NCBI RefSeq assembly: GCF_012272855.1
Contig: NZ_JAAXCQ010000010.1
Span: 62,001-126,000 of the forward strand
Direction: 5' to 3'
Length of the DNA stretch: 64,000 nucleotides
Origin: Arenibacter sp. 6A1
Lineage (GTDB): Bacteria; Bacteroidota; Bacteroidia; Flavobacteriales; Flavobacteriaceae
Shown: positions 1 to 64,000 of the stretch, piece after piece
How positions within the stretch are numbered: position 1 is the first letter of the stretch
Layout: each line of letters opens with the position of its first letter
Notes under the pieces: model-generated
Told to the model about the DNA's origin: nothing
Seen by the model: the letters and a program-made list of their open reading frames with translations, nothing else
Database searches by the model: none
Position numbers and translations under genes: made by a program

Positions 1-728
1 CTTTTGGCGATCCTCAGTATTTACAGAAAGCCGAGAAAATCTATAAGTTCATTAAGACTAACAGCCTGCAAAAGGACCAATTGGTTCATTCCTATAAAAA
101 AGGAGGAAAAAGAAGCGAGGGCTATATAGAAGGGTATGCCTTAATGGCAAATGCTTCTCTTAATTTATATCGTGCAAGTATGTCTACAGAATATTTAGAA
201 TTTGCCGAAAAGCTAATGCAAGACGCTTCTACAAAATTTTCGGATGAATCATCTGGGATGTTCAGTTTTAACTCTAGTGAAGAATTAATAGCTAAAATAA
301 TTAAAACAGACGACGGGGTAATGCCTTCCCCAAATGCGGTCATGGCCGAGAATTTGTTGCTTTTGGGACATATAGACTACAATAAAGAGGCAACCAAAAA
401 AGCAAGAACCATGCTATCTACCATGCTTCCTATGGTAAAAGACAATGCCTATAGCTATGCCAAATGGAACTCCCTGATGTTAAAAACGGTCTATCCATAT
501 TATGAAATTGCCGTTGTTGGCCCTGATGCCAAGAACTTAATGGCACAGCTGTACAAGGAGCACCTGCCCAATGTGCTGGTGGTGGGGGCTGATAAAAGCA
601 GTGAATCGCCATTGTTTAAAGGGCGGTTTGTTGAGGATGGTACCTATATCTACGTATGTCAGGACCATACTTGTAAACTTCCGGTAGAGACTTTAGAAGA
701 GGCCTTGGAACAATTAAATGATTTTTAA
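1..728 (+). CDS. YyaL/SPATA20-type thioredoxin-domain protein, C-terminal part
   Basis: The reading frame is open from base 3 to the TAA at 726-728, so this is the last ~241 codons of a gene that begins before the window. The sequence matches the C-terminal part of the YyaL family (DUF255; N-terminal thioredoxin-like domain followed by an alpha/alpha-barrel resembling glycosidases). Seen here are the helical stretch containing GYALMANASLNLYRA and the usual family ending with YVCQDHTCKLPVETLEEAL. The thioredoxin-like part lies outside the window, so no active site can be checked. The biochemical role of the family is not established. The next gene is a sigma factor about 90 bases away and is probably a separate unit. 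Confidence 0.8.
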   Translation, partial: FGDPQYLQKAEKIYKFIKTNSLQKDQLVHSYKKGGKRSEGYIEGYALMANASLNLYRASMSTEYLEFAEKLMQDASTKFSDESSGMFSFNSSEELIAKIIKTDDGVMPSPNAVMAENLLLLGHIDYNKEATKKARTMLSTMLPMVKDNAYSYAKWNSLMLKTVYPYYEIAVVGPDAKNLMAQLYKEHLPNVLVVGADKSSESPLFKGRFVEDGTYIYVCQDHTCKLPVETLEEALEQLNDF

Positions 729-816
729 AAGACTAAAAACTAAAAGGGGTCCTTTAGGGTAAGGGGCTTGTTTCTGGTTTAATTTTTTTTTTCCATTGTT
801 CGAAGAAAAACTCCAA

Positions 817-1344
817 ATGAATAAAAAAGATTACAAGGTGTTGTTTAATACGTTGTATACCCCTTTATGTTTATTCGCGAATAAATATTTAGATAGTTTG
901 GACGATTCAAAGGATATAGTGCAAGAAGTATTTGTAAAGGTTTGGAAAAAGAACATCGTAATTCGAGATGAAGCAGCGATGAAGTCATATTTGTATACAG
1001 CGGTTAAAAATAAAAGTATAGATTTTTTAAAAAGCAGTTATAATAAAAAGAAGAATTTATCTGTCCAAATAGATTTTAAAGATTTAGAGAGTGATGCATA
1101 TTTAGCCAGAGAAATAATTATCTCTGAAGCTTCCGAAATCATAGAAAAGGCAATGAATACATTGCCTAAAAAGAGTGGTAAGGTTGTGAGGTTGGCCATG
1201 CAGGGACTCTCCAACGAACAAATAGCAGAAGAACTTGGCGTATCGATAAATACGGTAAAAACACAAAAAAAACTGGCATATCGAAAATTGAGGGTATTGT
1301 TAAAAAAAGACATATTTCTTATTTTGATATATCCCATTTTATGA
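817..1344 (+). CDS. ECF-type RNA polymerase sigma factor
   Basis: A 175-residue sigma-70 family protein of the ECF group, as found in front of FecR genes in Bacteroidota. Region 2 is seen at about residues 8-45 (DDSKDIVQEVFVKVWKK) and region 4 at about 110-160, with the helix-turn-helix LSNEQIAEELGVSINTVKT. I start at the ATG at 817; a TTG at 796 would add seven residues with no family support. The gene is followed by a FecR anti-sigma factor (1437) and a SusC receptor with an STN domain (2743), the classic three-part signalling chain: ligand-loaded receptor signals FecR, which releases the sigma factor. The expected target is the downstream SusC/SusD operon. Confidence 0.92.
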   Translation: MNKKDYKVLFNTLYTPLCLFANKYLDSLDDSKDIVQEVFVKVWKKNIVIRDEAAMKSYLYTAVKNKSIDFLKSSYNKKKNLSVQIDFKDLESDAYLAREIIISEASEIIEKAMNTLPKKSGKVVRLAMQGLSNEQIAEELGVSINTVKTQKKLAYRKLRVLLKKDIFLILIYPIL

Positions 1345-1436
1345 ATTAAATATTTTTTATAAATTTTATTCACCCTCTTTTAGATTATTGTCGTTTTAGA
1401 GGTAATTGTTTTTAGTAATTACCATTAAAATTGTCG

Positions 1437-2600
1437 ATGAATAGTCTAAAAAAGGTTTTTAAGTTATCGAAGGAAATTGCTCATTCTATTTTAGAAGGCA
1501 GGAAGGTCGACGTTGGGGAAAGACAAACGCATTGGTCTCAAAAGGAAGAAGAATATATAGTTCAAAGTCTTACAGAAAAGAATAGTGTATTAGCAAGAAA
1601 AAAACAGCGTAAAGCGATAGAAAAATCGAAGAAGCAAGACTGGAAAAGAATACAGAAAGAACTAAAATTAAAAGAAAGATATGGTTTTGTCAAAAGATTA
1701 TATCGGGCCGCTGCTGTATTGTTAGCAATTACTGGGGCTTCATTTGTCTATTATTATAATTTTTCATCATTTTCTGAACCGATAGGTACTATTGATCCAA
1801 ACGCTATTACATTGAGGATGGAAGACGGAACGGTACAATCGATTAATCCTGAAGTTTCGATTCCTGTCTTAGATAAAAAGGGCAGTACAATTTTCACCCA
1901 GCATAAAGGGATCTTAAAGTATCACGGGGATTATTCATCTGAGGGTTTGATGTACAGTGAATTAACCGTACCTAATGGGAAGAAAATTAAATTAGAACTT
2001 TCTGATGGAACAGTGGTCGATATTAATTCTGGCACCACTTTAAAGTTTCCTACAAACTTTTTAACAGGACATAAGCGCGAAGTGTTTTTAGATGGCGAGG
2101 CCTTTTTTGCCGTGACTAAAGATGTGACTCATCCCTTCACTGTCTTTACAGGAGAATTGGGAGTTACTGTGTTAGGTACAAAGTTTAATATGACATCTTA
2201 TCCAGAGGATGATCACATTAGGACGGTGCTGGTAGAAGGGTCGGTTCAAGTATACGATACGCTTCAACCAAACAATACTTCTCTTTTGGAGCCTGGATAT
2301 ATGGCAAGTTGGAATAAAAATCAAAAAAACATAAGCATGGAAAAAATTGATCTTGATCTATATACAGGTTGGATCGATGGGAAAATCGTATTTAGAAGTT
2401 TGGCTTTTAGAGATATTATTAAAAAGCTCGAAAGAAGTTATAACGTTTCTATCGAATGTCGTAACGAAATATTGAATAAAGAAGTGTTTAGTGCGTCATT
2501 CAATGTTGACGTTGAAAATATTGAGCAAGTCCTAGGCTATATTAATTTGGAACATCAATTTTCATATTCTAAAAAGGGAAATACAATAATTATTAACTAA
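1437..2600 (+). CDS. FecR family anti-sigma factor
   Basis: A 387-residue inner-membrane regulator. A charged cytoplasmic N-terminus (about residues 1-86) is followed by one membrane segment around residues 88-107 (LYRAAAVLLAITGASFVYYY), then the periplasmic FecR domain (about 130-290, containing SELTVPNGKKIKLELSDGT and DGEAFFAV) and a C-terminal DUF4974 domain that is expected to touch the STN domain of the partner receptor. I use the ATG at 1437 rather than the TTG at 1431. It sits 92 bases after the sigma factor gene and about 140 bases before the SusC gene. By family precedent it holds the sigma factor inactive until the receptor is occupied. Confidence 0.93.
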   Translation: MNSLKKVFKLSKEIAHSILEGRKVDVGERQTHWSQKEEEYIVQSLTEKNSVLARKKQRKAIEKSKKQDWKRIQKELKLKERYGFVKRLYRAAAVLLAITGASFVYYYNFSSFSEPIGTIDPNAITLRMEDGTVQSINPEVSIPVLDKKGSTIFTQHKGILKYHGDYSSEGLMYSELTVPNGKKIKLELSDGTVVDINSGTTLKFPTNFLTGHKREVFLDGEAFFAVTKDVTHPFTVFTGELGVTVLGTKFNMTSYPEDDHIRTVLVEGSVQVYDTLQPNNTSLLEPGYMASWNKNQKNISMEKIDLDLYTGWIDGKIVFRSLAFRDIIKKLERSYNVSIECRNEILNKEVFSASFNVDVENIEQVLGYINLEHQFSYSKKGNTIIIN

Positions 2601-2742
2601 CGCTAAAACCCAGACATATGACTTAAGAAAAGGAGCGTTTTTTAATCATTTTACGCAAAACTAAAACGGGAAATGTACCACCATTCCCCGAATAGTAAAA
2701 ATGATTCCACATAAATGTAAAACCAAACAACGAATCAAAAAT

Positions 2743-5700
2743 ATGGAAAAAATAAATCCTACGGGGATATTATTGTCATGCCCCAGGAAAATTAGTCTAA
2801 AAATGAAGCTCACGACACTATTACTTTTAGTTTCACTTTTTAAAATTCAGGCCAATAGTTATTCCCAAAACACTAATATCTCATTAGACCTAGAGAATGT
2901 GAGTGTAAGAGAGGTCCTAAATACTATAGAGTCTAAAACCGAATTTAGATTTTTATACAAGGATAAAAATGTTGACTTGCACCGTAAAGTGACCATTAAT
3001 GTATCCAAGAGAAAAATTGGGGACATTTTAGAAGAATTATTTCAAAATACTTCCACAGTATATAACATTTATGATAATAGGCAGGTCTTATTGTCTATTG
3101 GTGCTGAAATTCCTTTAGAAAAGGAAGTAAAAAAACAATCTCAGGAACAAGAAAATATTCATGGTACTATTGCGGATACTGAGGGTGTTCCAATACCAGG
3201 TGTAAGTGTGGTTATTAAAGGGACGGTAATCGGTGTTGCTTCAGATTTTGATGGCAATTATTCGATAAATGCCAAAACAGGTGATGTTTTGGTTTATACT
3301 GCCATCGGTTATGCGAAACAAGAAGTAACGGTAAGTTCTCAATCCATTATAAATGTTGTAATGACAACAGAAGCTTCTTTTTTAGAGGAGGTGGTTGTGG
3401 TAGGATATGGAACACAACGAAAATCAGATTTAACAGGAGCAGTAGGGGTATTGAGCAGCGAAGATTTGCTAAAAGCTCCAGTAAACAACTCTCTGCAAGG
3501 CTTGCAAGGTAAAGTAGCAGGTGTAAATGTATTCTTAAATTCAGGTTCGCCTTCGGGAGCACCAAGAATTGTTATAAGGGGAGTAGGAACTATTAACTCA
3601 TCTTCAGATCCGCTATACGTTGTCGATGGCGTTGCTATGGAAGATATCCAGTATATAAATCCTAACGATATTGAACGGATGGAAGTGCTTAAAGATGCTT
3701 CTTCCGCATCAATATATGGGGCTAGAGGTGCTAATGGGGTGGTTTTGATCACCACAAAAAGAGGGACACAAGAGGGTAAAATGGTGATAGGATATGACGG
3801 TTTTCTCAGTGTTGGGAGAATAAGAAATAAAATGGATCTTTTAAATTCGGAAGAGTGGTTAGAAGTAGTAAAAACCGGAATGGCTAATACGCCCAAATAT
3901 AGACCCGGAAATCCGGCGCCAGTATTTACAACAAACGATCCTAATTTGTTTGATGCTAATGGGAACCCTCTTTATAATACGGATTGGCAAGATGAAGCTA
4001 CTAGAACTGCTATTTCTAATAATCATCAACTATCCGTTCAGCATGGGACTGAGAATTCCTCGGTAGGAGCTTTTTTGAACTATTCCCATATGGAAGGCAT
4101 TATGCTGAACAATGATCTGGATAGGATAAGTGCAAAAATAGCCTATGATATTACCCCTAAAGATTGGTTGTCTCTAGGGATTAACGTATTGGTTAACAAT
4201 GTAAAGGAAAAGGAGTTTGAAGAAGGCGGGGGAGGTCAAGTGCCTAGGCGTACCATGATAGAGATGCCTTCTATTTTCCCGGTAAAGTTTCCAGATGGAA
4301 CCTACAGTAATAGCTTTATGATTTCCGATGCATACAATTTGGAAGCGATGGCCAATCCTGTACATGTTCTGGAAACCCAAGAAAGATTATGGGAACGTAA
4401 TCAGATTTTTGGAAATGTTTTTGCAAAATTTACAATTTCCCCCGATTTGGAGTTTAGAACCCAATTTGGATTTGATAAACGCTTAAGAGAGAAGAAAGAG
4501 TATTCTCCAAGAGATTTGATTAACATTTCTTCTCCAGACGGATTTGCTCGGATTTACAATGAGAACAGTATTTATTGGCAGCAAGAAAACTATTTAACCT
4601 ATAATAAAGTAATTGGCGACCATAGAATTAATGGAATGTTAGGGTTAAGTTGGCAGGAACAGAAGTTTAATTCATCAAATATAGAAGCACGTGGTTTTAG
4701 CGATGATTTCTTTAAATACAATAATATAGGGGCGGCCAGTAATCCTAGTGCACCTTCCTCTAATTATAACAAATGGTCCTTAAATTCCTATTTTATTAGA
4801 GCAGGATATACCTTGCAAGACAAGTATATGTTAACCTTGACTGGTAGGGTAGATGGTTCTTCTAGATTTGGTGAGAATAATAAATATGGAATTTTCCCAT
4901 CAGCTGGTTTAGGGTGGATGCTTTCTGAGGAAGAGTTTTTAGCAAACAACGAGTCTATTAATCGACTAAAGATTAGAGCTAGTTACGGGATAACGGGAAA
5001 TACGGAAATACCATCCTATAGTTCTTTAGCTACAGTTTCTTCGGGTACCGTGCTTTTAAACGGCACTAGAGTGGCAGCAAGTCAGGTCAACAGATTGGCC
5101 AATCCGGATTTAGAATGGGAAAAAACTAGTCAGTTTGATTTAGGAGTCGATTTTGCTGCTTATAAAAATAGGCTACGCCTAGAAGTGGATTATTATTATA
5201 AAGAAACTACAGATTTATTGCTAGATAGACCTGTTCCATATGCCACTGGTTTCACTTCAGTTAGGGATAATATTGGAGCGGTGAGCAATAAAGGGTTGGA
5301 GGCAATGTTAACAACAAATAATATAAGTACTCCAGATTTTAATTGGGAAACCTCCTTTAATATTAATTATAATAAAAATACCATTGAAAGTTTGGGTGAA
5401 AACAATGAAGATATAGAGCCGGGACCTTATTGGGTTTCCGGGAGTCAAACAATTTTACGTGTAGGAGAGTCATTGAGCTCTTTTTGGGGGTACGAACGTC
5501 TAGGTACTTGGAGTACAGATGAGGTTTCAGAAGCCGCTGCTGTCGGAGCGGTACCAGGAGAGGCCAAAAGGTCCAAGGATAAAAAGATCTTAGGGAAAGG
5601 CTTACCCGATTTTACTGGAAGTTTTACTAATACCTTTACATATAAAAATTTCGATTTTACAGCTGATATCCAGTTTGTTGGTGGTGTAGATATCATGCAA

Positions 5701-6117
5701 CAATTTTATCACTCTACAGAAGATAGGTCTGGAATAGCAAATGGACTTGCTAGTATATTATATGACGGATGGACTGAGCAAAATCAGAATACCATGGTAC
5801 AGGAAATAAGAAACCAATCCTATGCAGGACAAAATAGTCAAGTGGATAGCCATTGGGTAGTTAATGGATCTTATATACGAGGCAACCTCTTTTCTGTTGG
5901 ATATAGCTTTGATCAGGAGTCGCTAGACCTAATGGGGTTAAATAAGTTAAGGGTGTATGCTACTCTAGAAAACGCATTTGTAATTCACTCGGATGATTTT
6001 CAAGGGTACGATCCAGAGGCATCGTCTTGGGGAGGCAATCAATGGGGACAGAATATATTCTTTTTTCAATACCCTAAGCCGAGAACCTTCACACTAGGAT
6101 GTAGCCTTAAATTTTAA
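2743..6117 (+). CDS. SusC/RagA-type TonB-dependent outer-membrane receptor with STN domain
   Basis: A large outer-membrane transporter of about 1,124 residues. Domains in order: signal peptide around MKLTTLLLLVSLFKIQA; STN signalling domain (ISLDLENVSVREVLNTI, about residues 45-120); carboxypeptidase-regulatory-like repeat (IHGTIADTEGVPIPGVSV); TonB box-like VVVVGYGTQ; plug (IRGVGTINSSSDPLYVVDGV and SIYGARGANGVVLITTKRG); a beta-barrel to the C-terminal aromatic strand ending CSLKF. ATG codons at 2701, 2743 and 2803 are all in frame; I choose 2743 because relatives carry about 20 residues before the MKLTT-like core. The STN domain ties it to the FecR/sigma pair upstream. The partner SusD starts 20 bases downstream. 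Its substrate cannot be told from sequence. Confidence 0.95.
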   Translation: MEKINPTGILLSCPRKISLKMKLTTLLLLVSLFKIQANSYSQNTNISLDLENVSVREVLNTIESKTEFRFLYKDKNVDLHRKVTINVSKRKIGDILEELFQNTSTVYNIYDNRQVLLSIGAEIPLEKEVKKQSQEQENIHGTIADTEGVPIPGVSVVIKGTVIGVASDFDGNYSINAKTGDVLVYTAIGYAKQEVTVSSQSIINVVMTTEASFLEEVVVVGYGTQRKSDLTGAVGVLSSEDLLKAPVNNSLQGLQGKVAGVNVFLNSGSPSGAPRIVIRGVGTINSSSDPLYVVDGVAMEDIQYINPNDIERMEVLKDASSASIYGARGANGVVLITTKRGTQEGKMVIGYDGFLSVGRIRNKMDLLNSEEWLEVVKTGMANTPKYRPGNPAPVFTTNDPNLFDANGNPLYNTDWQDEATRTAISNNHQLSVQHGTENSSVGAFLNYSHMEGIMLNNDLDRISAKIAYDITPKDWLSLGINVLVNNVKEKEFEEGGGGQVPRRTMIEMPSIFPVKFPDGTYSNSFMISDAYNLEAMANPVHVLETQERLWERNQIFGNVFAKFTISPDLEFRTQFGFDKRLREKKEYSPRDLINISSPDGFARIYNENSIYWQQENYLTYNKVIGDHRINGMLGLSWQEQKFNSSNIEARGFSDDFFKYNNIGAASNPSAPSSNYNKWSLNSYFIRAGYTLQDKYMLTLTGRVDGSSRFGENNKYGIFPSAGLGWMLSEEEFLANNESINRLKIRASYGITGNTEIPSYSSLATVSSGTVLLNGTRVAASQVNRLANPDLEWEKTSQFDLGVDFAAYKNRLRLEVDYYYKETTDLLLDRPVPYATGFTSVRDNIGAVSNKGLEAMLTTNNISTPDFNWETSFNINYNKNTIESLGENNEDIEPGPYWVSGSQTILRVGESLSSFWGYERLGTWSTDEVSEAAAVGAVPGEAKRSKDKKILGKGLPDFTGSFTNTFTYKNFDFTADIQFVGGVDIMQQFYHSTEDRSGIANGLASILYDGWTEQNQNTMVQEIRNQSYAGQNSQVDSHWVVNGSYIRGNLFSVGYSFDQESLDLMGLNKLRVYATLENAFVIHSDDFQGYDPEASSWGGNQWGQNIFFFQYPKPRTFTLGCSLKF

Positions 6118-6137
6118 TTTTATTTAAAGAAAAAATC

Positions 6138-7715
6138 ATGAGAATAAAAAATATTTTATTAATTCCCGTTATTGTTTTTTGTAGCGCTTGTTCCAATTTT
6201 CTCAATGAAGAGCCCTTGTCTGAATTGGCTTCCGATCAATTTTTCAAAGAACCTGGTCAGGCATGGAGCGCAGTTAATTCTCTTTATAGAACTGGAGCGC
6301 CCAATATGAGCGATGGTGGCGTATACAGTGGTATGCCTGTAATGCTGGGAGCCTATATGTCGGGTTTCTTTTCAAATGAATATGCTGGTCAGGAACTACA
6401 TGTAAGTAACACTCAACAATTAACACACAATGGAGATAATATTGGGGGGTATTTACAAGATAGGTGGAGAGAGTTATATCTAGGAGTATCAAGAGCCAAC
6501 AACGCGATTAAATACATACCCGATACTCCCGAACTCACTAGTGATGAAAAAAATCAACTAATCGGCGAAGCTAAATTCTTTAGGGCTTATGCCTATTATT
6601 ATTTGGTGCGTCTGTTTGGGCCAATACCCTTAACGACCGAGCCATACGCTTCTTTAGAGAATCTGTACCTAGAAAGAAGTTCGGTTGCAGACGTGTACGC
6701 CTTAATTGAAGCAGATTTAAAAGATGCGTTGCAAAATGGTGGCCTTGCAACAGTCAATATGGTCGATAATGGAAAGAGAATTACAGCTGGGGCTGTAGCG
6801 ACCCTATTGGCAGAGGTTTACTTGACAATGAGTGGAGCACCTTTAAATGCGGATCGATATAGTGATGCCGCTAGTGTTGCCCAGGATATAATAAACGGAA
6901 CGTATGGAGACTATAGCTTGGTAGGACATAGTGAAACGGCATCAGGGGTATTGGATTTTGAAAACTCAGCTTACAATAAAATAAGAAAGTCCGATGCTTC
7001 ACCGCAAGAACATATTTATATTAAAGAATTTGATGCTTCTATTTCTAGATCGGAATTCGCTAAATATTCTTATCCAACAGCCTTATCACAAGATGTGTTA
7101 TACGATATTACCAATGGCGCTTACCAACCATCAAATGCATTCTTAAATCTTTATGATCCTTTAAATGATTTACGAGCACAAGAGAAACAATTTTTTCATA
7201 CAACCTTAGAAGGTACCGATAAAACGTTTCCTCCCACACCTTATGTTTGGCACGATGATGAGGCTATTTTTAACACAGCTAATTCTGGCAAGGATCAAGC
7301 CATGTTTAGTTACCCTGATGTGTTGTTAATTGCTGCGGAGGCCATTGCAAAATCAACGGGGGTGAATACTAATGCGATAGATTATTTATCGCAAGTAAGG
7401 GCACGAGCATATTGGAAAACTGATATAAATGATATAAAATTGTCGGTTTCGACTCTATCAACACAACAATTTGTAGAGGAAGTATGGTTGGAACGACATA
7501 GAGAACTAGTTTTTGAGTTTCAGAATTGGTTTGATATTGTTAGAACAAGAAAATTTCCAGTGGCCAATGCCCCAGGAGAGGTTTCATTTGTGGAGGTTAT
7601 TGGACATATAACAAGCCAAGGAAAGCAAATTGAGGAAAAACATTTATTGTTGCCGCTCCCAGGTCCAGAGATGCAAAGGAATCCAAGTCTAGGAACCGAT
7701 AATAATGGCTACTAG
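6138..7715 (+). CDS. SusD/RagB-type nutrient-binding outer-membrane lipoprotein
   Basis: A 525-residue lipoprotein that lies as a lid over the SusC barrel and captures substrate. The signal peptide ends in a lipobox (CSAC, lipidated Cys at residue 18). The SusD N-terminal helical (TPR-like) domain is recognisable by SRANNAIKYIPD, FRAYAYYYLVRLFGPIPL and VADVYALIEADLKDAL. The C-terminal SusD/RagB domain contains YPDVLLIAAEAIAKSTG and EVWLERHRELVFEFQNWFD. It follows the SusC gene by 20 bases and is surely co-transcribed and complexed with it. No glycoside hydrolase, lyase or sulfatase follows, so the substrate class is open. Confidence 0.95.
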   Translation: MRIKNILLIPVIVFCSACSNFLNEEPLSELASDQFFKEPGQAWSAVNSLYRTGAPNMSDGGVYSGMPVMLGAYMSGFFSNEYAGQELHVSNTQQLTHNGDNIGGYLQDRWRELYLGVSRANNAIKYIPDTPELTSDEKNQLIGEAKFFRAYAYYYLVRLFGPIPLTTEPYASLENLYLERSSVADVYALIEADLKDALQNGGLATVNMVDNGKRITAGAVATLLAEVYLTMSGAPLNADRYSDAASVAQDIINGTYGDYSLVGHSETASGVLDFENSAYNKIRKSDASPQEHIYIKEFDASISRSEFAKYSYPTALSQDVLYDITNGAYQPSNAFLNLYDPLNDLRAQEKQFFHTTLEGTDKTFPPTPYVWHDDEAIFNTANSGKDQAMFSYPDVLLIAAEAIAKSTGVNTNAIDYLSQVRARAYWKTDINDIKLSVSTLSTQQFVEEVWLERHRELVFEFQNWFDIVRTRKFPVANAPGEVSFVEVIGHITSQGKQIEEKHLLLPLPGPEMQRNPSLGTDNNGY

Positions 7716-8122
7716 GTAGGCCTTTGGAGGTTTGAATGATAAACCTGAAACCACAAAAAAAAAATACTCCTTGATAGGATTTTGTAGAAGAAATATATGG
7801 TTAAGTTATAACATCTTATCAAGTATTAAATAAATAACTAAATACCCTCTTCCTGATTAATAAATAGATTGGGAAGTTGGGTATCTGTTGGAAAAAAATA
7901 GGATTATACGTTAGTGATATGAGGTTTGGTTAAAGAATTGTGAGGTGAAAACTTCGTAGTCAGGATGCCAATACAACCTTAAAACAACGAATCGATTTAA
8001 TACAATTTTACCAAACAGCAATACTTTTTTGTTGTCGGTAGTTTCAAACTGGGGATTTGTAGAATAAAAAGATAATAAAAAGATAAATAATATTAAATTG
8101 TACGTAAAACAAAATTTTTAAT
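7716..8122. other. 407-bp non-coding gap between susD-like and GMC genes
   Basis: I see no convincing gene here. A short inverted repeat (AGGTTT at 7728-7733, AAACCT at 7741-7746) lies just after the SusD stop but is followed by an A-run rather than a T-run, so it is a weak terminator candidate on the plus strand. The rest is AT-rich and could carry a separate promoter for the oxidoreductase pair; I could not place one with confidence. Confidence 0.5.
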
Positions 8123-9841
8123 ATGCAGATAAAAGAATCATCAACTATATATGATGTTATTATAGTTGGCTCAGGAGCTGGTGGCGGTATGGCCACTAAA
8201 ATATTGGCAGATTCAGGTCTAAAAGTAGCAGTAGTGGAAGCTGGACCTTATTTTGATCCAGCGGATCCTGTACAAAAAACTCAATTAAAATGGCCTTATG
8301 AATCCCCTAGGAGAGGTGCTAGTACCGTTCGACCTTTTGGGGATTTCGATAGTGCATATGGGGGATGGGAAATAGAAGGAGAACCTTATACTAGAAAAAA
8401 TGGTACTAAGTTCGATTGGTTTCGACCTAGAATGTTAGGGGGAAGAACAAACCACTGGGGAAGAATTTCCCTGCGTTTTTCTGAAAGGGATTTTAAGCAT
8501 AAGGATGTAGATGGCTTAGGCGAAAACTGGCCTATAGGCTACGAAGATGTAAAGCCATATTACGATAAGGTCGATAAATTAATTGGTCTTTTTGGAACCA
8601 AAGAAAATCTAAAAAATGAACCCGATGGGTTTTTCCTGCCTCCTCCGAAACCAAGGTTACACGAACTATTTTATATCGATGGGGCGCGTAAATCTGATAT
8701 TCCTGTTATTCCATCTAGGATGTCCATGCTTACCAAAAGGATAAATAATGAAAGAGGGGTTTGTTTTTACTGCGGGCAATGTGGTAGGGCATGTGGGGTT
8801 TATGCCGATTTTTCTGCTGGTACTTGTTTGATCTTTCCGGCTCAAAAGAATGGTGGACAGATAGATTTGTTTGTAAACGCAATGGTACGCGAAGTGCTTA
8901 CCAACGAGGAAGGTAAGGCTACGGGAGTATCCTATATAAGCAAGGAGGATAGGAAAGAATATCAGCTTAAGGGGAAAATTGTAATTCTTGCAGCTTCGGC
9001 CTGTAGTTCGGCCCGTATCTTGTTAAATTCAAAAAGTAAGCAACATCCAAACGGCCTAGGAAACAGTAGTAATAAGGTAGGTAAATACCTCCACGATTCT
9101 ACCGGTTCCGGATTGTCTGCCTTTATTCCTGGACTCATGGATAGGAAAACCTATAACGAAGATGGTGTAGGAGGAATGCACGTATATACCCCTTGGTGGT
9201 TAGACAATAAAAAACTAGATTTCCCTAGAGGTTACCATATTGAGGTATGGGGCGGATTGGGAATGCCTAGTTATGGTTTCGGATTTAATGCCAATGATTT
9301 TAACCAGTTCTTTGGATTAAAAGTCGGTGGTTATGGAAACGGTCTTAGAGACGATGTTAGGAAATATTATGGTTCTGTAGTTGGAATGGCCGGTAGAGGA
9401 GAATCTGTAGCCATGGAAGATAACTATTGCGAGATAGACCCTTCCGTAGTAGATGAATTTGGTATTCCTGTGTTGCGTTTCAATTATAATTGGAGCGATT
9501 ACGAAAGAAAACAGGCCAAGCATATGGTAGATACTTTTGAGGAAATTACCCATAATATGGGAGGTGAAATTATTGGTGCCAAACCTACCAAAGAACAAGA
9601 TTATGGATTGTTGGCTCCTGGGCGGATTATACACGAAGTAGGGACTACCAGAATGGGGAATGATCCTAAGACATCGGTAGTGAACAGTTTTCAGCAGTTA
9701 CACGATGTGGATAATGTATTTATTGTAGATGCAGGTCCTTTTGTTTCTCAAGCCGATAAAAACCCTACTTGGACAATTTTGGCCCTTTCATGGAGAACCT
9801 CAGACTATATTATTGAACAATTGAAAAAGCAAAATATCTAA
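8123..9841 (+). CDS. GMC family FAD-dependent oxidoreductase
   Basis: A 572-residue flavoprotein of the glucose-methanol-choline oxidoreductase family. The N-terminal FAD-binding Rossmann motif is IIVGSGAGGGMATKIL (about residues 14-29), with a second family block around GGRTNHWGRISLRF. A Cys cluster (CFYCGQCGRACG, about residues 214-225) is typical of the bacterial subgroup that pairs with a gluconate 2-dehydrogenase subunit 3-like partner. The C-terminal catalytic block contains IIHEVGTTRMG and NPTWTILALSWRTSDYI. It presumably oxidises an alcohol or sugar hydroxyl group. The partner gene begins 3 bases after this stop, so the two are translationally linked. No dedicated cytochrome subunit is nearby, so the electron acceptor is unknown. 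Confidence 0.92.
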   Translation: MQIKESSTIYDVIIVGSGAGGGMATKILADSGLKVAVVEAGPYFDPADPVQKTQLKWPYESPRRGASTVRPFGDFDSAYGGWEIEGEPYTRKNGTKFDWFRPRMLGGRTNHWGRISLRFSERDFKHKDVDGLGENWPIGYEDVKPYYDKVDKLIGLFGTKENLKNEPDGFFLPPPKPRLHELFYIDGARKSDIPVIPSRMSMLTKRINNERGVCFYCGQCGRACGVYADFSAGTCLIFPAQKNGGQIDLFVNAMVREVLTNEEGKATGVSYISKEDRKEYQLKGKIVILAASACSSARILLNSKSKQHPNGLGNSSNKVGKYLHDSTGSGLSAFIPGLMDRKTYNEDGVGGMHVYTPWWLDNKKLDFPRGYHIEVWGGLGMPSYGFGFNANDFNQFFGLKVGGYGNGLRDDVRKYYGSVVGMAGRGESVAMEDNYCEIDPSVVDEFGIPVLRFNYNWSDYERKQAKHMVDTFEEITHNMGGEIIGAKPTKEQDYGLLAPGRIIHEVGTTRMGNDPKTSVVNSFQQLHDVDNVFIVDAGPFVSQADKNPTWTILALSWRTSDYIIEQLKKQNI

Positions 9842-9844
9842 GAA

Positions 9845-10561
9845 ATGGATAGAAGAAAAAGTTTAAAATCGATTTTACTTGGATCTGTTGCCGGAGGATT
9901 GGCAATGCATGGTTGTAAACCCGAAGGCGAAACTACTGCCGAAGAATCTTTGGTAAAGGTTGAAGAAAACCATTTTGGAAGAACACCCGAGGAAAAGGAA
10001 CAGATTGCTAAATTAAATGCGGAACAGTTTTTTAATCCACATGAATTAGAAACTATTACCGTCTTAAGTAGTCTGATATTACCCGCTAATGAAAAATTTG
10101 GTAGTGCTGCCGATGCAGGGGTTCCGGATTTTATTGAATTTATGGTAAAGGATATACCAGAAATGCAAACTCCCTTGAGAGGTGGACTTATGTGGTTAGA
10201 CCATAAGAGTAATTCAGAATTTGCGACAGAATTTAAAAAAGCCTCAGAAGACCAACAAAAACAAATACTAGATACCATTGCTTATCCAGATGTGACGGTG
10301 CCGGAATCGGAGCGTCCTCTAGAGATCAGATTTTTTACCTTGATGAGAAATCTAACTCTTTCGGGTTACTATACGTCAAAAATGGGGATTGAAGATTTAG
10401 GGTATAAAGGGAATTCCCCAAATGTTTGGGACGGAGTGCCAGAGGATGTGTTAAAACAACACGGCAAGGCTTACGATCCAGAATGGTTGGCAAAATGTGT
10501 AGACCAAAGTAAAAGATCGGATATCGCTGAATGGGACGCCGATGGAAATTTGTTGACCTAA
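9845..10561 (+). CDS. gluconate 2-dehydrogenase subunit 3-like exported protein
   Basis: A 238-residue protein of the gluconate 2-dehydrogenase subunit 3 family, the small partner of membrane-linked GMC oxidoreductases. The N-terminus (DRRKSLKSILLGSVAGGLAM, then HGC) has the twin-arginine pattern and a Cys at about residue 24 that could be a lipidation site, so it may carry the folded FAD subunit, which lacks its own signal, across the membrane by the Tat route. The body contains the typical block LETITVLSSLILPANEKFGSA and the C-terminal LSGYYTSKMGIEDLGYKGN. It starts 3 bases after the GMC gene and is followed by a strong terminator, closing the operon. Confidence 0.9.
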   Translation: MDRRKSLKSILLGSVAGGLAMHGCKPEGETTAEESLVKVEENHFGRTPEEKEQIAKLNAEQFFNPHELETITVLSSLILPANEKFGSAADAGVPDFIEFMVKDIPEMQTPLRGGLMWLDHKSNSEFATEFKKASEDQQKQILDTIAYPDVTVPESERPLEIRFFTLMRNLTLSGYYTSKMGIEDLGYKGNSPNVWDGVPEDVLKQHGKAYDPEWLAKCVDQSKRSDIAEWDADGNLLT

Positions 10562-10624
10562 GAGAAAATTCTTGATAGTTGCTTATTTAAAATAGTCTTG
10601 GAGAAGTCCAATACGTCTTATTTA

Positions 10625-10665
10625 AAATTGGGAAGGTATAGCTTTACACCTTCCCAATTTTTTTT
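10625..10665 (+). terminator. Rho-independent terminator of the GMC operon
   Basis: A perfect 13-bp inverted repeat (AAATTGGGAAGGT at 10625-10637 and its complement at 10648-10660) with a 10-base loop, running straight into a T-run. It lies 64 bases after the gluconate dehydrogenase subunit gene. Confidence 0.85.
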
Positions 10666-10805
10666 ACCCTTTTTAGAAAATCTATTTAATTTGATTTTGC
10701 TCCATCTTACTTACTTCGGAAACTTTTAGGTGTTCTTCTTTATACCGATCTTTGCAAATTGGTTTGGTCAAGGGGTGATTAAATATTTTATAGAAAACAA
10801 TTCTT

Positions 10806-11117
10806 ATGAGTCAGATTTCTTATAGAAAATGTCTTGAATGCAATACGTTAAATGAAAATAGCGACTATTGTCAGCATTGTGGTGCCATTATCAATATTGT
10901 ATTAAAAAGAAAACTGGAAAGTGAGGAGAAAGCGTTTCAAAAACTGGAGCAACAAAAACTAGAAAAACCATCCGCCATCACCACATTCTTAAAAGGGACA
11001 TTGAAACATCCCAATTTAATAGTAAGACTGGTTGCAAAAACACTTTATTCTATTTGGATGTTAGTAATGATGATAGGAGCTGCTTTAGCTTTCGTCTTTA
11101 GTTATATCGCAGCCTAA
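10806..11117 (+). CDS. small zinc-ribbon membrane protein
   Basis: A 103-residue protein I cannot name. The N-terminus holds a zinc-ribbon pattern, CLECNTLNENSDYCQHCG (two CxxC pairs at about residues 9-12 and 22-25), the middle is charged and probably helical (EEKAFQKLEQQKLEK), and the C-terminus is a hydrophobic segment (about residues 80-101) that should anchor it in the inner membrane. It is followed after 6 bases by another small membrane protein gene, so the two are probably co-expressed. A role as a small metal-binding membrane adaptor is a guess only. Confidence 0.7.
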   Translation: MSQISYRKCLECNTLNENSDYCQHCGAIINIVLKRKLESEEKAFQKLEQQKLEKPSAITTFLKGTLKHPNLIVRLVAKTLYSIWMLVMMIGAALAFVFSYIAA

Positions 11118-11123
11118 AGTTGT

Positions 11124-11543
11124 ATGGAGAAAATTAAAGGAATGGTTAAATATAGGACTTTTGAGGTGTTATACAGGAATGGTTTAAAAAGTAGTGGCCC
11201 TTGGATTTTAATTTTCTCAATTGTTGCTACAACTATCTACTCCTTGCAACGCTTAGGTGTGTCTTTGCCGATTTGGATCAATAATTACGTCAATGATTTT
11301 TTATGCATGCCTATCGTGCTATTTCTTTGCCAATTAGGTATTCGGAAAATAAAACGGAATAACAACATTCGATTATCATTGCCAATAATGCTTTCTCTTA
11401 GCCTGTATTATGCTATTTATTTTGAGTACTTTCTTCCAAAGTTTAATTTGAGGTATACTGCCGATCCTTTAGACGTGTTCCTTTATTTTATGGGAACCCT
11501 ATTTTTTTATCTCATGGAAAACAGATCGGCCTTTAGACGTTGA
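11124..11543 (+). CDS. small integral membrane protein
   Basis: A 139-residue protein with about four hydrophobic segments (around residues 28-45, 55-70, 85-105 and 118-132) and a conserved-looking block KFNLRYTADPLDVFLYFMGT. Flavobacterial relatives are often labelled magnesium citrate secondary transporter, but the protein is too small for a typical secondary carrier and no transport motif can be seen; I would not rely on that name. It sits 6 bases after the zinc-ribbon membrane protein gene. Confidence 0.65.
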   Translation: MEKIKGMVKYRTFEVLYRNGLKSSGPWILIFSIVATTIYSLQRLGVSLPIWINNYVNDFLCMPIVLFLCQLGIRKIKRNNNIRLSLPIMLSLSLYYAIYFEYFLPKFNLRYTADPLDVFLYFMGTLFFYLMENRSAFRR

Positions 11544-11650
11544 TAGGGCTTGTTGTAAATACAGGCCTGTTAAAATGTCAAGAATGGCATGGGAATTGGA
11601 TTTTTGACAGTATTGTACTATTTTAACTTAGGAATAGTTTTTAATAAATA

Positions 11651-12400
11651 ATGAAGAGTAAAGCGCAAGGGTTTATTAAGGTGCTGGTAGTTGTTTTTAT
11701 AGGGGTTGTTGCTGGATGTAAGGAAGAGAAAGCGAAAAACGATCTGCCTAATGTGAGCATCCCTATAGAGATTAATCATGATTCTATTGTTGATACCCCA
11801 ATGGCTAGTCAGGAGTTGGTTGTATCGCCCTATGAAGCTTTGCAATCATTAAACGATACCACATTTGTTAGGCTTGCAGACTACAGCGGAGATTTTGTTT
11901 ACGATATGCGTTATGCTACCGAAAATAATTTTTTAAAGGCAAAGGTTTATGATTGTGCCGAATGCTATACACGGGTAAAAACTGCAAAAGCCTTGCTGCT
12001 CGCAAATGAAGAATTGAAGAAGAAGGGCTTTAAAATAAAATTTTTCGATTGTTATCGTCCTCATGAAGTGCAATTTAAAATGTGGGCCATTGTACCTAAT
12101 CCGCAATATGTGGCCAATCCTGTCAGAGGTTCCATTCATAACAAAGGTGGAGCGGTAGATATAACCTTGGTTACTTTGGATGGCCAAGAATTGGATATGG
12201 GGACCGATTTTGATTTTTTTGGAAAAAGGGCTTATCATGATAACCTAGATTTGCCACAACCAATACTGAATAATAGATTGTTGTTGAAACAAACCATGGA
12301 GAAATACGGGTTTTGGTCTATTCGAACCGAATGGTGGCATTATAATCTATCTTCAGGGTCTAACGATGAGATAGCGGATTTTAGATGGGATTGTCCTTAA
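11651..12400 (+). CDS. M15 family D-Ala-D-Ala dipeptidase (VanX/DdpX-like) lipoprotein
   Basis: A 249-residue zinc peptidase. The signal peptide ends in a lipobox VAGC (lipidated Cys about residue 23). The M15D family signatures are present: FVYDMRYATENNF, the substrate-binding FDCYRPHEVQ, the zinc ligands in GSIHNKGGAVDIT, and the catalytic/third-ligand block TEWWHYNL. Family members cleave D-alanyl-D-alanine dipeptides, in cell-wall recycling or use of wall fragments; vancomycin-resistance partners (vanH, vanA) are absent, so a housekeeping periplasmic role is likelier than resistance. It stands alone on the plus strand and converges on the methyltransferase gene at 12463. Confidence 0.9.
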   Translation: MKSKAQGFIKVLVVVFIGVVAGCKEEKAKNDLPNVSIPIEINHDSIVDTPMASQELVVSPYEALQSLNDTTFVRLADYSGDFVYDMRYATENNFLKAKVYDCAECYTRVKTAKALLLANEELKKKGFKIKFFDCYRPHEVQFKMWAIVPNPQYVANPVRGSIHNKGGAVDITLVTLDGQELDMGTDFDFFGKRAYHDNLDLPQPILNNRLLLKQTMEKYGFWSIRTEWWHYNLSSGSNDEIADFRWDCP

Positions 12401-12462
12401 GGGATAACTCTTGCCTAGGTAAATTCACTATGTATAATATTATATTCGATTTTAAAAGAATA

Positions 12463-13644
12463 CTAAGATGTCTTAGTGCATTGTAATACCACATATTTAC
12501 CTTCCTTGTCTGTTGTAAAAAAGAGGTACTGTTCCCCACCGTCCTTTATTTTAAATTTCTTCCTAATGTCGGCCACGCTTTGAGGGAAATTTCGGGTGGT
12601 AATATTGGCTTTTTTTAATCCTAATTTTTGAATTTCCTTTTTATTAAATGCTAGTGTTTGTTCTATTTTAAATATCCTTCCTGGAAATTCCACCAATGAA
12701 TTACTAGTGTATAAATGCGAATGTTCGTGTAACTTGTACAAAGAATACTGGTTTCCAACAGATTTGAAAGCCCCGGATTTTAAGATTGCGGAATTAGGTT
12801 CGTATAAATATTTAAGAGGGTGTGAGAGACTAGAAAAGGCTAATTTCTCATCCTTAAGTGAAAAATCAAATGACTCTTGGTCGGTCTTATTTAAATTGAT
12901 GGTCTTAATTAAGATATCATTTTGGTATCCATACTCTAGTACCCAAAGGATTTCCTTTACTTCGTTCTTCACTGAAACGACATGAATTTCCTTTACAAAT
13001 TGCAATTCGTTGATTCCCGCAGAAAAATCCAAGAGGGGAGAGGTCTTTATTAATACCTGTTTGGTTTTTTTAAAAATCGCATCTAAGTTTTCAGGAACAT
13101 TAGGTAGGCAATCCGACAATAAAAAAACCTTCCCTTTATGGTCGTCCCTTCGAGAAGGATCTATGTAAATCCAGTCGAAAGGTTCTTCTGAATTTTGGAT
13201 AAATTGGAGCCCGTCGGTAGCATGAGTTTCAATGTTTTTAAGCGCCATAATCTTAAAATTATGGGTTGTTATTTTTGATAGTTCTTTGTTTAGATCGCAA
13301 TGATATACCTTGGAAACATTTTGACTAAAATAGTAACTGTCCACGCCAAACCCACCGGTGACATCCAATAGAGACTTCCCCTTTACCAGTTTTGCCTTGT
13401 AGTTCGCAGTGGTTTCAGAGGATGTTTGTTCTATATGTATCTTTTTAGGGAAATAAATATTTGGAGAGTTATACCAAATAGGAAGTTTTTCCTTGCATTT
13501 GTTTTTTGATTCTATTTGTTGGGCAAGTTCTCGACTGCTGACTTCTTCAAATGGAGAAGGTTTTAGTAATACCGACATAATATCGGTATTCAAATTGGTA
13601 TTTATAAAGGATTGTACCTTTGGGGTAAGTATATCGTTGTTCAA
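12463..13644 (-). CDS. class I SAM-dependent methyltransferase with THUMP-like domain
   Basis: A 393-residue methyltransferase. The central Rossmann fold shows motif I LLDVTGGFGVDSYYFSQ (about residues 93-109), an acidic ribose-binding residue in YHCDLNKEL, and a catalytic-region block YIDPSRRDDHKGKVFLL. The C-terminal part (about 290-390) corresponds to the THUMP-like domain annotated on Bacteroidota homologues, which suggests an RNA substrate, but the target nucleotide is unknown. It follows the AI-2E family gene by 7 bases on the minus strand and is the last gene of the tsaD-to-12463 minus-strand cluster. Confidence 0.87.
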   Translation of the reverse strand: MNNDILTPKVQSFINTNLNTDIMSVLLKPSPFEEVSSRELAQQIESKNKCKEKLPIWYNSPNIYFPKKIHIEQTSSETTANYKAKLVKGKSLLDVTGGFGVDSYYFSQNVSKVYHCDLNKELSKITTHNFKIMALKNIETHATDGLQFIQNSEEPFDWIYIDPSRRDDHKGKVFLLSDCLPNVPENLDAIFKKTKQVLIKTSPLLDFSAGINELQFVKEIHVVSVKNEVKEILWVLEYGYQNDILIKTINLNKTDQESFDFSLKDEKLAFSSLSHPLKYLYEPNSAILKSGAFKSVGNQYSLYKLHEHSHLYTSNSLVEFPGRIFKIEQTLAFNKKEIQKLGLKKANITTRNFPQSVADIRKKFKIKDGGEQYLFFTTDKEGKYVVLQCTKTS

Positions 13645-13651
13645 GGTAGTA

Positions 13652-14740
13652 TTATAAGTTTTTTGTGAGCGATTTTACTATTTTGTTTTCCGCAAAAAAT
13701 TCCTTTAAAATTACTTTTAAGGCGGTATAACCAGGGACGGCAATGATCATACCGGTAACCCCGAACAGTAAACCTCCAATAATGATCACTAGAAAAATTT
13801 CTAAAGGATGCGATTTCACGCTATTGGAAAAAATAAGAGGTTGGGAGAAAAAATTATCAACCAATTGGCCAATAACAAAACCTATCATGACATAAGTGGT
13901 TTTAGGTAAAATAACACTGCTAAAATCGCTTCCAACATTGCTGGTCATTGTCAAAACAGCCATGAGTAATCCGCCAATTAAAGGCCCTATGTAGGGGATT
14001 AAATTAAGCAAGGCGCACAAAAAAGCAATTACTATGGCATTCTCTATATTAAAAATAAATAAAACGATCGCATAAATTATAAAGAGAATCAAAATTTGAA
14101 AAACGAGTCCTACGAAGTAACGGGAGAGTAGGTTTTTAATTTTCTCGATAGAATTTCTAAATCTTCTTTCTTTGGTTTTGGGGATAACTACTAAGAGAGA
14201 TTCTTCAAAAAGTTTACTGTCCTTTAAAAAGAAAAATGCAATAAATAAGACAGAAAATAGTCCAACACTGAAATTGCCGAGAACGGCAACTAAGGAATTT
14301 AGAAAATCAGGAATTACTCCAAAATTTATATTTGTAAACACTTTGGAATTCTTGATGCTTTGTTCAACATCTGTAGAGCTAACACCAAAATACTCTATTA
14401 GTTGTTTATAAAGGCTTTCCACATTCAATTGTAGCGTTTCTATATTTAATAGCGACAAATTATGGCCCTGTTGAATTAATAAGGGAATAAACAGTGAAAT
14501 GATGCCAGCGAGAATACCTATGAGAAATAGCATGGTAATAATTACCGCTATGGTATTGTTAAATTTAAGTCTATTACAGAGGAATATGACTATGGGTCTT
14601 CCAATTAATGAGGTTACAGCGGCTATAGTGATATAGATAAGAACCGGACTTATTTTAAATAAAAAAAATAAGAGTAGTGAGATTCCCAATATAACACCAA
14701 CAGCCCTTAATATGCCTTTAGAAATTGTTTTTGAAGTCAT
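13652..14740 (-). CDS. AI-2E family (PerM/YdiK-type) membrane protein
   Basis: A 362-residue polytopic inner-membrane protein of the AI-2E transporter family (UPF0118). Four hydrophobic segments lie in the first 90 residues, then a soluble stretch, then membrane segments including LLNLIPYIGPLIGGLLMAVL, the family signature, and GFVIGQLVDNFFSQPLIFS. The family name comes from TqsA, but most members transport other solutes or have unknown function; nothing here links it to quorum sensing. It lies 3 bases after the DUF4159 gene and 7 bases before the methyltransferase gene in the same direction. Confidence 0.9.
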   Translation of the reverse strand: MTSKTISKGILRAVGVILGISLLLFFLFKISPVLIYITIAAVTSLIGRPIVIFLCNRLKFNNTIAVIITMLFLIGILAGIISLFIPLLIQQGHNLSLLNIETLQLNVESLYKQLIEYFGVSSTDVEQSIKNSKVFTNINFGVIPDFLNSLVAVLGNFSVGLFSVLFIAFFFLKDSKLFEESLLVVIPKTKERRFRNSIEKIKNLLSRYFVGLVFQILILFIIYAIVLFIFNIENAIVIAFLCALLNLIPYIGPLIGGLLMAVLTMTSNVGSDFSSVILPKTTYVMIGFVIGQLVDNFFSQPLIFSNSVKSHPLEIFLVIIIGGLLFGVTGMIIAVPGYTALKVILKEFFAENKIVKSLTKNL

Positions 14741-14743
14741 ATT

Positions 14744-15394
14744 TTAATTTTTAAAAACGTAAGATATTATATTAGCACCCATCTGTAGCGCCTGGATGCG
14801 AATTTCTTTGGGATCGTTGTGAACTTCGGCATCTTCCCATCCGTCTCCTAGGTCGCTCTCATAGGTGAACAACAGTAGTAATCGGTTTTCATGGAAAATG
14901 CCAAATGCCTGTGGACGATTCCCATCGTGTTCATGTATTTTAGGCAAGCCTTTAGGGAAAATGTAAGGTGCAGTAAAAATGGGATGGTCTGCCTCTAGTT
15001 CAACTAATTCCTTATCGGGAAACATCTTGTTTAACTCCTTCTTTAAATAAGGTTCCATACCGTAATTGTCATCAATATGTAGAAACCCGCCGGCCATTAA
15101 ATAGGTCCTTAGATTGTCGGCTTCTTCTGTAGTGAAAAACACGTTTCCATGCCCTGTCATGTGTATGAAAGGATACTGAAAAATGTTTATATCACCTGCT
15201 TCTACAACTAAAGGTTTGGGGTTTAGGGTGGTGTTAATATTTTGATTGCAAAAACGGATTAAGTTGGGTAAAGCCGTGGGGTTGGCATACCAATCGCCAC
15301 CCCCGCCGTATTTTAAAATGGCTATATCTTGGCTTTTTACAAAAGAAATTTGAAGGAATGTAAAGAGCAATAATAATATAGCGCGTTGTGTCAT
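14744..15394 (-). CDS. DUF4159 domain exported protein
   Basis: A protein of about 216 residues with a signal peptide (MTQRAILLLLFTFLQISFV) and a single DUF4159 domain, a glutamine-amidotransferase-like fold found in Bacteroidota. Recognisable blocks are ILKYGGGGDWYANPTALPNL, MTGHGNVFFTTEEADNLRTY and GGFLHIDDNYGM. The function is not known. I start at the ATG whose complement lies at 15392-15394; an in-frame ATG at 15421 would add nine residues that spoil the signal peptide. It sits between rsmE and the AI-2E family gene in the same orientation. Confidence 0.85.
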   Translation of the reverse strand: MTQRAILLLLFTFLQISFVKSQDIAILKYGGGGDWYANPTALPNLIRFCNQNINTTLNPKPLVVEAGDINIFQYPFIHMTGHGNVFFTTEEADNLRTYLMAGGFLHIDDNYGMEPYLKKELNKMFPDKELVELEADHPIFTAPYIFPKGLPKIHEHDGNRPQAFGIFHENRLLLLFTYESDLGDGWEDAEVHNDPKEIRIQALQMGANIISYVFKN

Positions 15395-15478
15395 AAAAGC
15401 TCGTAGGATTAGTAAAATCAAATTTAAGAATATTCACGAGGAAAAAAACTTAAAATAGGAATATGCCTTTTCTGTTTA

Positions 15479-16183
15479 CTATAGATTTTTAAGAGCGACC
15501 GTCGTACAGGCAAAAATGGCTGCCGTTTCTGTACGTAGCCTGGTTCCTCCCAAGGCTACAGGAGCAAAACCATTATCTATAGCCTTTTTTATTTCGATAG
15601 TCGAAAAATCTCCTTCCGGACCTATAAGGATGGTAGTTGGCTGTGAAGGTTTTAACGAGCTTAATAATTCAGCTTTATTGTCTTCTTCACAATGGGCTAT
15701 AAATAAATCTCCATTTTTAGGTAAGGCCATAAATTCTTTAAAAGTGATAGCGCTATTTAATTTGGGGAGATAGGTCTGCAATGATTGTTTCATAGCAGAT
15801 TGAATGACCTTCTCCATTCGATCTTTCTTAATAACCTTCCTTTCAGAGTGATCACAGATAATAGGGGTTATTTCATGAACCCCAATTTCTGTTGCTTTTT
15901 CTAAAAACCATTCAAATCTATCGTTTAGTTTTGTTGGAGCAACCACCATATGTAATAAGTATGATTTAGGTGGTTTTAGGGTTGTAGTAATGATTTCGGC
16001 GGTACATTTTTTATGATCCGGATTCAGAATTTTAGCTTCGAACCAATACCCCTTTCCATTGGTTATTTGTAAGATCTCCCCCGTCTTTTTTCGCAAAACC
16101 TTAGCGATATGTTTACTTTCCTCAGTATCGAAAACGAATTGAATATCTCCTTGGTTAATATTGGGGTTATAAAAAAGTTGCAT
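15479..16183 (-). CDS. rsmE: 16S rRNA (uracil-1498-N3)-methyltransferase RsmE
   Basis: A 234-residue SPOUT-class methyltransferase that modifies U1498 of 16S rRNA in the assembled 30S subunit. The N-terminal PUA-like part contains VFDTEESKHIAKVLRKKTGE. The C-terminal trefoil-knot SAM site is plain: ILIGPEGDFSTIEI followed by ALGGTRLRTETAA. The length is normal for the family. It is encoded between tsaD and the DUF4159 gene on the minus strand; the gap of 108 bases to tsaD may carry its own promoter. Confidence 0.95.
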   Translation of the reverse strand: MQLFYNPNINQGDIQFVFDTEESKHIAKVLRKKTGEILQITNGKGYWFEAKILNPDHKKCTAEIITTTLKPPKSYLLHMVVAPTKLNDRFEWFLEKATEIGVHEITPIICDHSERKVIKKDRMEKVIQSAMKQSLQTYLPKLNSAITFKEFMALPKNGDLFIAHCEEDNKAELLSSLKPSQPTTILIGPEGDFSTIEIKKAIDNGFAPVALGGTRLRTETAAIFACTTVALKNL

Positions 16184-16291
16184 AATAAATTATAGTTTAT
16201 TTGATGTTTTTACCGGGGCAACATGCTTGGCCTGACCGCCAATTATTAATAATTATAGCGTGCCCGTTGTTATGTGGGTATCATCGTAAAA

Positions 16292-17314
16292 TTAAAGGAT
16301 GTATCTGGCCTTGGCTGTAACACTCTGGTCTGAAAATTCGGTTTCCATATATTTCAGATACCCTACAATTCCGATCATGGCTGCATTGTCGGTGCAAAAT
16401 TCGAATTTAGGAATATAGGCGGTCCAGCCATGTTTTATTTCCGCTTCTTCCAAAGCCTTTCTAATCCCCGAGTTGGCAGATACCCCTCCGCCGATGGCGA
16501 TTTGTTTTATTCCTGTTTGCTTAACGGCCTTTTTTAATTTGTCCATTAAAATGTTAATAATGGTATATTGAATGGAGGCGCAAATGTCGTTTAAATTTTC
16601 CGTGATAAAATTGGGGTTTTTGGCAGTTTCCCTTTGGATAAAATACAGGATGCTGGTTTTTAATCCACTAAAACTAAAATTGAGTCCTTCGACCTTTGGT
16701 TTTGGAAATGGAAACGCCTTGGGGTTGCCTAATTGTGCGTATTTGTCTATCAATGGGCCGCCAGGGTATGGCAATCCCAATATTTTGGCGCTTTTGTCAT
16801 AGGCTTCTCCTGCGGCATCGTCCAAAGATTCGCCAATTACTTCCATTTTAAAATAATTTTCTACCAAAACAACCTGTGTATGTCCACCGCTTATGGTCAT
16901 TGCTAAAAAGGGGAATTTTGGAGTTTTGTGGGTGTCATCCTCAATAAAATGCGATAAAATATGTGCTTGCATATGATTTACCTCAATTAATGGAATGTTC
17001 AGTCCTAAGGAAAGGGATTTTGCAAAGGAAGTTCCAACCAATAAAGAACCCATAAGTCCTGGTCCGCGCGTAAAAGCTATGGCAGATAACTGATTTTTAT
17101 CGATATTTGCCTTAGCTAATGCTTGATGTACAACAGGAACAATATTTTGTTGGTGGGCTCTCGAGGCAAGTTCTGGAACCACCCCTCCGTATTCCTCATG
17201 TATTTTTTGAGTAGCCACAATATTGCTAAGGGCTTTTTTGTTACATAATACCGCAGCTGAGGTATCATCACAGGAAGATTCTATGGCAAGAATATAAATA
17301 TTTTTATTTTCCAT
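16292..17314 (-). CDS. tsaD: tRNA N6-adenosine threonylcarbamoyltransferase TsaD
   Basis: A 340-residue essential enzyme of the Kae1/TsaD family that transfers the threonylcarbamoyl group to A37 of ANN-decoding tRNAs. Seen: N-terminal ILAIESSCDDTSAAVL, the metal-binding HMQAHILSHF (H-x3-H), the nucleotide-binding TISGGHTQVVLV, FTRGPGLMGSLL, and a C-terminal GGGVSANSGIR. It is divergent from tamB, with under 90 bases between them; a -7 box for tsaD lies at 17341-17348. Confidence 0.97.
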   Translation of the reverse strand: MENKNIYILAIESSCDDTSAAVLCNKKALSNIVATQKIHEEYGGVVPELASRAHQQNIVPVVHQALAKANIDKNQLSAIAFTRGPGLMGSLLVGTSFAKSLSLGLNIPLIEVNHMQAHILSHFIEDDTHKTPKFPFLAMTISGGHTQVVLVENYFKMEVIGESLDDAAGEAYDKSAKILGLPYPGGPLIDKYAQLGNPKAFPFPKPKVEGLNFSFSGLKTSILYFIQRETAKNPNFITENLNDICASIQYTIINILMDKLKKAVKQTGIKQIAIGGGVSANSGIRKALEEAEIKHGWTAYIPKFEFCTDNAAMIGIVGYLKYMETEFSDQSVTAKARYIL

Positions 17315-17340
17315 TCGGTTTGGAATAAAAGTTGAACGTA

Positions 17341-17348
17341 CAAAGGTA
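17341..17348 (-). promoter_or_regulatory. candidate -7 box for tsaD
   Basis: Read on the minus strand this is TACCTTTG, an exact match to the Bacteroidota -7 consensus TAnnTTTG, placed 27 bases upstream of the tsaD ATG. A TTG that could serve as the -33 element lies about 16 bases further upstream on the minus strand, slightly closer than usual. Confidence 0.5.
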
Positions 17349-17401
17349 AAACATAAAGCCCTATCAAAAAATTAAGAAAAATTGTAGTCCGAGTACTTTT
17401 A

Positions 17402-20400
17402 GTGCTCCTTCTTATTTGTGTTTTGGTCACCATGGTGCTTTCTATGCCTTTCGTGCAGACCTCCTTTGCCCGATATGCCGCCAATGAGATCAATTCAGAA
17501 TTTGGCACTAACATCCATATAGACAAGTTAAAAGTGTCCCTGATTACATGGGATACCTCTTTGAAAGGAGTTTTTGTTGAAGACTATAAGAAAGATACTT
17601 TATTTTATATAGATCACCTGAGTACTTCTATCCTAAATGTTCCAAATCTGGTCAAAGGAAAATTGCAATTAGGAGATATAGCAATTGAACGCCTTAACTT
17701 TAAATTAAAGACCTATAAGGATGAGAAGAATTCTAATTTAGAGGTTTTTATTGATAAACTAGATGATAAGAAACCCCGAAAACCGGGTACGCCACCATTT
17801 TTTTTCTCTTCTGCCGACGTAGAGATATCTGATAGTAAATTTCAGCTTCTTGATGAAAATAAAGAGAATACTGAAATGTTGAATTTTAGAGATTTAAATA
17901 TTTCGGCCACGGATTTCCAAATCTTAGGACCCGATGTTGTATCGAATATTCGCGGTATGTCTTTTATAAGCGAGAGAGGGGTCGAGGTGAAAAAAATGGT
18001 CACTAAATTTAAATATACCAAACAACAAATGCGCTTTGATGCTTTAAGCATCGATACTCCAGAATCACATTTGTCGGGGAGTTTAGTGTTCGATTATGAA
18101 CGAAAGGACTTTGTCGATTTTATTAATAAAGTAAACATAACTGCGAAGTTTGTTGAATCTACAGTTGCATTGGACGAGGTGAACCTTCTTTATGACCAAT
18201 TTGGTAGCGGTAAAAAAGTGTTGTTTTCTTCCCGGATAAATGGTGTCCTAAACGACCTGAATACCTATGACCTCTTCCTTAACATGGAGGATACTGGTAT
18301 TCGTGGCGACTTTAATTTTAAGAATTTATTTAATAAAGAAGGTGGTTTTGCTCTAACGGCAGAAATGAAGAACGTAACTTCAAATTATTACGAGCTAAGG
18401 GCTTTGATGCCTAATGTTTTAGGAGAGGTTTTGCCCTCCTCAATTCAAAAATTAGGGCAGTTTACAGTTAGGGGAGATGCTGTTATTACAGAGTCTTCTA
18501 TAATATCAAAGGCTAATATCAATACCCTTATTGGTAGTAGTTATGTAGATTTGGAACTAACCGATATCAATGATATCGACAACGCCTCTTACAAAGGTTT
18601 TGTCTCCTTAATAGATTTTGATTTGGGAGATTTGTTGGAGACCAAAAAAGTAGGATTAACAACCCTCGATTTTAATGTAGAAGGTAAGGGCTTTATAAAA
18701 GAAAATTTAAATACAGAAGTCATTGGGGAAGTGTATTCACTTGGGTTTAATGGCTATAAATACAAGAAACTTAAGGTTTCGGGAGTCTTAAAGGAACAGT
18801 TGTTTGATGGTACTTTGCTGAGCAATGACGAAAATGCAAAGTTTAGTTTTAAAGGGCTGGCAGATTTTGGGGAAGGAAGAAGTAATTTAAATTTTATTGC
18901 TTCGGTAGATTATGCCAATTTAAAAAATCTAAAGATCATTGACGATAGTATTTCGGTGTTTAAGGGAGATGTCAATATGGACATTAGCGGAAATACTTTG
19001 GATAATCTGGTTGGGGATATCAAATTTTCAAAAACCAATTATCAGAATAAAAACGACACCTATTACTTCGAAGATTTTAAAATTTCATCAACTTTTGAGA
19101 ATGATAGCACTCGAGTTATTACCATCAATTCGCCAGACATTATTACAGGTTACCTGAAAGGATTTTTTAAAGTAAAAGAATTGGGGAGATTGATGCAAAA
19201 TTCCATAGGGAGTATCTATACCAATTATCGACCGTTTAAAATTTCTAAACAACAAAGACTGTCTTTTAATTTTAAGATTTATAATAAGATAGTCGATGTG
19301 TTTTTTCCCGAGGTGAAATTTGATCCAAACACATTTATAAAAGGGAATATAATTGCGGATGAAGGCGATTTTAAGCTGAACTTTAAGTCGCCTAGTATTA
19401 TAGCGTTTAATAATGAGTTAGATAGCATAGATATTAAGATTGACAATAAGAACCCTTTGTTTAATACCTATGTTTCTGTGGGGAATTTGGAAACTCCGTA
19501 TTATGACGTAAACAACTTTAGCCTTATCAATACCACCTTAAAGGATACCCTATTTTTTAGAACGGAATTTCATGGGGGAAGTGGTTTTCATGATAGTTAT
19601 AATATTAATTTTTATCACACTTTCAATAAAGGGAACAAATCGGTTATAGGATTAAAAACTTCCGATATTAGTTTTAAAGGAAATACTTGGATTCTGAACA
19701 AAGAAGGAGATAACAAAAACAAGGTTATCTTAAACAAAACCTTGGATTCTATAACGATAGAAGAAATCGTTATGAACAACGGGGACCATGAGCAAATTAG
19801 GCTTAAAGGGCAATTGGCAGATTCTACCTTTAAGGATATTGAATTGCGTTTTAATCAAGTTTCTTTAGCAAAGATTACTCCAGCTATTGATAGTTTAAAG
19901 CTTCATGGAGAGGTCAATGGGACCTTAAATGTGTTGCAAAGGGATAATGTGTATTTGCCGTCTTCGAATCTTAATATTAAAAAATTTGGCATTAATAATA
20001 TACCCTTGGGAGATTTGTCCCTTGGTATTGTCGGGAATAGGGATTTGACAAATTTTGTGGTCAATTCAGCCTTGATTGATAGGGGGATCGAAAAGCTTAG
20101 TGTGGTGGGTAATATCTTAAATCAGAAAGATATGCCACAGGCAAACCTTATTGCTAATTTTCAAGATTTTAATCTAGAGCCATTTAGTCCGCTTGGGGAA
20201 GGGGTAATTACCAATATACGTGGATTGCTATCGGGAAGTGCTCAGTTGAAAGGAGATATCAATAATCCGGACATGAAGGGAAATCTCGCTCTTAACGACG
20301 CGGGGATAGCGGTTCCATATTTACAAGTTGATTATAGTTTTGGGCCCTATTCAAGAGTAAAATTATCAGGGCAGACTTTTAACTTTCAACAAATTCAGCT

Positions 20401-21733
20401 CACCGATATAGCAATGAATACAAAGGCTGTTTTAGATGGAACGATTACTCATAATCTTTTTAAAGACTGGGTATTAGATTTAAATGTAGACACCAGAAGC
20501 AATCGTTTCCTAATTTTAAATACTCCCTTCGAAGAAGAGGTTTTGTATTATGGGATGGGGTATTTAAGGGGTAAAGGACGAATATTTGGTCCTACAAATG
20601 CTTTGACAATTAATGTAGATGGGGAAACCGCGAGAGGAACTTCATTAAAAATTCCGATAAGCGATGTCGCTAGTATAGGGGATTTTTCCTTTATCAACTT
20701 TGTAAGTAATAAGGGCGAAATACCCGATGATGAAAAACGCAAGCTTAAGGAATATGAAGGGCTAGAATTAGCATTTAACCTGGATGTTACCCCGGAGGCC
20801 GAGGTAGAGATTGTCGTAGACCCAAAGACAGGTAGTTCTTTAAAAGGTACTGGGGTGGGAATTTTGTTTATAGAGATCAATACCAAGGGCAAATTTAATA
20901 TGTATGGCGATTTTGTTGTGGTGACAGGCGAATTTCATTATAAGTTTGGAGGGGTTATAGATAAAACTTTCAAGGTTAAACCAGATGGAAGGATTACTTG
21001 GGAGCGCGATCCTTTGGCTGCTCGTTTAGATATGGAAGCTGTTTATTCTTTAAATGCCAATCCTGCGCCGCTTTTAGATAATCCTGGCTATACCAGGCGG
21101 ATACCTACAGATGTAGTAGTTCGCTTGACCGGGGAGCTAGAAAGTCCTATCATCGATTGGAGAATCGATTTTCCGGGTACCAATTCTATTGTAAAATCAG
21201 AGTTGGAATATCGCCTACAGGATCCTACTATTGCAGAAAGAAATGCCTTGTTCTTGTTGGCTCAAGGTTCTTTTGTCAATGAAGGTACCGGAATCAATCA
21301 ACAGGCCGTTACGGGAAACTTATTGCAATCGGCCTCCGGACTGCTTAATTCAGTGTTGTCTGGAGAAAATGATAAGTTGAATTTAGGATTGTCATATGAA
21401 CAAGGAATTCTAGACCGAAATACCGATATACAGACCGAAAATAGGATTGGAGTAACCTTGTCTACTCAAATAAGCGATAGAGTGTTGCTAAATGGTAGGG
21501 TAGGAGTACCTGTTGGTGGGGTGTCGGAAACAGTAGTAGCTGGCGATGTAGAAGTACAAATTCTATTAAATGAAGAAGGAACGTTAAGCGCTAAGATCTT
21601 TAATAGAGAAAATGAAATTCAACAATTCCTGGCCGACCGACAAGGATATACCCAAGGAATCGGGCTTTCTTATCAAGTAGATTTTGATAGTTTTAAGGCT
21701 TTGTTGTTAAAAATATTGGGGAGAAAAGAATAA
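17402..21733 (+). CDS. tamB: TamB-like translocation/assembly module protein (DUF490)
   Basis: A very large envelope protein (about 1,443 residues) of the TamB/AsmA-like group, thought to span the periplasm as a beta-groove between inner and outer membrane and to help outer-membrane protein or lipid transfer. An N-terminal hydrophobic anchor (LLLICVLVTMVLSMPFV) is followed by long beta-rich repeats and the C-terminal DUF490 domain (about residues 1050-1440; GDFVVVTGEFHYKFGG, LEYRLQDPTIAERNALFLL). The start is unusual. The only standard in-frame start is the GTG at 17402, yet the frame is open back to a TAA at 17354-17356, and the intervening codons read IKKLRKIVVRVLL, the basic N-terminus expected for this family, beginning with an ATC codon at 17363. 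Confidence 0.9.
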   Translation: MLLLICVLVTMVLSMPFVQTSFARYAANEINSEFGTNIHIDKLKVSLITWDTSLKGVFVEDYKKDTLFYIDHLSTSILNVPNLVKGKLQLGDIAIERLNFKLKTYKDEKNSNLEVFIDKLDDKKPRKPGTPPFFFSSADVEISDSKFQLLDENKENTEMLNFRDLNISATDFQILGPDVVSNIRGMSFISERGVEVKKMVTKFKYTKQQMRFDALSIDTPESHLSGSLVFDYERKDFVDFINKVNITAKFVESTVALDEVNLLYDQFGSGKKVLFSSRINGVLNDLNTYDLFLNMEDTGIRGDFNFKNLFNKEGGFALTAEMKNVTSNYYELRALMPNVLGEVLPSSIQKLGQFTVRGDAVITESSIISKANINTLIGSSYVDLELTDINDIDNASYKGFVSLIDFDLGDLLETKKVGLTTLDFNVEGKGFIKENLNTEVIGEVYSLGFNGYKYKKLKVSGVLKEQLFDGTLLSNDENAKFSFKGLADFGEGRSNLNFIASVDYANLKNLKIIDDSISVFKGDVNMDISGNTLDNLVGDIKFSKTNYQNKNDTYYFEDFKISSTFENDSTRVITINSPDIITGYLKGFFKVKELGRLMQNSIGSIYTNYRPFKISKQQRLSFNFKIYNKIVDVFFPEVKFDPNTFIKGNIIADEGDFKLNFKSPSIIAFNNELDSIDIKIDNKNPLFNTYVSVGNLETPYYDVNNFSLINTTLKDTLFFRTEFHGGSGFHDSYNINFYHTFNKGNKSVIGLKTSDISFKGNTWILNKEGDNKNKVILNKTLDSITIEEIVMNNGDHEQIRLKGQLADSTFKDIELRFNQVSLAKITPAIDSLKLHGEVNGTLNVLQRDNVYLPSSNLNIKKFGINNIPLGDLSLGIVGNRDLTNFVVNSALIDRGIEKLSVVGNILNQKDMPQANLIANFQDFNLEPFSPLGEGVITNIRGLLSGSAQLKGDINNPDMKGNLALNDAGIAVPYLQVDYSFGPYSRVKLSGQTFNFQQIQLTDIAMNTKAVLDGTITHNLFKDWVLDLNVDTRSNRFLILNTPFEEEVLYYGMGYLRGKGRIFGPTNALTINVDGETARGTSLKIPISDVASIGDFSFINFVSNKGEIPDDEKRKLKEYEGLELAFNLDVTPEAEVEIVVDPKTGSSLKGTGVGILFIEINTKGKFNMYGDFVVVTGEFHYKFGGVIDKTFKVKPDGRITWERDPLAARLDMEAVYSLNANPAPLLDNPGYTRRIPTDVVVRLTGELESPIIDWRIDFPGTNSIVKSELEYRLQDPTIAERNALFLLAQGSFVNEGTGINQQAVTGNLLQSASGLLNSVLSGENDKLNLGLSYEQGILDRNTDIQTENRIGVTLSTQISDRVLLNGRVGVPVGGVSETVVAGDVEVQILLNEEGTLSAKIFNRENEIQQFLADRQGYTQGIGLSYQVDFDSFKALLLKILGRKE

Positions 21734-21902
21734 GCTGCGTTATATTGTTAAAGCTATAAAAGTAGGAGTGCTTGTGATTTATTTTTGTTATATTCTGACT
21801 AAGAATCTAACAATTTGGAGTAAATAATTTATCTAAAACGTTATAGTGGCTCCCCGGGCTCAAATTAAATCCAAAGTCAATCATTAATTAAAATAAGTTT
21901 GC

Positions 21903-21910
21903 TAGTTTTG
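21903..21910 (+). promoter_or_regulatory. candidate -7 box for pfkA-gapA
   Basis: TAGTTTTG matches TAnnTTTG and ends 17 bases before the pfkA ATG. I found no good TTG at the expected -33 distance, so support is limited. Confidence 0.35.
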
Positions 21911-21927
21911 TTTTTTTAAAAATTTTC

Positions 21928-23939
<2,012 letters not shown>

Positions 23940-23962
23940 GATAATGCTTCTAATATAAAGTT

Positions 23963-24008
23963 TCCTGAAGGTGAACAATATCTTTGTTTGTTTTCAGGAT
24001 TCTTTTTT
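23963..24008 (+). terminator. probable terminator after gapA
   Basis: TCCTGAA (23963-23969) pairs with TTCAGGA (23993-23999); inside, AACAA (23974-23978) pairs with TTGTT (23984-23988), with a symmetrical 4x4 internal loop between the two helices. A T-rich run follows at 24000-24008. The loop contains TATCTTTG, a perfect -7 consensus, which could instead be a promoter for the kinase gene at 24023; the two readings are not exclusive. Confidence 0.6.
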
Positions 24009-24022
24009 AATACACATACGTT

Positions 24023-24877
24023 ATGATATTGATTGTTGATAGTGGTGCTACAAAATCTGATTGGATAGCCTTGGATGAAAAGGGAAACCAATTGTTTTTT
24101 ACCCAAACATTAGGGTTGAGTCCAGAAGTGTTAACCCGTCCTGTTATAGAAGATAGATTGGCTAATAATTTTGAACTTTCCCAAAATCGAGAAATTGTTA
24201 CCCATTTGTTTTTTTATGGCGCTGGTTGTGGAACTGATCGAATGAGAGTGTTTTTGACCAGTATCTTTAATGAGTTTTTTCCCAATGCTAAAGCTGAGGT
24301 AAAAGAAGATACCTACGCGGCTATTTATGCTACGACTAAAATAGGAGATCAAAGTATTGTTTGTATCCTAGGAACTGGTTCTAATTGTAGTTATTACGAT
24401 GGGAATGAGGTGCATCAGAAAGTAGCTTCCTTGGGGTATATTCCTATGGATGATGGTAGTGGAAACTTTTTTGGTAGAAAATTAATAAGAGATTATTATT
24501 TCAATAAAATTCCAAAAGACCTAAGTTTGAAATTCGAACAAGAATACAACTTAGAGGCCGATGTTATAAAAGAGAACTTATATAAGCAGCCTAATCCCAA
24601 TACCTATTTGGCGACCTTTGCTAGGTTTATTGTAGAAAATAAAGAACATCCTTATTGTAAAGGTGTCATTCATAAAGGTTTTCAGCAGTTTGTAAACAAC
24701 TACATTATGCAATTCGATCTTGCTACCAAGGTGCCTGTAAGTTTCGTAGGAAGTATAGCGTACTACCTTCGAGAAGAATTAGCCACCGTGATAGAAAGAA
24801 ACGATTTGATATTAGGAGTAATTCGTCAAAGGCCTATAGATGGCTTGGTTGAATTTCATAGGAGTGCTATTGTATAG
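24023..24877 (+). CDS. N-acetylglucosamine kinase-like protein (BadF/BadG/BcrA/BcrD ATPase family)
   Basis: A 284-residue sugar-kinase-like ATPase of the ASKHA fold. The phosphate-1 motif ILIVDSGATKSDWIAL opens the protein, a phosphate-2 type block VCILGTGSNCSYYDG is at about residues 113-127, and DDGSGNFFGRKLIRDYY follows. Bacteroidota homologues are annotated as N-acetylglucosamine kinase, which fits a cell-wall sugar recycling role alongside the GH3 protein at 33182, but other amino sugars are possible. It overlaps the convergent ridA gene by 11 bases: the two stop codons lie inside each other's reading frame. Confidence 0.85.
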   Translation: MILIVDSGATKSDWIALDEKGNQLFFTQTLGLSPEVLTRPVIEDRLANNFELSQNREIVTHLFFYGAGCGTDRMRVFLTSIFNEFFPNAKAEVKEDTYAAIYATTKIGDQSIVCILGTGSNCSYYDGNEVHQKVASLGYIPMDDGSGNFFGRKLIRDYYFNKIPKDLSLKFEQEYNLEADVIKENLYKQPNPNTYLATFARFIVENKEHPYCKGVIHKGFQQFVNNYIMQFDLATKVPVSFVGSIAYYLREELATVIERNDLILGVIRQRPIDGLVEFHRSAIV

Positions 24878-25247
24878 CAATCATTGAAATTTCTACATTG
24901 ACAAATTTAGGAAGGTTGGCCACTTCCACGGTTTCTCTGGCCGGTGCCGTTTCAGCATCAAAATAGGCGCCATATACATCGTTTATCTGAGAAAATTGAT
25001 GCATATCTTTTACAAAAATAGACGACTTAACAACATTTTCAAAAGTCATTCCTGCTTCGGTAAGAATGGCTTTTAAGTTTTTCATACATTGCTCCGTTTC
25101 AGTTTTAATATCTCCAGAGATCAATTCGCCCGTTTTTGGGTCTAGTGCAATTTGGCCCGATATATATAAGGTGCTGCCGGCTAATATAGCCTGATTGTAA
25201 GGTCCGATAGGTGCAGGAGCGTTTACAGTAGTAATTATCTTTTTCAT
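24867..25247 (-). CDS. ridA: RidA family 2-iminobutanoate/2-iminopropanoate deaminase
   Basis: A 126-residue member of the YjgF/YER057c/UK114 family, trimeric enzymes that hydrolyse reactive imine intermediates of PLP-dependent amino acid metabolism. Typical blocks: APAPIGPYNQAILAGSTLYI, GQIALDPKTGELISGDIKTE and AYFDAETAPARETVEVANLP, the last containing the conserved Arg that binds the substrate carboxylate. It follows lptD by 41 bases on the minus strand and overlaps the convergent kinase gene by 11 bases. Confidence 0.95.
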   Translation of the reverse strand: MKKIITTVNAPAPIGPYNQAILAGSTLYISGQIALDPKTGELISGDIKTETEQCMKNLKAILTEAGMTFENVVKSSIFVKDMHQFSQINDVYGAYFDAETAPARETVEVANLPKFVNVEISMIAIQ

Positions 25248-25288
25248 CTTGTTCAGGGTTTAAAAATACTTGATTAACTTCTATGTAA

Positions 25289-28045
25289 TTATCTTCTTCT
25301 AGTGGGTTGGCTTCTGTTTTCCCACTTAAGATCTTTTAAGATAGAACTCTTTATTCCAATAAAGAAATACCAGCGCTGGTACGTACCGAATGGAGTCCAG
25401 TTAAAGTTCATTCTAAAACTTTTTAGGTCTCTTTCGAATCGGAGTTGCGTAAGGGTGAAGCCTTGGTTTTTAAAATCGTAACCAGAAGAGCCTCCTACTT
25501 TCCATCTAGGAGAAAGTTGTATATTCCCTGAAAACATTAGGGCGTGGCTACCAATGGCATCCTGACGATTTGAGTTGGTGTAGTTAACCGCATAGGATAA
25601 TCGAAGGTCCCATGGTAATTTTGTGCCGAAAAAGGGATTTTCAACATCTTCACTATCCATAGCATCCCGATCCGAAGGACGGTTTTCATTAAAATCGTTC
25701 GCGCGACCAAAAAGATCATCATCTCTACCACCACTGGAAGCAACATAATCATATTCGTCTTTATCTTCTTCTTCCTGTTCTTTTTTGCCAAAAGACTTAC
25801 TGCTTAATGAGTAGCTTATATTGGCCCTGGCCGATGTTAGTCTAAAAAGACTTCCGCCGTTATCTATATTAAAAGTATTTATTCTGGTTCCTTTATTGTC
25901 TATGGCGTAGGGGTCTAAGCTTGCGCCAAAGTTAATCGCCATTTTATTGTTAAGGATGTTTGTTCCTCCATTGACGTTTAAAGGGCTTAGCTTTAAAGAG
26001 TCGGCTTCAAAATTATAACCAGCGGATAAATTTAAATTACTCAATAATGATATCTTTTTGGGCTCGGTGGCTGTAGAGTCTTTGGAGCGTACCTTGGCTT
26101 CTAATTGATTCCCTAAGGAGAAACTCATGGAGTTAGACTTGTTTAGTCCAGGAGCGCCGTTTAATGTGCCTTCAAATCTGCTGTATAGTTCTTCTTCATT
26201 GTTAGCGCCGATATAGCTATCGTAAAATTGCTCAAAAGAAGGGGCATAACCATAGCTTAAGGATGGTCGCATGACATGGCGTATGGCCTGAATTTTTTTG
26301 TCCTCTCCAAAGTTAAAGGTCCCATATAAGGTTGTCCCTATACTGGTGCTAAAATTGTATTTATTATATCGGTCAAAACCATTTATGGTGTCAGTTATAA
26401 CCTCTCTCCTGCTGTCTGGGTCGTATCCTCTGCGGTATGTTTCAATGGCCCAAACATCCTCATAAGAACCACCTACACTAACGCTAAAGTGTTTGGCTAC
26501 CTTAAAGTTGGTGCTCAGGGGAATGGTGTGTCTTGCTCCAAATTTAGAGTCTTTAAACATTCGACTGGTTAAAAAGTCGTCTTCTGTGGTCGAGATGCTG
26601 TTACGAGCATTTAGATTGTATTGGAAATTAATATTTTCAAATAGACCTTTTTTAATTCCTTCTTTAGGGGCAAATGGAAAAATACGCTCCATGCTTCCTT
26701 GAAAAGTCGGAAGGGTAACATCGACATTGCCAGTATTGGTGTTTTGGTTGTGCGTGGCCGTTAAACTAACATTTACGGAAGGATATTCCGGAAAAGTCTT
26801 AGAGTATGAGATAGAAGAAGACAAGTTGTTGACTTGGGTGTTTGGTAAATTCTGTTGTAATAAAGAATTTCTATAATACGAACTACTACCTAAGTTTACA
26901 GAGGCTTGAAATCTGGAATTCGGATTGTTTTTAGGGTCTTGGGAATGTGATATTTGAATGTTGTAAATTGTATTTCTACTATAATCGCTAAATCCTTTTT
27001 GGCTGTTAACTAAGTTTTCGTACCTAAAATTCACGTTCCCTCGGTACTTATATCGTTTGGTGTAAATAGACTGGGTTCTAAGGCCATAACTACCGTTGGT
27101 ATATAGATCCCCGGTCAAGGTCAAATCTGCATAGTCGTTTATAGGGATGTAATATCCTCCGTTTTGAAGAAAGTAACCACGGTTAGGATCGCTTCCAAAA
27201 GTAGGCATCATTAAGCCTGCTGTTCTTCCAACAGTAAGTGGGAAATAAGCAAAAGGAAGGGCTATTGGTGTAGGTACATCGGCAATATATAGGTTGCTAA
27301 AGCCTGCGATAACCTTCTTTTTGGGAACGAATTTCGCTTTTTTAATACGTATATAGTAGTCTGGGTTGACGGTATCTTTAGAAGTGGTTAATTTTCCTTC
27401 ACTTAAAAAATAAACAGAATCGTTTTCTTTTTTGGTGATCTGGGCATACACCTTCATTGCATCGCTACCTAACTGACCTAATCCAGCTTGTTGTTCAGTT
27501 CTAGAATTCCATATAATAGCCTTCTGTGTGTCAAAATTGAATCGTATAGAATCGGGGATTACAATATTGTTTCCTTGTTTAAAGTAGGGAAGCTGGGAGT
27601 AATTTCCCAGGGAGTCTTTTATTCGGCCGGCGTACACCTCATTTTTTACGTAATCCATAATAATTACGCCAGCTTTTAGTTCAGTGTCTTGGTAATATAA
27701 TTCGGCTTCGTTGTAAAGATATATTTTCTGATTTTTTTTACTCATCTTTACATAGTCCTTGGCCTTGTATTTGATGTTGTCTAATAGTAATGGCTTTTTC
27801 GCATTAACGGAATCTAATTGAGTAGAATCTCTTAAAACGGAATCTTGTGCTATAGGCGGCGGAAAGAGTGGCGCTACAATTGTGTCTCTAACGGCAGTTA
27901 TGGGTAATTGCTTAATTTGGTCCTCTTGTGCTGAAGACGATAGGGCTCCAAATAATAGGAGGAATAGGAAAAGTATATGTTGGTTATTTGATTGCAAAGC
28001 TATATGTCCTATTTTTGTAGCGATTGGGCTGTATTTTGGGTTCAA
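25289..28045 (-). CDS. lptD: LPS-assembly protein LptD (Bacteroidota type)
   Basis: A 918-residue outer-membrane protein that inserts lipopolysaccharide into the outer leaflet. The signal peptide core is HILFLFLLLFGALSSSAQ. An OstA-like beta-jellyroll follows (about residues 90-260, including YYQDTELKAGVIIMDYVKNE), then a long beta-barrel domain with LPFAYFPLTVGRTAGLMMP and a C-terminal region ending in FRMNFNWTPFGTYQRWYFF. The ATG at 28045 gives a 41-residue leader, longer than usual; a TTG at 27994 (LQSNNQHILF) gives a compact signal peptide and may be the true start. It diverges from amiC, with 82 bases between the coding regions, and ridA follows it. Confidence 0.9.
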   Translation of the reverse strand: MNPKYSPIATKIGHIALQSNNQHILFLFLLLFGALSSSAQEDQIKQLPITAVRDTIVAPLFPPPIAQDSVLRDSTQLDSVNAKKPLLLDNIKYKAKDYVKMSKKNQKIYLYNEAELYYQDTELKAGVIIMDYVKNEVYAGRIKDSLGNYSQLPYFKQGNNIVIPDSIRFNFDTQKAIIWNSRTEQQAGLGQLGSDAMKVYAQITKKENDSVYFLSEGKLTTSKDTVNPDYYIRIKKAKFVPKKKVIAGFSNLYIADVPTPIALPFAYFPLTVGRTAGLMMPTFGSDPNRGYFLQNGGYYIPINDYADLTLTGDLYTNGSYGLRTQSIYTKRYKYRGNVNFRYENLVNSQKGFSDYSRNTIYNIQISHSQDPKNNPNSRFQASVNLGSSSYYRNSLLQQNLPNTQVNNLSSSISYSKTFPEYPSVNVSLTATHNQNTNTGNVDVTLPTFQGSMERIFPFAPKEGIKKGLFENINFQYNLNARNSISTTEDDFLTSRMFKDSKFGARHTIPLSTNFKVAKHFSVSVGGSYEDVWAIETYRRGYDPDSRREVITDTINGFDRYNKYNFSTSIGTTLYGTFNFGEDKKIQAIRHVMRPSLSYGYAPSFEQFYDSYIGANNEEELYSRFEGTLNGAPGLNKSNSMSFSLGNQLEAKVRSKDSTATEPKKISLLSNLNLSAGYNFEADSLKLSPLNVNGGTNILNNKMAINFGASLDPYAIDNKGTRINTFNIDNGGSLFRLTSARANISYSLSSKSFGKKEQEEEDKDEYDYVASSGGRDDDLFGRANDFNENRPSDRDAMDSEDVENPFFGTKLPWDLRLSYAVNYTNSNRQDAIGSHALMFSGNIQLSPRWKVGGSSGYDFKNQGFTLTQLRFERDLKSFRMNFNWTPFGTYQRWYFFIGIKSSILKDLKWENRSQPTRRR

Positions 28046-28127
28046 ACTTACATATATTTTTTGTTCCGTCTGTAGCCGATTACAATAAATTTAATTATAA
28101 AAAAAACATCTAATCATAACTTATTAT

Positions 28128-29351
28128 ATGCGTCTAAAACGATTTTATCTTATCCCTTTAGTGATTTTAGTCTTTTTGCAAAGCTCGTTTGGCAAAAATA
28201 ATACAAATGTCGATAATGACGAGAAATTTGTTGTTGTATTGGATGCCGGCCATGGAGGGCACGATCCTGGGAATATGGGGAACGGTTACCTAGAAAAAAA
28301 TATTGCCCTTAAAATAGTTTTGAAAGTCGGAGCCTTGTTGGAAAGGAATCCGAACATAAAAGTTATTTATACTCGGAAGGATGATACTTTTGTGGATTTA
28401 TACCGGCGAGGAGAAATAGCCAATAAAGCCAATGCGGATCTGTTTGTTTCTGTACATTGCGATTCCCATAACTCCGATGCCCATGGAGCTGGTACTTTTG
28501 TATTAGGATTGCACGCCAATAAGCAAAACTTTGACATAGCCAAGAAAGAGAACTCCGTGATATACTTAGAAGATAACTATGAAAGTAGATACGCGGCCTA
28601 TAATATTAATTCTCCAGAGTCTGTTATAGGACTAACTATTATGCAAGAGGAGTTTTTAGATCAAAGTATAAGATTGGCCAAATTAATGCAGGATAATTTC
28701 GCTGGAAGACTAAAAAGAAACGATAGAAAAGTGAAACAAGCAGGGTTTATTGTATTGCACCAAACGTTTATGCCTAGTGTATTGGTGGAAACAGGTTTTT
28801 TGACCAATAAGAACGAAGGTGCGTACTTGAATTCTAGTAGGGGGCATAATGAAATGGCGAGTGCTATTGCCGATGCTATTTTAAGTTATAAAGGAGAAGT
28901 CGTTGTAAATAGTGATATTGCTCAAAATATACCCGAGACTCCAGATTCTAAGAATTCAGCAGAGGAAAAGAATATGGATCTAGCTTTAAATTCCTCAGAC
29001 GAGCAAAAGTATGCCATACCTAATAATACCGGTGCCCGTGAAAAAGTAGCCGAGAAGACCATAGGAAAACGTTCTGCTAATAAAACTAACATAGTGTTTA
29101 AAGTGCAGATTTTGGCCAGTTCTAAGAATTTATCCTTGAAATCAGAAAATTTTAAAGGATTAAACTCACTGTCCAAGGAATCTTATAAAAATCTTTATCG
29201 ATATATGTATGGGAATACAGGTTCCCATTCTCAAGCTAAGGAGCTGAAGTCGAATGCTGATGCTAAGGGGTATACGTCATCATATATTGTGGCTTATAAG
29301 GACGGGAAGCGGATCTCCGAAGCAGAGGCCCTTAAATACGTTTCGGAATAA
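28128..29351 (+). CDS. amiC: N-acetylmuramoyl-L-alanine amidase (Amidase_3) with C-terminal SPOR-like domain
   Basis: A 407-residue periplasmic zinc amidase that cleaves the bond between N-acetylmuramate and L-alanine in peptidoglycan, typically during daughter-cell separation. After a signal peptide (about residues 1-22) the catalytic domain shows VVLDAGHGGHDPGNMG (first zinc His), an acidic ligand in GYLEKNIALKI, SVHCDSHNSDAHGAGTF (third zinc ligand) and the catalytic Glu in VLVETGFLTNKNE. A low-complexity linker leads to a C-terminal SPOR-like domain (VFKVQILASSKNLSLKS to the end) that should bind denuded septal glycan. It is the first gene of a plus-strand run that continues through the MCE gene. 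Confidence 0.92.
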   Translation: MRLKRFYLIPLVILVFLQSSFGKNNTNVDNDEKFVVVLDAGHGGHDPGNMGNGYLEKNIALKIVLKVGALLERNPNIKVIYTRKDDTFVDLYRRGEIANKANADLFVSVHCDSHNSDAHGAGTFVLGLHANKQNFDIAKKENSVIYLEDNYESRYAAYNINSPESVIGLTIMQEEFLDQSIRLAKLMQDNFAGRLKRNDRKVKQAGFIVLHQTFMPSVLVETGFLTNKNEGAYLNSSRGHNEMASAIADAILSYKGEVVVNSDIAQNIPETPDSKNSAEEKNMDLALNSSDEQKYAIPNNTGAREKVAEKTIGKRSANKTNIVFKVQILASSKNLSLKSENFKGLNSLSKESYKNLYRYMYGNTGSHSQAKELKSNADAKGYTSSYIVAYKDGKRISEAEALKYVSE

Positions 29352-29407
29352 TAGCAGGTCTTCTAAAAATTATTTCTAATTTTGTTAGTAATTGAAAAAT
29401 AAATCTT

Positions 29408-30373
29408 TTGAAAATATCTAGAGAAGTCAAAACAGGTATTATCGTTCTAGGCGGGATACTTTTGTTCATTTTAGGTTTTAGTTACCTGAAATCGACCCCA
29501 ATTTTTGATAATAGTAAAACATTCTATGCGGTGTATAGTCATGTTGGCGGATTGCAATCGGGCACCCAAGTGACTATTAACGGGTTTACCGTGGGAAAAG
29601 TAAATGATATTAGGTTTAAGGACAATTCCGGAAAACTTTTGGTGACTTTTACAGTGAACAACGATTTTTCCTTTTCCAAAAACAGTACCGCCGAGCTGTA
29701 CGATACTGGTATTATAGGGGGGAAAGGTATACAGATTAAACCTGTTTTTGATGGTGCTCCAATGGCCAAATCCGGAGATACACTGACGTCTAATTCTAAA
29801 CCTGGATTGACAGATATGTTACAACAACGCCTGGCGCCATTGCAATTGAAAATTGAAGGAGCTGTTTCTAATGCAGATTCCTTACTGATGAATATAAACG
29901 AGGTCTTGGATACCAAAGCTAAAACAGACTTAAAAGAGAGTATTAGCGGATTAAATGCTATGGTTAAAAGTTTTCAAGGAAGTGCCAACACCCTTAATTC
30001 ACTTTTAACCAATAACAAAGGCAATTTGGACAATTCCATCAATAACCTAAATAACATTACTACTAATTTTAGTAAAATATCCGATTCGTTGGCCAATGCA
30101 GGGTTGACAGAAACTTTTAAGGGTCTACAATCTACCATTAATAATTTAGATCAAATGTTAGCTAAATTAGATAACGGAGAAGGGTCCTTAGGGAAATTGG
30201 TAAACGATAAAGCCTTATATAATAATTTAACAGAAGCCTCAAAGGAACTGGATTTGCTTTTACAAGATTTTCGTTTGAATCCTAAGCGATATGTAAATGT
30301 ATCCGTTTTTGGAAAAAAGCAAACAGAGTACACTCTTCCTAGTGACGATCCGGCAGAAAAAACAGAACAATAA
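29408..30373 (+). CDS. MCE/MlaD family lipid-transfer protein
   Basis: A 321-residue inner-membrane-anchored periplasmic protein. One membrane segment (IIVLGGILLFILGFSYL, about residues 11-27) precedes an MCE domain (about 35-115; YSHVGGLQSGTQVTINGFTVG) and a long helical tail rich in Asn/Leu. MCE proteins form hexameric channels for phospholipid movement between membranes; the MlaE permease and MlaF ATPase are not in the window. The only available start is a TTG at 29408, because an in-frame TGA stands at 29393-29395. It is 56 bases after amiC and 3 bases before the next gene. Confidence 0.9.
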   Translation: MKISREVKTGIIVLGGILLFILGFSYLKSTPIFDNSKTFYAVYSHVGGLQSGTQVTINGFTVGKVNDIRFKDNSGKLLVTFTVNNDFSFSKNSTAELYDTGIIGGKGIQIKPVFDGAPMAKSGDTLTSNSKPGLTDMLQQRLAPLQLKIEGAVSNADSLLMNINEVLDTKAKTDLKESISGLNAMVKSFQGSANTLNSLLTNNKGNLDNSINNLNNITTNFSKISDSLANAGLTETFKGLQSTINNLDQMLAKLDNGEGSLGKLVNDKALYNNLTEASKELDLLLQDFRLNPKRYVNVSVFGKKQTEYTLPSDDPAEKTEQ

Positions 30374-30376
30374 GCT

Positions 30377-31702
30377 ATGGGGTACCTTCCTAATATTGTA
30401 TTTGCAATTATATTGATTATAGGGATTGGTTATTTTACCAGGAACATTCAAAAACTATCACGAAACATTAAACTGGGTAAAGATGTCGATACCAGTGATG
30501 ACAAGGCCCAACGATGGAGCAATATGTTGCGAATTGCCTTCGGTCAATCAAAGATGGTCGTAAGGCCAATTCCTGGGATTCTGCATATTATTGTGTATTT
30601 GGGGTTTGTAATCATTAATTTAGAAGTTTTAGAGATCATAATCGATGGTCTCTTTGGTACTCATAGGATATTTGCCTTTCTAGGAAGCGGATATGATGTG
30701 TTAATAGCATCCTTTGAAGTACTAGCTGCCTTAGTTATCGTAGCGGTAGTCGTTTTTTGGATCCGTCGAAATATTATAAAGTTAAAGAGGTTCCTAAACC
30801 CTGAAATGAAAGGTTGGCCTAAAACTGATGCCAATTGGATTCTATATATAGAATTTGTTCTAATGCTTCTTTTTTTAACCATGAATGCAGCCGATTTACA
30901 GCTTCAACAAATGGACGTTGCTCACTATACCAAAGCCGGTGCATTCCCGATAAGTCAGTTTATAGCGCCTCTTTTCCAAGAAATGTCCATAAGTTCTATT
31001 ATAATTGTAGAACGAGTAGCTTGGTGGTTACATATAAGTGGTATATTAATGTTTTTAAATTACCTGTACTATTCCAAACATCTTCATATTTTATTGGCTT
31101 TTCCGAACACCTATTACGGAAAAGTAAAGCCTAAGGGTCAATTTGAAAATTTAGAGGCTGTTACCAATGAGGTGAAATTAATGATGGATCCTTCGGCAGA
31201 TCCTTTTGCGGCGCCCGATGAAAATGCCCCGGTACCCGAGAAGTTTGGAGCCTCGGATGTACAGGATTTAAATTGGGTTCAATTGCTAAATGCCTATACC
31301 TGTACAGAGTGTGGGCGTTGTACCAGTGAGTGCCCTGCCAACCAAACCGGAAAAAAATTATCTCCTCGTAAAATTATGATGGATACCCGGGACAGGTTAG
31401 AAGAGGTAGGCAAAAACATTGATGCTAATAAGGGGCAGTTTGTGGCCGATGGTAAGCAATTGTTGGGCGATTATATTTCACAGGAGGAACTATGGGCTTG
31501 TACTACTTGTAATGCTTGTGTCGAGGCTTGCCCGGTAAGCATCGATCCGTTGTCCATTATTATGGATATGCGCCAATATTTAGTAATGGAGCAATCCGCA
31601 GCGCCCTCAGACCTAAATAATATGATGGGAAATATAGAAAATAATGGAGCACCATGGCCGTTTAACCAAATGGATAGGCTTAATTGGTCTAAAGAATCAT
31701 AA
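30377..31702 (+). CDS. membrane-bound 4Fe-4S dicluster protein (heterodisulfide-reductase-like)
   Basis: A 441-residue inner-membrane electron-transfer protein. The N-terminal half has about five or six membrane segments with a possible haem-binding or quinone-binding four-helix part (PIPGILHIIVYLGFVIINLE; WWLHISGILMFLNYLYYSKH). The C-terminal half holds two 4Fe-4S motifs, CTECGRCTSECPANQTGKK and CTTCNACVEACPVSIDP. This is the arrangement of HdrE/HdrC-like or GlpC/NarI-like subunits. The next gene encodes the matching CCG-domain subunit, so the pair probably forms a quinone-linked Fe-S complex; its electron donor is not evident. Confidence 0.9.
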   Translation: MGYLPNIVFAIILIIGIGYFTRNIQKLSRNIKLGKDVDTSDDKAQRWSNMLRIAFGQSKMVVRPIPGILHIIVYLGFVIINLEVLEIIIDGLFGTHRIFAFLGSGYDVLIASFEVLAALVIVAVVVFWIRRNIIKLKRFLNPEMKGWPKTDANWILYIEFVLMLLFLTMNAADLQLQQMDVAHYTKAGAFPISQFIAPLFQEMSISSIIIVERVAWWLHISGILMFLNYLYYSKHLHILLAFPNTYYGKVKPKGQFENLEAVTNEVKLMMDPSADPFAAPDENAPVPEKFGASDVQDLNWVQLLNAYTCTECGRCTSECPANQTGKKLSPRKIMMDTRDRLEEVGKNIDANKGQFVADGKQLLGDYISQEELWACTTCNACVEACPVSIDPLSIIMDMRQYLVMEQSAAPSDLNNMMGNIENNGAPWPFNQMDRLNWSKES

Positions 31703-31719
31703 AAAAGGAATGCTATAAA

Positions 31720-32511
31720 ATGGAAAACGAACTGAAAGTGCCAACAATGGCAGAACTTTTTGCAGCAGGCGAACAACCAGAAGTTTTATTTTGGGTGGGC
31801 TGTGCTGGTAGTTTTGATGATAGGGCAAAAAAAATAACAAAAGCATTTGTAAAAATATTAAACAAAGCGGCAGTGAAATTTGCAGTTTTGGGCACGGAAG
31901 AAAGTTGTACTGGCGATCCGGCAAAAAGAGCAGGAAACGAATTTTTGTTTCAAATGCAAGCAGTGACAAATATTGAAGTGTTAAATGGCTATGGGATAAA
32001 AAAAGTCGTAACGGCATGTCCACACTGTTTTAACACAATTAAAAATGAATATCCGGGGCTGGGCGGCGATTATGAAGTAGTTCATCATACCCAGTTTTTA
32101 AAACAATTGTTAACAGAAGGCCGTATTAGTATGGAAGGCGGTCAGTTTAGAGGTAAGAGGATTACTTTTCACGACCCTTGTTATCTAGGAAGAGCCAATA
32201 ACGTTTACGAAGCGCCGAGAGATCTGATCAGAAAATTAGATGCGGAGTTGGTAGAAATGAAGAGCTGTAAATCTAGAGGGTTGTGTTGTGGGGCCGGAGG
32301 AGCGCAAATGTTCAAGGAGCCAGAGAAAGGTTCAAAGGATATAAATATTGAACGTACCGAGCAAGCCTTGGAAACACAGCCAGAAATAATAGCCGCAGGT
32401 TGTCCTTTTTGTAACACTATGATGACCGATGGGGTGAAAAATAAAGAAAAAGAATCTTCTGTAGCGGTAATGGACATTGCAGAGCTGATAGCTACCGCAG
32501 AAGACTTATAA
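31720..32511 (+). CDS. (Fe-S)-binding CCG-domain protein (HdrB/GlpC-like)
   Basis: A 263-residue protein with two cysteine-rich CCG domains of the type that hold non-cubane or [4Fe-4S] clusters in heterodisulfide reductase subunit B, GlpC and LutA. First domain: GTEESCTGDPAKRAGNE then VTACPHCFNTIKNEYP; second: HDPCYLGRANNVYEAP, then SRGLCCGAGGAQMF and AAGCPFCNTMM. It starts 17 bases after the membrane Fe-S protein and is almost certainly its soluble partner. The substrate of the complex cannot be told; a disulfide or a hydroxyacid are both possible from family precedent. Confidence 0.9.
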   Translation: MENELKVPTMAELFAAGEQPEVLFWVGCAGSFDDRAKKITKAFVKILNKAAVKFAVLGTEESCTGDPAKRAGNEFLFQMQAVTNIEVLNGYGIKKVVTACPHCFNTIKNEYPGLGGDYEVVHHTQFLKQLLTEGRISMEGGQFRGKRITFHDPCYLGRANNVYEAPRDLIRKLDAELVEMKSCKSRGLCCGAGGAQMFKEPEKGSKDINIERTEQALETQPEIIAAGCPFCNTMMTDGVKNKEKESSVAVMDIAELIATAEDL

Positions 32512-32602
32512 TCAAGTGAATTATTTAGTATTTAGTGACCACTAAAACTATTGGCCAATACCAAAAACCAATTAACACAATTCAAAAAAAAACAAAAAAA
32601 AG

Positions 32603-33085
32603 ATGTTAGTAGATTTCTCTTCATTACCGGATGAATCAAGGGTTTGGGTGTTCCAAGCAAGTCGAAGTTTTACAGCAGACGAATTAGAAAAGGTACAGCT
32701 GCAATTAAACGAATTTATTGCCAACTGGACAGCTCATGGGAGCGATTTACATGCGGGATATGAAATAAGATATAATAGATTTATTATTCTGGCCTTGGAC
32801 CAATCCATAACTATGGCATCTGGATGTTCCATTGATGCCTCGGTACGTTTTATTCAAGAATTGGAGAAAGAATACAATATAGAGCTATTAGATAAAATGA
32901 ATGTTTCTTATAAACAAGGAGAGTTTATAGCCTATAAACCATTGATCGACTTTAAGAAAATGGCAAAGGATAAGGCTGTATCCAAAAACACTATTGTGTT
33001 TAATAATTTGGTTACCAATAAACAAGAGTATCTTAGCCATTGGGAAGTGCCGGCAGAAGAAAGTTGGCATGCTCGCTTTATGTAA
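32603..33085 (+). CDS. conserved flavobacterial protein of unknown function
   Basis: A 160-residue soluble protein that flavobacterial genomes often label ABC transporter ATPase. I see no Walker A, Walker B or ABC signature motif, and the length is too short for an ABC nucleotide-binding domain, so that label is not supported by the sequence. Conserved-looking blocks are VWVFQASRSFTADELEKVQ, HGSDLHAGYEIRYNRFIIL and SGCSIDASVRFIQELEKEY. It follows the Fe-S pair by 91 bases in the same direction and may be part of that transcription unit. Confidence 0.8.
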   Translation: MLVDFSSLPDESRVWVFQASRSFTADELEKVQLQLNEFIANWTAHGSDLHAGYEIRYNRFIILALDQSITMASGCSIDASVRFIQELEKEYNIELLDKMNVSYKQGEFIAYKPLIDFKKMAKDKAVSKNTIVFNNLVTNKQEYLSHWEVPAEESWHARFM

Positions 33086-33181
33086 TTAAATACTTCCAAA
33101 ACATATTTTTCTGGCTCGGTCTTTGGTGCTTACTGCTAGAGTATACTGTTGTATATCCAATTTTTCATAGACAGATTTTTT

Positions 33182-36097
33182 ATGCGTAATACCCTCTTTT
33201 TTGTAATTTTTTTTATTTCCTTATTTTTAGCCCATAGTCAATCTAATCCTTTAGTAACCAAGGATAGTTTACTTCAGCAAAAATGGGTCGATGCGACCTA
33301 TAATAAAATGTCTCTAGATGAAAAGTTGGGGCAATTATTTATGGTAATGGTTACATCGGATCAGACAAAAGCCAGTACAGAAAGAACTAAGAAATTAATT
33401 CAGGATCATCATCTCGGGGGTGTTATTTTTTCTACGGGCGGTCCTGTACGCCAAGCACAGCTCACCAATGAATTCCAACAGAATGCTAAAATTCCATTAT
33501 TAATAGGAATGGATGCAGAATGGGGGCTAGCAATGCGTTTAGATTCTACCTACGCTTTTCCTTGGAATATGACCCTAGGGGCAATTAAAGATAACGGCAT
33601 AGTAGAAACTGTGGGACGTCAAATTGGTAAACATGCAAATAGATTAGGGGTGCACATTAATTTTGCACCCGATATCGACATCAATATAAATCCAAAAAAT
33701 CCCATCATCGGGAACAGATCTTTTGGTGAGGATAGAGATAATGTTGCAGAAAAGGGTGTTGCATTTATGAAGGGAATGGAAAGCGCTGGTGTGCTTTCAA
33801 GCGGGAAACATTTTCCTGGGCATGGAGATACAGCTGTGGATTCACATAAAAGTTTGCCGATAATTGATTTCTCTAAACAACGTTTAGACAGTATAGAGTT
33901 ATATCCTTATAGAAAACTAATAAAGGAAGGCCTTAGCAGTGTCATGGTAGGGCATTTAAGCGTGCCTAGTCTTGAGATTAAAGAGGGATACCCTTCTTCC
34001 TTGTCAGAACAGATTATTTCTGGACTTTTAATGGAAGAATTAAATTTTAAAGGCTTGGTGTTTACAGACGCATTGAATATGAGAGGGGTTTCTAATTTTG
34101 CCAAAGAAGGTGAAGTAGAACTCTCTGCTTTTCTAGCAGGTAACGACATTTTATTAATGCCGATAGATGTTCCTAAGGCAAAGGCTAAACTTCTAGAATC
34201 TTATAATAAAGGAAGGATTACTGAAAAGAGGCTGGCTCGTTCTGTAAAGAAAATCCTTATGGCTAAATATAAGGTAGGCTTGCAACAATATGAGCCAATA
34301 AAAATAAACAACCTTTATAACGATTTAAATTCTATTGAAGACGATCTTATTTATGAAGAAGCCATAGAAAATGCTATAACAGTCATAAAGAATGATTCTG
34401 ATGTATTAGGCATTAAAAATTTAGAAAATAAGAAGATTGCTTATGTAAAGTTTGGGGAGGATGATAACAAGCCCTTTTTGGAAGAACTGAACAAATATGC
34501 AAAGGTTACCCAGGTGAATGCTAGAGATTTAGCTACGGTCAAACAAAAATTAAAGGACTATAATTTAGTGATTATTGGTCTGCATAAAAGCAATTCAAGT
34601 CCATGGAAAGCTTATAAATTTTCTTCAAACGAATTATTATGGTTAAAAGAAATTGCCAAAGAGCCAACTTCTAATCTTATTCTTTCTGTATTTGCCAAGC
34701 CATATGCGCTTATAGATGTACAGTCCTTTGAAGGTATAGATGGCATAGTGATGGGGTATCAAAATAGTGTCATCGCACAAGAAAAAGCAGCTCAATTAAT
34801 TTTTGGGGCAGTACCGGCCAAGGGAATCTTGCCAGTGACGGTAAGTCCGGAATTTCCTGTCGGAACTAGTATAGGATTGAATTCCTTAAAACGATTGGGA
34901 TATAGCTTGCCTGAGCGTGTTGGAATGAGTTCTACTAAATTGGCCAGGATAGACGAATTAGTGGAGAATGGATTAGATTCGCTAATGTTTCCAGGGGCTC
35001 AGGTGTTGGTGGCTCGAAAAGGCAAGGTCGTTTATAATAAAGGATTTGGGAAACCTACCTATGACGCCAAAGAAAAAATCACCCCTGATCATTTGTACGA
35101 CCTAGCCTCATTGACAAAAATATTGGCGACTTTACCTTTAGTAATGAAAATGGAAGAAGAAGGGAAATTAGGTCTAAATAATACGTTCGAGGAACTTGTT
35201 CCGTCTTATTCATCTTCGGAGCTTAAAAATGTAACGGTTTTAAAAGCCCTTTCCCACTATGGTAGATTACCGGCATGGATAGCGTTTTATCTCAGTACCA
35301 TGGACAATGATAGGAAACCATCCAAGGAGTACTATAGAAATCAATCATCTAGTGGCTTTTCGGTAAAAGTGGCAGAGAATCTTTATATAGCGAATGTTTA
35401 TGCAGATTCTATCTATAATAGAATAGGAAGGCAAAAGCTTAAGGCAAATAGATATCGTTATAGCGATTTGGCTTATTTTGTTATGAAAAAATATATAGAA
35501 GATACTTATAAACAAGGTATTGATACGTTGATCGATGAGTTTTTGTACGCGCCTTTAGGTGCCTTGAACACATCATACAACCCTTTAGAGAAATATGACA
35601 AAAATAAAATAGTACCTTCCGAAGAGGATAATTACTATAGATACCAAACTATTCATGGGTATGTACACGATATGGGAGCAGCTATGCAAGGGGGAATAGG
35701 TGGACATGCTGGTCTTTTTAGCAATGCCAATGATGTTGCCAAAATAATGCAAATGTATTTGCAAAATGGATATTATGGTGGGAAACAGTTTTTAGAAAGC
35801 AGGACCATTAAAAAATTCAACACCTGTTATTTTTGCGATAAGGATGTAAGACGGGGGGTTGGATTTGACAAACCTGAGCCAAATGGGCTAGGAGGCCCTG
35901 CCAGTAAACTTGTTTCTAGAAAAAGTTTTGGCCATAGCGGGTTTACAGGTACCTATACTTGGGCCGACCCTGAAAAGGATTTGGTATATGTATTTCTCTC
36001 CAATAGAACCTATCCAACGGCTACCAATACGCTCTTGGTGAAATCGGGATTAAGAACTAGAATTCAAACAGCCATTTATGAGGCTATAGAGTTTTAA
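33182..36097 (+). CDS. GH3 beta-N-acetylhexosaminidase fused to a beta-lactamase-family serine hydrolase
   Basis: A two-enzyme exported protein of 971 residues. A signal peptide (MRNTLFFVIFFISLFLAHSQ) is followed by a glycoside hydrolase family 3 domain (about residues 30-360) with the NagZ-type catalytic loop SGKHFPGHGDTAVDSHKSL and the nucleophile region GLVFTDALNMRGVS, then a GH3 C-terminal domain, and from about residue 575 a class C beta-lactamase-like domain with the SxxK motif in LASLTKILA, a YSD block (RYRYSDLAYFVM) and FGHSGFTGTYTWADP. Together these would trim N-acetylglucosamine and act on the peptide or ester part of peptidoglycan fragments. I start at the ATG at 33182, since the TTG at 33149 adds a poor leader. 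Confidence 0.93.
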   Translation: MRNTLFFVIFFISLFLAHSQSNPLVTKDSLLQQKWVDATYNKMSLDEKLGQLFMVMVTSDQTKASTERTKKLIQDHHLGGVIFSTGGPVRQAQLTNEFQQNAKIPLLIGMDAEWGLAMRLDSTYAFPWNMTLGAIKDNGIVETVGRQIGKHANRLGVHINFAPDIDININPKNPIIGNRSFGEDRDNVAEKGVAFMKGMESAGVLSSGKHFPGHGDTAVDSHKSLPIIDFSKQRLDSIELYPYRKLIKEGLSSVMVGHLSVPSLEIKEGYPSSLSEQIISGLLMEELNFKGLVFTDALNMRGVSNFAKEGEVELSAFLAGNDILLMPIDVPKAKAKLLESYNKGRITEKRLARSVKKILMAKYKVGLQQYEPIKINNLYNDLNSIEDDLIYEEAIENAITVIKNDSDVLGIKNLENKKIAYVKFGEDDNKPFLEELNKYAKVTQVNARDLATVKQKLKDYNLVIIGLHKSNSSPWKAYKFSSNELLWLKEIAKEPTSNLILSVFAKPYALIDVQSFEGIDGIVMGYQNSVIAQEKAAQLIFGAVPAKGILPVTVSPEFPVGTSIGLNSLKRLGYSLPERVGMSSTKLARIDELVENGLDSLMFPGAQVLVARKGKVVYNKGFGKPTYDAKEKITPDHLYDLASLTKILATLPLVMKMEEEGKLGLNNTFEELVPSYSSSELKNVTVLKALSHYGRLPAWIAFYLSTMDNDRKPSKEYYRNQSSSGFSVKVAENLYIANVYADSIYNRIGRQKLKANRYRYSDLAYFVMKKYIEDTYKQGIDTLIDEFLYAPLGALNTSYNPLEKYDKNKIVPSEEDNYYRYQTIHGYVHDMGAAMQGGIGGHAGLFSNANDVAKIMQMYLQNGYYGGKQFLESRTIKKFNTCYFCDKDVRRGVGFDKPEPNGLGGPASKLVSRKSFGHSGFTGTYTWADPEKDLVYVFLSNRTYPTATNTLLVKSGLRTRIQTAIYEAIEF

Positions 36098-36303
36098 CTA
36101 TTTTATCTCAATTTAGCAAGCTCTTTGCCTTAATTAATAGGTGTTAAAGAAGCTGTCTTTACAAACAATTTATAGCAAAGTTTATAGTGGTGTGGGTTTT
36201 ATAATAATCAATACGTTAATTGGTTAGAGTGGAGATACATCTATGAGTTTGGGCCGTGGTTGAAATAAATCGTACAAAAACTCTCTTAGTGTCCTCTTTT
36301 CCC

Positions 36304-36311
36304 TAAATTTG
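36304..36311 (+). promoter_or_regulatory. candidate -7 box directly before bshA
   Basis: TAAATTTG matches TAnnTTTG and ends only 6 bases before the bshA ATG at 36318, so transcription from it would give a nearly leaderless message. No TTG lies at the usual -33 distance. Confidence 0.35.
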
Positions 36312-36317
36312 TAAGTA

Positions 36318-37460
36318 ATGAAAATAGCTATAGTTTGTTATCCGACTTTTGGAGGTAGTGGCGTAGTGGCCACGGAATTAGGAATTGCTTTGGCGAATAG
36401 AGGGCATGAAGTACATTTTATAACCTACCGTCAACCAGTCCGATTAGAGTTCCTAAGTAATAAAATATACTTTCACGAGGTAAATGTCCCAGAATACCCT
36501 CTGTTTCAATATCAACCCTACGAACTGGCATTGTCAAGTAAATTGGTAGATACTATAAAGTTGCACGGGATAGAACTTTTGCACGTACATTATGCCATAC
36601 CACATGCCTATGCCGGGTATATGGCAAAGAAAATGTTGGAAGAGGAAGGGATCATTATTCCAATGATTACAACCTTACACGGGACAGATATAACTCTAGT
36701 GGGGAAACATCCCTTTTACAAACCTGCCGTAACTTTTAGTATTAATAATTCCGATGTTGTGACCTCTGTTTCGGAAAATTTAAAGCAGAGTACCTTAGAG
36801 TTGTTCAATATTAAGAAGGATATTGAAGTGATTCCTAATTTTATCGATAAGAAGAAATGCAATCCAAAATTTACAGATTGTCAACGTTCCTTAATGGCAA
36901 CCGATGAAGAAAGGATTATAACACATATCAGTAACTTTAGAAAGGTTAAACGTATCCCAGATGTTATCCAGATTTTTAATAATATTCAACAACAAATCCC
37001 AGCAAAACTTATCATGGTGGGAGAAGGTCCAGAAAAGGAGGGAGCTGAACGTTTATGTGAGGAATTAGGGATTTCGAATAAGGTAATGTTTTTAGGAAAT
37101 AGCAATGAAATAGATAGAATATTATGTTTTTCAGATCTTTTTCTTTTGCCCTCCCAAACCGAAAGTTTTGGATTAGCCGCCTTGGAAGCAATGATTAATA
37201 AGGTACCCGTGATTTCCAGTAATGCTGGAGGTATTCCAGAGGTTAATTTACATGGAGTTACCGGATATTTAAGCGATATAGGAAATGTAGAGGAGATGGC
37301 AGAAAATGCCCTAAAAATATTAAAGGATGATGTAGTGCTGGAAGAATTTAAAATAAATGCCCAAAATGCCGCCTTGGAATTTGATATATTAAAGGTATTA
37401 CCACTGTACGAAGCCGTTTACGAAAAAGCCTATTTGGCCATGTATAAGAACATTCAATAG
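36318..37460 (+). CDS. bshA: N-acetyl-alpha-D-glucosaminyl L-malate synthase BshA
   Basis: A 380-residue GT4 family glycosyltransferase that joins UDP-GlcNAc and L-malate, the first step of bacillithiol synthesis. The N-terminus is diagnostic: KIAIVCYPTFGGSGVVATEL, then HEVHFITYRQPVRL and EVNVPEYPLFQYQPYELAL. The nucleotide-sugar site is seen in VGEGPEKEGAERL and LPSQTESFGLAALEAMINKV (E-x7-E). It stands alone on the plus strand between the GH3 fusion and a small lipoprotein; bshB and bshC are not in the window. Confidence 0.96.
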   Translation: MKIAIVCYPTFGGSGVVATELGIALANRGHEVHFITYRQPVRLEFLSNKIYFHEVNVPEYPLFQYQPYELALSSKLVDTIKLHGIELLHVHYAIPHAYAGYMAKKMLEEEGIIIPMITTLHGTDITLVGKHPFYKPAVTFSINNSDVVTSVSENLKQSTLELFNIKKDIEVIPNFIDKKKCNPKFTDCQRSLMATDEERIITHISNFRKVKRIPDVIQIFNNIQQQIPAKLIMVGEGPEKEGAERLCEELGISNKVMFLGNSNEIDRILCFSDLFLLPSQTESFGLAALEAMINKVPVISSNAGGIPEVNLHGVTGYLSDIGNVEEMAENALKILKDDVVLEEFKINAQNAALEFDILKVLPLYEAVYEKAYLAMYKNIQ

Positions 37461-37556
37461 TATTTTATGAAATGAGCATGACCGAAAACTGGTCACAATT
37501 ATGAATGAAGATTAGGGAATTATGTATGACTATTAATTAACAATAAATAGCTGTAG

Positions 37557-38021
37557 ATGAAAAGGGTGATTTGTTTTTTCTTTATTTTATTTACATCATG
37601 TACTATTTTAAAGGAAATCAATACTGAAAAAATGGAACAAGATCCCTCGAAATCAATTTCACTTGAATTAATAGTACATGATAGTCATAGCGGTATTGAA
37701 TTTCAAGAATTTCGGGTCATTGAAGATTTAGGTGCCCTAAAGAAATTATTTCTCCAAATTAACAAAACCAGAAAACCAGGCTTTCCAATTCCTGAAATCG
37801 ATTTTGATAAAGACATTGTGGTAGCATATTTTTCTGGACTTGGAAGCGATACAAGACCTCCAGAACTATTTTTTATCTCCGAAAATGATAGTTTGATCAA
37901 ATTAGGAATTAAAGAAAAGATTGTTCCCGAATTAGTAGATACTAATGCCATTTCTACAAGTGCATTTTGTATTTATAAAATGAAAAATTCTGGTAAAATA
38001 ATTTCGGTTGAGGGGTTGTAG
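37557..38021 (+). CDS. small lipoprotein of unknown function
   Basis: A 154-residue protein with a short signal peptide ending in a lipobox (FTSC, lipidated Cys about residue 15). I do not recognise the mature part, which contains FRVIEDLGALKKLFLQINK and DKDIVVAYFSGLGS and looks like a small mixed alpha/beta domain of the kind seen in PrcB-type C-terminal domains, though that is only an impression. It is 96 bases after bshA. Confidence 0.7.
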   Translation: MKRVICFFFILFTSCTILKEINTEKMEQDPSKSISLELIVHDSHSGIEFQEFRVIEDLGALKKLFLQINKTRKPGFPIPEIDFDKDIVVAYFSGLGSDTRPPELFFISENDSLIKLGIKEKIVPELVDTNAISTSAFCIYKMKNSGKIISVEGL

Positions 38022-38152
38022 TTATTTCTTTGGAGGGCTATTGTAAATCACGGGCAAAACCTGATTATTCCTATAAGAAATCTTTAATATATACTATTAC
38101 TTTTTCTATCCTACTTTTCATTTGGCTTCATGTTTTTTACCTGTTTTCGATA

Positions 38153-38173
38153 ACCGCTAAAGGCGGTATTTTT
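38153..38173 (+). terminator. short hairpin terminator candidate
   Basis: ACCGC (38153-38157) pairs with GCGGT (38163-38167) around a 5-base loop, and ATTTTTG follows. The stem is short but fully GC-rich at its core. It could end the small lipoprotein transcript 130 bases upstream. Confidence 0.45.
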
Positions 38174-38484
38174 GTTTATTCAATGTAAAACGAACAGGTG
38201 AGCCAAGGCGAATCTGCCAAAATGCCCCTTAATTCTAATTATTCGGTTTCTTTCTGGTATTAGAAAAATTGGTTCAAAAACTTAACTCTATTAGCTTTCT
38301 TCGATAATTAAAAGAATAAGTGTTTTCGAGCTAATAAAGATTAAAATCTTCTTTCACTGACAGATCAGACGGTTAAATTAAAGTTGTAATGTCTTATAAA
38401 TTCTGTATGATTCATTGTCATAGATCTACTTAAAAATAATTAAGTATTTAAATAGTTTTATTAGGAAAGATTGCGTTAAAATAA

Positions 38485-38492
38485 TAAGTTTA
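38485..38492 (+). promoter_or_regulatory. candidate -7 box, first OmpA copy
   Basis: TAAGTTTA, one mismatch from TAnnTTTG, located 26 bases before the ATG. The paralogous gene has TAAATTTA at exactly the same distance, and the surrounding 44-base leaders are alike, which supports a shared promoter or leader. Confidence 0.35.
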
Positions 38493-38517
38493 CGCGTTAA
38501 TTTTTCAAAATTATTTT

Positions 38518-39690
38518 ATGAAAATGAGTAGGTTTAAAGTATTGTTATTTATCCTAGTATTTACAAATGTGATTTATGCGCAGGATTTACAGTTATCACC
38601 CAAGGACAGTATTGTAAAAAATTCTTGGATGGTAGGATTAGGATATAATTTTGTAGACAATTCTAGTGGTGGGTTCAATGGATTGTTTAAAGTAGAGGAA
38701 AATTGGAATGCTGTTGCATTTCCATCTCGTCTTAGTATTGGGAAATATTTTAAAAATGGTCTTGGCATAGAGGCTATCGGTACCTATAATAAATACAAAG
38801 TTGGTAAGGTTATAGAAGGCGCTGTCAATACAATTGAAACCGATTATTTTGCCATCGATGCTAGGTTGAGCTATGACGTAAACAAGATCATTGGAGAAAC
38901 AGCATGGTTTGACCCTTATGTAGGGATGGGAGCCGGATATTCGGACGCCAACAATAGAGCAAGAGGTACTATTAACGCCGTCATTGGATTTAGAACATGG
39001 TTTTCTGACCAATGGGGGTTAGATTTTAGTTCTTCTGGAAAATTTGCTATGGAGAAAAGTAAGGGCAACCATTTACAACATGCTGCCGGGGTTGTTTACC
39101 AATTTGGAGTAGAAAAGGAACTTTCTAAACGCGGACTGGAAAAATTAGCTTTAATAGAAGCCTTTGAAAAAGAAAGTCAGAGAATAGCAGATTCTCTTGC
39201 TGCTAAAAAAGCAGAGGAGGAAGCAAGGCTATTGGCAGAGAGATTGGCCTTGGAAAAAGAAAAGGCTCGATTGGCAGCTGAAGAGAAAGCAAAAAAAGAT
39301 GCTGAAGAAGCTAAAAGAATACAACTCGAGGAAACTATTAAGAGCTACGGTGACGTACAATTTGCCCTGAATTCTTCTGTTCTAAACGCCAAATCTAAAG
39401 AGAGTCTACGAAAATTGGCTTCGTTAATGGAAACAAACCCAAATCTTACGATTCAAGTAAATTCCCATACCGATTCAAGGGAAGAATCAAGTTATAATAA
39501 TTGGTTGTCTAAAAGGAGAGCCAAAAATACTGTAGCTTATTTAGTAAGCCAGGGAGTCAGTGCAGAAAGAATTGTTTCTGAAGCTTATGGCGAACAAAAA
39601 CTCTTAAATGGTTGTGATGACAACACTCCTTGTTCCGAAGCACAGCATAAGATAAATAGGAGATCAGATTTTAAGGTGGTTAAATTTTAA
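38518..39690 (+). CDS. OmpA family outer-membrane protein, copy 1
   Basis: A 390-residue protein with a signal peptide (FKVLLFILVFTNVIYAQ), an N-terminal beta-barrel (about residues 25-205, ending in AAGVVYQFGVEK), a charged helical linker rich in Glu/Lys/Ala (about 225-270) and a C-terminal OmpA peptidoglycan-binding domain (about 280-390; VQFALNSSVLN, VNSHTDSREESSYNNWLSKR). It is a tandem paralogue of the gene at 40193, roughly 80% identical by eye. In this copy the usual HTDSRG block has Glu in place of the Gly and the NxxLSxxRA stretch reads NNWLSKRRAKN, so binding may differ from copy 2. A Cys pair (GCDDNTPC) near the end is typical of flavobacterial members. Confidence 0.92.
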   Translation: MKMSRFKVLLFILVFTNVIYAQDLQLSPKDSIVKNSWMVGLGYNFVDNSSGGFNGLFKVEENWNAVAFPSRLSIGKYFKNGLGIEAIGTYNKYKVGKVIEGAVNTIETDYFAIDARLSYDVNKIIGETAWFDPYVGMGAGYSDANNRARGTINAVIGFRTWFSDQWGLDFSSSGKFAMEKSKGNHLQHAAGVVYQFGVEKELSKRGLEKLALIEAFEKESQRIADSLAAKKAEEEARLLAERLALEKEKARLAAEEKAKKDAEEAKRIQLEETIKSYGDVQFALNSSVLNAKSKESLRKLASLMETNPNLTIQVNSHTDSREESSYNNWLSKRRAKNTVAYLVSQGVSAERIVSEAYGEQKLLNGCDDNTPCSEAQHKINRRSDFKVVKF

Positions 39691-39742
39691 TGGGCTTAAA
39701 ATAGTAATGATCTGTCGGCCTAAAAAGGTTGAAAGTTTTTAA

Positions 39743-39781
39743 AAAAGAATCCAGTGAAGTTAGCTTCATTGGATTCTTTTT
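39743..39781 (+). terminator. Rho-independent terminator after OmpA copy 1
   Basis: A long hairpin: AAAGAATCCAGTGAAG and CTTCATTGGATTCTTT pair over 16 positions with one G-T wobble around a 4-base loop (TTAG), followed by more T residues. Confidence 0.85.
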
Positions 39782-40159
39782 GTTTAAAGAGACCCTATGA
39801 GCTTTTTTTTAAGAACATGTTTCTCATAATAATCTAGGACTATCCTTATATTAAATCGAAAATTAAAAAAATGCGGAGGCATGTTATTCTAGAATTAGAA
39901 GTAATACCCCTTCTCTTTGAAACTGAATAAATTGCAGGGATCAAAATAATTGGCAATACAGGAACTACAACTTATAATAATCTTGAATTAATTAAAGGGA
40001 TATCTCTATAAGAGCCATTTATATAAATAATTGAAAAAGTTAGTTAAAAAGAATTTCGATTAAGGGACTGTAAATGGATGTTTCATCTGATTTTTTTTGT
40101 AATTTGTCGATAATCGTTCCCTTTGAATAGTATAATTAGGAGTGATCACGTTAAAGCAA

Positions 40160-40167
40160 TAAATTTA
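40160..40167 (+). promoter_or_regulatory. candidate -7 box, second OmpA copy
   Basis: TAAATTTA, 26 bases before the ATG, at the same distance as TAAGTTTA in front of copy 1. Confidence 0.35.
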
Positions 40168-40192
40168 ATTGTTAATTTTTTGAAATAAATTT

Positions 40193-41365
40193 ATGGAAAT
40201 GAGTAGATCTAAATTATTGTTATTTATCCTAGTGTTTACGAATGTAATATACGCTCAGGATTTTCAGCTATCTCCCAAGGACAGTATTGTAAAGAGTTCT
40301 TGGATGGTAGGATTGGGATATAATTTTGTAGATGACGCTGATAGTGGATTAAAAGGTTTGTTTAAAGTAGAAGAAAATTGGAATGCTGTTGCATTTCCAT
40401 CTCGTATTAGCATTGGAAGATATTTTAAAAATGGTCTGGGAATAGAGGCCATTGGTACCTATAATAAATACAAAGTTGGTAAGGTTGTTGAAAGCGCAGT
40501 AAACACTGTTGAAACCGACTATTTTGCGGTTGATGCTAGGTTGAGTTATGACTTAAATAAGATCATTGGTGAAACAGCTTGGTTTGATCCTTATGTAGGG
40601 ATAGGAGCCGGATATACAGATGCAAGGAATAGGCCAAGGGGAACTGTTAACGCTGTGGTCGGGTTTAGAACATGGTTTTCTGACCGTTGGGGATTAGATC
40701 TTAGTTCTTCTGGAAAAATTGCCATGGACCAAGCTAAAGGCAATCATTTACAACATGCTGCGGGTGTTGTTTACCAATTTGGAGTGGAAAAGGGGCTATC
40801 TAAAAGAGGATTAGAAAAATTAGTTTTAATAGAAGCCTTCGAAAAAGAAAATCAGAGAATAGCCGATTCAATTGCGGCTAAAAATGCTGAGGAGAAAGCA
40901 AGGCTATTGGCAGAAAGATTGGCTTTGGAAAAAGAAAAGGCTCGTTTAGCTGCAGAAGAGAAGGCGAAAAGAGATGCTGAAGAAGCACAGAGAAAACAGT
41001 TCGAAGAAACTATTAAAGGGTATGGCGATGTACAATTTGCTCTTAACTCTACTTACCTTAACTCTAAATCTAGAGCGGCCCTAAAAAAGGTAGCCACGTT
41101 AATGGAAACAAACCCGAATCTTAGAATTCAGGTTAATGCCCATACTGACTCAAGAGGAGAATCCGCATATAACCAAAAGTTATCTGAGAGGAGAGCCAAA
41201 AAGACGGTAGCCTATTTAGTAGGCCAAGGAGTAAGTGCCGATAGAATCACTTTTGAAGCACATGGAGAACAACAACTCTTAAATGATTGTGATGATAACT
41301 CTCGTTGTTCAGAAGCACAGCATAAGGTAAATAGGAGGTCAGATTTTAAGGTGATAAAATTTTAA
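40193..41365 (+). CDS. OmpA family outer-membrane protein, copy 2
   Basis: A 390-residue paralogue of the gene at 38518 with the same length and layout: signal peptide (SKLLLFILVFTNVIYAQ), N-terminal barrel with WDLxxS-type strands (about 25-205), a Glu/Lys/Ala-rich helical linker and a C-terminal OmpA domain. Here the peptidoglycan-binding core is canonical: VNAHTDSRGESAYNQKLSER, with the conserved Asp and Arg that hold diaminopimelate. The duplication took the leader as well as the gene. It ends in its own terminator at 41395. Confidence 0.93.
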   Translation: MEMSRSKLLLFILVFTNVIYAQDFQLSPKDSIVKSSWMVGLGYNFVDDADSGLKGLFKVEENWNAVAFPSRISIGRYFKNGLGIEAIGTYNKYKVGKVVESAVNTVETDYFAVDARLSYDLNKIIGETAWFDPYVGIGAGYTDARNRPRGTVNAVVGFRTWFSDRWGLDLSSSGKIAMDQAKGNHLQHAAGVVYQFGVEKGLSKRGLEKLVLIEAFEKENQRIADSIAAKNAEEKARLLAERLALEKEKARLAAEEKAKRDAEEAQRKQFEETIKGYGDVQFALNSTYLNSKSRAALKKVATLMETNPNLRIQVNAHTDSRGESAYNQKLSERRAKKTVAYLVGQGVSADRITFEAHGEQQLLNDCDDNSRCSEAQHKVNRRSDFKVIKF

Positions 41366-41394
41366 ATAGTTAAACTAAATCTTATGAATAGTAA

Positions 41395-41421
41395 GCCGTG
41401 AGTTGTAACTCACGGCTTTTT
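41395..41421 (+). terminator. Rho-independent terminator after OmpA copy 2
   Basis: GCCGTGAG (41395-41402) pairs perfectly with CTCACGGC (41409-41416) around a 6-base loop, followed by TTTTT. Confidence 0.85.
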
Positions 41422-41679
41422 CTGTTTGAATCATTTGGAACAATAAAATGAAATATTGTGGGGCTTCGGTTAGTGAAAGCTATTGTGGTTTATAGTTATA
41501 ATAAGAAGTCATAAGTTTAAGAAAAGTAATATTCCCTGAACTTAAGCTGTGATGAAACTATTTGTTTTCTTAAATTAAGAACGATTAAAGGGGTATAAAT
41601 TAAAAATAGTAAACAGGTACAGATCCTTTACAATTTAAGCCTGGTTTAGGACGCTAAGTTTGCCGTGGATATTTTTTTT

Positions 41680-41759
41680 GCGTTAGGGATCGCAGCGACA
41701 TCCCCGCAGCAGCGCAAGGGATATAGCGAAGAGCCCGCCCGACGAAGGAGGGAACGCCC
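41680..41759. ncRNA. GC-rich palindromic element, possible structured RNA or dispersed repeat
   Basis: An 80-base block far richer in G+C than its surroundings. Outer arms GCGTT (41680-41684) and AACGC (41753-41757) are complementary; inside, GGGAT (41686-41690) can pair with ATCCC (41700-41704), and GGG/CCC pairs occur further on. The block beginning GCGTTAGGGATCGCAGCGAC resembles sequences I recall as common between flavobacterial genes, usually next to GCAGCGACATCC-type text, so it may be a conserved small RNA or an intergenic repeat rather than something specific to this locus. Strand and class are not certain. Confidence 0.4.
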
Positions 41760-41791
41760 AAATAGAAATGTATCGGCTTTACATATTTGAT

Positions 41792-42886
41792 TCAGCAGGG
41801 GTGCTTACAGTTGTATTTCGGAAAATAATTTGATAAGGTGCAGTTTTTACAAAAAGGGTTGTGGGCTACAAGAGTGTCGTATATGTCCTTATCGACTATT
41901 TTTCTTCCAGTATAAAAAATCCTATCCTTATCCTTTGGGAAGAATTCTTTTTTATAATGGTACAAACTATCGCCGTCTTCCCTTCCTCCACCAAGGAAAT
42001 AATTGACGAAACCATTGTTGCGGGCCCAATTAAGAACTTCATATTTCAGAAAGTCGTTTGGGCGAGTATGAAAAAAGTCAGCCTCGGTACCGCCTAAAAA
42101 GGAATGGATGGTATTGTCTGACAATAATAGTAACTCAGCAGAAATAGCTTTGTTTCCTTTGTAAACAAGGATAAGAGCACAAATATCCGAATTTGTGTTG
42201 ATTAAATTAATAAAATAGTCTAACTCATAGAAAAAGTGCGGGGCTGCCTTGTTCCTTTTCATGGTATTGATATAAATAGAATGAAACTGTTTTATAGCAT
42301 CTGCAGTGATATTCTTATGGTAAATGGCGCTGGATAATTTATATTCTTGTGCTTTTCTAATATTATTTCGGACTTTTGGCTTAAAGTTTTTCCATTGTTC
42401 CTTTTCTGGGATAATGCTGCCGCAAACGTTGGATAGGGTGGCATTTACTTCCCCATTGTAACCTTTCCAATTGTGTTGCATATTAAATCGGATAAATTCT
42501 GAAACTATATTATTGTTGTTATACCATTTATCTATTTTTTTCCAAAAATTTCGCACAACTTCTTCCTTGGTGTTTTCTGCATATAAAGGACCAGAGTATC
42601 CATAAGGTGAACTTACATCCAAAAAACCCGTATCTATCTTATTAATTATCACTTTTCGAAGAAAAAAAGGCATTAATGCAACTACGGTATTCTGGTAAAT
42701 GAAAACGAAATATTTTAACTCTTCATTGGGCGATTTTCCGAACAAAAGAATTTCCTTTTTATAAAGAGGGTGTGGAGGGAGTAATTTTAAAAATTCATTA
42801 TACTTATCCTCGTCACCTAAAGTACTCAAATGATATACTTCTAGAGCAACGTCTTTAACTCCGGTTTCAAAAAGAATAATAGCCAT
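41792..42886 (-). CDS. FemAB/GNAT-like acyl- or aminoacyl-transferase
   Basis: A 364-residue protein of the double-GNAT (FemAB/BioF2-like) type. The N-terminal half contains DVSSPYGYSGPLYAEN, the second half the typical KVRNNIRKAQEY, a helix with FHSIYINTMKRNKAAPHFFY, and the GNAT core NKAISAELLLLSDNTIHSFL with LKYEVLNWARNNGFVNYFLG. It ends in a Cys-rich tail (CKNCTLSNYFPKYNCKHPC) that may bind metal. Family members attach amino acids or acyl groups to peptidoglycan, lipids or sugars; in gene clusters like this one they often modify cell-surface polysaccharides. The ATP-grasp gene lies upstream in the same direction, 127 bases away. Confidence 0.82.
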   Translation of the reverse strand: MAIILFETGVKDVALEVYHLSTLGDEDKYNEFLKLLPPHPLYKKEILLFGKSPNEELKYFVFIYQNTVVALMPFFLRKVIINKIDTGFLDVSSPYGYSGPLYAENTKEEVVRNFWKKIDKWYNNNNIVSEFIRFNMQHNWKGYNGEVNATLSNVCGSIIPEKEQWKNFKPKVRNNIRKAQEYKLSSAIYHKNITADAIKQFHSIYINTMKRNKAAPHFFYELDYFINLINTNSDICALILVYKGNKAISAELLLLSDNTIHSFLGGTEADFFHTRPNDFLKYEVLNWARNNGFVNYFLGGGREDGDSLYHYKKEFFPKDKDRIFYTGRKIVDKDIYDTLVAHNPFCKNCTLSNYFPKYNCKHPC

Positions 42887-43013
42887 TTCTTTGGGGGGTA
42901 TTTTTAAATTTACTAAAAAAAAGAATAGTTGGTCTAAAAACTAGCAAATAATTGGTTTTAAAAAGTTGTATATTAATTTGTTGCCTTGTTCTCTTTCTGT
43001 GAGAAATAAGATA

Positions 43014-44084
43014 TTAATACTCTTTTATGACATGGGAATTTATGGATGTTAGTTGATCGTTAGCGCTTGGAATTCGTTTTAAAACATCGCATTTTGCGAA
43101 AGAAATATTTTCTTCGTAATTATTAAGGTGGGATACATCCTTATTTCCGTTAAGCCATTCAATATAAATTGCTGCCGTATTCACTCCGGCTTCATGTGAA
43201 AAAGGATAGCCTCCCCCAAATCTTGGATTTAATTCTAAGACATATACTTTTTCACCTACCAGGAAAACATCACAATCCATATTTCCTATATGCTTTAAAT
43301 TCCGAGCAATTGTCTCTCCAATGTCACTAAATTTAGGGTTAATAACAGACATGGCTTTGTCTGTTTCCCCAGCTCTCATAGATAGTTTTTCTCTGGCAAA
43401 GGTATTGTAATAGTTTCCTTCAAAATCATTTAAAATATCCATACCGTATTCTATTCCGTCTATTTTTTCCTGAATCAAGATGGCACTTTCAATAGCATCC
43501 TCGCTGGCTTTATTTAAAATAGATCGTGATAATTTTATTTTGAGCAAACGATAGGCGCAATCCAATTCCTCCATATTTTCTACAATTTCGATTCCAATAG
43601 AAGCACTACCCCAACGGGGTTTTAGAACTAGGGGAAATTCTAATTCTTTATTTTTTATATTTTCAGCAACTGTATTAAAGTTAATATAGGTCTTAGGGGT
43701 AAGTAATTTATGATCCTTCAAAAATTGAAAAGTCTTCCACTTATCAAAACATATATCTATAGCAAATTGATTGGATACAATAACTTTTGTTCCTGTTTCT
43801 TCAATCTCGGCTTTATGTTTAGCGAGCATAGGGAGTTCTAGATCATTTAGGGGAATTAGGGCCCTGACCTGATGCTTTATACAAATACTTTTTAATTCTT
43901 CTAGATAAGTGTCAGAATAAATATCGGATACCTGAATGGCCAAATCGGCATCAATTAAAGCAGGGGCATTGGTCTGATTATCAATAGCTATGACGAGGCC
44001 GTTGCCATTTAAGGCATCCTTAAAATAGTTTATGAGGTAGTTCCTTCTGCCGGCACATGTAAAAAGTATGTTGTTGGTTTTCAT
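43014..44084 (-). CDS. ATP-grasp ligase (carbamoyl-phosphate-synthase-like)
   Basis: A protein of about 356 residues. A pre-ATP-grasp Rossmann-like domain (NILFTCAGRRNYLINYFKDA, about residues 4-23) is followed by the ATP-grasp domain: KWKTFQFLKDHKLLTPKTYI, FPLVLKPRWGSASIGIEIV (glycine-rich phosphate loop), and the metal-binding block YVLELNPRFGGGYPFSHEAG. Such single ATP-grasp proteins make amide or ester bonds between a carboxylate and an amine or hydroxyl. The substrate is unknown, but the neighbour at 41792 is a FemAB/GNAT-like transferase, so the two may modify a surface polymer or a peptide. I start at the ATG at 44084; an ATG at 44120 would add 12 unsupported residues. Confidence 0.87.
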   Translation of the reverse strand: MKTNNILFTCAGRRNYLINYFKDALNGNGLVIAIDNQTNAPALIDADLAIQVSDIYSDTYLEELKSICIKHQVRALIPLNDLELPMLAKHKAEIEETGTKVIVSNQFAIDICFDKWKTFQFLKDHKLLTPKTYINFNTVAENIKNKELEFPLVLKPRWGSASIGIEIVENMEELDCAYRLLKIKLSRSILNKASEDAIESAILIQEKIDGIEYGMDILNDFEGNYYNTFAREKLSMRAGETDKAMSVINPKFSDIGETIARNLKHIGNMDCDVFLVGEKVYVLELNPRFGGGYPFSHEAGVNTAAIYIEWLNGNKDVSHLNNYEENISFAKCDVLKRIPSANDQLTSINSHVIKEY

Positions 44085-44120
44085 AGCTTTGCGGTTTGGT
44101 TTGTAAAAGGTGTCCTCCAT

Positions 44121-44870
44121 TAATCAATCAAAAAAAAAATATCGTTAAGAATACATGCTATCCAATATTTTGAACCATATAAAAAAAGGATTTTAGAAAA
44201 TTGGTTACTAAAAGCAAATACGACCTATGTCTAAGTTACAAAACAGCTAGCCTATCAATAGTATTTCAATTAATTGAAATGTTTGCGTAATCCGCTATTA
44301 CTTAGTGATAATTCTTTTTTAAATTATCGCTGATCCTCGTAATTTCATTTATTTTATAGGATGTAAACTATACTCTTTGAGGTTGATAATTTTCTTGACA
44401 GAACTTGAGTACATTAAAATTACTAATTGGTTATTAATATAGCTAAATACTAGCTGTTTAATCGATAAAGCGTAGTAGATAAGGGATGATTTCTGATTTT
44501 TCGATTTCTACAGGGGCATTTTATTTATTTTTATAAGTGTTAGTTAATTTCGAATTTCATTTTAGACAAATGAGGTCTGTAATAATAATGGTCGTAATAC
44601 TTATGATATGCTAATTATATAAATATGAAATGTAGTTTTATATTATTTATAATAATGCTGTTATTCAGAAGTTTATGGTGTCTTTGGAAGCTGTTTTAAC
44701 TGAAAACCGATAACTATTTTATCACAAATTTTTATTCTTGCTATTTCAAAGGGTTTTTATGCTATTCATAGAAGAATATTGACATCACTGTAGAATTTGG
44801 TTATCTTTAATAGAGTTGTATTTCCCCCAGTTTTATTCTTCAATTTTAACTATGATAAACGCTATGGGAT
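44121..44870. other. 750-bp AT-rich non-coding gap
   Basis: The longest gap in the window, very AT-rich, with no credible gene. It separates minus-strand genes from the plus-strand repeat-protein locus. A 10-bp hairpin (44304-44313 with 44322-44331, loop of 8) has no following T-run on the plus strand. A good promoter candidate lies near its 3' end at 44779-44809. Confidence 0.5.
44779..44809 (+). promoter_or_regulatory. candidate promoter for the short surface protein
   Basis: TTG at 44779-44781 is followed after exactly 20 bases by TATCTTTA (44802-44809), one mismatch from the -7 consensus TAnnTTTG. This is close to the Bacteroidota TTG-N19-TAnnTTTG layout and lies about 60 bases before the ATG at 44871. 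Confidence 0.5.
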
Positions 44871-46085
44871 ATGAAATCACTACTACTTTTTTTAGGCCTT
44901 TTGTGTTTTGGTTTTGGATTGACAGGTCAAAATCTACATAATCAGGCCAATGCAGCTTCAATTGCTAACGAGGCTAATACTACAACCGGTTGGACAGGGA
45001 ATGCCAGTATTACCTCGAGCACCAACAATCCTTTTCTTGGAACATTTTCTATCAATGCTGCTGCTTCTGCAAGTAACGGAAGGGATTGCGCTTATACATT
45101 TCCAGCTACAGTGGGGCAGGCCTATACTATCAGTATTTGGGCCAGGGCCGGAACCCAAAATTTTCAACCGGCATTTGCCAATTGGGCGGGCTTAACTGGA
45201 TTTTCCACCACTTTAATCAACGGTCTTAACTGGACACAATATACTTGGACTTTGACAGCTTCGAGTAACTCTCCTATTATTAGAATTTACACAAGTCCGA
45301 GTAGTGGAGGCAGTACTGGGGATTCCGTGTTTTTTGACAGTGTGTCTATTACAGCGGCAGGTGGTGGAGGAGACACCCAGCCTCCTTCTACGGTTACTAC
45401 TTTGGCTGCAGCGGGGACTACGTCTACTTCAACTAACTTAAATTGGAATGCCTCAACAGATAATGTCGGGGTTACCGGGTATACTATATTTCAAAATGGA
45501 ACTCAAATCGGGTCTCCAACGAACACCTTTTTCAATGTTACGGGATTGACACCAGGTACTACCTATGCCTTTACGGCAAGGGCTAGGGATGCCGCGGGGA
45601 ATACTTCGGCAGCGGGGAATACCGTCAATGTTACTACCGATACAGGAGGGGGAGGAGCTACCGATTATACTTCTACGAATGCTAATTTATTTACGGTAGA
45701 TTGGCGTGCAAGGGATTTATTTGCCAATAGAAATGTGGGGATAGGTACCACCAATACCCAAGGGCATCGATTGGCGGTAGCCGGTAGTATTATTGCTGAA
45801 GAAGTAAAAGTAGCTCTACAGACAAATTGGCCCGACTATATTTTTACTAAAGATTACCGATTGCCATCCTTGGAAGAAGTAGAACTGCAAATTATAGAAA
45901 GAGGGTATCTGCTAAATATTCCAAGCTCCAAGGAAATGGAAGAGAATGGAGTTGTTTTAGGGGACATGGTTTCTAGATTACTCCTGAAAATAGAAGAACT
46001 CACTCTCTATACTATTCAACAGGAGAAACGAATAAACCAAATGGATGAGGAATTAAAAAATATGAGGTTATTTAAAAAGGATTAA
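44871..46085 (+). CDS. secreted modular surface protein, short paralogue (CBM-like, FN3, C-terminal coiled coil)
   Basis: A 404-residue exported protein. After a signal peptide (LLLFLGLLCFGFGLTGQ) comes a beta-sandwich domain resembling carbohydrate-binding modules (about residues 22-165; ATVGQAYTISIWARAG, WTQYTWTLTASSNSPIIRIY), then one fibronectin type III domain (about 170-255; TNLNWNASTDNVGVTGYTIF) and a C-terminal module (about 270-404; RNVGIGTTNTQGHRLAVAGS, LPSLEEVELQI, then a coiled coil LLLKIEELTLYTIQQEKR). This C-terminal module recurs on flavobacterial surface proteins and recalls phage tail-fibre C-termini. The gene at 46499 has the same three parts with a repeat array inserted between the FN3 domain and the C-terminal module. 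Confidence 0.85.
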   Translation: MKSLLLFLGLLCFGFGLTGQNLHNQANAASIANEANTTTGWTGNASITSSTNNPFLGTFSINAAASASNGRDCAYTFPATVGQAYTISIWARAGTQNFQPAFANWAGLTGFSTTLINGLNWTQYTWTLTASSNSPIIRIYTSPSSGGSTGDSVFFDSVSITAAGGGGDTQPPSTVTTLAAAGTTSTSTNLNWNASTDNVGVTGYTIFQNGTQIGSPTNTFFNVTGLTPGTTYAFTARARDAAGNTSAAGNTVNVTTDTGGGGATDYTSTNANLFTVDWRARDLFANRNVGIGTTNTQGHRLAVAGSIIAEEVKVALQTNWPDYIFTKDYRLPSLEEVELQIIERGYLLNIPSSKEMEENGVVLGDMVSRLLLKIEELTLYTIQQEKRINQMDEELKNMRLFKKD

Positions 46086-46486
46086 AAAAACTGTAGATGC
46101 TTATTATTCAAAGAAATCAAATTGCTACAATGGATAGGATTTTGAACACAGGTTTTTAATGAATTATATCATAAAAAATAATCTATTCACAGCTTATAAA
46201 GTAAACAAGAAATAGCTTTCCAAGTATTAAAGATTTAATTAACATTCGATTGGAATTTAATTAACTCGTGGAGTTAGAATTATAGCTCGGTATTTTTTCA
46301 AAAGGAGCAGATCCTTATTGTTCTCATTTTTGGGCTTTTCTCGTACTATTTTAGGTTAAGAGGTATTTGGAATGTGTTATGAAGGAAATTTTTGCGTTTC
46401 AAAGAGATTACTTCAGAATGGATTATAAGCAGTTTATCTTAGTTAATCCTCCCCCGTTAACTTTTGATGAATGAAAATTTTTTAAA
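46086..46486. other. 401-bp non-coding gap between the paralogous surface protein genes
   Basis: AT-rich, no gene seen. It contains a direct repeat of TTTAATTAAC about 27 bases apart around 46232-46268. A promoter for the giant gene is likely here, but I could not place a clear TAnnTTTG box. Confidence 0.45.
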
Positions 46487-46498
46487 ATGTGGTATGAT

Positions 46499-49400
46499 AT
46501 GAAAAAAAAACTACTACTGTGTTTTATGATAGCATTGGGGCTAAGTGTACAAGGACAAAACTTGCATACACAGGCAAATGCAGCTTCTATTTTAAATGAA
46601 GCCAATGCAACCACGGGATGGACAGGGAATGCCGCTATAACGTCAAGCAATGTAAATCCATTTCAAGGAAATTTCTCACTAAGTGCCACCTCTACAGGAA
46701 GCACAGGGAATACTCGTGATATGAATTATACCTTTACCGCTGTTGTTGGACAAGTGTATACTATAAGTATCTGGGCTAGAGAGGGAAATTTAAGTGCGCA
46801 ACCAGCCTTTGCTAATTGGGCAGGATTTACAGGATTTTCTACTACCCCGATAGTCGGAAATAACTGGTCTCAATATACCTGGAATTTAACGGCTACTTCA
46901 ACCAGTCCCCTAATAAGAGTATATACTGCTCCTTATAATGGGGGGCAAGTAGGGAGCCAGGTGTTAATAGATAACGTTTCTATTACTGTACAAGATAACA
47001 CTCCTCCTACTGCACCCTCGAATTTAACGGCCAGTGGAACAACCACTACGACAACCAATTTATCTTGGACCGCATCAACAGATAATATAGGAGTCACTAG
47101 TTATAATGTTTTCCAAAATGGTGGGATAATAGGAACTACCCCTGGAGTCACTAATTTTAACGTTACCGGATTAACTGAAAATACTTCCTATAATTTTACG
47201 GTTTCGGCAAATGATGCAGCCGGTAATACTTCAGGCTTAAGTAATACGGCAAACGTAACTACATTAACCGCGGATACAGATTCACCCACTGTGCTTATTC
47301 AAGGAGCACCGGATATCGTGAACACTACCACAGCTTATAATGTGACGTTAGAGTTCAGCGAGGATGTTATTGGCTTTGACCAAGGAGATTTGGTATTAGT
47401 AAACGCAACGGCTTCCAATTTTATCTCAGTCGACGGCAATACCTATACGGTAGATATTACCCCGACCGGCGCAGGGGACATCACCATCGATGTTCCTGCA
47501 GACGTTGCCCAAGATGCCGCGGGGAACAATAATACAGCCGCCGCTCAGGTAACCACAACTTTTGATGCTGGAGCGCCGACGGTGCTTATTCAAAATGCAC
47601 CAGCGAGCGTGAATACTACGGCAGCTTATAATGTGACGCTAGAGTTCAGCGAGGATGTCGTTGGCTTTGACCAAGGAGATTTGGTACTAGGCAATGCAAC
47701 TGCTTCCAATTTTATCTCAGTCGATGGCAACACCTATACTGTAGATATTACCCCCAGCGGAGCAGGGGATATCACCATCGATGTTCCTGCAGACGTGGCC
47801 CAGGATACCGCAGGGAACAATAATATTGCCGCCGCCCAGGTCATCACAATTTTTGATGCTGGAGCGCCGACGGTGCTTATTCAAAATGCACCTGCGAGCG
47901 TGAATACTACGGCAGCTTATAATGTGACGTTAGAGTTCAGCGAGGATGTTGTTGGCTTTGACCAAGGAGATTTGGTATTAGTAAACGCAACGGCTTCCAA
48001 TTTTATCTCAGTCGACGGCAATACCTATACGGTAGATATTACCCCCAGCGGAGCTGGGAACATCACCATTGATGTTCCTGCAGACGTGGCCCAGGATACC
48101 GCAGGGAACAATAATACTGCCGCTGTCCAGGTCACCACGATTTTTGATGCTGGGGCCCCTAGTGTGGTAATTCAGGGAGCACCTGCGAGCGTGAATACTA
48201 CGGCAGCTTATAATGTGACGTTAGAGTTCAGCGAGGATGTTGTTGGCTTTGACCAAGGAGATTTGGTATTAGGCAATGCAACGGCTTCCAATTTTATCTC
48301 GGTCGACGACAATACCTATACGGTAGATATTACCCCGACCGGCGCAGGGGACATCACCATTGATGTTCCTGCCAACGTTGCCCAAGATCTTGCAGGGAAC
48401 AATAATACTGCCGCTGCCCAGGTCATCACAATTTTTGATGCTGGAGCGCCGACGGTGCTTATTCAAAATGCACCTGCGAGCGTGAATACTACGGCAGCTT
48501 ATAATGTGACGTTAGAGTTCAGCGAGGATGTTGTTGGCTTTGACCAAGGAGATTTGGTATTAGTAAACGCAACGGCTTCCAATTTTATCTCAGTCGACGG
48601 CAATACCTATACTGTAGATATTACCCCTAGCGGAGCAGGGGATATCACCATCGATGTTCCTGCCAACGTGGCTCAAGATGCCGCAGGGAACAATAATACT
48701 GCCGCCGCCCAGGTCACCACAATTTTTGATGCTGGAGCGCCGACGGTGCTTATTCAAAATGCACCTGCGAGCGTGAATACTACAGATGTCTTTAATGTGG
48801 CCTTAGAGTTCAGCGAGGATGTTGTTGGCTTTGACCAAGGAGATTTGGTACTAGGCAACGCAACGGCTTCCAATTTTATCTCAGTCGATGGCAATACCTA
48901 TACGGTCGATATTACCCCGACCGGAGCAGGGGACATCACCATAGATGTTCCTGCCAACGTGGCTCAAGATACCGCAGGGAACAATAATACTGCCGCTGCC
49001 CAGGTTACCACAACTTTTGATGCTGGAGCGCCGACGGTGCTTATTCAAAATGCACCTGCGAGCGTGAATACTACAGATGTCTTTAATGTGACCTTAGAGT
49101 TCAACGAAGATGTTGTTGGCTTTGACCAGGGAGATTTGGTATTAGTAAACGCAACGGCTTCCAATTTTATCTCAGTCGATGGCAATACCTATACGGTCGA
49201 TATTTCTCCGACCGGAGCAGGGGACATAACCATCGATGTTCCTGCAGACGTGGCTCAAGACATTTCAGGGAACAATAATACTGCCGCTATCCAGGTCATC
49301 ACGATTTTTGATGCTGGGGCTCCTAGTGTGGTAATTCAGGGAGCACCAGGGAGCGTGAATACTACGGCAGCTTATAATGTGACGTTAGAGTTCAGCGAGG

Positions 49401-52400
49401 ATGTTGTTGGCTTTGACCAGGGAGATTTGGTATTAGTAAACGCTACGGCTTCCAATTTTATCGCAGTTGACGGCAACACTTATACTGTAAATATTACCCC
49501 CAGCGGAACAGGGGACATCACCATTGATGTTCCTGCCAACGTGGCTCAAGATGCCGCAGGGAACAACAATACAGCCGCTGCTCAGGTCTCCACAATTTTT
49601 GATGCTGGGGCACCTAGCGTTGTAATTCAGGGAGCACCAGCGAGCGTGAATACTACAGATGTCTTTAATGTGACCTTAGAGTTCAACGAGGATGTTATTG
49701 GCTTTGACCAAGGAGATTTGGTATTAGTAAACGCAACGGCTTCCAATTTTATCTCAGTCGATGGTAATACCTATACGGTAGATATTACCCCCAGCGGAGC
49801 AGGGGACATCACCATCGATGTTCCTGCAGACGTTGCCCAAGATGCCGCGGGGAACAATAATACAGCCGCCGCTCAGGTAACCACAACTTTTGATGCTGGA
49901 GCGCCGACGGTGCTTATTCAAAATGCACCAGCGAGCGTGAATACTACGGCAGCTTATAATGTGACGTTAGAGTTCAGCGAGGATGTCGTTGGCTTTGACC
50001 AAGGAGATTTGGTATTAGTAAACGCAACGGCTTCCAATTTTATCGCAGTCGACGGCAATACCTATACTGTAGATATTACCCCCAGCGGAGCAGGGGATAT
50101 CACCATCGATGTTCCTGCAGACGTGGCCCAGGATACCGCAGGGAACAATAATATTGCCGCCGCCCAGGTCATCACAATTTTTGATTCAGGAGTCCCCTTT
50201 GTAGTTATCCAGGGAGCGCCAGGGAGCGTGAATACTACCACAGCTTATAATGTGACGTTAGAGTTCAGCGAGGATGTCGTAGGCTTTGACCAGGGGGATT
50301 TGGTATTAGTCAATGCAACTGCTTCCAGTTTTATCGCAGTTGACGGGAATACTTATACGGTAGATATTTCTCCGACCGGAGCAGGGGACATAACCATCGA
50401 TGTTCCTGCAGACGTGGCTCAAGACATTTCAGGGAACAATAATACTGCCGCCGTTCAAGTCACCACAATATTTGATGTTGAAGCACCTAGCGTGGTAATC
50501 CAGGGAGCACCAGCGAGCGTGAATACTACGGCTGTCTTTAATGTGACGCTAGAGTTCAGCGAGGATGTTATTGGCTTTGAAGAAGGAGATTTGGTATTAG
50601 TAAACGCAACATCTTCCAATTTTGTTGTGGTCGATGGCAATACCTATACGGTCGATATTACACCGACCGGAGCCGGGGACATCACCATTGATGTTCCTGC
50701 AGAAGTGGCCCAGGATACCGCAGGCAACAGCAATACTGCCGCCGCACAGGTCACCACAACTTTTGATGACACGCAACCTAGTGTCGTAATTCAAGGAGCG
50801 CCAGAGAGTGTGAATACTACGGCAGCTTTTAATGTGACGCTTGATTTCAGCGAGGATGTCGTTGGCTTTGATCAAGGAGATTTGGTATTAGTCAATGCAA
50901 CTGTTTCCAATTTTATCGCCGTCGATGGCAATACCTATACGGTAGATATTACTCCGACCGGAGCTGGGAACATCACCATTGATGTTCCTGCAGACGTGGC
51001 CCAGGATACCGCAGGGAACAATAATACTGCCGCTGCCCAGGTCACCACGATTTTTGATGCTGGGGCACCTAACGTTGTAATTCAGGGAGCACCAGCCAGC
51101 GTGAATACTACGGCAGCTTATAATGTGACGGCAGAATTCAGCGAGGATGTCGTTGGCTTTGAAATAGCAGATTTGGTATTAGGAAATGCAACTTCTTCAA
51201 ATTTTGTGGCGGTCGACGGCAATACCTATACGGTTGATATTACGCCCAGCGGAGCTGGGGATATCACTATAGATATTGCTGCAAATGTAGCTCAGGATAA
51301 TGCTGGTAACGAAAATACAGCTGCTGCCCAAGTTACTACGCTTTTTGATACTAGTCCGCCGACGGTGCTTATTCAAAATGCACCTGCGAGCGTGAATACT
51401 ACCACAGCTTATAATGTGACGTTAGAGTATAGCGAGGATGTCGTCGGCTTTGACCAAGGAGACTTGGTACTAGGCAATGCAACTGCTTCCAATTTTATCT
51501 CGGTCGACGGCAACACCTATACGGTTGATATTACTCCCAGCGGAGCAGGGGACATCACTATCGATGTTCCTGCAGACGTGGCTCAAGATGCCGCAGGGAA
51601 CAATAATACTGCCGCCGCCCAGGTCATCACAATTTTTGATGCTGGAGCGCCGACGGTGCTTATTCAAAATGCACCTGCGAGCGTGAATACTACGGCAGCT
51701 TACAATGTGACGGTAGAGTTCAGCGAGGATGTTGTTGGCTTTGACCAGGGAGATTTGGTATTAGGTAATGCAACTGCTTCCAATTTTATCTCGGTCGATG
51801 GCAATACCTATACGGTCGATATTACCCCCAGCGGAGCAGGGGACATCACCATCGATGTTCCTGCAGACGTGGCTCAAGATACCGCAGGGAACAATAATAC
51901 TGCCGCCGCCCAGGTCACCACAACTTTTGATGCCACGCAACCTAGTGTCGTAATTCAAGGAGCGCCAGAGAGTGTGAATACTACAGATGTCTTTAATGTG
52001 ACGTTTGATTTCAGCGAGGATGTCGTTGGCTTTGATCAAGGAGATTTGGTATTAGTCAATGCAACTGTTTCCAATTTTATCGCCGTCGATGGCAATACCT
52101 ATACGGTAGATATTACTCCGACCGGAGCTGGGAACATCACCATTGATGTTCCTGCAGACGTGGCCCAGGATACCGCAGGGAACAATAATACTGCCGCCGC
52201 ACAGGTCACCACGATTTTTGATGCTGGGGCCCCTAGTGTGGTAATTCAGGGGGCTCCAGCGAGCGTGAATACTACAGATGTCTTTAATGTGACGTTAGAG
52301 TTCAGCGAGGATGTAGTTGGCTTTGATCAAGGAGATTTGGTACTAGTAAATGCAACGGCTTCCAATTTTATCGCAGTCGATGGCAATACTTATACGGTAG

Positions 52401-55400
52401 ATATTACTCCGACCGGAGCTGGGAACATCACCATTGATGTTCCTGCAGACGTGGCCCAGGATACCGCAGGGAACAATAATACTGCCGCTGTCCAGGTCAC
52501 CACGATTTTTGATGCTGGGGCCCCTAGTGTGGTAATTCAGGGAGCACCTGCGAGCGTGAATACTACGGCAGCTTATAATGTGACGTTAGAGTTCAGCGAG
52601 GATGTCGTTGGCTTTGATCAAGGAGATTTGGTACTAGTAAATGCAACGGCTTCCAATTTTATCGCAGTCGATGGCAATTCCTATATGGTAGATATTACTC
52701 CGACCGGTGCAGGGGACATAACGATTGATGTTCCTGCAGACGTGGCCCAGGATACCGCAGGGAACAATAATACTGCCGCTGTCCAGGTCACCACGATTTT
52801 TGATGCTGGGGCCCCTAGTGTGGTAATTCAGGGAGCACCTGCGAGCGTGAATACTACGGCAGCTTATAATGTGACGTTAGAGTTCAGCGAGGATGTCGTT
52901 GGCTTTGATCAAGGAGATTTGGTATTAGTAAACGCTACGGCTTCCAATTTTATCTCGGTCGATGGCAATACCTATACGGTCGATATTACCCCCAGCGGAG
53001 CAGGGGACATCACTATAGATATTGCTGCAAATGTAGCTCAGGATAATGCTGGTAACGAAAATACAGCTGCTGCCCAAGTTACTACGCTTTTTGATACTAG
53101 TCCGCCGACGGTGCTTATTCAAAATGCACCTGCTAGCGTGAATACTACCACAGCTTATAATGTGACGTTAGAGTATAGCGAGGATGTCGTCGGCTTTGAC
53201 CAAGGAGATTTGGTACTAGGCAATGCAACTGCTTCCAATTTTATCTCGGTCGACGGCAACACCTATACGGTTGATATTACTCCCAGCGGAGCAGGGGACA
53301 TCACCATTGATGTTCCTGCAGACGTGGCTCAAGATGCCGCAGGGAACAATAATACTGCCGCTGCCCAGGTCATCACGATTTTTGATGCTGGGGCCCCAAG
53401 TGTGCTTATTCAAAATGCACCAGCGAGCGTGAATACTACGGCAGCTTATAATGTGACGTTAGAGTTCAGCGAGGATGTTGTTGGCTTTGACCAAGGAGAT
53501 TTGGTATTAGTAAACGCTACGGCTTCCAATTTTATCGCAGTTGACGGGAATACCTATACGGTAGATATTACTCCGACCGGTGCAGGGGACATCACCATCG
53601 ATGTTCCTGCTAACGTTGCCCAGGATACTGCAGGAAACAATAGTACTGCCGCCGCCCAGGTCATCACGATTTTTGATGCTGGGGCCCCTAGTGTGGTAAT
53701 TCAGGGAGCACCTGCGAGCGTGAATACTACGGCAGCTTATAATGTGACCTTAGAGTTCAGCGAGGATGTCGTTGGCTTTGATCAAGGAGATTTGGTATTA
53801 GTCAATGCAACTGCTTCCAATTTTATCTCGGTCGATGGCAATACCTATACGGTCGATATTACCCCCAGCGGAGCAGGGGACATCACCATCGATGTTCCTG
53901 CCAATGTTGCCCAAGATCTTGCAGGGAACAATAATACTGCCGCTGCCCAGGTCATCACGATTTTTGATGCTGGGGCCCCAAGTGTGCTTATTCAAAATGC
54001 ACCAGCGAGCGTAAATACTACGACAGCTTATAATGTGACGTTAGAGTTCAGCGAGGATGTTGTTGGCTTTGACCAAGGAGATTTGGTATTAGTAAACGCT
54101 ACGGCTTCCAATTTTATCGCAGTTGACGGGAATACCTATACGGTAGATATAACTCCGACCGGTGCAGGGGACATCACCATCGATGTTCCTGCTAACGTTG
54201 CCCAGGATACTGCAGGAAACAATAGTACTGCCGCCGCCCAGGTCATCACGATTTTTGATGCTGGGGCCCCTAGTGTGGTAATTCAGGGAGCACCTGCGAG
54301 CGTGAATACTACGGCAGCTTATAATGTGACGTTAGAGTTCAGCGAGGATGTCGTTGGCTTTGATCAAGGAGATTTGGTATTAGTCAATGCAACTGCTTCC
54401 AATTTTATCTCGGTCGATGGCAATACCTATACGGTCGATATTACCCCCAGCGGAGCAGGGGACATCACCATCGATGTTCCTGCCAACGTGGCTCAAGATG
54501 CCGCAGGGAACAACAATACTGCCGCCGCCCAGGTCACCACGATTTTTGATGCTGGGGCCCCTAGTGTGGTAATTCAGGGAGCACCAGCGAGCGTGAATAC
54601 TACGGCAGCTTATAATGTGACCTTAGAGTTCAGCGAGGATGTCGTTGGCTTTGATCAAGGAGATTTGGTACTAGTAAATGCAACGGCTTCCAATTTTATC
54701 GCAGTCGATGGCAATTCCTATATGGTAGATATTACTCCGACCGGTGCAGGGGACATCACCATTGATGTTCCTGCAGACGTGGCCCAGGATACCGCAGGGA
54801 ACAATAATACTGCCGCTGTCCAGGTCACCACGATTTTTGATGCTGGGGCCCCTAGTGTGGTAATTCAGGGAGCACCAGCGAGCGTGAATACTACCACAGC
54901 TTATAATGTGACGTTAGAGTTCAGCGAGGATGTCGTTGGCTTTGATCAAGGAGATTTGGTATTAGTCAATGCAACTGCTTCCAATTTTATCTCGGTCGAT
55001 GGCAATACCTATACGGTCGATATTACCCCCAGCGGAGCAGGGGACATCACCATCGATGTTCCTGCAGCCGTTGCCCAAGATCCTGCAGGGAACAACAATA
55101 CTGCCGCTGCCCAGGTTGTAACAACCTTTAATCTAGATGACACCCCTCCGAATGTTGTTATTTCTGGTGCTCCAGAAATTGTGAACAATACAAATCCTTA
55201 TAATTTAAGTATAGATTTCAGTGAAGATGTAACTGGCTTTGAACAAGGAGATATAGTTATTGGTAATGGCACAGCTACCAATTTTATCACTGTAGGTCCG
55301 AGTAACTATACCGTAGAAATAACCCCTAATGGGACAGGTAATATAACCATAGATATTCCCGCGAACGTTGCTCAAGATTTGGCAGGAAATAACAGTACTG

Positions 55401-56212
55401 CGGCATTAACAGTAATTACTACCTATGATGCTATAGCGCCAAGTACTAATATTATAGGGGAACCATTAGTAGTTAACACTACAAACCCTTATAGCATTAC
55501 TATTGAATTTAGTGAAGGCGTGCTAGGTTTTGAATTGGGTGATGTAATAATCGGTAACGGAACGAGCTCAAATTTTATGGTTGTCGATGGAAATACTTAT
55601 ACATTGGATATAAGTCCCACCGGAGCAGGAGATATAACTGTGGATGTTCCTGCCAATGTGGCTCAAGATGTAGCGGGGAACAATAATACCGCAGCTAGTC
55701 AGGCTATAACTTCTTTCGATGATGCTTTACATTATACCTCGGAAAATGCCAATTTAATTACTATAGATTGGCAAGCTAGGGATCTTAATGCTGCTCAAGA
55801 TATATTTGCTACACGAAATGTTGGTATTGGAACTCTAAACACCCAGGGCTATAGGTTGGCAGTAGATGGTAATGTTATTGCGGAGGAAATTAAAGTTGAA
55901 CTATCTCAAAATTGGCCAGATTTTGTATTTGAAAAAAAATATGTGCTTCCATCATTGGAAGAAGTAGAAAAACATATTTTGGAAAATGGACATTTGGAAA
56001 ATATCCCAAGTGCCAAAGAAGTAGCTGAAAGCGGAGGTATTCTTTTAGGTGAAATGAATGCCAAATTACTCCAAAAAATAGAGGAGCTCACATTGTATTC
56101 TATTCAACAAGAAAAGAAAATTAAAAAGCTCCAGGAGGAGAACATACAATTCCAACAATTGGCTCAGAAATTATTGGAATTGGAGAAACAAATTATGCAA
56201 ATGAAGAATTAG
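46499..56212 (+). CDS. giant surface protein with 29 tandem Ig-like repeats
   Basis: A 3,237-residue exported protein. Order: signal peptide (KKLLLCFMIALGLSVQGQ); CBM-like beta-sandwich (TISIWAREGNLSAQPAFANW) and one FN3 domain, both paralogous to the protein at 44871; 29 tandem bacterial Ig-like domains of 97 residues (about residues 263-3077), each with the blocks NVTLEFSEDVVGFDQGDLVL, NATASNFISVDGNTYTVDIT and DVAQDTAGNNNTAAAQV; then the shared C-terminal module (RNVGIGTLNTQGYRLAVDGN, coiled coil to the end). The first 27 repeats are nearly identical; 28 and 29 are diverged. The array contains no Lys, Arg, Cys or Trp. No type IX sorting domain is seen. I use the ATG at 46499 rather than 46487. 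Likely an adhesin or extended stalk; the tyrosinase gene follows after 25 bases. Confidence 0.88.
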   Translation: MKKKLLLCFMIALGLSVQGQNLHTQANAASILNEANATTGWTGNAAITSSNVNPFQGNFSLSATSTGSTGNTRDMNYTFTAVVGQVYTISIWAREGNLSAQPAFANWAGFTGFSTTPIVGNNWSQYTWNLTATSTSPLIRVYTAPYNGGQVGSQVLIDNVSITVQDNTPPTAPSNLTASGTTTTTTNLSWTASTDNIGVTSYNVFQNGGIIGTTPGVTNFNVTGLTENTSYNFTVSANDAAGNTSGLSNTANVTTLTADTDSPTVLIQGAPDIVNTTTAYNVTLEFSEDVIGFDQGDLVLVNATASNFISVDGNTYTVDITPTGAGDITIDVPADVAQDAAGNNNTAAAQVTTTFDAGAPTVLIQNAPASVNTTAAYNVTLEFSEDVVGFDQGDLVLGNATASNFISVDGNTYTVDITPSGAGDITIDVPADVAQDTAGNNNIAAAQVITIFDAGAPTVLIQNAPASVNTTAAYNVTLEFSEDVVGFDQGDLVLVNATASNFISVDGNTYTVDITPSGAGNITIDVPADVAQDTAGNNNTAAVQVTTIFDAGAPSVVIQGAPASVNTTAAYNVTLEFSEDVVGFDQGDLVLGNATASNFISVDDNTYTVDITPTGAGDITIDVPANVAQDLAGNNNTAAAQVITIFDAGAPTVLIQNAPASVNTTAAYNVTLEFSEDVVGFDQGDLVLVNATASNFISVDGNTYTVDITPSGAGDITIDVPANVAQDAAGNNNTAAAQVTTIFDAGAPTVLIQNAPASVNTTDVFNVALEFSEDVVGFDQGDLVLGNATASNFISVDGNTYTVDITPTGAGDITIDVPANVAQDTAGNNNTAAAQVTTTFDAGAPTVLIQNAPASVNTTDVFNVTLEFNEDVVGFDQGDLVLVNATASNFISVDGNTYTVDISPTGAGDITIDVPADVAQDISGNNNTAAIQVITIFDAGAPSVVIQGAPGSVNTTAAYNVTLEFSEDVVGFDQGDLVLVNATASNFIAVDGNTYTVNITPSGTGDITIDVPANVAQDAAGNNNTAAAQVSTIFDAGAPSVVIQGAPASVNTTDVFNVTLEFNEDVIGFDQGDLVLVNATASNFISVDGNTYTVDITPSGAGDITIDVPADVAQDAAGNNNTAAAQVTTTFDAGAPTVLIQNAPASVNTTAAYNVTLEFSEDVVGFDQGDLVLVNATASNFIAVDGNTYTVDITPSGAGDITIDVPADVAQDTAGNNNIAAAQVITIFDSGVPFVVIQGAPGSVNTTTAYNVTLEFSEDVVGFDQGDLVLVNATASSFIAVDGNTYTVDISPTGAGDITIDVPADVAQDISGNNNTAAVQVTTIFDVEAPSVVIQGAPASVNTTAVFNVTLEFSEDVIGFEEGDLVLVNATSSNFVVVDGNTYTVDITPTGAGDITIDVPAEVAQDTAGNSNTAAAQVTTTFDDTQPSVVIQGAPESVNTTAAFNVTLDFSEDVVGFDQGDLVLVNATVSNFIAVDGNTYTVDITPTGAGNITIDVPADVAQDTAGNNNTAAAQVTTIFDAGAPNVVIQGAPASVNTTAAYNVTAEFSEDVVGFEIADLVLGNATSSNFVAVDGNTYTVDITPSGAGDITIDIAANVAQDNAGNENTAAAQVTTLFDTSPPTVLIQNAPASVNTTTAYNVTLEYSEDVVGFDQGDLVLGNATASNFISVDGNTYTVDITPSGAGDITIDVPADVAQDAAGNNNTAAAQVITIFDAGAPTVLIQNAPASVNTTAAYNVTVEFSEDVVGFDQGDLVLGNATASNFISVDGNTYTVDITPSGAGDITIDVPADVAQDTAGNNNTAAAQVTTTFDATQPSVVIQGAPESVNTTDVFNVTFDFSEDVVGFDQGDLVLVNATVSNFIAVDGNTYTVDITPTGAGNITIDVPADVAQDTAGNNNTAAAQVTTIFDAGAPSVVIQGAPASVNTTDVFNVTLEFSEDVVGFDQGDLVLVNATASNFIAVDGNTYTVDITPTGAGNITIDVPADVAQDTAGNNNTAAVQVTTIFDAGAPSVVIQGAPASVNTTAAYNVTLEFSEDVVGFDQGDLVLVNATASNFIAVDGNSYMVDITPTGAGDITIDVPADVAQDTAGNNNTAAVQVTTIFDAGAPSVVIQGAPASVNTTAAYNVTLEFSEDVVGFDQGDLVLVNATASNFISVDGNTYTVDITPSGAGDITIDIAANVAQDNAGNENTAAAQVTTLFDTSPPTVLIQNAPASVNTTTAYNVTLEYSEDVVGFDQGDLVLGNATASNFISVDGNTYTVDITPSGAGDITIDVPADVAQDAAGNNNTAAAQVITIFDAGAPSVLIQNAPASVNTTAAYNVTLEFSEDVVGFDQGDLVLVNATASNFIAVDGNTYTVDITPTGAGDITIDVPANVAQDTAGNNSTAAAQVITIFDAGAPSVVIQGAPASVNTTAAYNVTLEFSEDVVGFDQGDLVLVNATASNFISVDGNTYTVDITPSGAGDITIDVPANVAQDLAGNNNTAAAQVITIFDAGAPSVLIQNAPASVNTTTAYNVTLEFSEDVVGFDQGDLVLVNATASNFIAVDGNTYTVDITPTGAGDITIDVPANVAQDTAGNNSTAAAQVITIFDAGAPSVVIQGAPASVNTTAAYNVTLEFSEDVVGFDQGDLVLVNATASNFISVDGNTYTVDITPSGAGDITIDVPANVAQDAAGNNNTAAAQVTTIFDAGAPSVVIQGAPASVNTTAAYNVTLEFSEDVVGFDQGDLVLVNATASNFIAVDGNSYMVDITPTGAGDITIDVPADVAQDTAGNNNTAAVQVTTIFDAGAPSVVIQGAPASVNTTTAYNVTLEFSEDVVGFDQGDLVLVNATASNFISVDGNTYTVDITPSGAGDITIDVPAAVAQDPAGNNNTAAAQVVTTFNLDDTPPNVVISGAPEIVNNTNPYNLSIDFSEDVTGFEQGDIVIGNGTATNFITVGPSNYTVEITPNGTGNITIDIPANVAQDLAGNNSTAALTVITTYDAIAPSTNIIGEPLVVNTTNPYSITIEFSEGVLGFELGDVIIGNGTSSNFMVVDGNTYTLDISPTGAGDITVDVPANVAQDVAGNNNTAASQAITSFDDALHYTSENANLITIDWQARDLNAAQDIFATRNVGIGTLNTQGYRLAVDGNVIAEEIKVELSQNWPDFVFEKKYVLPSLEEVEKHILENGHLENIPSAKEVAESGGILLGEMNAKLLQKIEELTLYSIQQEKKIKKLQEENIQFQQLAQKLLELEKQIMQMKN
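47285..55729 (+). repeat. tandem array of 29 coding repeats, 291-bp period
   Basis: Unit boundaries set at the Pro codon beginning each domain: unit 1 at 47285, unit 2 at 47576, then every 291 bases without indel until unit 27, which is 6 bases longer; unit 28 starts at 55148 and unit 29 at 55439. Two main starting types alternate irregularly (P[T/S]VLIQNAPASV and PSVVIQGAPASV). Multi-unit segments are duplicated inside the array, for example the end of unit 14 with unit 15 against the end of unit 20 with unit 21, exactly six units (1,746 bp) apart and nearly identical in DNA. Confidence 0.95.
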
Positions 56213-56237
56213 CTATAATCATCAAATTTAACACACG

Positions 56238-57590
56238 ATGAAAACGGTATACACATTGTTTATTTTATTAGGATTGGTAATAGATGTTGATGCGCAGAGT
56301 ATTCGAAAGAATTATCAAGAAATGACGGATTATGAAAGGACAGAATTGGTAAATGCTTTTTATGATATAAGGAATGGCGCAGATCTATTTAATGATATGG
56401 CTAATTTCCATATGGAATTTTTCAATTTTGATAATACAGCAGATCCAACGCGTTTAGATTTACACTTTAACCTTCCCGACGAACCGCAAAGGGAAATATT
56501 TCTACCTTGGCATAGAAGACAAATGTTTGAATTGGAACAAGCAGTACAAGATATTAATCCAAGGATAAGTTTGGCATGGTGGGATACCAGCATAGATCAG
56601 TCTACAAATTCTGCACTTTGGAATCAGAACTTTATGGGAAGCTTTAATACAAATTGGAGTTTAAACAGGAATTTGGGAGGGAACGGCCCATTACCAGTGC
56701 CTTCAGATGTAAGTAATTTATATGGTATGAGCAATTTTAATACCTTTTCAAACGAATTGGAAAGAAGAGCCGTCCATAGGGGGGCGCATGTATGGACTGG
56801 AGGAGCAATGCCCACTCCCTTATCTCCTCGTGATCCAGTATTTTTTCTCCACCATACCTTTGTCGATTTCATATGGTTTAATTGGGAAGAAATCTACAAT
56901 AGTTCTTCCTTTCTGAGATCTTCGATGTTGCGGTATGACGGGACTTATTCATTTAATGGAGAAACTTTGCCCTTAGTTAATCCGAACAGTATAACTGATA
57001 CACGATCCTTAGGGGTTTTTTATGGTGCCAATGGTCTAGCTCAACTTAATAATTATATTGTTAGTAATACTTATAGACCTCAAGAAGTCTTTTATTATCA
57101 ATTTTTGATTCGTGTCGGGAATAATTTTATAGTTCCTAGTGGAACAGATTGTAGCATTGAATCCGTCAATGAAATTTTAATGGTTCCTGGATTTGAAGCT
57201 ACTTCCGGATCAAGATTTTTGGCTTCTATAGATGTGGATAATCAGTCTAATAGACCTGGAATTAAAACTAGGGTTAAAAAACCGTATGAGCATGTGGCTA
57301 ACCTTCAGGAAATAGTATGGGAAGAAGATAATAAGGACGATAGCCCAGTTCTTTTACAAGCTTTTCCAAATCCCTTTACAGAAAAAATTACGATTAAATT
57401 AAATAAGAATACAGATTGTAGTGTAGAGGTGTTTAATATGATGGGGGTATTGATCCGGCAAGAAGCCTTCCAAAATACCGACACTATTATTATTAATAAA
57501 TTATACGGGCTTGCTGCTGGTTTTTATGTAATTCGAGTGGTAGATGCAAAAGGAGATATTATTATAGCCAAAAGAGTGGTAAAACTTTAG
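56238..57590 (+). CDS. secreted tyrosinase-family copper enzyme with type IX sorting domain
   Basis: A 450-residue exported type 3 copper protein; tyrosinases oxidise phenols and o-diphenols to quinones using two copper ions and O2. Signal peptide about residues 1-19. Copper A ligands: His58 (NFHMEF), His76 (LHFNLP) and His92 in FLPWHRRQMFELEQ. Copper B ligands: His180 and His184 (HRGAH) and His205/206 in DPVFFLHHTFVDFIWFNWEE. The C-terminal part (about residues 368-450) is a type A type IX secretion sorting domain: QAFPNPFTEKITIKL, VEVFNMMGVLIRQE, and an ending GFYVIRVVDAKGDIIIAKRV. It should therefore be displayed on the surface or released. It begins 25 bases after the giant repeat gene and is probably co-transcribed with it. 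Confidence 0.93.
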   Translation: MKTVYTLFILLGLVIDVDAQSIRKNYQEMTDYERTELVNAFYDIRNGADLFNDMANFHMEFFNFDNTADPTRLDLHFNLPDEPQREIFLPWHRRQMFELEQAVQDINPRISLAWWDTSIDQSTNSALWNQNFMGSFNTNWSLNRNLGGNGPLPVPSDVSNLYGMSNFNTFSNELERRAVHRGAHVWTGGAMPTPLSPRDPVFFLHHTFVDFIWFNWEEIYNSSSFLRSSMLRYDGTYSFNGETLPLVNPNSITDTRSLGVFYGANGLAQLNNYIVSNTYRPQEVFYYQFLIRVGNNFIVPSGTDCSIESVNEILMVPGFEATSGSRFLASIDVDNQSNRPGIKTRVKKPYEHVANLQEIVWEEDNKDDSPVLLQAFPNPFTEKITIKLNKNTDCSVEVFNMMGVLIRQEAFQNTDTIIINKLYGLAAGFYVIRVVDAKGDIIIAKRVVKL

Positions 57591-57656
57591 TGATTTCTAC
57601 TAAACAACTCCTTGATCAATCATCAATCTTAAGTTTTCGTGTTAATTTACAGATCC

Positions 57657-58040
57657 TTAATGAGATTTTCCGTGGTCCATGTGTATGCTATTAGGATCTC
57701 TGTATTTACAACATTCCGGTAAGGCTTCGTAAATCTTTAAATCGGCCACTGTTTCGTCCGTATCGTGTCCAACGGCTGCTATGGTCTTTTTAATATCTAT
57801 AACCTTACATTTATTCTCATCCATTATCAGGTTAAGCTCCTTTGACTGAATATTCCATGATACATATTTAACCCCTTTAAGTTTAAGAGAAGCTTTTTCG
57901 ATTCTAGATTTACACATCTCACAATTGCCTTTTACATAAAAGCTTATTTTTTTGTTTTTGTCCTGAGCATTTAAATTAAAGCCAATAAATAATAGTAAAG
58001 TGACTATAAGTGCTTTAAATGAGTTGTTTGTATTTATCAT
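57657..58040 (-). CDS. exported heavy-metal-associated (HMA) domain protein
   Basis: A 127-residue protein with a signal peptide (about residues 1-25; LIVTLLLFIGFNLNA) and one HMA domain whose metal site is KGNCEMCKSRIEK (Cys40 and Cys43), the CxxC arrangement of copper chaperones such as CopZ. The C-terminal tail carries a further Cys pair and several His (LPECCKYRDPNSIHMDHGKS). It follows the TonB-dependent receptor gene by 54 bases on the minus strand and converges on the tyrosinase gene. Copper is the most likely ligand by family and by the neighbouring copper enzyme, though other soft metals are possible. Confidence 0.9.
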   Translation of the reverse strand: MINTNNSFKALIVTLLLFIGFNLNAQDKNKKISFYVKGNCEMCKSRIEKASLKLKGVKYVSWNIQSKELNLIMDENKCKVIDIKKTIAAVGHDTDETVADLKIYEALPECCKYRDPNSIHMDHGKSH

Positions 58041-58094
58041 GATGAAATATTTTTTATAAGTTTAGTTAATGCTTAAATTCTGATTCATATAATT

Positions 58095-60332
58095 TTATAA
58101 CTTATATCGAAAACCAAGGTAATAGGTATGTCCTAAAACAGGTTTATATAATAGGGTACTGTCAAAATAGGGCCCAAAAGGATCTTCGGCACCAAGTATG
58201 GCAATTTTTTGAGTAGTATTGGTTATATTTTCACCTCCAAGATAAATTTCAAATTTTTCATTGAGGACTCTAGTCAATTGACCATTTACGATACTATAAG
58301 CATCAGACGAGGTAGGTAAGCGATATGGGGCAGGATTTTCCGAAGTATTTGGTAAACGTTGTCTACCTTGCCAGTTTACGGTAAGATCCATCCTCCATTG
58401 TCCTTCTCTATATTTTTTTAATGTTTCATAATTAAGATTAACAAAAAAGCGATGTTTGGACTGTAAGGGTTTGGTCTTTGATCCCGAATTATAATCCAGT
58501 TCTACATTGTAATTTTTATAGGTCGCCCTGATATCCAAATTTTGGATAATCTCATAGTTCACATCTATTTGTAAACTATTCGAAAAACTTTTTCCTGTTA
58601 GGTTATAAAAGGATATTTCCCTAGGGTTCTCCCAATCGATTAATACCTGATCTTTAAAGACAATTCTGTTAAAATCAATTGAAAAGTCAAACGACCTATT
58701 ATTAATATATAATTTCTGAATAAATCCAACCCCATAATTCCACGCAATCTCTGGTTGCAGGGTATATATGTTTCCCGAGTTATTTATAATGTTTATGCTA
58801 CGTGAGCTAGCAAACATTTGTTGGTTTTCTGCAAAAATATTAGCAGCCCGTTTTCCTCTTCCAATAGAAAATCTAAGACTAGACTGCTTCCATAAGGCAT
58901 ATCTTAGGTGCAGTCTAGGCGTTATAAAAGTATTTAATCGGTTATGACTGTCAATCCTTATACCCGCTACAAAACTTAGTTTTTCAAGGTTGTCGTAGGT
59001 GTATTCAAAAAATCCACCAACTGAGTTGTCGCTCCGGTCCATATCCTCTGAGTTAACGCTCTCATCAAAGGAATCATAAGTATAACTAAGTCCGGTTTTA
59101 AATTTATGTTGGGTGCTTCCAATGATACTATTGAATAAAAAGTTAGAGTAAAAGGATTGATGCTGTACATCATAATGGTTAAATCCATAATATGAATTCT
59201 GGGCATGGTTGCTAAAGGCTGTTTGAAGACCAAAACTTTGGTAGGGAAGTTCGGGAAAAACATAGCCTAGTTTGGCAGAAACATCAAGTCTGTCGGTATT
59301 TACTTCGCTACCCCAATTGTTATTGGTGAATTTATCCCTTTTAGGATTAAAATCTTCTTGACCTATTTGTTTTTCATCAAGTAAATACTGAAAATTTAAA
59401 AAACTGATCCACCCTTTTTTAGGGTCTAAAAATTGCCACCGATTCATGAAATTTATTTGTTTTGACAGTGGGGTATCTAAAAAACTGTCGGAATTTTTGT
59501 CGATGGTACCATTTCTCAGGTTGGCATGAAGGTAAACCCCAGTACCTATGTTTTCCGAAAACTTATAATTATATCTTGTATTGATTTCAAATCTTTCATA
59601 ATTATTGGCATAAGCATTTAAAAACAGCTTTTTATCGGTAAGAGGCTTTACCAATTCACTATTTATTTGCCCCGAAATGCTTTCAAAACCATTTAAAACA
59701 CTACCAGAACCTTTAGTGATTTGAATGCTTTCTACCCATGATCCTGGAATGAAGGACATTCCATATATTTGGGAAGCACCTCGGATAAATGGCATGTTTT
59801 CTTGGGTAAACAATAAATAGGGGCTATTTAAACCCAACATCTGAATTTGTTTAGCACCGGTAATGGCGTCTGAAATATTCACGTCTACCGATGGGTTGGT
59901 TTCAAAACTTTCCGACAAGTTACAGCAGGCCGCTTTTAACATTTCCCTGCTATCTACGGTCACTACGTTCTGAATATTGAAAAGCGATTTTTGAATAGGG
60001 TTTAATTTTTTTTGTACCGTGACTTCTTCGAGCTCTTTATCTGGTCTTAACCATATTTTTCCTAGATTAGGTCTATTAGCTACTATGGTATCGGACTGGT
60101 AGCCCACATAGCTAATAACGATTTTTCCATATTCTTTTTTGAAGGGAATAGAAAATTCTCCTGCGTTGTTGGTGCTAGTTCCTACAGTACTATTTAGCCA
60201 AATAATATTAACATCGGATAAGGGTATTTCCTTCCGATCGTTACTATAGCCTAACACCGTTCCAGATATATTTATTTGACCGGATACTAAAGAAGTAAAT
60301 AGGGATAAAAAAAATGTTTTTAATAACCTCAT
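58095..60332 (-). CDS. TonB-dependent outer-membrane receptor, probably metal-linked
   Basis: A 745-residue non-SusC TonB-dependent receptor. A signal peptide (LLKTFFLSLFTSLVSGQ) and a carboxypeptidase-regulatory-like domain (about residues 20-105; SGTVLGYSNDRKEIPLSDVN) precede the plug (LNPIQKSLFNIQNVVTVDSR; LKAACCNLSESFETNPSVDV; GSGSVLNGFESISGQINSEL) and a barrel that ends YYLGFRYKL. There is no STN domain. Receptors of this type with a Cys-Cys pair in the plug and an adjacent HMA gene are common in Bacteroidota and are usually taken to be copper or other metal transporters; that assignment is inference. It is transcribed with the HMA gene downstream. Confidence 0.88.
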   Translation of the reverse strand: MRLLKTFFLSLFTSLVSGQINISGTVLGYSNDRKEIPLSDVNIIWLNSTVGTSTNNAGEFSIPFKKEYGKIVISYVGYQSDTIVANRPNLGKIWLRPDKELEEVTVQKKLNPIQKSLFNIQNVVTVDSREMLKAACCNLSESFETNPSVDVNISDAITGAKQIQMLGLNSPYLLFTQENMPFIRGASQIYGMSFIPGSWVESIQITKGSGSVLNGFESISGQINSELVKPLTDKKLFLNAYANNYERFEINTRYNYKFSENIGTGVYLHANLRNGTIDKNSDSFLDTPLSKQINFMNRWQFLDPKKGWISFLNFQYLLDEKQIGQEDFNPKRDKFTNNNWGSEVNTDRLDVSAKLGYVFPELPYQSFGLQTAFSNHAQNSYYGFNHYDVQHQSFYSNFLFNSIIGSTQHKFKTGLSYTYDSFDESVNSEDMDRSDNSVGGFFEYTYDNLEKLSFVAGIRIDSHNRLNTFITPRLHLRYALWKQSSLRFSIGRGKRAANIFAENQQMFASSRSINIINNSGNIYTLQPEIAWNYGVGFIQKLYINNRSFDFSIDFNRIVFKDQVLIDWENPREISFYNLTGKSFSNSLQIDVNYEIIQNLDIRATYKNYNVELDYNSGSKTKPLQSKHRFFVNLNYETLKKYREGQWRMDLTVNWQGRQRLPNTSENPAPYRLPTSSDAYSIVNGQLTRVLNEKFEIYLGGENITNTTQKIAILGAEDPFGPYFDSTLLYKPVLGHTYYLGFRYKL

Positions 60333-60665
60333 GTCATGAAAAGGAATTTATACCTGATTAAACACCATACCGATTCAAAAGCTTAACTACTAAGTTTATA
60401 AGTATATTAGAAAAAACCTAAAACTGTTTTTAGTATGTAGAATAGCCTCATTTATTATTAAAAATAGATATTAATTGTTGTTGTTATGATAAAGATTATC
60501 AATATTTTACGTGTTATGTAGTTTACAGATTATTTAGGTTGTTGATAGATGTTGAAGAGAAAAAAGAATTTAAAAGATGTAATTTTAGTAGAATTAAGGA
60601 GTTAAAATTTTTCTGAATTTATAAATAAAATAATAGGCTATCTCACTAAAACAACTTCAGAAATC
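60333..60665. other. 333-bp divergent intergenic region
   Basis: Very AT-rich, lying between the minus-strand TonB receptor and the plus-strand lipoprotein; it must hold promoters for both directions, but I found no exact TAnnTTTG box. No gene seen. Confidence 0.45.
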
Positions 60666-61022
60666 ATGAAAAGAGTATTAGCAATATTATCAGTGATGCT
60701 GTTTGTATTCTGCGGAAATATAAATGAACTTCCAATAGTTCAAGAGACTAAAATAAGGGTTATTAACCGTACCAATAATAATTTCAGTAATGTAGTTTTA
60801 TTTTCAATGAAATTCCCTGATTTAAAACCAAAAGACACCTCGGAATTTAAAATTTTAAATTATGATCCCTTAAGGGACGATCCTTTAATTTATTGCTCCA
60901 TTGGAGATGAAAATTATGCTCGCTATTTAGAAATCCCCAAGGAGGGTATAGTTAATTTTACCTATTCCATTGATACTATTCAAGACGGGATTATTTATGT
61001 TAGTTCGGTATCCGGAAATTAA
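60666..61022 (+). CDS. small lipoprotein of unknown function
   Basis: A 118-residue protein with a signal peptide ending in a lipobox-like FVFC (Cys about residue 16). The mature part (about 100 residues) looks like a small beta-rich domain (IRVINRTNNNFSNVVLFSMK, FTYSIDTIQDGIIYVSSV). I recognise no family. It is 87 bases before the CapK-like gene. Confidence 0.65.
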   Translation: MKRVLAILSVMLFVFCGNINELPIVQETKIRVINRTNNNFSNVVLFSMKFPDLKPKDTSEFKILNYDPLRDDPLIYCSIGDENYARYLEIPKEGIVNFTYSIDTIQDGIIYVSSVSGN

Positions 61023-61108
61023 AAAATAGATAAAATATCTTTTTGGTATCAATAATAGGATACCCATAATCTCTCCATTATTTTTTTGTTTAATTTGATG
61101 TAATCAGT

Positions 61109-62479
61109 ATGAAAGCTTTGGAATTTTTACGTAGAAAACTATTTTGGTCAGTAGATGCGATTAAGGGGGGAAAAGTGACTCGACACTTGAAGGATATTGC
61201 TTCATTACAAAGAAAATTTCATGATAACGGATATTCACGAGTAACCGAGGGATACCTAACAAATTTAATCACTCATGCAACAACTTCTGTTCCCTTGTAT
61301 AAAAACTTCACCAAGGATAATGTGTTGCAAGATTTTCCAGTAGTTGACAAGGCTTATATACGTGATAATTTTAAATTATTCGAAAGCAAAGAATTTATCG
61401 ATAAAAAAAAGTATAAAGTAACAACCAGTGGGTCTACAGGGAAACCTTTCTACATTTTACATGATAAAAATAAAAGGGACAGAAATACGGCAGACACCAT
61501 TTATTTTTCTGAAAAAGCGGGGTATAAATTGGGGGCAAGGTTGTATTACTTAAGACTGTGGGATAAGCAATATAAAAAGGGAAATTTTTTATCTTGGGTT
61601 CAAAATGTTAGGACTAATTATTCGGTCGATAATTTTAATGATCAAAAAATAGCAGGCTGGATAAGAGAATTAGAAAATGACAATTCCAACAAGAGTATTT
61701 TGGGGTATACTTCCGCCTTGCAAGCGATTTTTAAATTCTTGGATAATAAGAAAGCAAAACCATTAGAAACAAAAATAAATGGGGTAGTAGCCATTGCTGA
61801 AGGTTTGGATGAATATGTTAGAAAAGGAGTAAAAAAATATTTTAAAACCCATGTTGTTTCTCGATATTCAAATTCGGAAAATGGAATTATTGCCCAACAA
61901 AATATGGGCAATAGAAATTTTGAAGTCAACTGGGCCAGTTATTTTGTCGAAATTTTGGATTTGAACAAGGATATACCAGTACCCAATGGCACTTTAGGCA
62001 GGATTGTTATTACTGATCTTTTTAGTTATGCCATGCCATTAATAAGATATGATACAGGAGATGTTGGAATATTAAATTTTGAGACTAAGGATGATTGTAA
62101 AGCCTTAGTGCTTTCGCAAATTGAAGGAAGAAAAATGGATATGTTTACCAATACCAAGGGCGAGTTTATCACCTCTCATATTGTTCATCATATATTACAA
62201 TTTAATGGTATTGATCAATTTCAGTTTATACAGGAATCGAATAATAAATATATTATAAAACTTAAGGTAGCATATGATTTTGATTACGACGATGAACTAG
62301 AAATAATTAAAAAATATCAAGAATTTTTAGGGCATGACGCCAATATAAACATAGAATACGTAATCGATATTCCTTTACTTAAATCTGGGAAAAGAAAATT
62401 GGTTGTGAATAATGCTTTGAATACTCTACCTAAAATGAGGAATAAATCTAAAGAAGAATCGGGATTAAAAACTATTTAA
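61109..62479 (+). CDS. CapK/PaaK-like adenylate-forming enzyme
   Basis: A 456-residue member of the phenylacetate-CoA ligase-like adenylating family, in the branch often labelled CapK and found in capsule or exopolysaccharide clusters. Seen: FPVVDKAYIRDNFKLFES near the start, the ATP loop TTSGSTGKPFYILHDKN (about residues 108-124), HVVSRYSNSENGIIAQ and VITDLFSYAMPLIRYDTGD. It probably activates a carboxylic acid as an acyl-adenylate for transfer to a surface glycan or lipid; the acid is unknown. The FemAB/GNAT-like gene at 62512 converges on it, a plausible functional partner. Confidence 0.87.
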   Translation: MKALEFLRRKLFWSVDAIKGGKVTRHLKDIASLQRKFHDNGYSRVTEGYLTNLITHATTSVPLYKNFTKDNVLQDFPVVDKAYIRDNFKLFESKEFIDKKKYKVTTSGSTGKPFYILHDKNKRDRNTADTIYFSEKAGYKLGARLYYLRLWDKQYKKGNFLSWVQNVRTNYSVDNFNDQKIAGWIRELENDNSNKSILGYTSALQAIFKFLDNKKAKPLETKINGVVAIAEGLDEYVRKGVKKYFKTHVVSRYSNSENGIIAQQNMGNRNFEVNWASYFVEILDLNKDIPVPNGTLGRIVITDLFSYAMPLIRYDTGDVGILNFETKDDCKALVLSQIEGRKMDMFTNTKGEFITSHIVHHILQFNGIDQFQFIQESNNKYIIKLKVAYDFDYDDELEIIKKYQEFLGHDANINIEYVIDIPLLKSGKRKLVVNNALNTLPKMRNKSKEESGLKTI

Positions 62480-62511
62480 TAGCAATACCTTCTGTTGGTG
62501 GTCTTTGCCTA

Positions 62512-63705
62512 CTACATAATATATGTTGGAATTGTTTTTTTATAAAGTTTCACATCATCTTTCTTTTCGAGAGAAGAATAAAGGTAATCACAAAGCATTC
62601 TGTTTAAAAACGAAAATTTTCTTTCCTTATAATTAATGGGTAAAATATCTTTCATCTTTGAAATGTCAAATTTCTCTTTAATTACCTCATAATTTAATGG
62701 GGTGGGTTGATGATTTCCTAGAGTTGTTCCTAATTTATATCTTAAATGGTGATAGTAAGTATGTATGTTTTTATTTCGTAAATATTGTTTACTTCTGAAA
62801 AGAGAGGTAATACTAAGGGCTACCAAATTCGAGGTAACTGATCTGGGGTTGTACAAGACATGAAACTCAAAGCGATATACAATGTCGCTAATTTGTTTCT
62901 TTATGCCATAATCTCCCTTAGAGGAATCAAATATGTGCATATCATTTTTTATGCACCATTCTATTACCTTAAACGTTAATATATTTCCTAAGCCATATTT
63001 AGAATAGTCCGTATCATAAACAGGAATAGCACCAATTAATTTTTTTTGATGCTGGAAACATAATTGCATGGCTATGGGTTCAGAGTCATCATACATGACA
63101 AACAAAGCTGCTTCTTTGTTTAGTATCATAGGATATGTTAATTCTTTGATATAATCCCATTTAGATATTATGTGATAATTAGTTTGTTTTTCTTCAAAGC
63201 GTTTGGTTAGTAATTCAGAAAGTCTATCAAATAGAGTATTATAAGAGTTTATATCTATGGCACCATAAAACATTTTTGAACTTATATTGAAACTTTTCGT
63301 TATACGATTTTCACGTTTCCTGAGCAGCTTTCTCTCAGGTTTGCTGAAGTTTAATTCCAAGAAATTATCAATACAACTGTATTTTTTTATTGTGGTTATA
63401 TAACCATTGTATTGCGGTATACGAGTAGATTTCAAAAACTTTATATCCTTTATTGGAGGGGTTTTATAATAGGATGGTATATCGTAAATTAGAAAAACAC
63501 TATTACTTTTTTTTACTTTTTTAGGATTGATGGTATATTCAAATCCTTTTGTTAAACTCTTACCGACATTGGTGTAAAGTGGCAAGTATTTGTTTTTGTA
63601 GAATCGTACTCCTTTAATAAATTCAACTTTTTCGGGAGGAATGGAGTTTTTAAAATATTTTAGCCATGTATTCACAAACCAGTCTGAGTTAAAGGGAGTA
63701 TCCAT
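62512..63705 (-). CDS. GNAT/FemAB-like acyltransferase
   Basis: A 397-residue protein with the BioF2-like double-GNAT layout. The first half includes FNSDWFVNTWLKYF, NGYITTIKKYSCIDNFLE and PERKLLRKRENRITKSF; the second holds the GNAT-like core EAALFVMYDDSEPIAMQLCF followed by GLGNILTFKVIEWCIKN and IFDSSKGDYGIKKQ. This is a common gene in polysaccharide clusters, where it would transfer an acyl or aminoacyl group to a sugar. It is only distantly like the protein at 41792. The convergent neighbour is the CapK-like enzyme. Confidence 0.82.
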   Translation of the reverse strand: MDTPFNSDWFVNTWLKYFKNSIPPEKVEFIKGVRFYKNKYLPLYTNVGKSLTKGFEYTINPKKVKKSNSVFLIYDIPSYYKTPPIKDIKFLKSTRIPQYNGYITTIKKYSCIDNFLELNFSKPERKLLRKRENRITKSFNISSKMFYGAIDINSYNTLFDRLSELLTKRFEEKQTNYHIISKWDYIKELTYPMILNKEAALFVMYDDSEPIAMQLCFQHQKKLIGAIPVYDTDYSKYGLGNILTFKVIEWCIKNDMHIFDSSKGDYGIKKQISDIVYRFEFHVLYNPRSVTSNLVALSITSLFRSKQYLRNKNIHTYYHHLRYKLGTTLGNHQPTPLNYEVIKEKFDISKMKDILPINYKERKFSFLNRMLCDYLYSSLEKKDDVKLYKKTIPTYIM

Positions 63706-63903
63706 TGTGACCTTATTTTTATTGTAATCAATAATAGGTAGGTCAAGTTACAGGAATTCCCAAACTGGAGCTATCTAATTTTTTTAAAGCATGAACCAAG
63801 TATTTTAAAGTATTAATCTTTTCAACTTTTAATTTTACAATTTTATCAGATTCAGGTTAATATTAAAAACTAGACTACTTATAACTAATTAAGCGGCTAA
63901 TAG

Positions 63904-64000
63904 TTAGTTGTTAATCATTATTTTTTGCATTTTATCTTGGCCTATTACCCAAAAGGAGCCCTGAGATTCGGTAACCTTAATATCTTTTATGTGAAAGCCA
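63904..64000 (-). CDS. C-terminal end of an unidentified gene
   Basis: Read on the minus strand the last 97 bases of the window are open for 31 codons and stop at a TAA (complement of 63904-63906). The peptide contains KDIKVTESQGSFWVIGQDKM and looks like real protein, but I do not recognise it. The gene would start beyond the window. Confidence 0.4.
   Translation of the reverse strand, partial: GFHIKDIKVTESQGSFWVIGQDKMQKIMINN

What the first reader, a model, noticed from the sequence alone, without database searches (positions are those of the whole stretch)
44871..60332. Possible surface adhesion system: giant repeat protein, secreted tyrosinase and copper-handling genes
A 3,237-residue Ig-like repeat protein is followed after 25 bases by a tyrosinase with a type IX sorting domain, and convergent to it lie an exported CxxC HMA protein and a TonB-dependent receptor with a Cys-Cys plug. 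Tyrosinase needs two copper ions, so metal supply genes next to it make sense. Most repeats carry two Tyr (in AYNV and TYTV). A tyrosinase that turned surface tyrosines or environmental phenols into DOPA/quinones could glue or cross-link the cell surface or matrix, in the manner of mussel adhesives. Gene content and order are seen; the functional link is inference, and the repeat Tyr may be buried in the Ig fold. A simpler alternative is defence against, or use of, algal phenolics.
Basis: partly seen in the sequence, partly recalled or inferred. Interest (0 to 1): 0.8.

Follow-up and report, generated by a model that had tools for sequence, protein, structure and literature searches.

The report
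Conserved fibre–tyrosinase–copper gene cassette
A secreted copper enzyme that oxidises phenols is encoded, in dozens of Bacteroidota, right behind a probably sugar-binding surface fibre and often beside its own copper-supply genes and coat-sugar genes, which suggests a bacterial way of chemically curing its outer coat.

Summary
In 46 of 50 related loci (44 of 47 genomes) a fibre gene lies immediately upstream of the tyrosinase on its strand: jelly-roll (best listed solved match a porphyran-binding module), fn3 repeats, tail-fibre-like 'GIGT' coiled-coil end. In 199 genomes of the family, jelly-roll and tyrosinase occur in 9 each, together in 8. In the genus (18 genomes, Arenibacter) tyrosinase, fibre and a second HMA–TonB-receptor pair mark the same 8 genomes; the other 10 lack all three. 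The 29-repeat Ig array is a lineage-specific insert, poor in Tyr (2.0%) and Lys (0.5%). A small exported protein and a PaaK-like ligase are further recurrent neighbours, and the window locus borders a capsule/EPS cluster. Best reading: a T9SS-exported tyrosinase with dedicated copper supply oxidises phenols within a fibre-and-polysaccharide coat, probably curing it. The cassette is shown; the chemistry is inferred. Ten searches of an open-access library listed no paper describing it.

The parts
44871..46085 (+). P0001, compact fibre paralogue: signal peptide, jelly-roll, one fn3, GIGT/coiled-coil C-terminus
   Evidence: translation; fn3 PF00041; AF2 model and structure matches
46487..56212 (+). 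P0002, giant fibre: jelly-roll, fn3, 29 Big_12 Ig-like repeats, GIGT/coiled-coil C-terminus
47290..55116 (+). 291-bp tandem array (26.9 copies by TRF) coding for most of the Ig-like repeats
   Evidence: repeat analysis
55817..56209 (+). GIGT/coiled-coil C-terminal domain of P0002
   Evidence: two matches at E <= 0.001 in the whole genome, both in this locus
56238..57590 (+). P0003, tyrosinase with 3-coathanger stack region and T9SS type A sorting tail
57657..58040 (-). P0004, HMA copper-chaperone-like protein with signal-like start, CxxC and Cys-Cys/His-rich tail
58095..60332 (-). P0005, TonB-dependent receptor with Cys-Cys plug, tyrosinase-linked second copy
60666..61022 (+). P0006, small protein with signal-like start (predicted Ig-like beta-sandwich), recurrent neighbour of the tyrosinase
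61109..62479 (+). P0007, PaaK-like adenylate-forming ligase
62512..63705 (-). P0008, FemAB/GNAT-type protein at the edge of a capsule/EPS cluster that runs on beyond the window
43014..44120 (-). ATP-grasp (PylC-like N-terminus; carbamoyl phosphate synthase-like) protein, recurrent neighbour
41792..42886 (-). FemAB/GNAT-type protein, found near some other cassettes

Best explanation
This is an inherited extracellular phenol-oxidation cassette. Shown: an elongated surface-type fibre (jelly-roll, fn3, here also Ig repeats, coiled-coil end) and a T9SS-tailed tyrosinase are encoded as a unit, with an HMA protein and TonB receptor, a small exported-type protein and a PaaK-like ligase as recurrent partners, here beside a capsule/EPS cluster. 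Inferred: the TonB receptor and HMA protein bring copper into the envelope and load the tyrosinase before or during T9SS export. The tyrosinase works at the cell surface, in a coat of polysaccharide held by the carbohydrate-binding fibre. The PaaK-like ligase activates an aryl acid that ends up on the polysaccharide or a matrix component, and the tyrosinase turns these (or environmental) phenols into quinones that cure or cross-link the coat. The fibre is spacer and organiser, not chiefly the Tyr substrate; the Ig array only lengthens it.
Against: No experiment; substrate and product unknown. L084, L121 and L128 have tyrosinase, HMA, TBDR and small protein without the fibre, and no EPS gene was recognised near them, so the EPS link is not universal; L130 has none of the partners. 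17 of 50 loci show no PaaK-like gene and 17 of 50 no small-protein gene in the DNA held (some contigs are short). PaaK-like genes of another clade also lie upstream in 12 loci, so such genes are common in these EPS loci. P0007 is far under the PaaK equivalog cut-off (53.6 against 646.3 bits), so an aryl substrate is a guess. The HMA-TBDR pair exists in all 18 genus genomes away from any tyrosinase; its metal is inferred. Carbohydrate binding rests on fold alone. The residue after the first CuB His is Asn in only 4 of 41; by recall that Asn favours monophenolase activity, so the enzyme may prefer diphenols.
Confidence: 0.42

Rival explanations
1. The tyrosinase handles environmental phenols (algal phenolics, free tyrosine or catechols) for detoxification, melanin-like pigment or competition; the fibre is a carbohydrate-binding adhesin that keeps cells on algal polysaccharide, and the EPS genes are neighbours without a shared chemistry.
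For: The best listed solved match of the jelly-roll is a module that binds porphyran, an algal galactan. Three loci lack fibre and recognised EPS genes but keep tyrosinase and HMA-TBDR. Cellulophaga tyrosinoxydans is described as having strong tyrosinase activity and a yellow pigment (passage of PMC2855505); an uncultured Cellulophaga has the cassette (L085); whether C. tyrosinoxydans has it was not tested.
Against: Fibre and tyrosinase are found together or not at all in nearly all genomes sampled, and the PaaK-like ligase sits close behind tyrosinase or the small protein in several genera, which detoxification does not need.
Confidence: 0.33
2. One reading: the tyrosinase oxidises Tyr of the giant repeat protein to DOPA/quinone and so cross-links the protein, as in mussel adhesives.
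For: Direct adjacency (25 bp) and one Tyr present in 28 of 28 equal-length repeats; fibre partner conserved.
Against: Ig array seen only in the window and its closest relative, plus one repeat at the contig edge of Eudoraea L124. Tyr is low (2.0%; 36 partners over 400 aa median 2.6%), Lys 0.5%, His 0.1%, one Cys in 3241 residues. One repeat Tyr swaps with Phe in 7 of 28, as core positions do.
Confidence: 0.1
3. Fibre and tyrosinase work together, but PaaK-like ligase, FemAB and other EPS genes are only fellow passengers in a variable surface-polysaccharide locus.
For: EPS loci are known hotspots of gene exchange (recalled); PaaK-like genes are absent from the held DNA of 17 of 50 loci and also occur upstream in another clade.
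Against: Downstream ligases are strongly clustered on the tree (3 changes against 15.7 in shuffles; one 21-row clade 100/99), and their position is stereotyped; the window genome has only one other such gene at E <= 1e-10 (26% identity).
Confidence: 0.15

Closest known systems
Streptomyces MelC1-MelC2 (tyrosinase with caddie protein)
   Same: Secreted type-3 copper tyrosinase; a small exported-type protein is a frequent neighbour (33 of 50 loci).
   Different: T9SS tail, not Tat export with the caddie (recalled); P0003 is far below the MelC2 equivalog cut-off (106.8 against 450 bits); P0006 has no His and its predicted fold matches PepT2 and AlgF domains best, MelC1 not listed.
Marinomonas mediterranea PpoB1-PpoB2
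   Same: Marine tyrosinase encoded with a protein for copper delivery (passages of PMC2855505).
   Different: PpoB2 is likened to COG5486 there; here the candidates are an HMA protein and a TonB receptor, and a fibre, small protein and ligase are added.
Bagremycin/ferroverdin pathway (BagH/FevF oxidase with BagE/FevW ligase)
   Same: A tyrosinase-family oxidase together with a PaaK-related ligase; weak NCBIfam matches of P0003 (86.4 bits) and P0007 (27.8 bits) to these models.
   Different: Both far below cut-off (630 and 800); an actinobacterial natural-product pathway (recalled), no fibre, no T9SS, no EPS locus.
T9SS type A cargo proteins of Bacteroidota
   Same: TIGR04183 in 41 of 41 tyrosinases scanned; SprA in the genome.
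   Different: No listed paper describes a tyrosinase cargo (searches, judged by listings).
Large Ig-/fn3-repeat adhesins of Bacteroidota
   Same: Signal peptide, tandem Big_12 or fn3 domains.
   Different: Ends in a GIGT/coiled-coil domain, not a T9SS tail, and is tied by gene order and phyletic pattern to a tyrosinase.
Mussel adhesive proteins cured by tyrosinase
   Same: Analogy only (recalled): phenol oxidase plus surface protein.
   Different: The bacterial fibre is Tyr- and Lys-poor; the substrate is more likely elsewhere.

Membership tests
Tyrosinase (type-3 copper, PF00264) | Pfam match above the gathering score | tested here: met
   82.1 bits against 22.6
Tyrosinase (type-3 copper, PF00264) | Six copper-binding His | tested here: met
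   H58, H92, H180, H184, H206 in 41 of 41 aligned; H76 in 40 of 41, the exception (L132) has a His one place away; assignment of the six as ligands is by recalled spacing
Tyrosinase (type-3 copper, PF00264) | Monophenolase activity | not testable with these tools
   sequence only; residue after the first CuB His is Arg in the window and Asn in 4 of 41
MelC2 (NCBIfam equivalog) | Score above NF047834 cut-off | tested here: not met
   106.8 against 450 bits
MelC1-type caddie (for P0006) | MelC1 fold | tested here: inconclusive
T9SS cargo | C-terminal type A sorting domain | tested here: met
   42.2 against 23 bits; 41 of 41 aligned relatives match at E 0.001
T9SS cargo | T9SS in the genome | tested here: met
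   SprA 2881 bits over a cut-off of 200; other components not searched
T9SS cargo (for the fibres P0001, P0002) | T9SS tail | tested here: not met
   no Por_Secre_tail in Pfam scans; TIGR04183 not among the families matched by 20 aligned fibres
HMA domain protein | HMA domain with CxxC | tested here: met
   PF00403 27.4 against 24.8 bits; CxxC in 29 of 29 linked copies
CopZ/MerP (NCBIfam) | Score above cut-off | tested here: not met
   32.9 against 91, 18.2 against 92.55 bits
PaaK phenylacetate-CoA ligase | Equivalog score | tested here: not met
   53.6 against 646.3 bits
PaaK-like adenylate-forming superfamily | Sequence match to solved PaaK | tested here: met
   4r1l E 8.7e-10, 9s3l E 9.7e-10; no Pfam family at E 0.01
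Carbohydrate-binding module (jelly-roll of the fibre) | CBM-type jelly-roll fold | tested here: met
Carbohydrate-binding module (jelly-roll of the fibre) | Binds a glycan | not testable with these tools
   none
Tyr-rich adhesive substrate protein | Enrichment in Tyr | tested here: not met
   2.04% against 4.10% in 18 other window ORFs; 36 partners over 400 aa 2.09-3.73%

The most novel reading that the evidence does not exclude
A bacterial tanning system: a PaaK-like ligase puts phenolic acyl groups on the capsule polysaccharide, a carbohydrate-binding fibre organises that capsule, and a T9SS-exported, copper-provisioned tyrosinase oxidises the phenols to quinones and so cures the capsule in place, with a fibre that is itself poor in quinone-reactive Lys, His and Cys.
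Probability: 0.17. Interest if true: 0.88.

Novelty: new variant of a known kind. Interest (0 to 1): 0.62.

Why it matters
It would give Bacteroidota an enzyme-cured extracellular coat and explain why these genomes keep a copper enzyme outside the cell. It also gives a natural set of partners for underwater adhesion, a testable role for a Cys-Cys plug TonB receptor with its HMA partner as a copper supply, and a function for a fibre family and a small exported-type protein that matched no Pfam or NCBIfam family here as a whole. The patchy presence within one genus (8 of 18) makes comparison of natural strains direct.

Tried and rejected
Ig-repeat Tyr as substrate: weakened by composition, Phe exchange and absence of the array in relatives. 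P0006 as a MelC1 homologue: MelC1 not among listed structure matches, left open. Bacteroidetes promoter pattern (recalled): 5 matches in the window, 4.2 expected, none in the cassette. Phage-tail link of the GIGT end: PHROG tail-fibre matches for L131's ORF (E 3.5e-9) and fn3-driven tail matches for P0001, taken as resemblance only. GTA head-spike model: weak in one Leptobacterium protein and 1 of 20 fibres, not used. AF2 of P0001: residues 19-37 and 260-326 are below pLDDT 50, so the GIGT fold is unknown; an oligomer could not be modelled. A first Cys-Cys pattern was wrong and found nothing; corrected.

Limits of the counts. One search's tally (109 of 199) is mostly T9SS-tail matches; I counted only the 9 with E below 1e-70. 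One search found 137 relatives and kept the best 80; 57 were not seen. I took L081-L130 as the clade and L133-L160 as contrast, with L131 and L132 told apart. The 50 loci are 47 genomes (L110/L126, L118/L119 and L128/L129 share one) and lean to Allomuricauda/Flagellimonas and Arenibacter. Domain counts used window sequences as queries, so divergent copies may be missed. Of the 36 partners over 400 aa one (L081) is cut by a contig edge. The 41 tyrosinases aligned are the window and 40 of 52 loci; the 20 fibres aligned are P0001 and 19 loci. In one search two ligases on the opposite strand just behind the tyrosinase (L127, L129) were labelled 'UP' by a 3-base overlap. Fisher values are not corrected for phylogeny. 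Papers: ten searches used (41, 42, 53, 54, 60, 68, 83, 86, 87, 93; two returned none); I saw listings, and passages only of PMC9454253, PMC3111997, PMC7440613 and PMC2855505.
Full report
WHAT IS THERE. The window carries, in order, a compact fibre protein P0001 (44871-46085), a giant fibre protein P0002 (46487-56212), a tyrosinase P0003 (56238-57590), and on the other strand an HMA protein P0004 (57657-58040) and a TonB-dependent receptor P0005 (58095-60332); then a small protein P0006 with a signal-like start (60666-61022), a PaaK-like ligase P0007 (61109-62479) and a FemAB/GNAT-type protein P0008. P0003 passes the Pfam tyrosinase and T9SS-tail cut-offs. P0002 holds 29 Ig-like repeats and one fn3 domain. 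The 28 equal-length repeats average 83% DNA identity (59-99%), none identical, with mean dN 0.10 and dS 0.57, so the protein sequence is under constraint.

IS THE NEIGHBOURHOOD REAL? A family sample of 199 genomes (each listed row from a different genus) has 9 tyrosinases of this kind (E below 1e-70). Of the 8 other than the window's, 7 have a jelly-roll/fn3/GIGT protein directly upstream on the same strand; the eighth (G017, 42% identity) does not. The jelly-roll alone occurs in 9 of 199 genomes at E 1e-10, 8 of them tyrosinase genomes; the ninth, G026, is a weaker match without tyrosinase (Fisher 1.5e-12 without correction for descent). The GIGT end is commoner (71 of 199 genomes at E 1e-10), but in the window's genome it is matched only twice at E 0.001, both here. 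In the genus 8 of 18 genomes have the tyrosinase, the same 8 have the jelly-roll, and the same 8 have a second TonB receptor near the tyrosinase, while all 18 have one elsewhere. All 26 receptor copies have an HMA gene beside them and the Cys-Cys motif.

A scan of named genomes found 137 relatives and kept 80 loci, of which 50 (L081-L130, 37-97% identity over the best segment) I treat as this clade: Arenibacter, Allomuricauda/Flagellimonas, Cellulophaga, Galbibacter, Zhouia, Muriicola, Pricia, Mangrovimonas, Leptobacterium and others. Neighbours in these 50: fibre directly upstream 46 (44 of 47 genomes); HMA and TBDR 29; small protein 33; PaaK-like ligase downstream on the same strand 27, anywhere in the DNA held 33. 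Fibre-to-tyrosinase gaps are -8 to 95 bp by first-ATG starts, apart from L090 with another ORF between; in L089 the fibre falls in more than one frame. The four without fibre are L084, L121, L128 and L130. L121 and L128 show TBDR, tyrosinase, small protein and HMA in one orientation, good evidence that these four act together. Two remote relatives of 30-31% identity (L131, L132) still have a GIGT domain directly upstream, in L132 in an ORF cut by a stop, while for 28 more distant tyrosinases (L133-L160) no jelly-roll or GIGT domain was found; the only other hits there were one fn3, one PaaK-like and one sugar-transferase match. So two modules, fibre and copper supply, are each tied to the tyrosinase and can occur one without the other.

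HOW IT MOST LIKELY WORKS. Shown: conserved gene order, phyletic co-occurrence, intact catalytic and export signals. Inferred: copper intake by the TonB receptor, loading by HMA, export by T9SS, action in the polysaccharide-fibre coat, and an aryl acid supplied by the PaaK-like ligase. The giant protein is a poor quinone substrate: Tyr 2.0%, Lys 0.5%, His 0.1%, one Cys; 36 partners over 400 aa have median Tyr 2.6%, Lys 2.0%. That favours a phenol elsewhere, on the glycan or from outside. The rival of environmental phenols or pigment is close behind, helped by the three fibre-less loci and by the algal-galactan match of the jelly-roll.

KNOWN OR NEW. Copper helpers next to tyrosinases are known (MelC1, recalled; PpoB2, PMC2855505 passages). 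Tyrosinase activity is reported for Cellulophaga tyrosinoxydans (PMC2855505 passage; title in the reference list of PMC3111997). No paper listed by searches appears to describe a T9SS tyrosinase with a fibre partner or an EPS locus; the library is open-access only, and I judged by listings. I file the enzyme as a tyrosinase and the whole as a new variant of a known kind.

Noticed in passing
L038:13467-14630 (-), Leptobacterium: Jelly-roll/fn3 protein with a T9SS type A tail in place of the GIGT end, next to the cassette: a natural tail swap.
   Followed up: partly
L121:7708-12173 and L128:7693-12173: TBDR, tyrosinase, small protein and HMA in one orientation, the small protein 5 bp behind the tyrosinase, with no EPS gene recognised nearby.
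   Followed up: partly
window 33149-36097: ORF with a glycoside hydrolase family 3 domain and a beta-lactamase domain in one protein.
   Followed up: no
L043:10860-13913 (-): Second, larger (1017 aa) tyrosinase-like ORF near the cassette in one genome.
   Followed up: no
L110:13884-14642 (-), Pricia antarctica: A second tyrosinase-like stretch near the cassette; the same genome has another fibre-tyrosinase pair at L126.
   Followed up: no
L082:5793-6161, L083:5356-5694, L099:5390-5725, L101:5683-6021, L104:5655-6008: Five Arenibacter loci have a further GIGT-ended gene upstream on the opposite strand, beside a small ORF with a 'GCSPEDG' motif near its start.
   Followed up: no
G077:C1:1533687-1534556: A 1633-aa frame with two jelly-roll domains away from the tyrosinase.
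   Followed up: no
all 18 Arenibacter genomes, L061-L078: A general HMA-TBDR pair with Cys-Cys plug away from any tyrosinase; its metal and role are open.
   Followed up: partly
L081:1-1206 and G209:C35: In A. nanhaiticus contigs end inside or beside the repeat array, so array length is uncertain in short-read assemblies.
   Followed up: no
L120:6814-9952: A Bacteroidales locus has two fibre genes in tandem upstream of the tyrosinase, as in the window.
   Followed up: no
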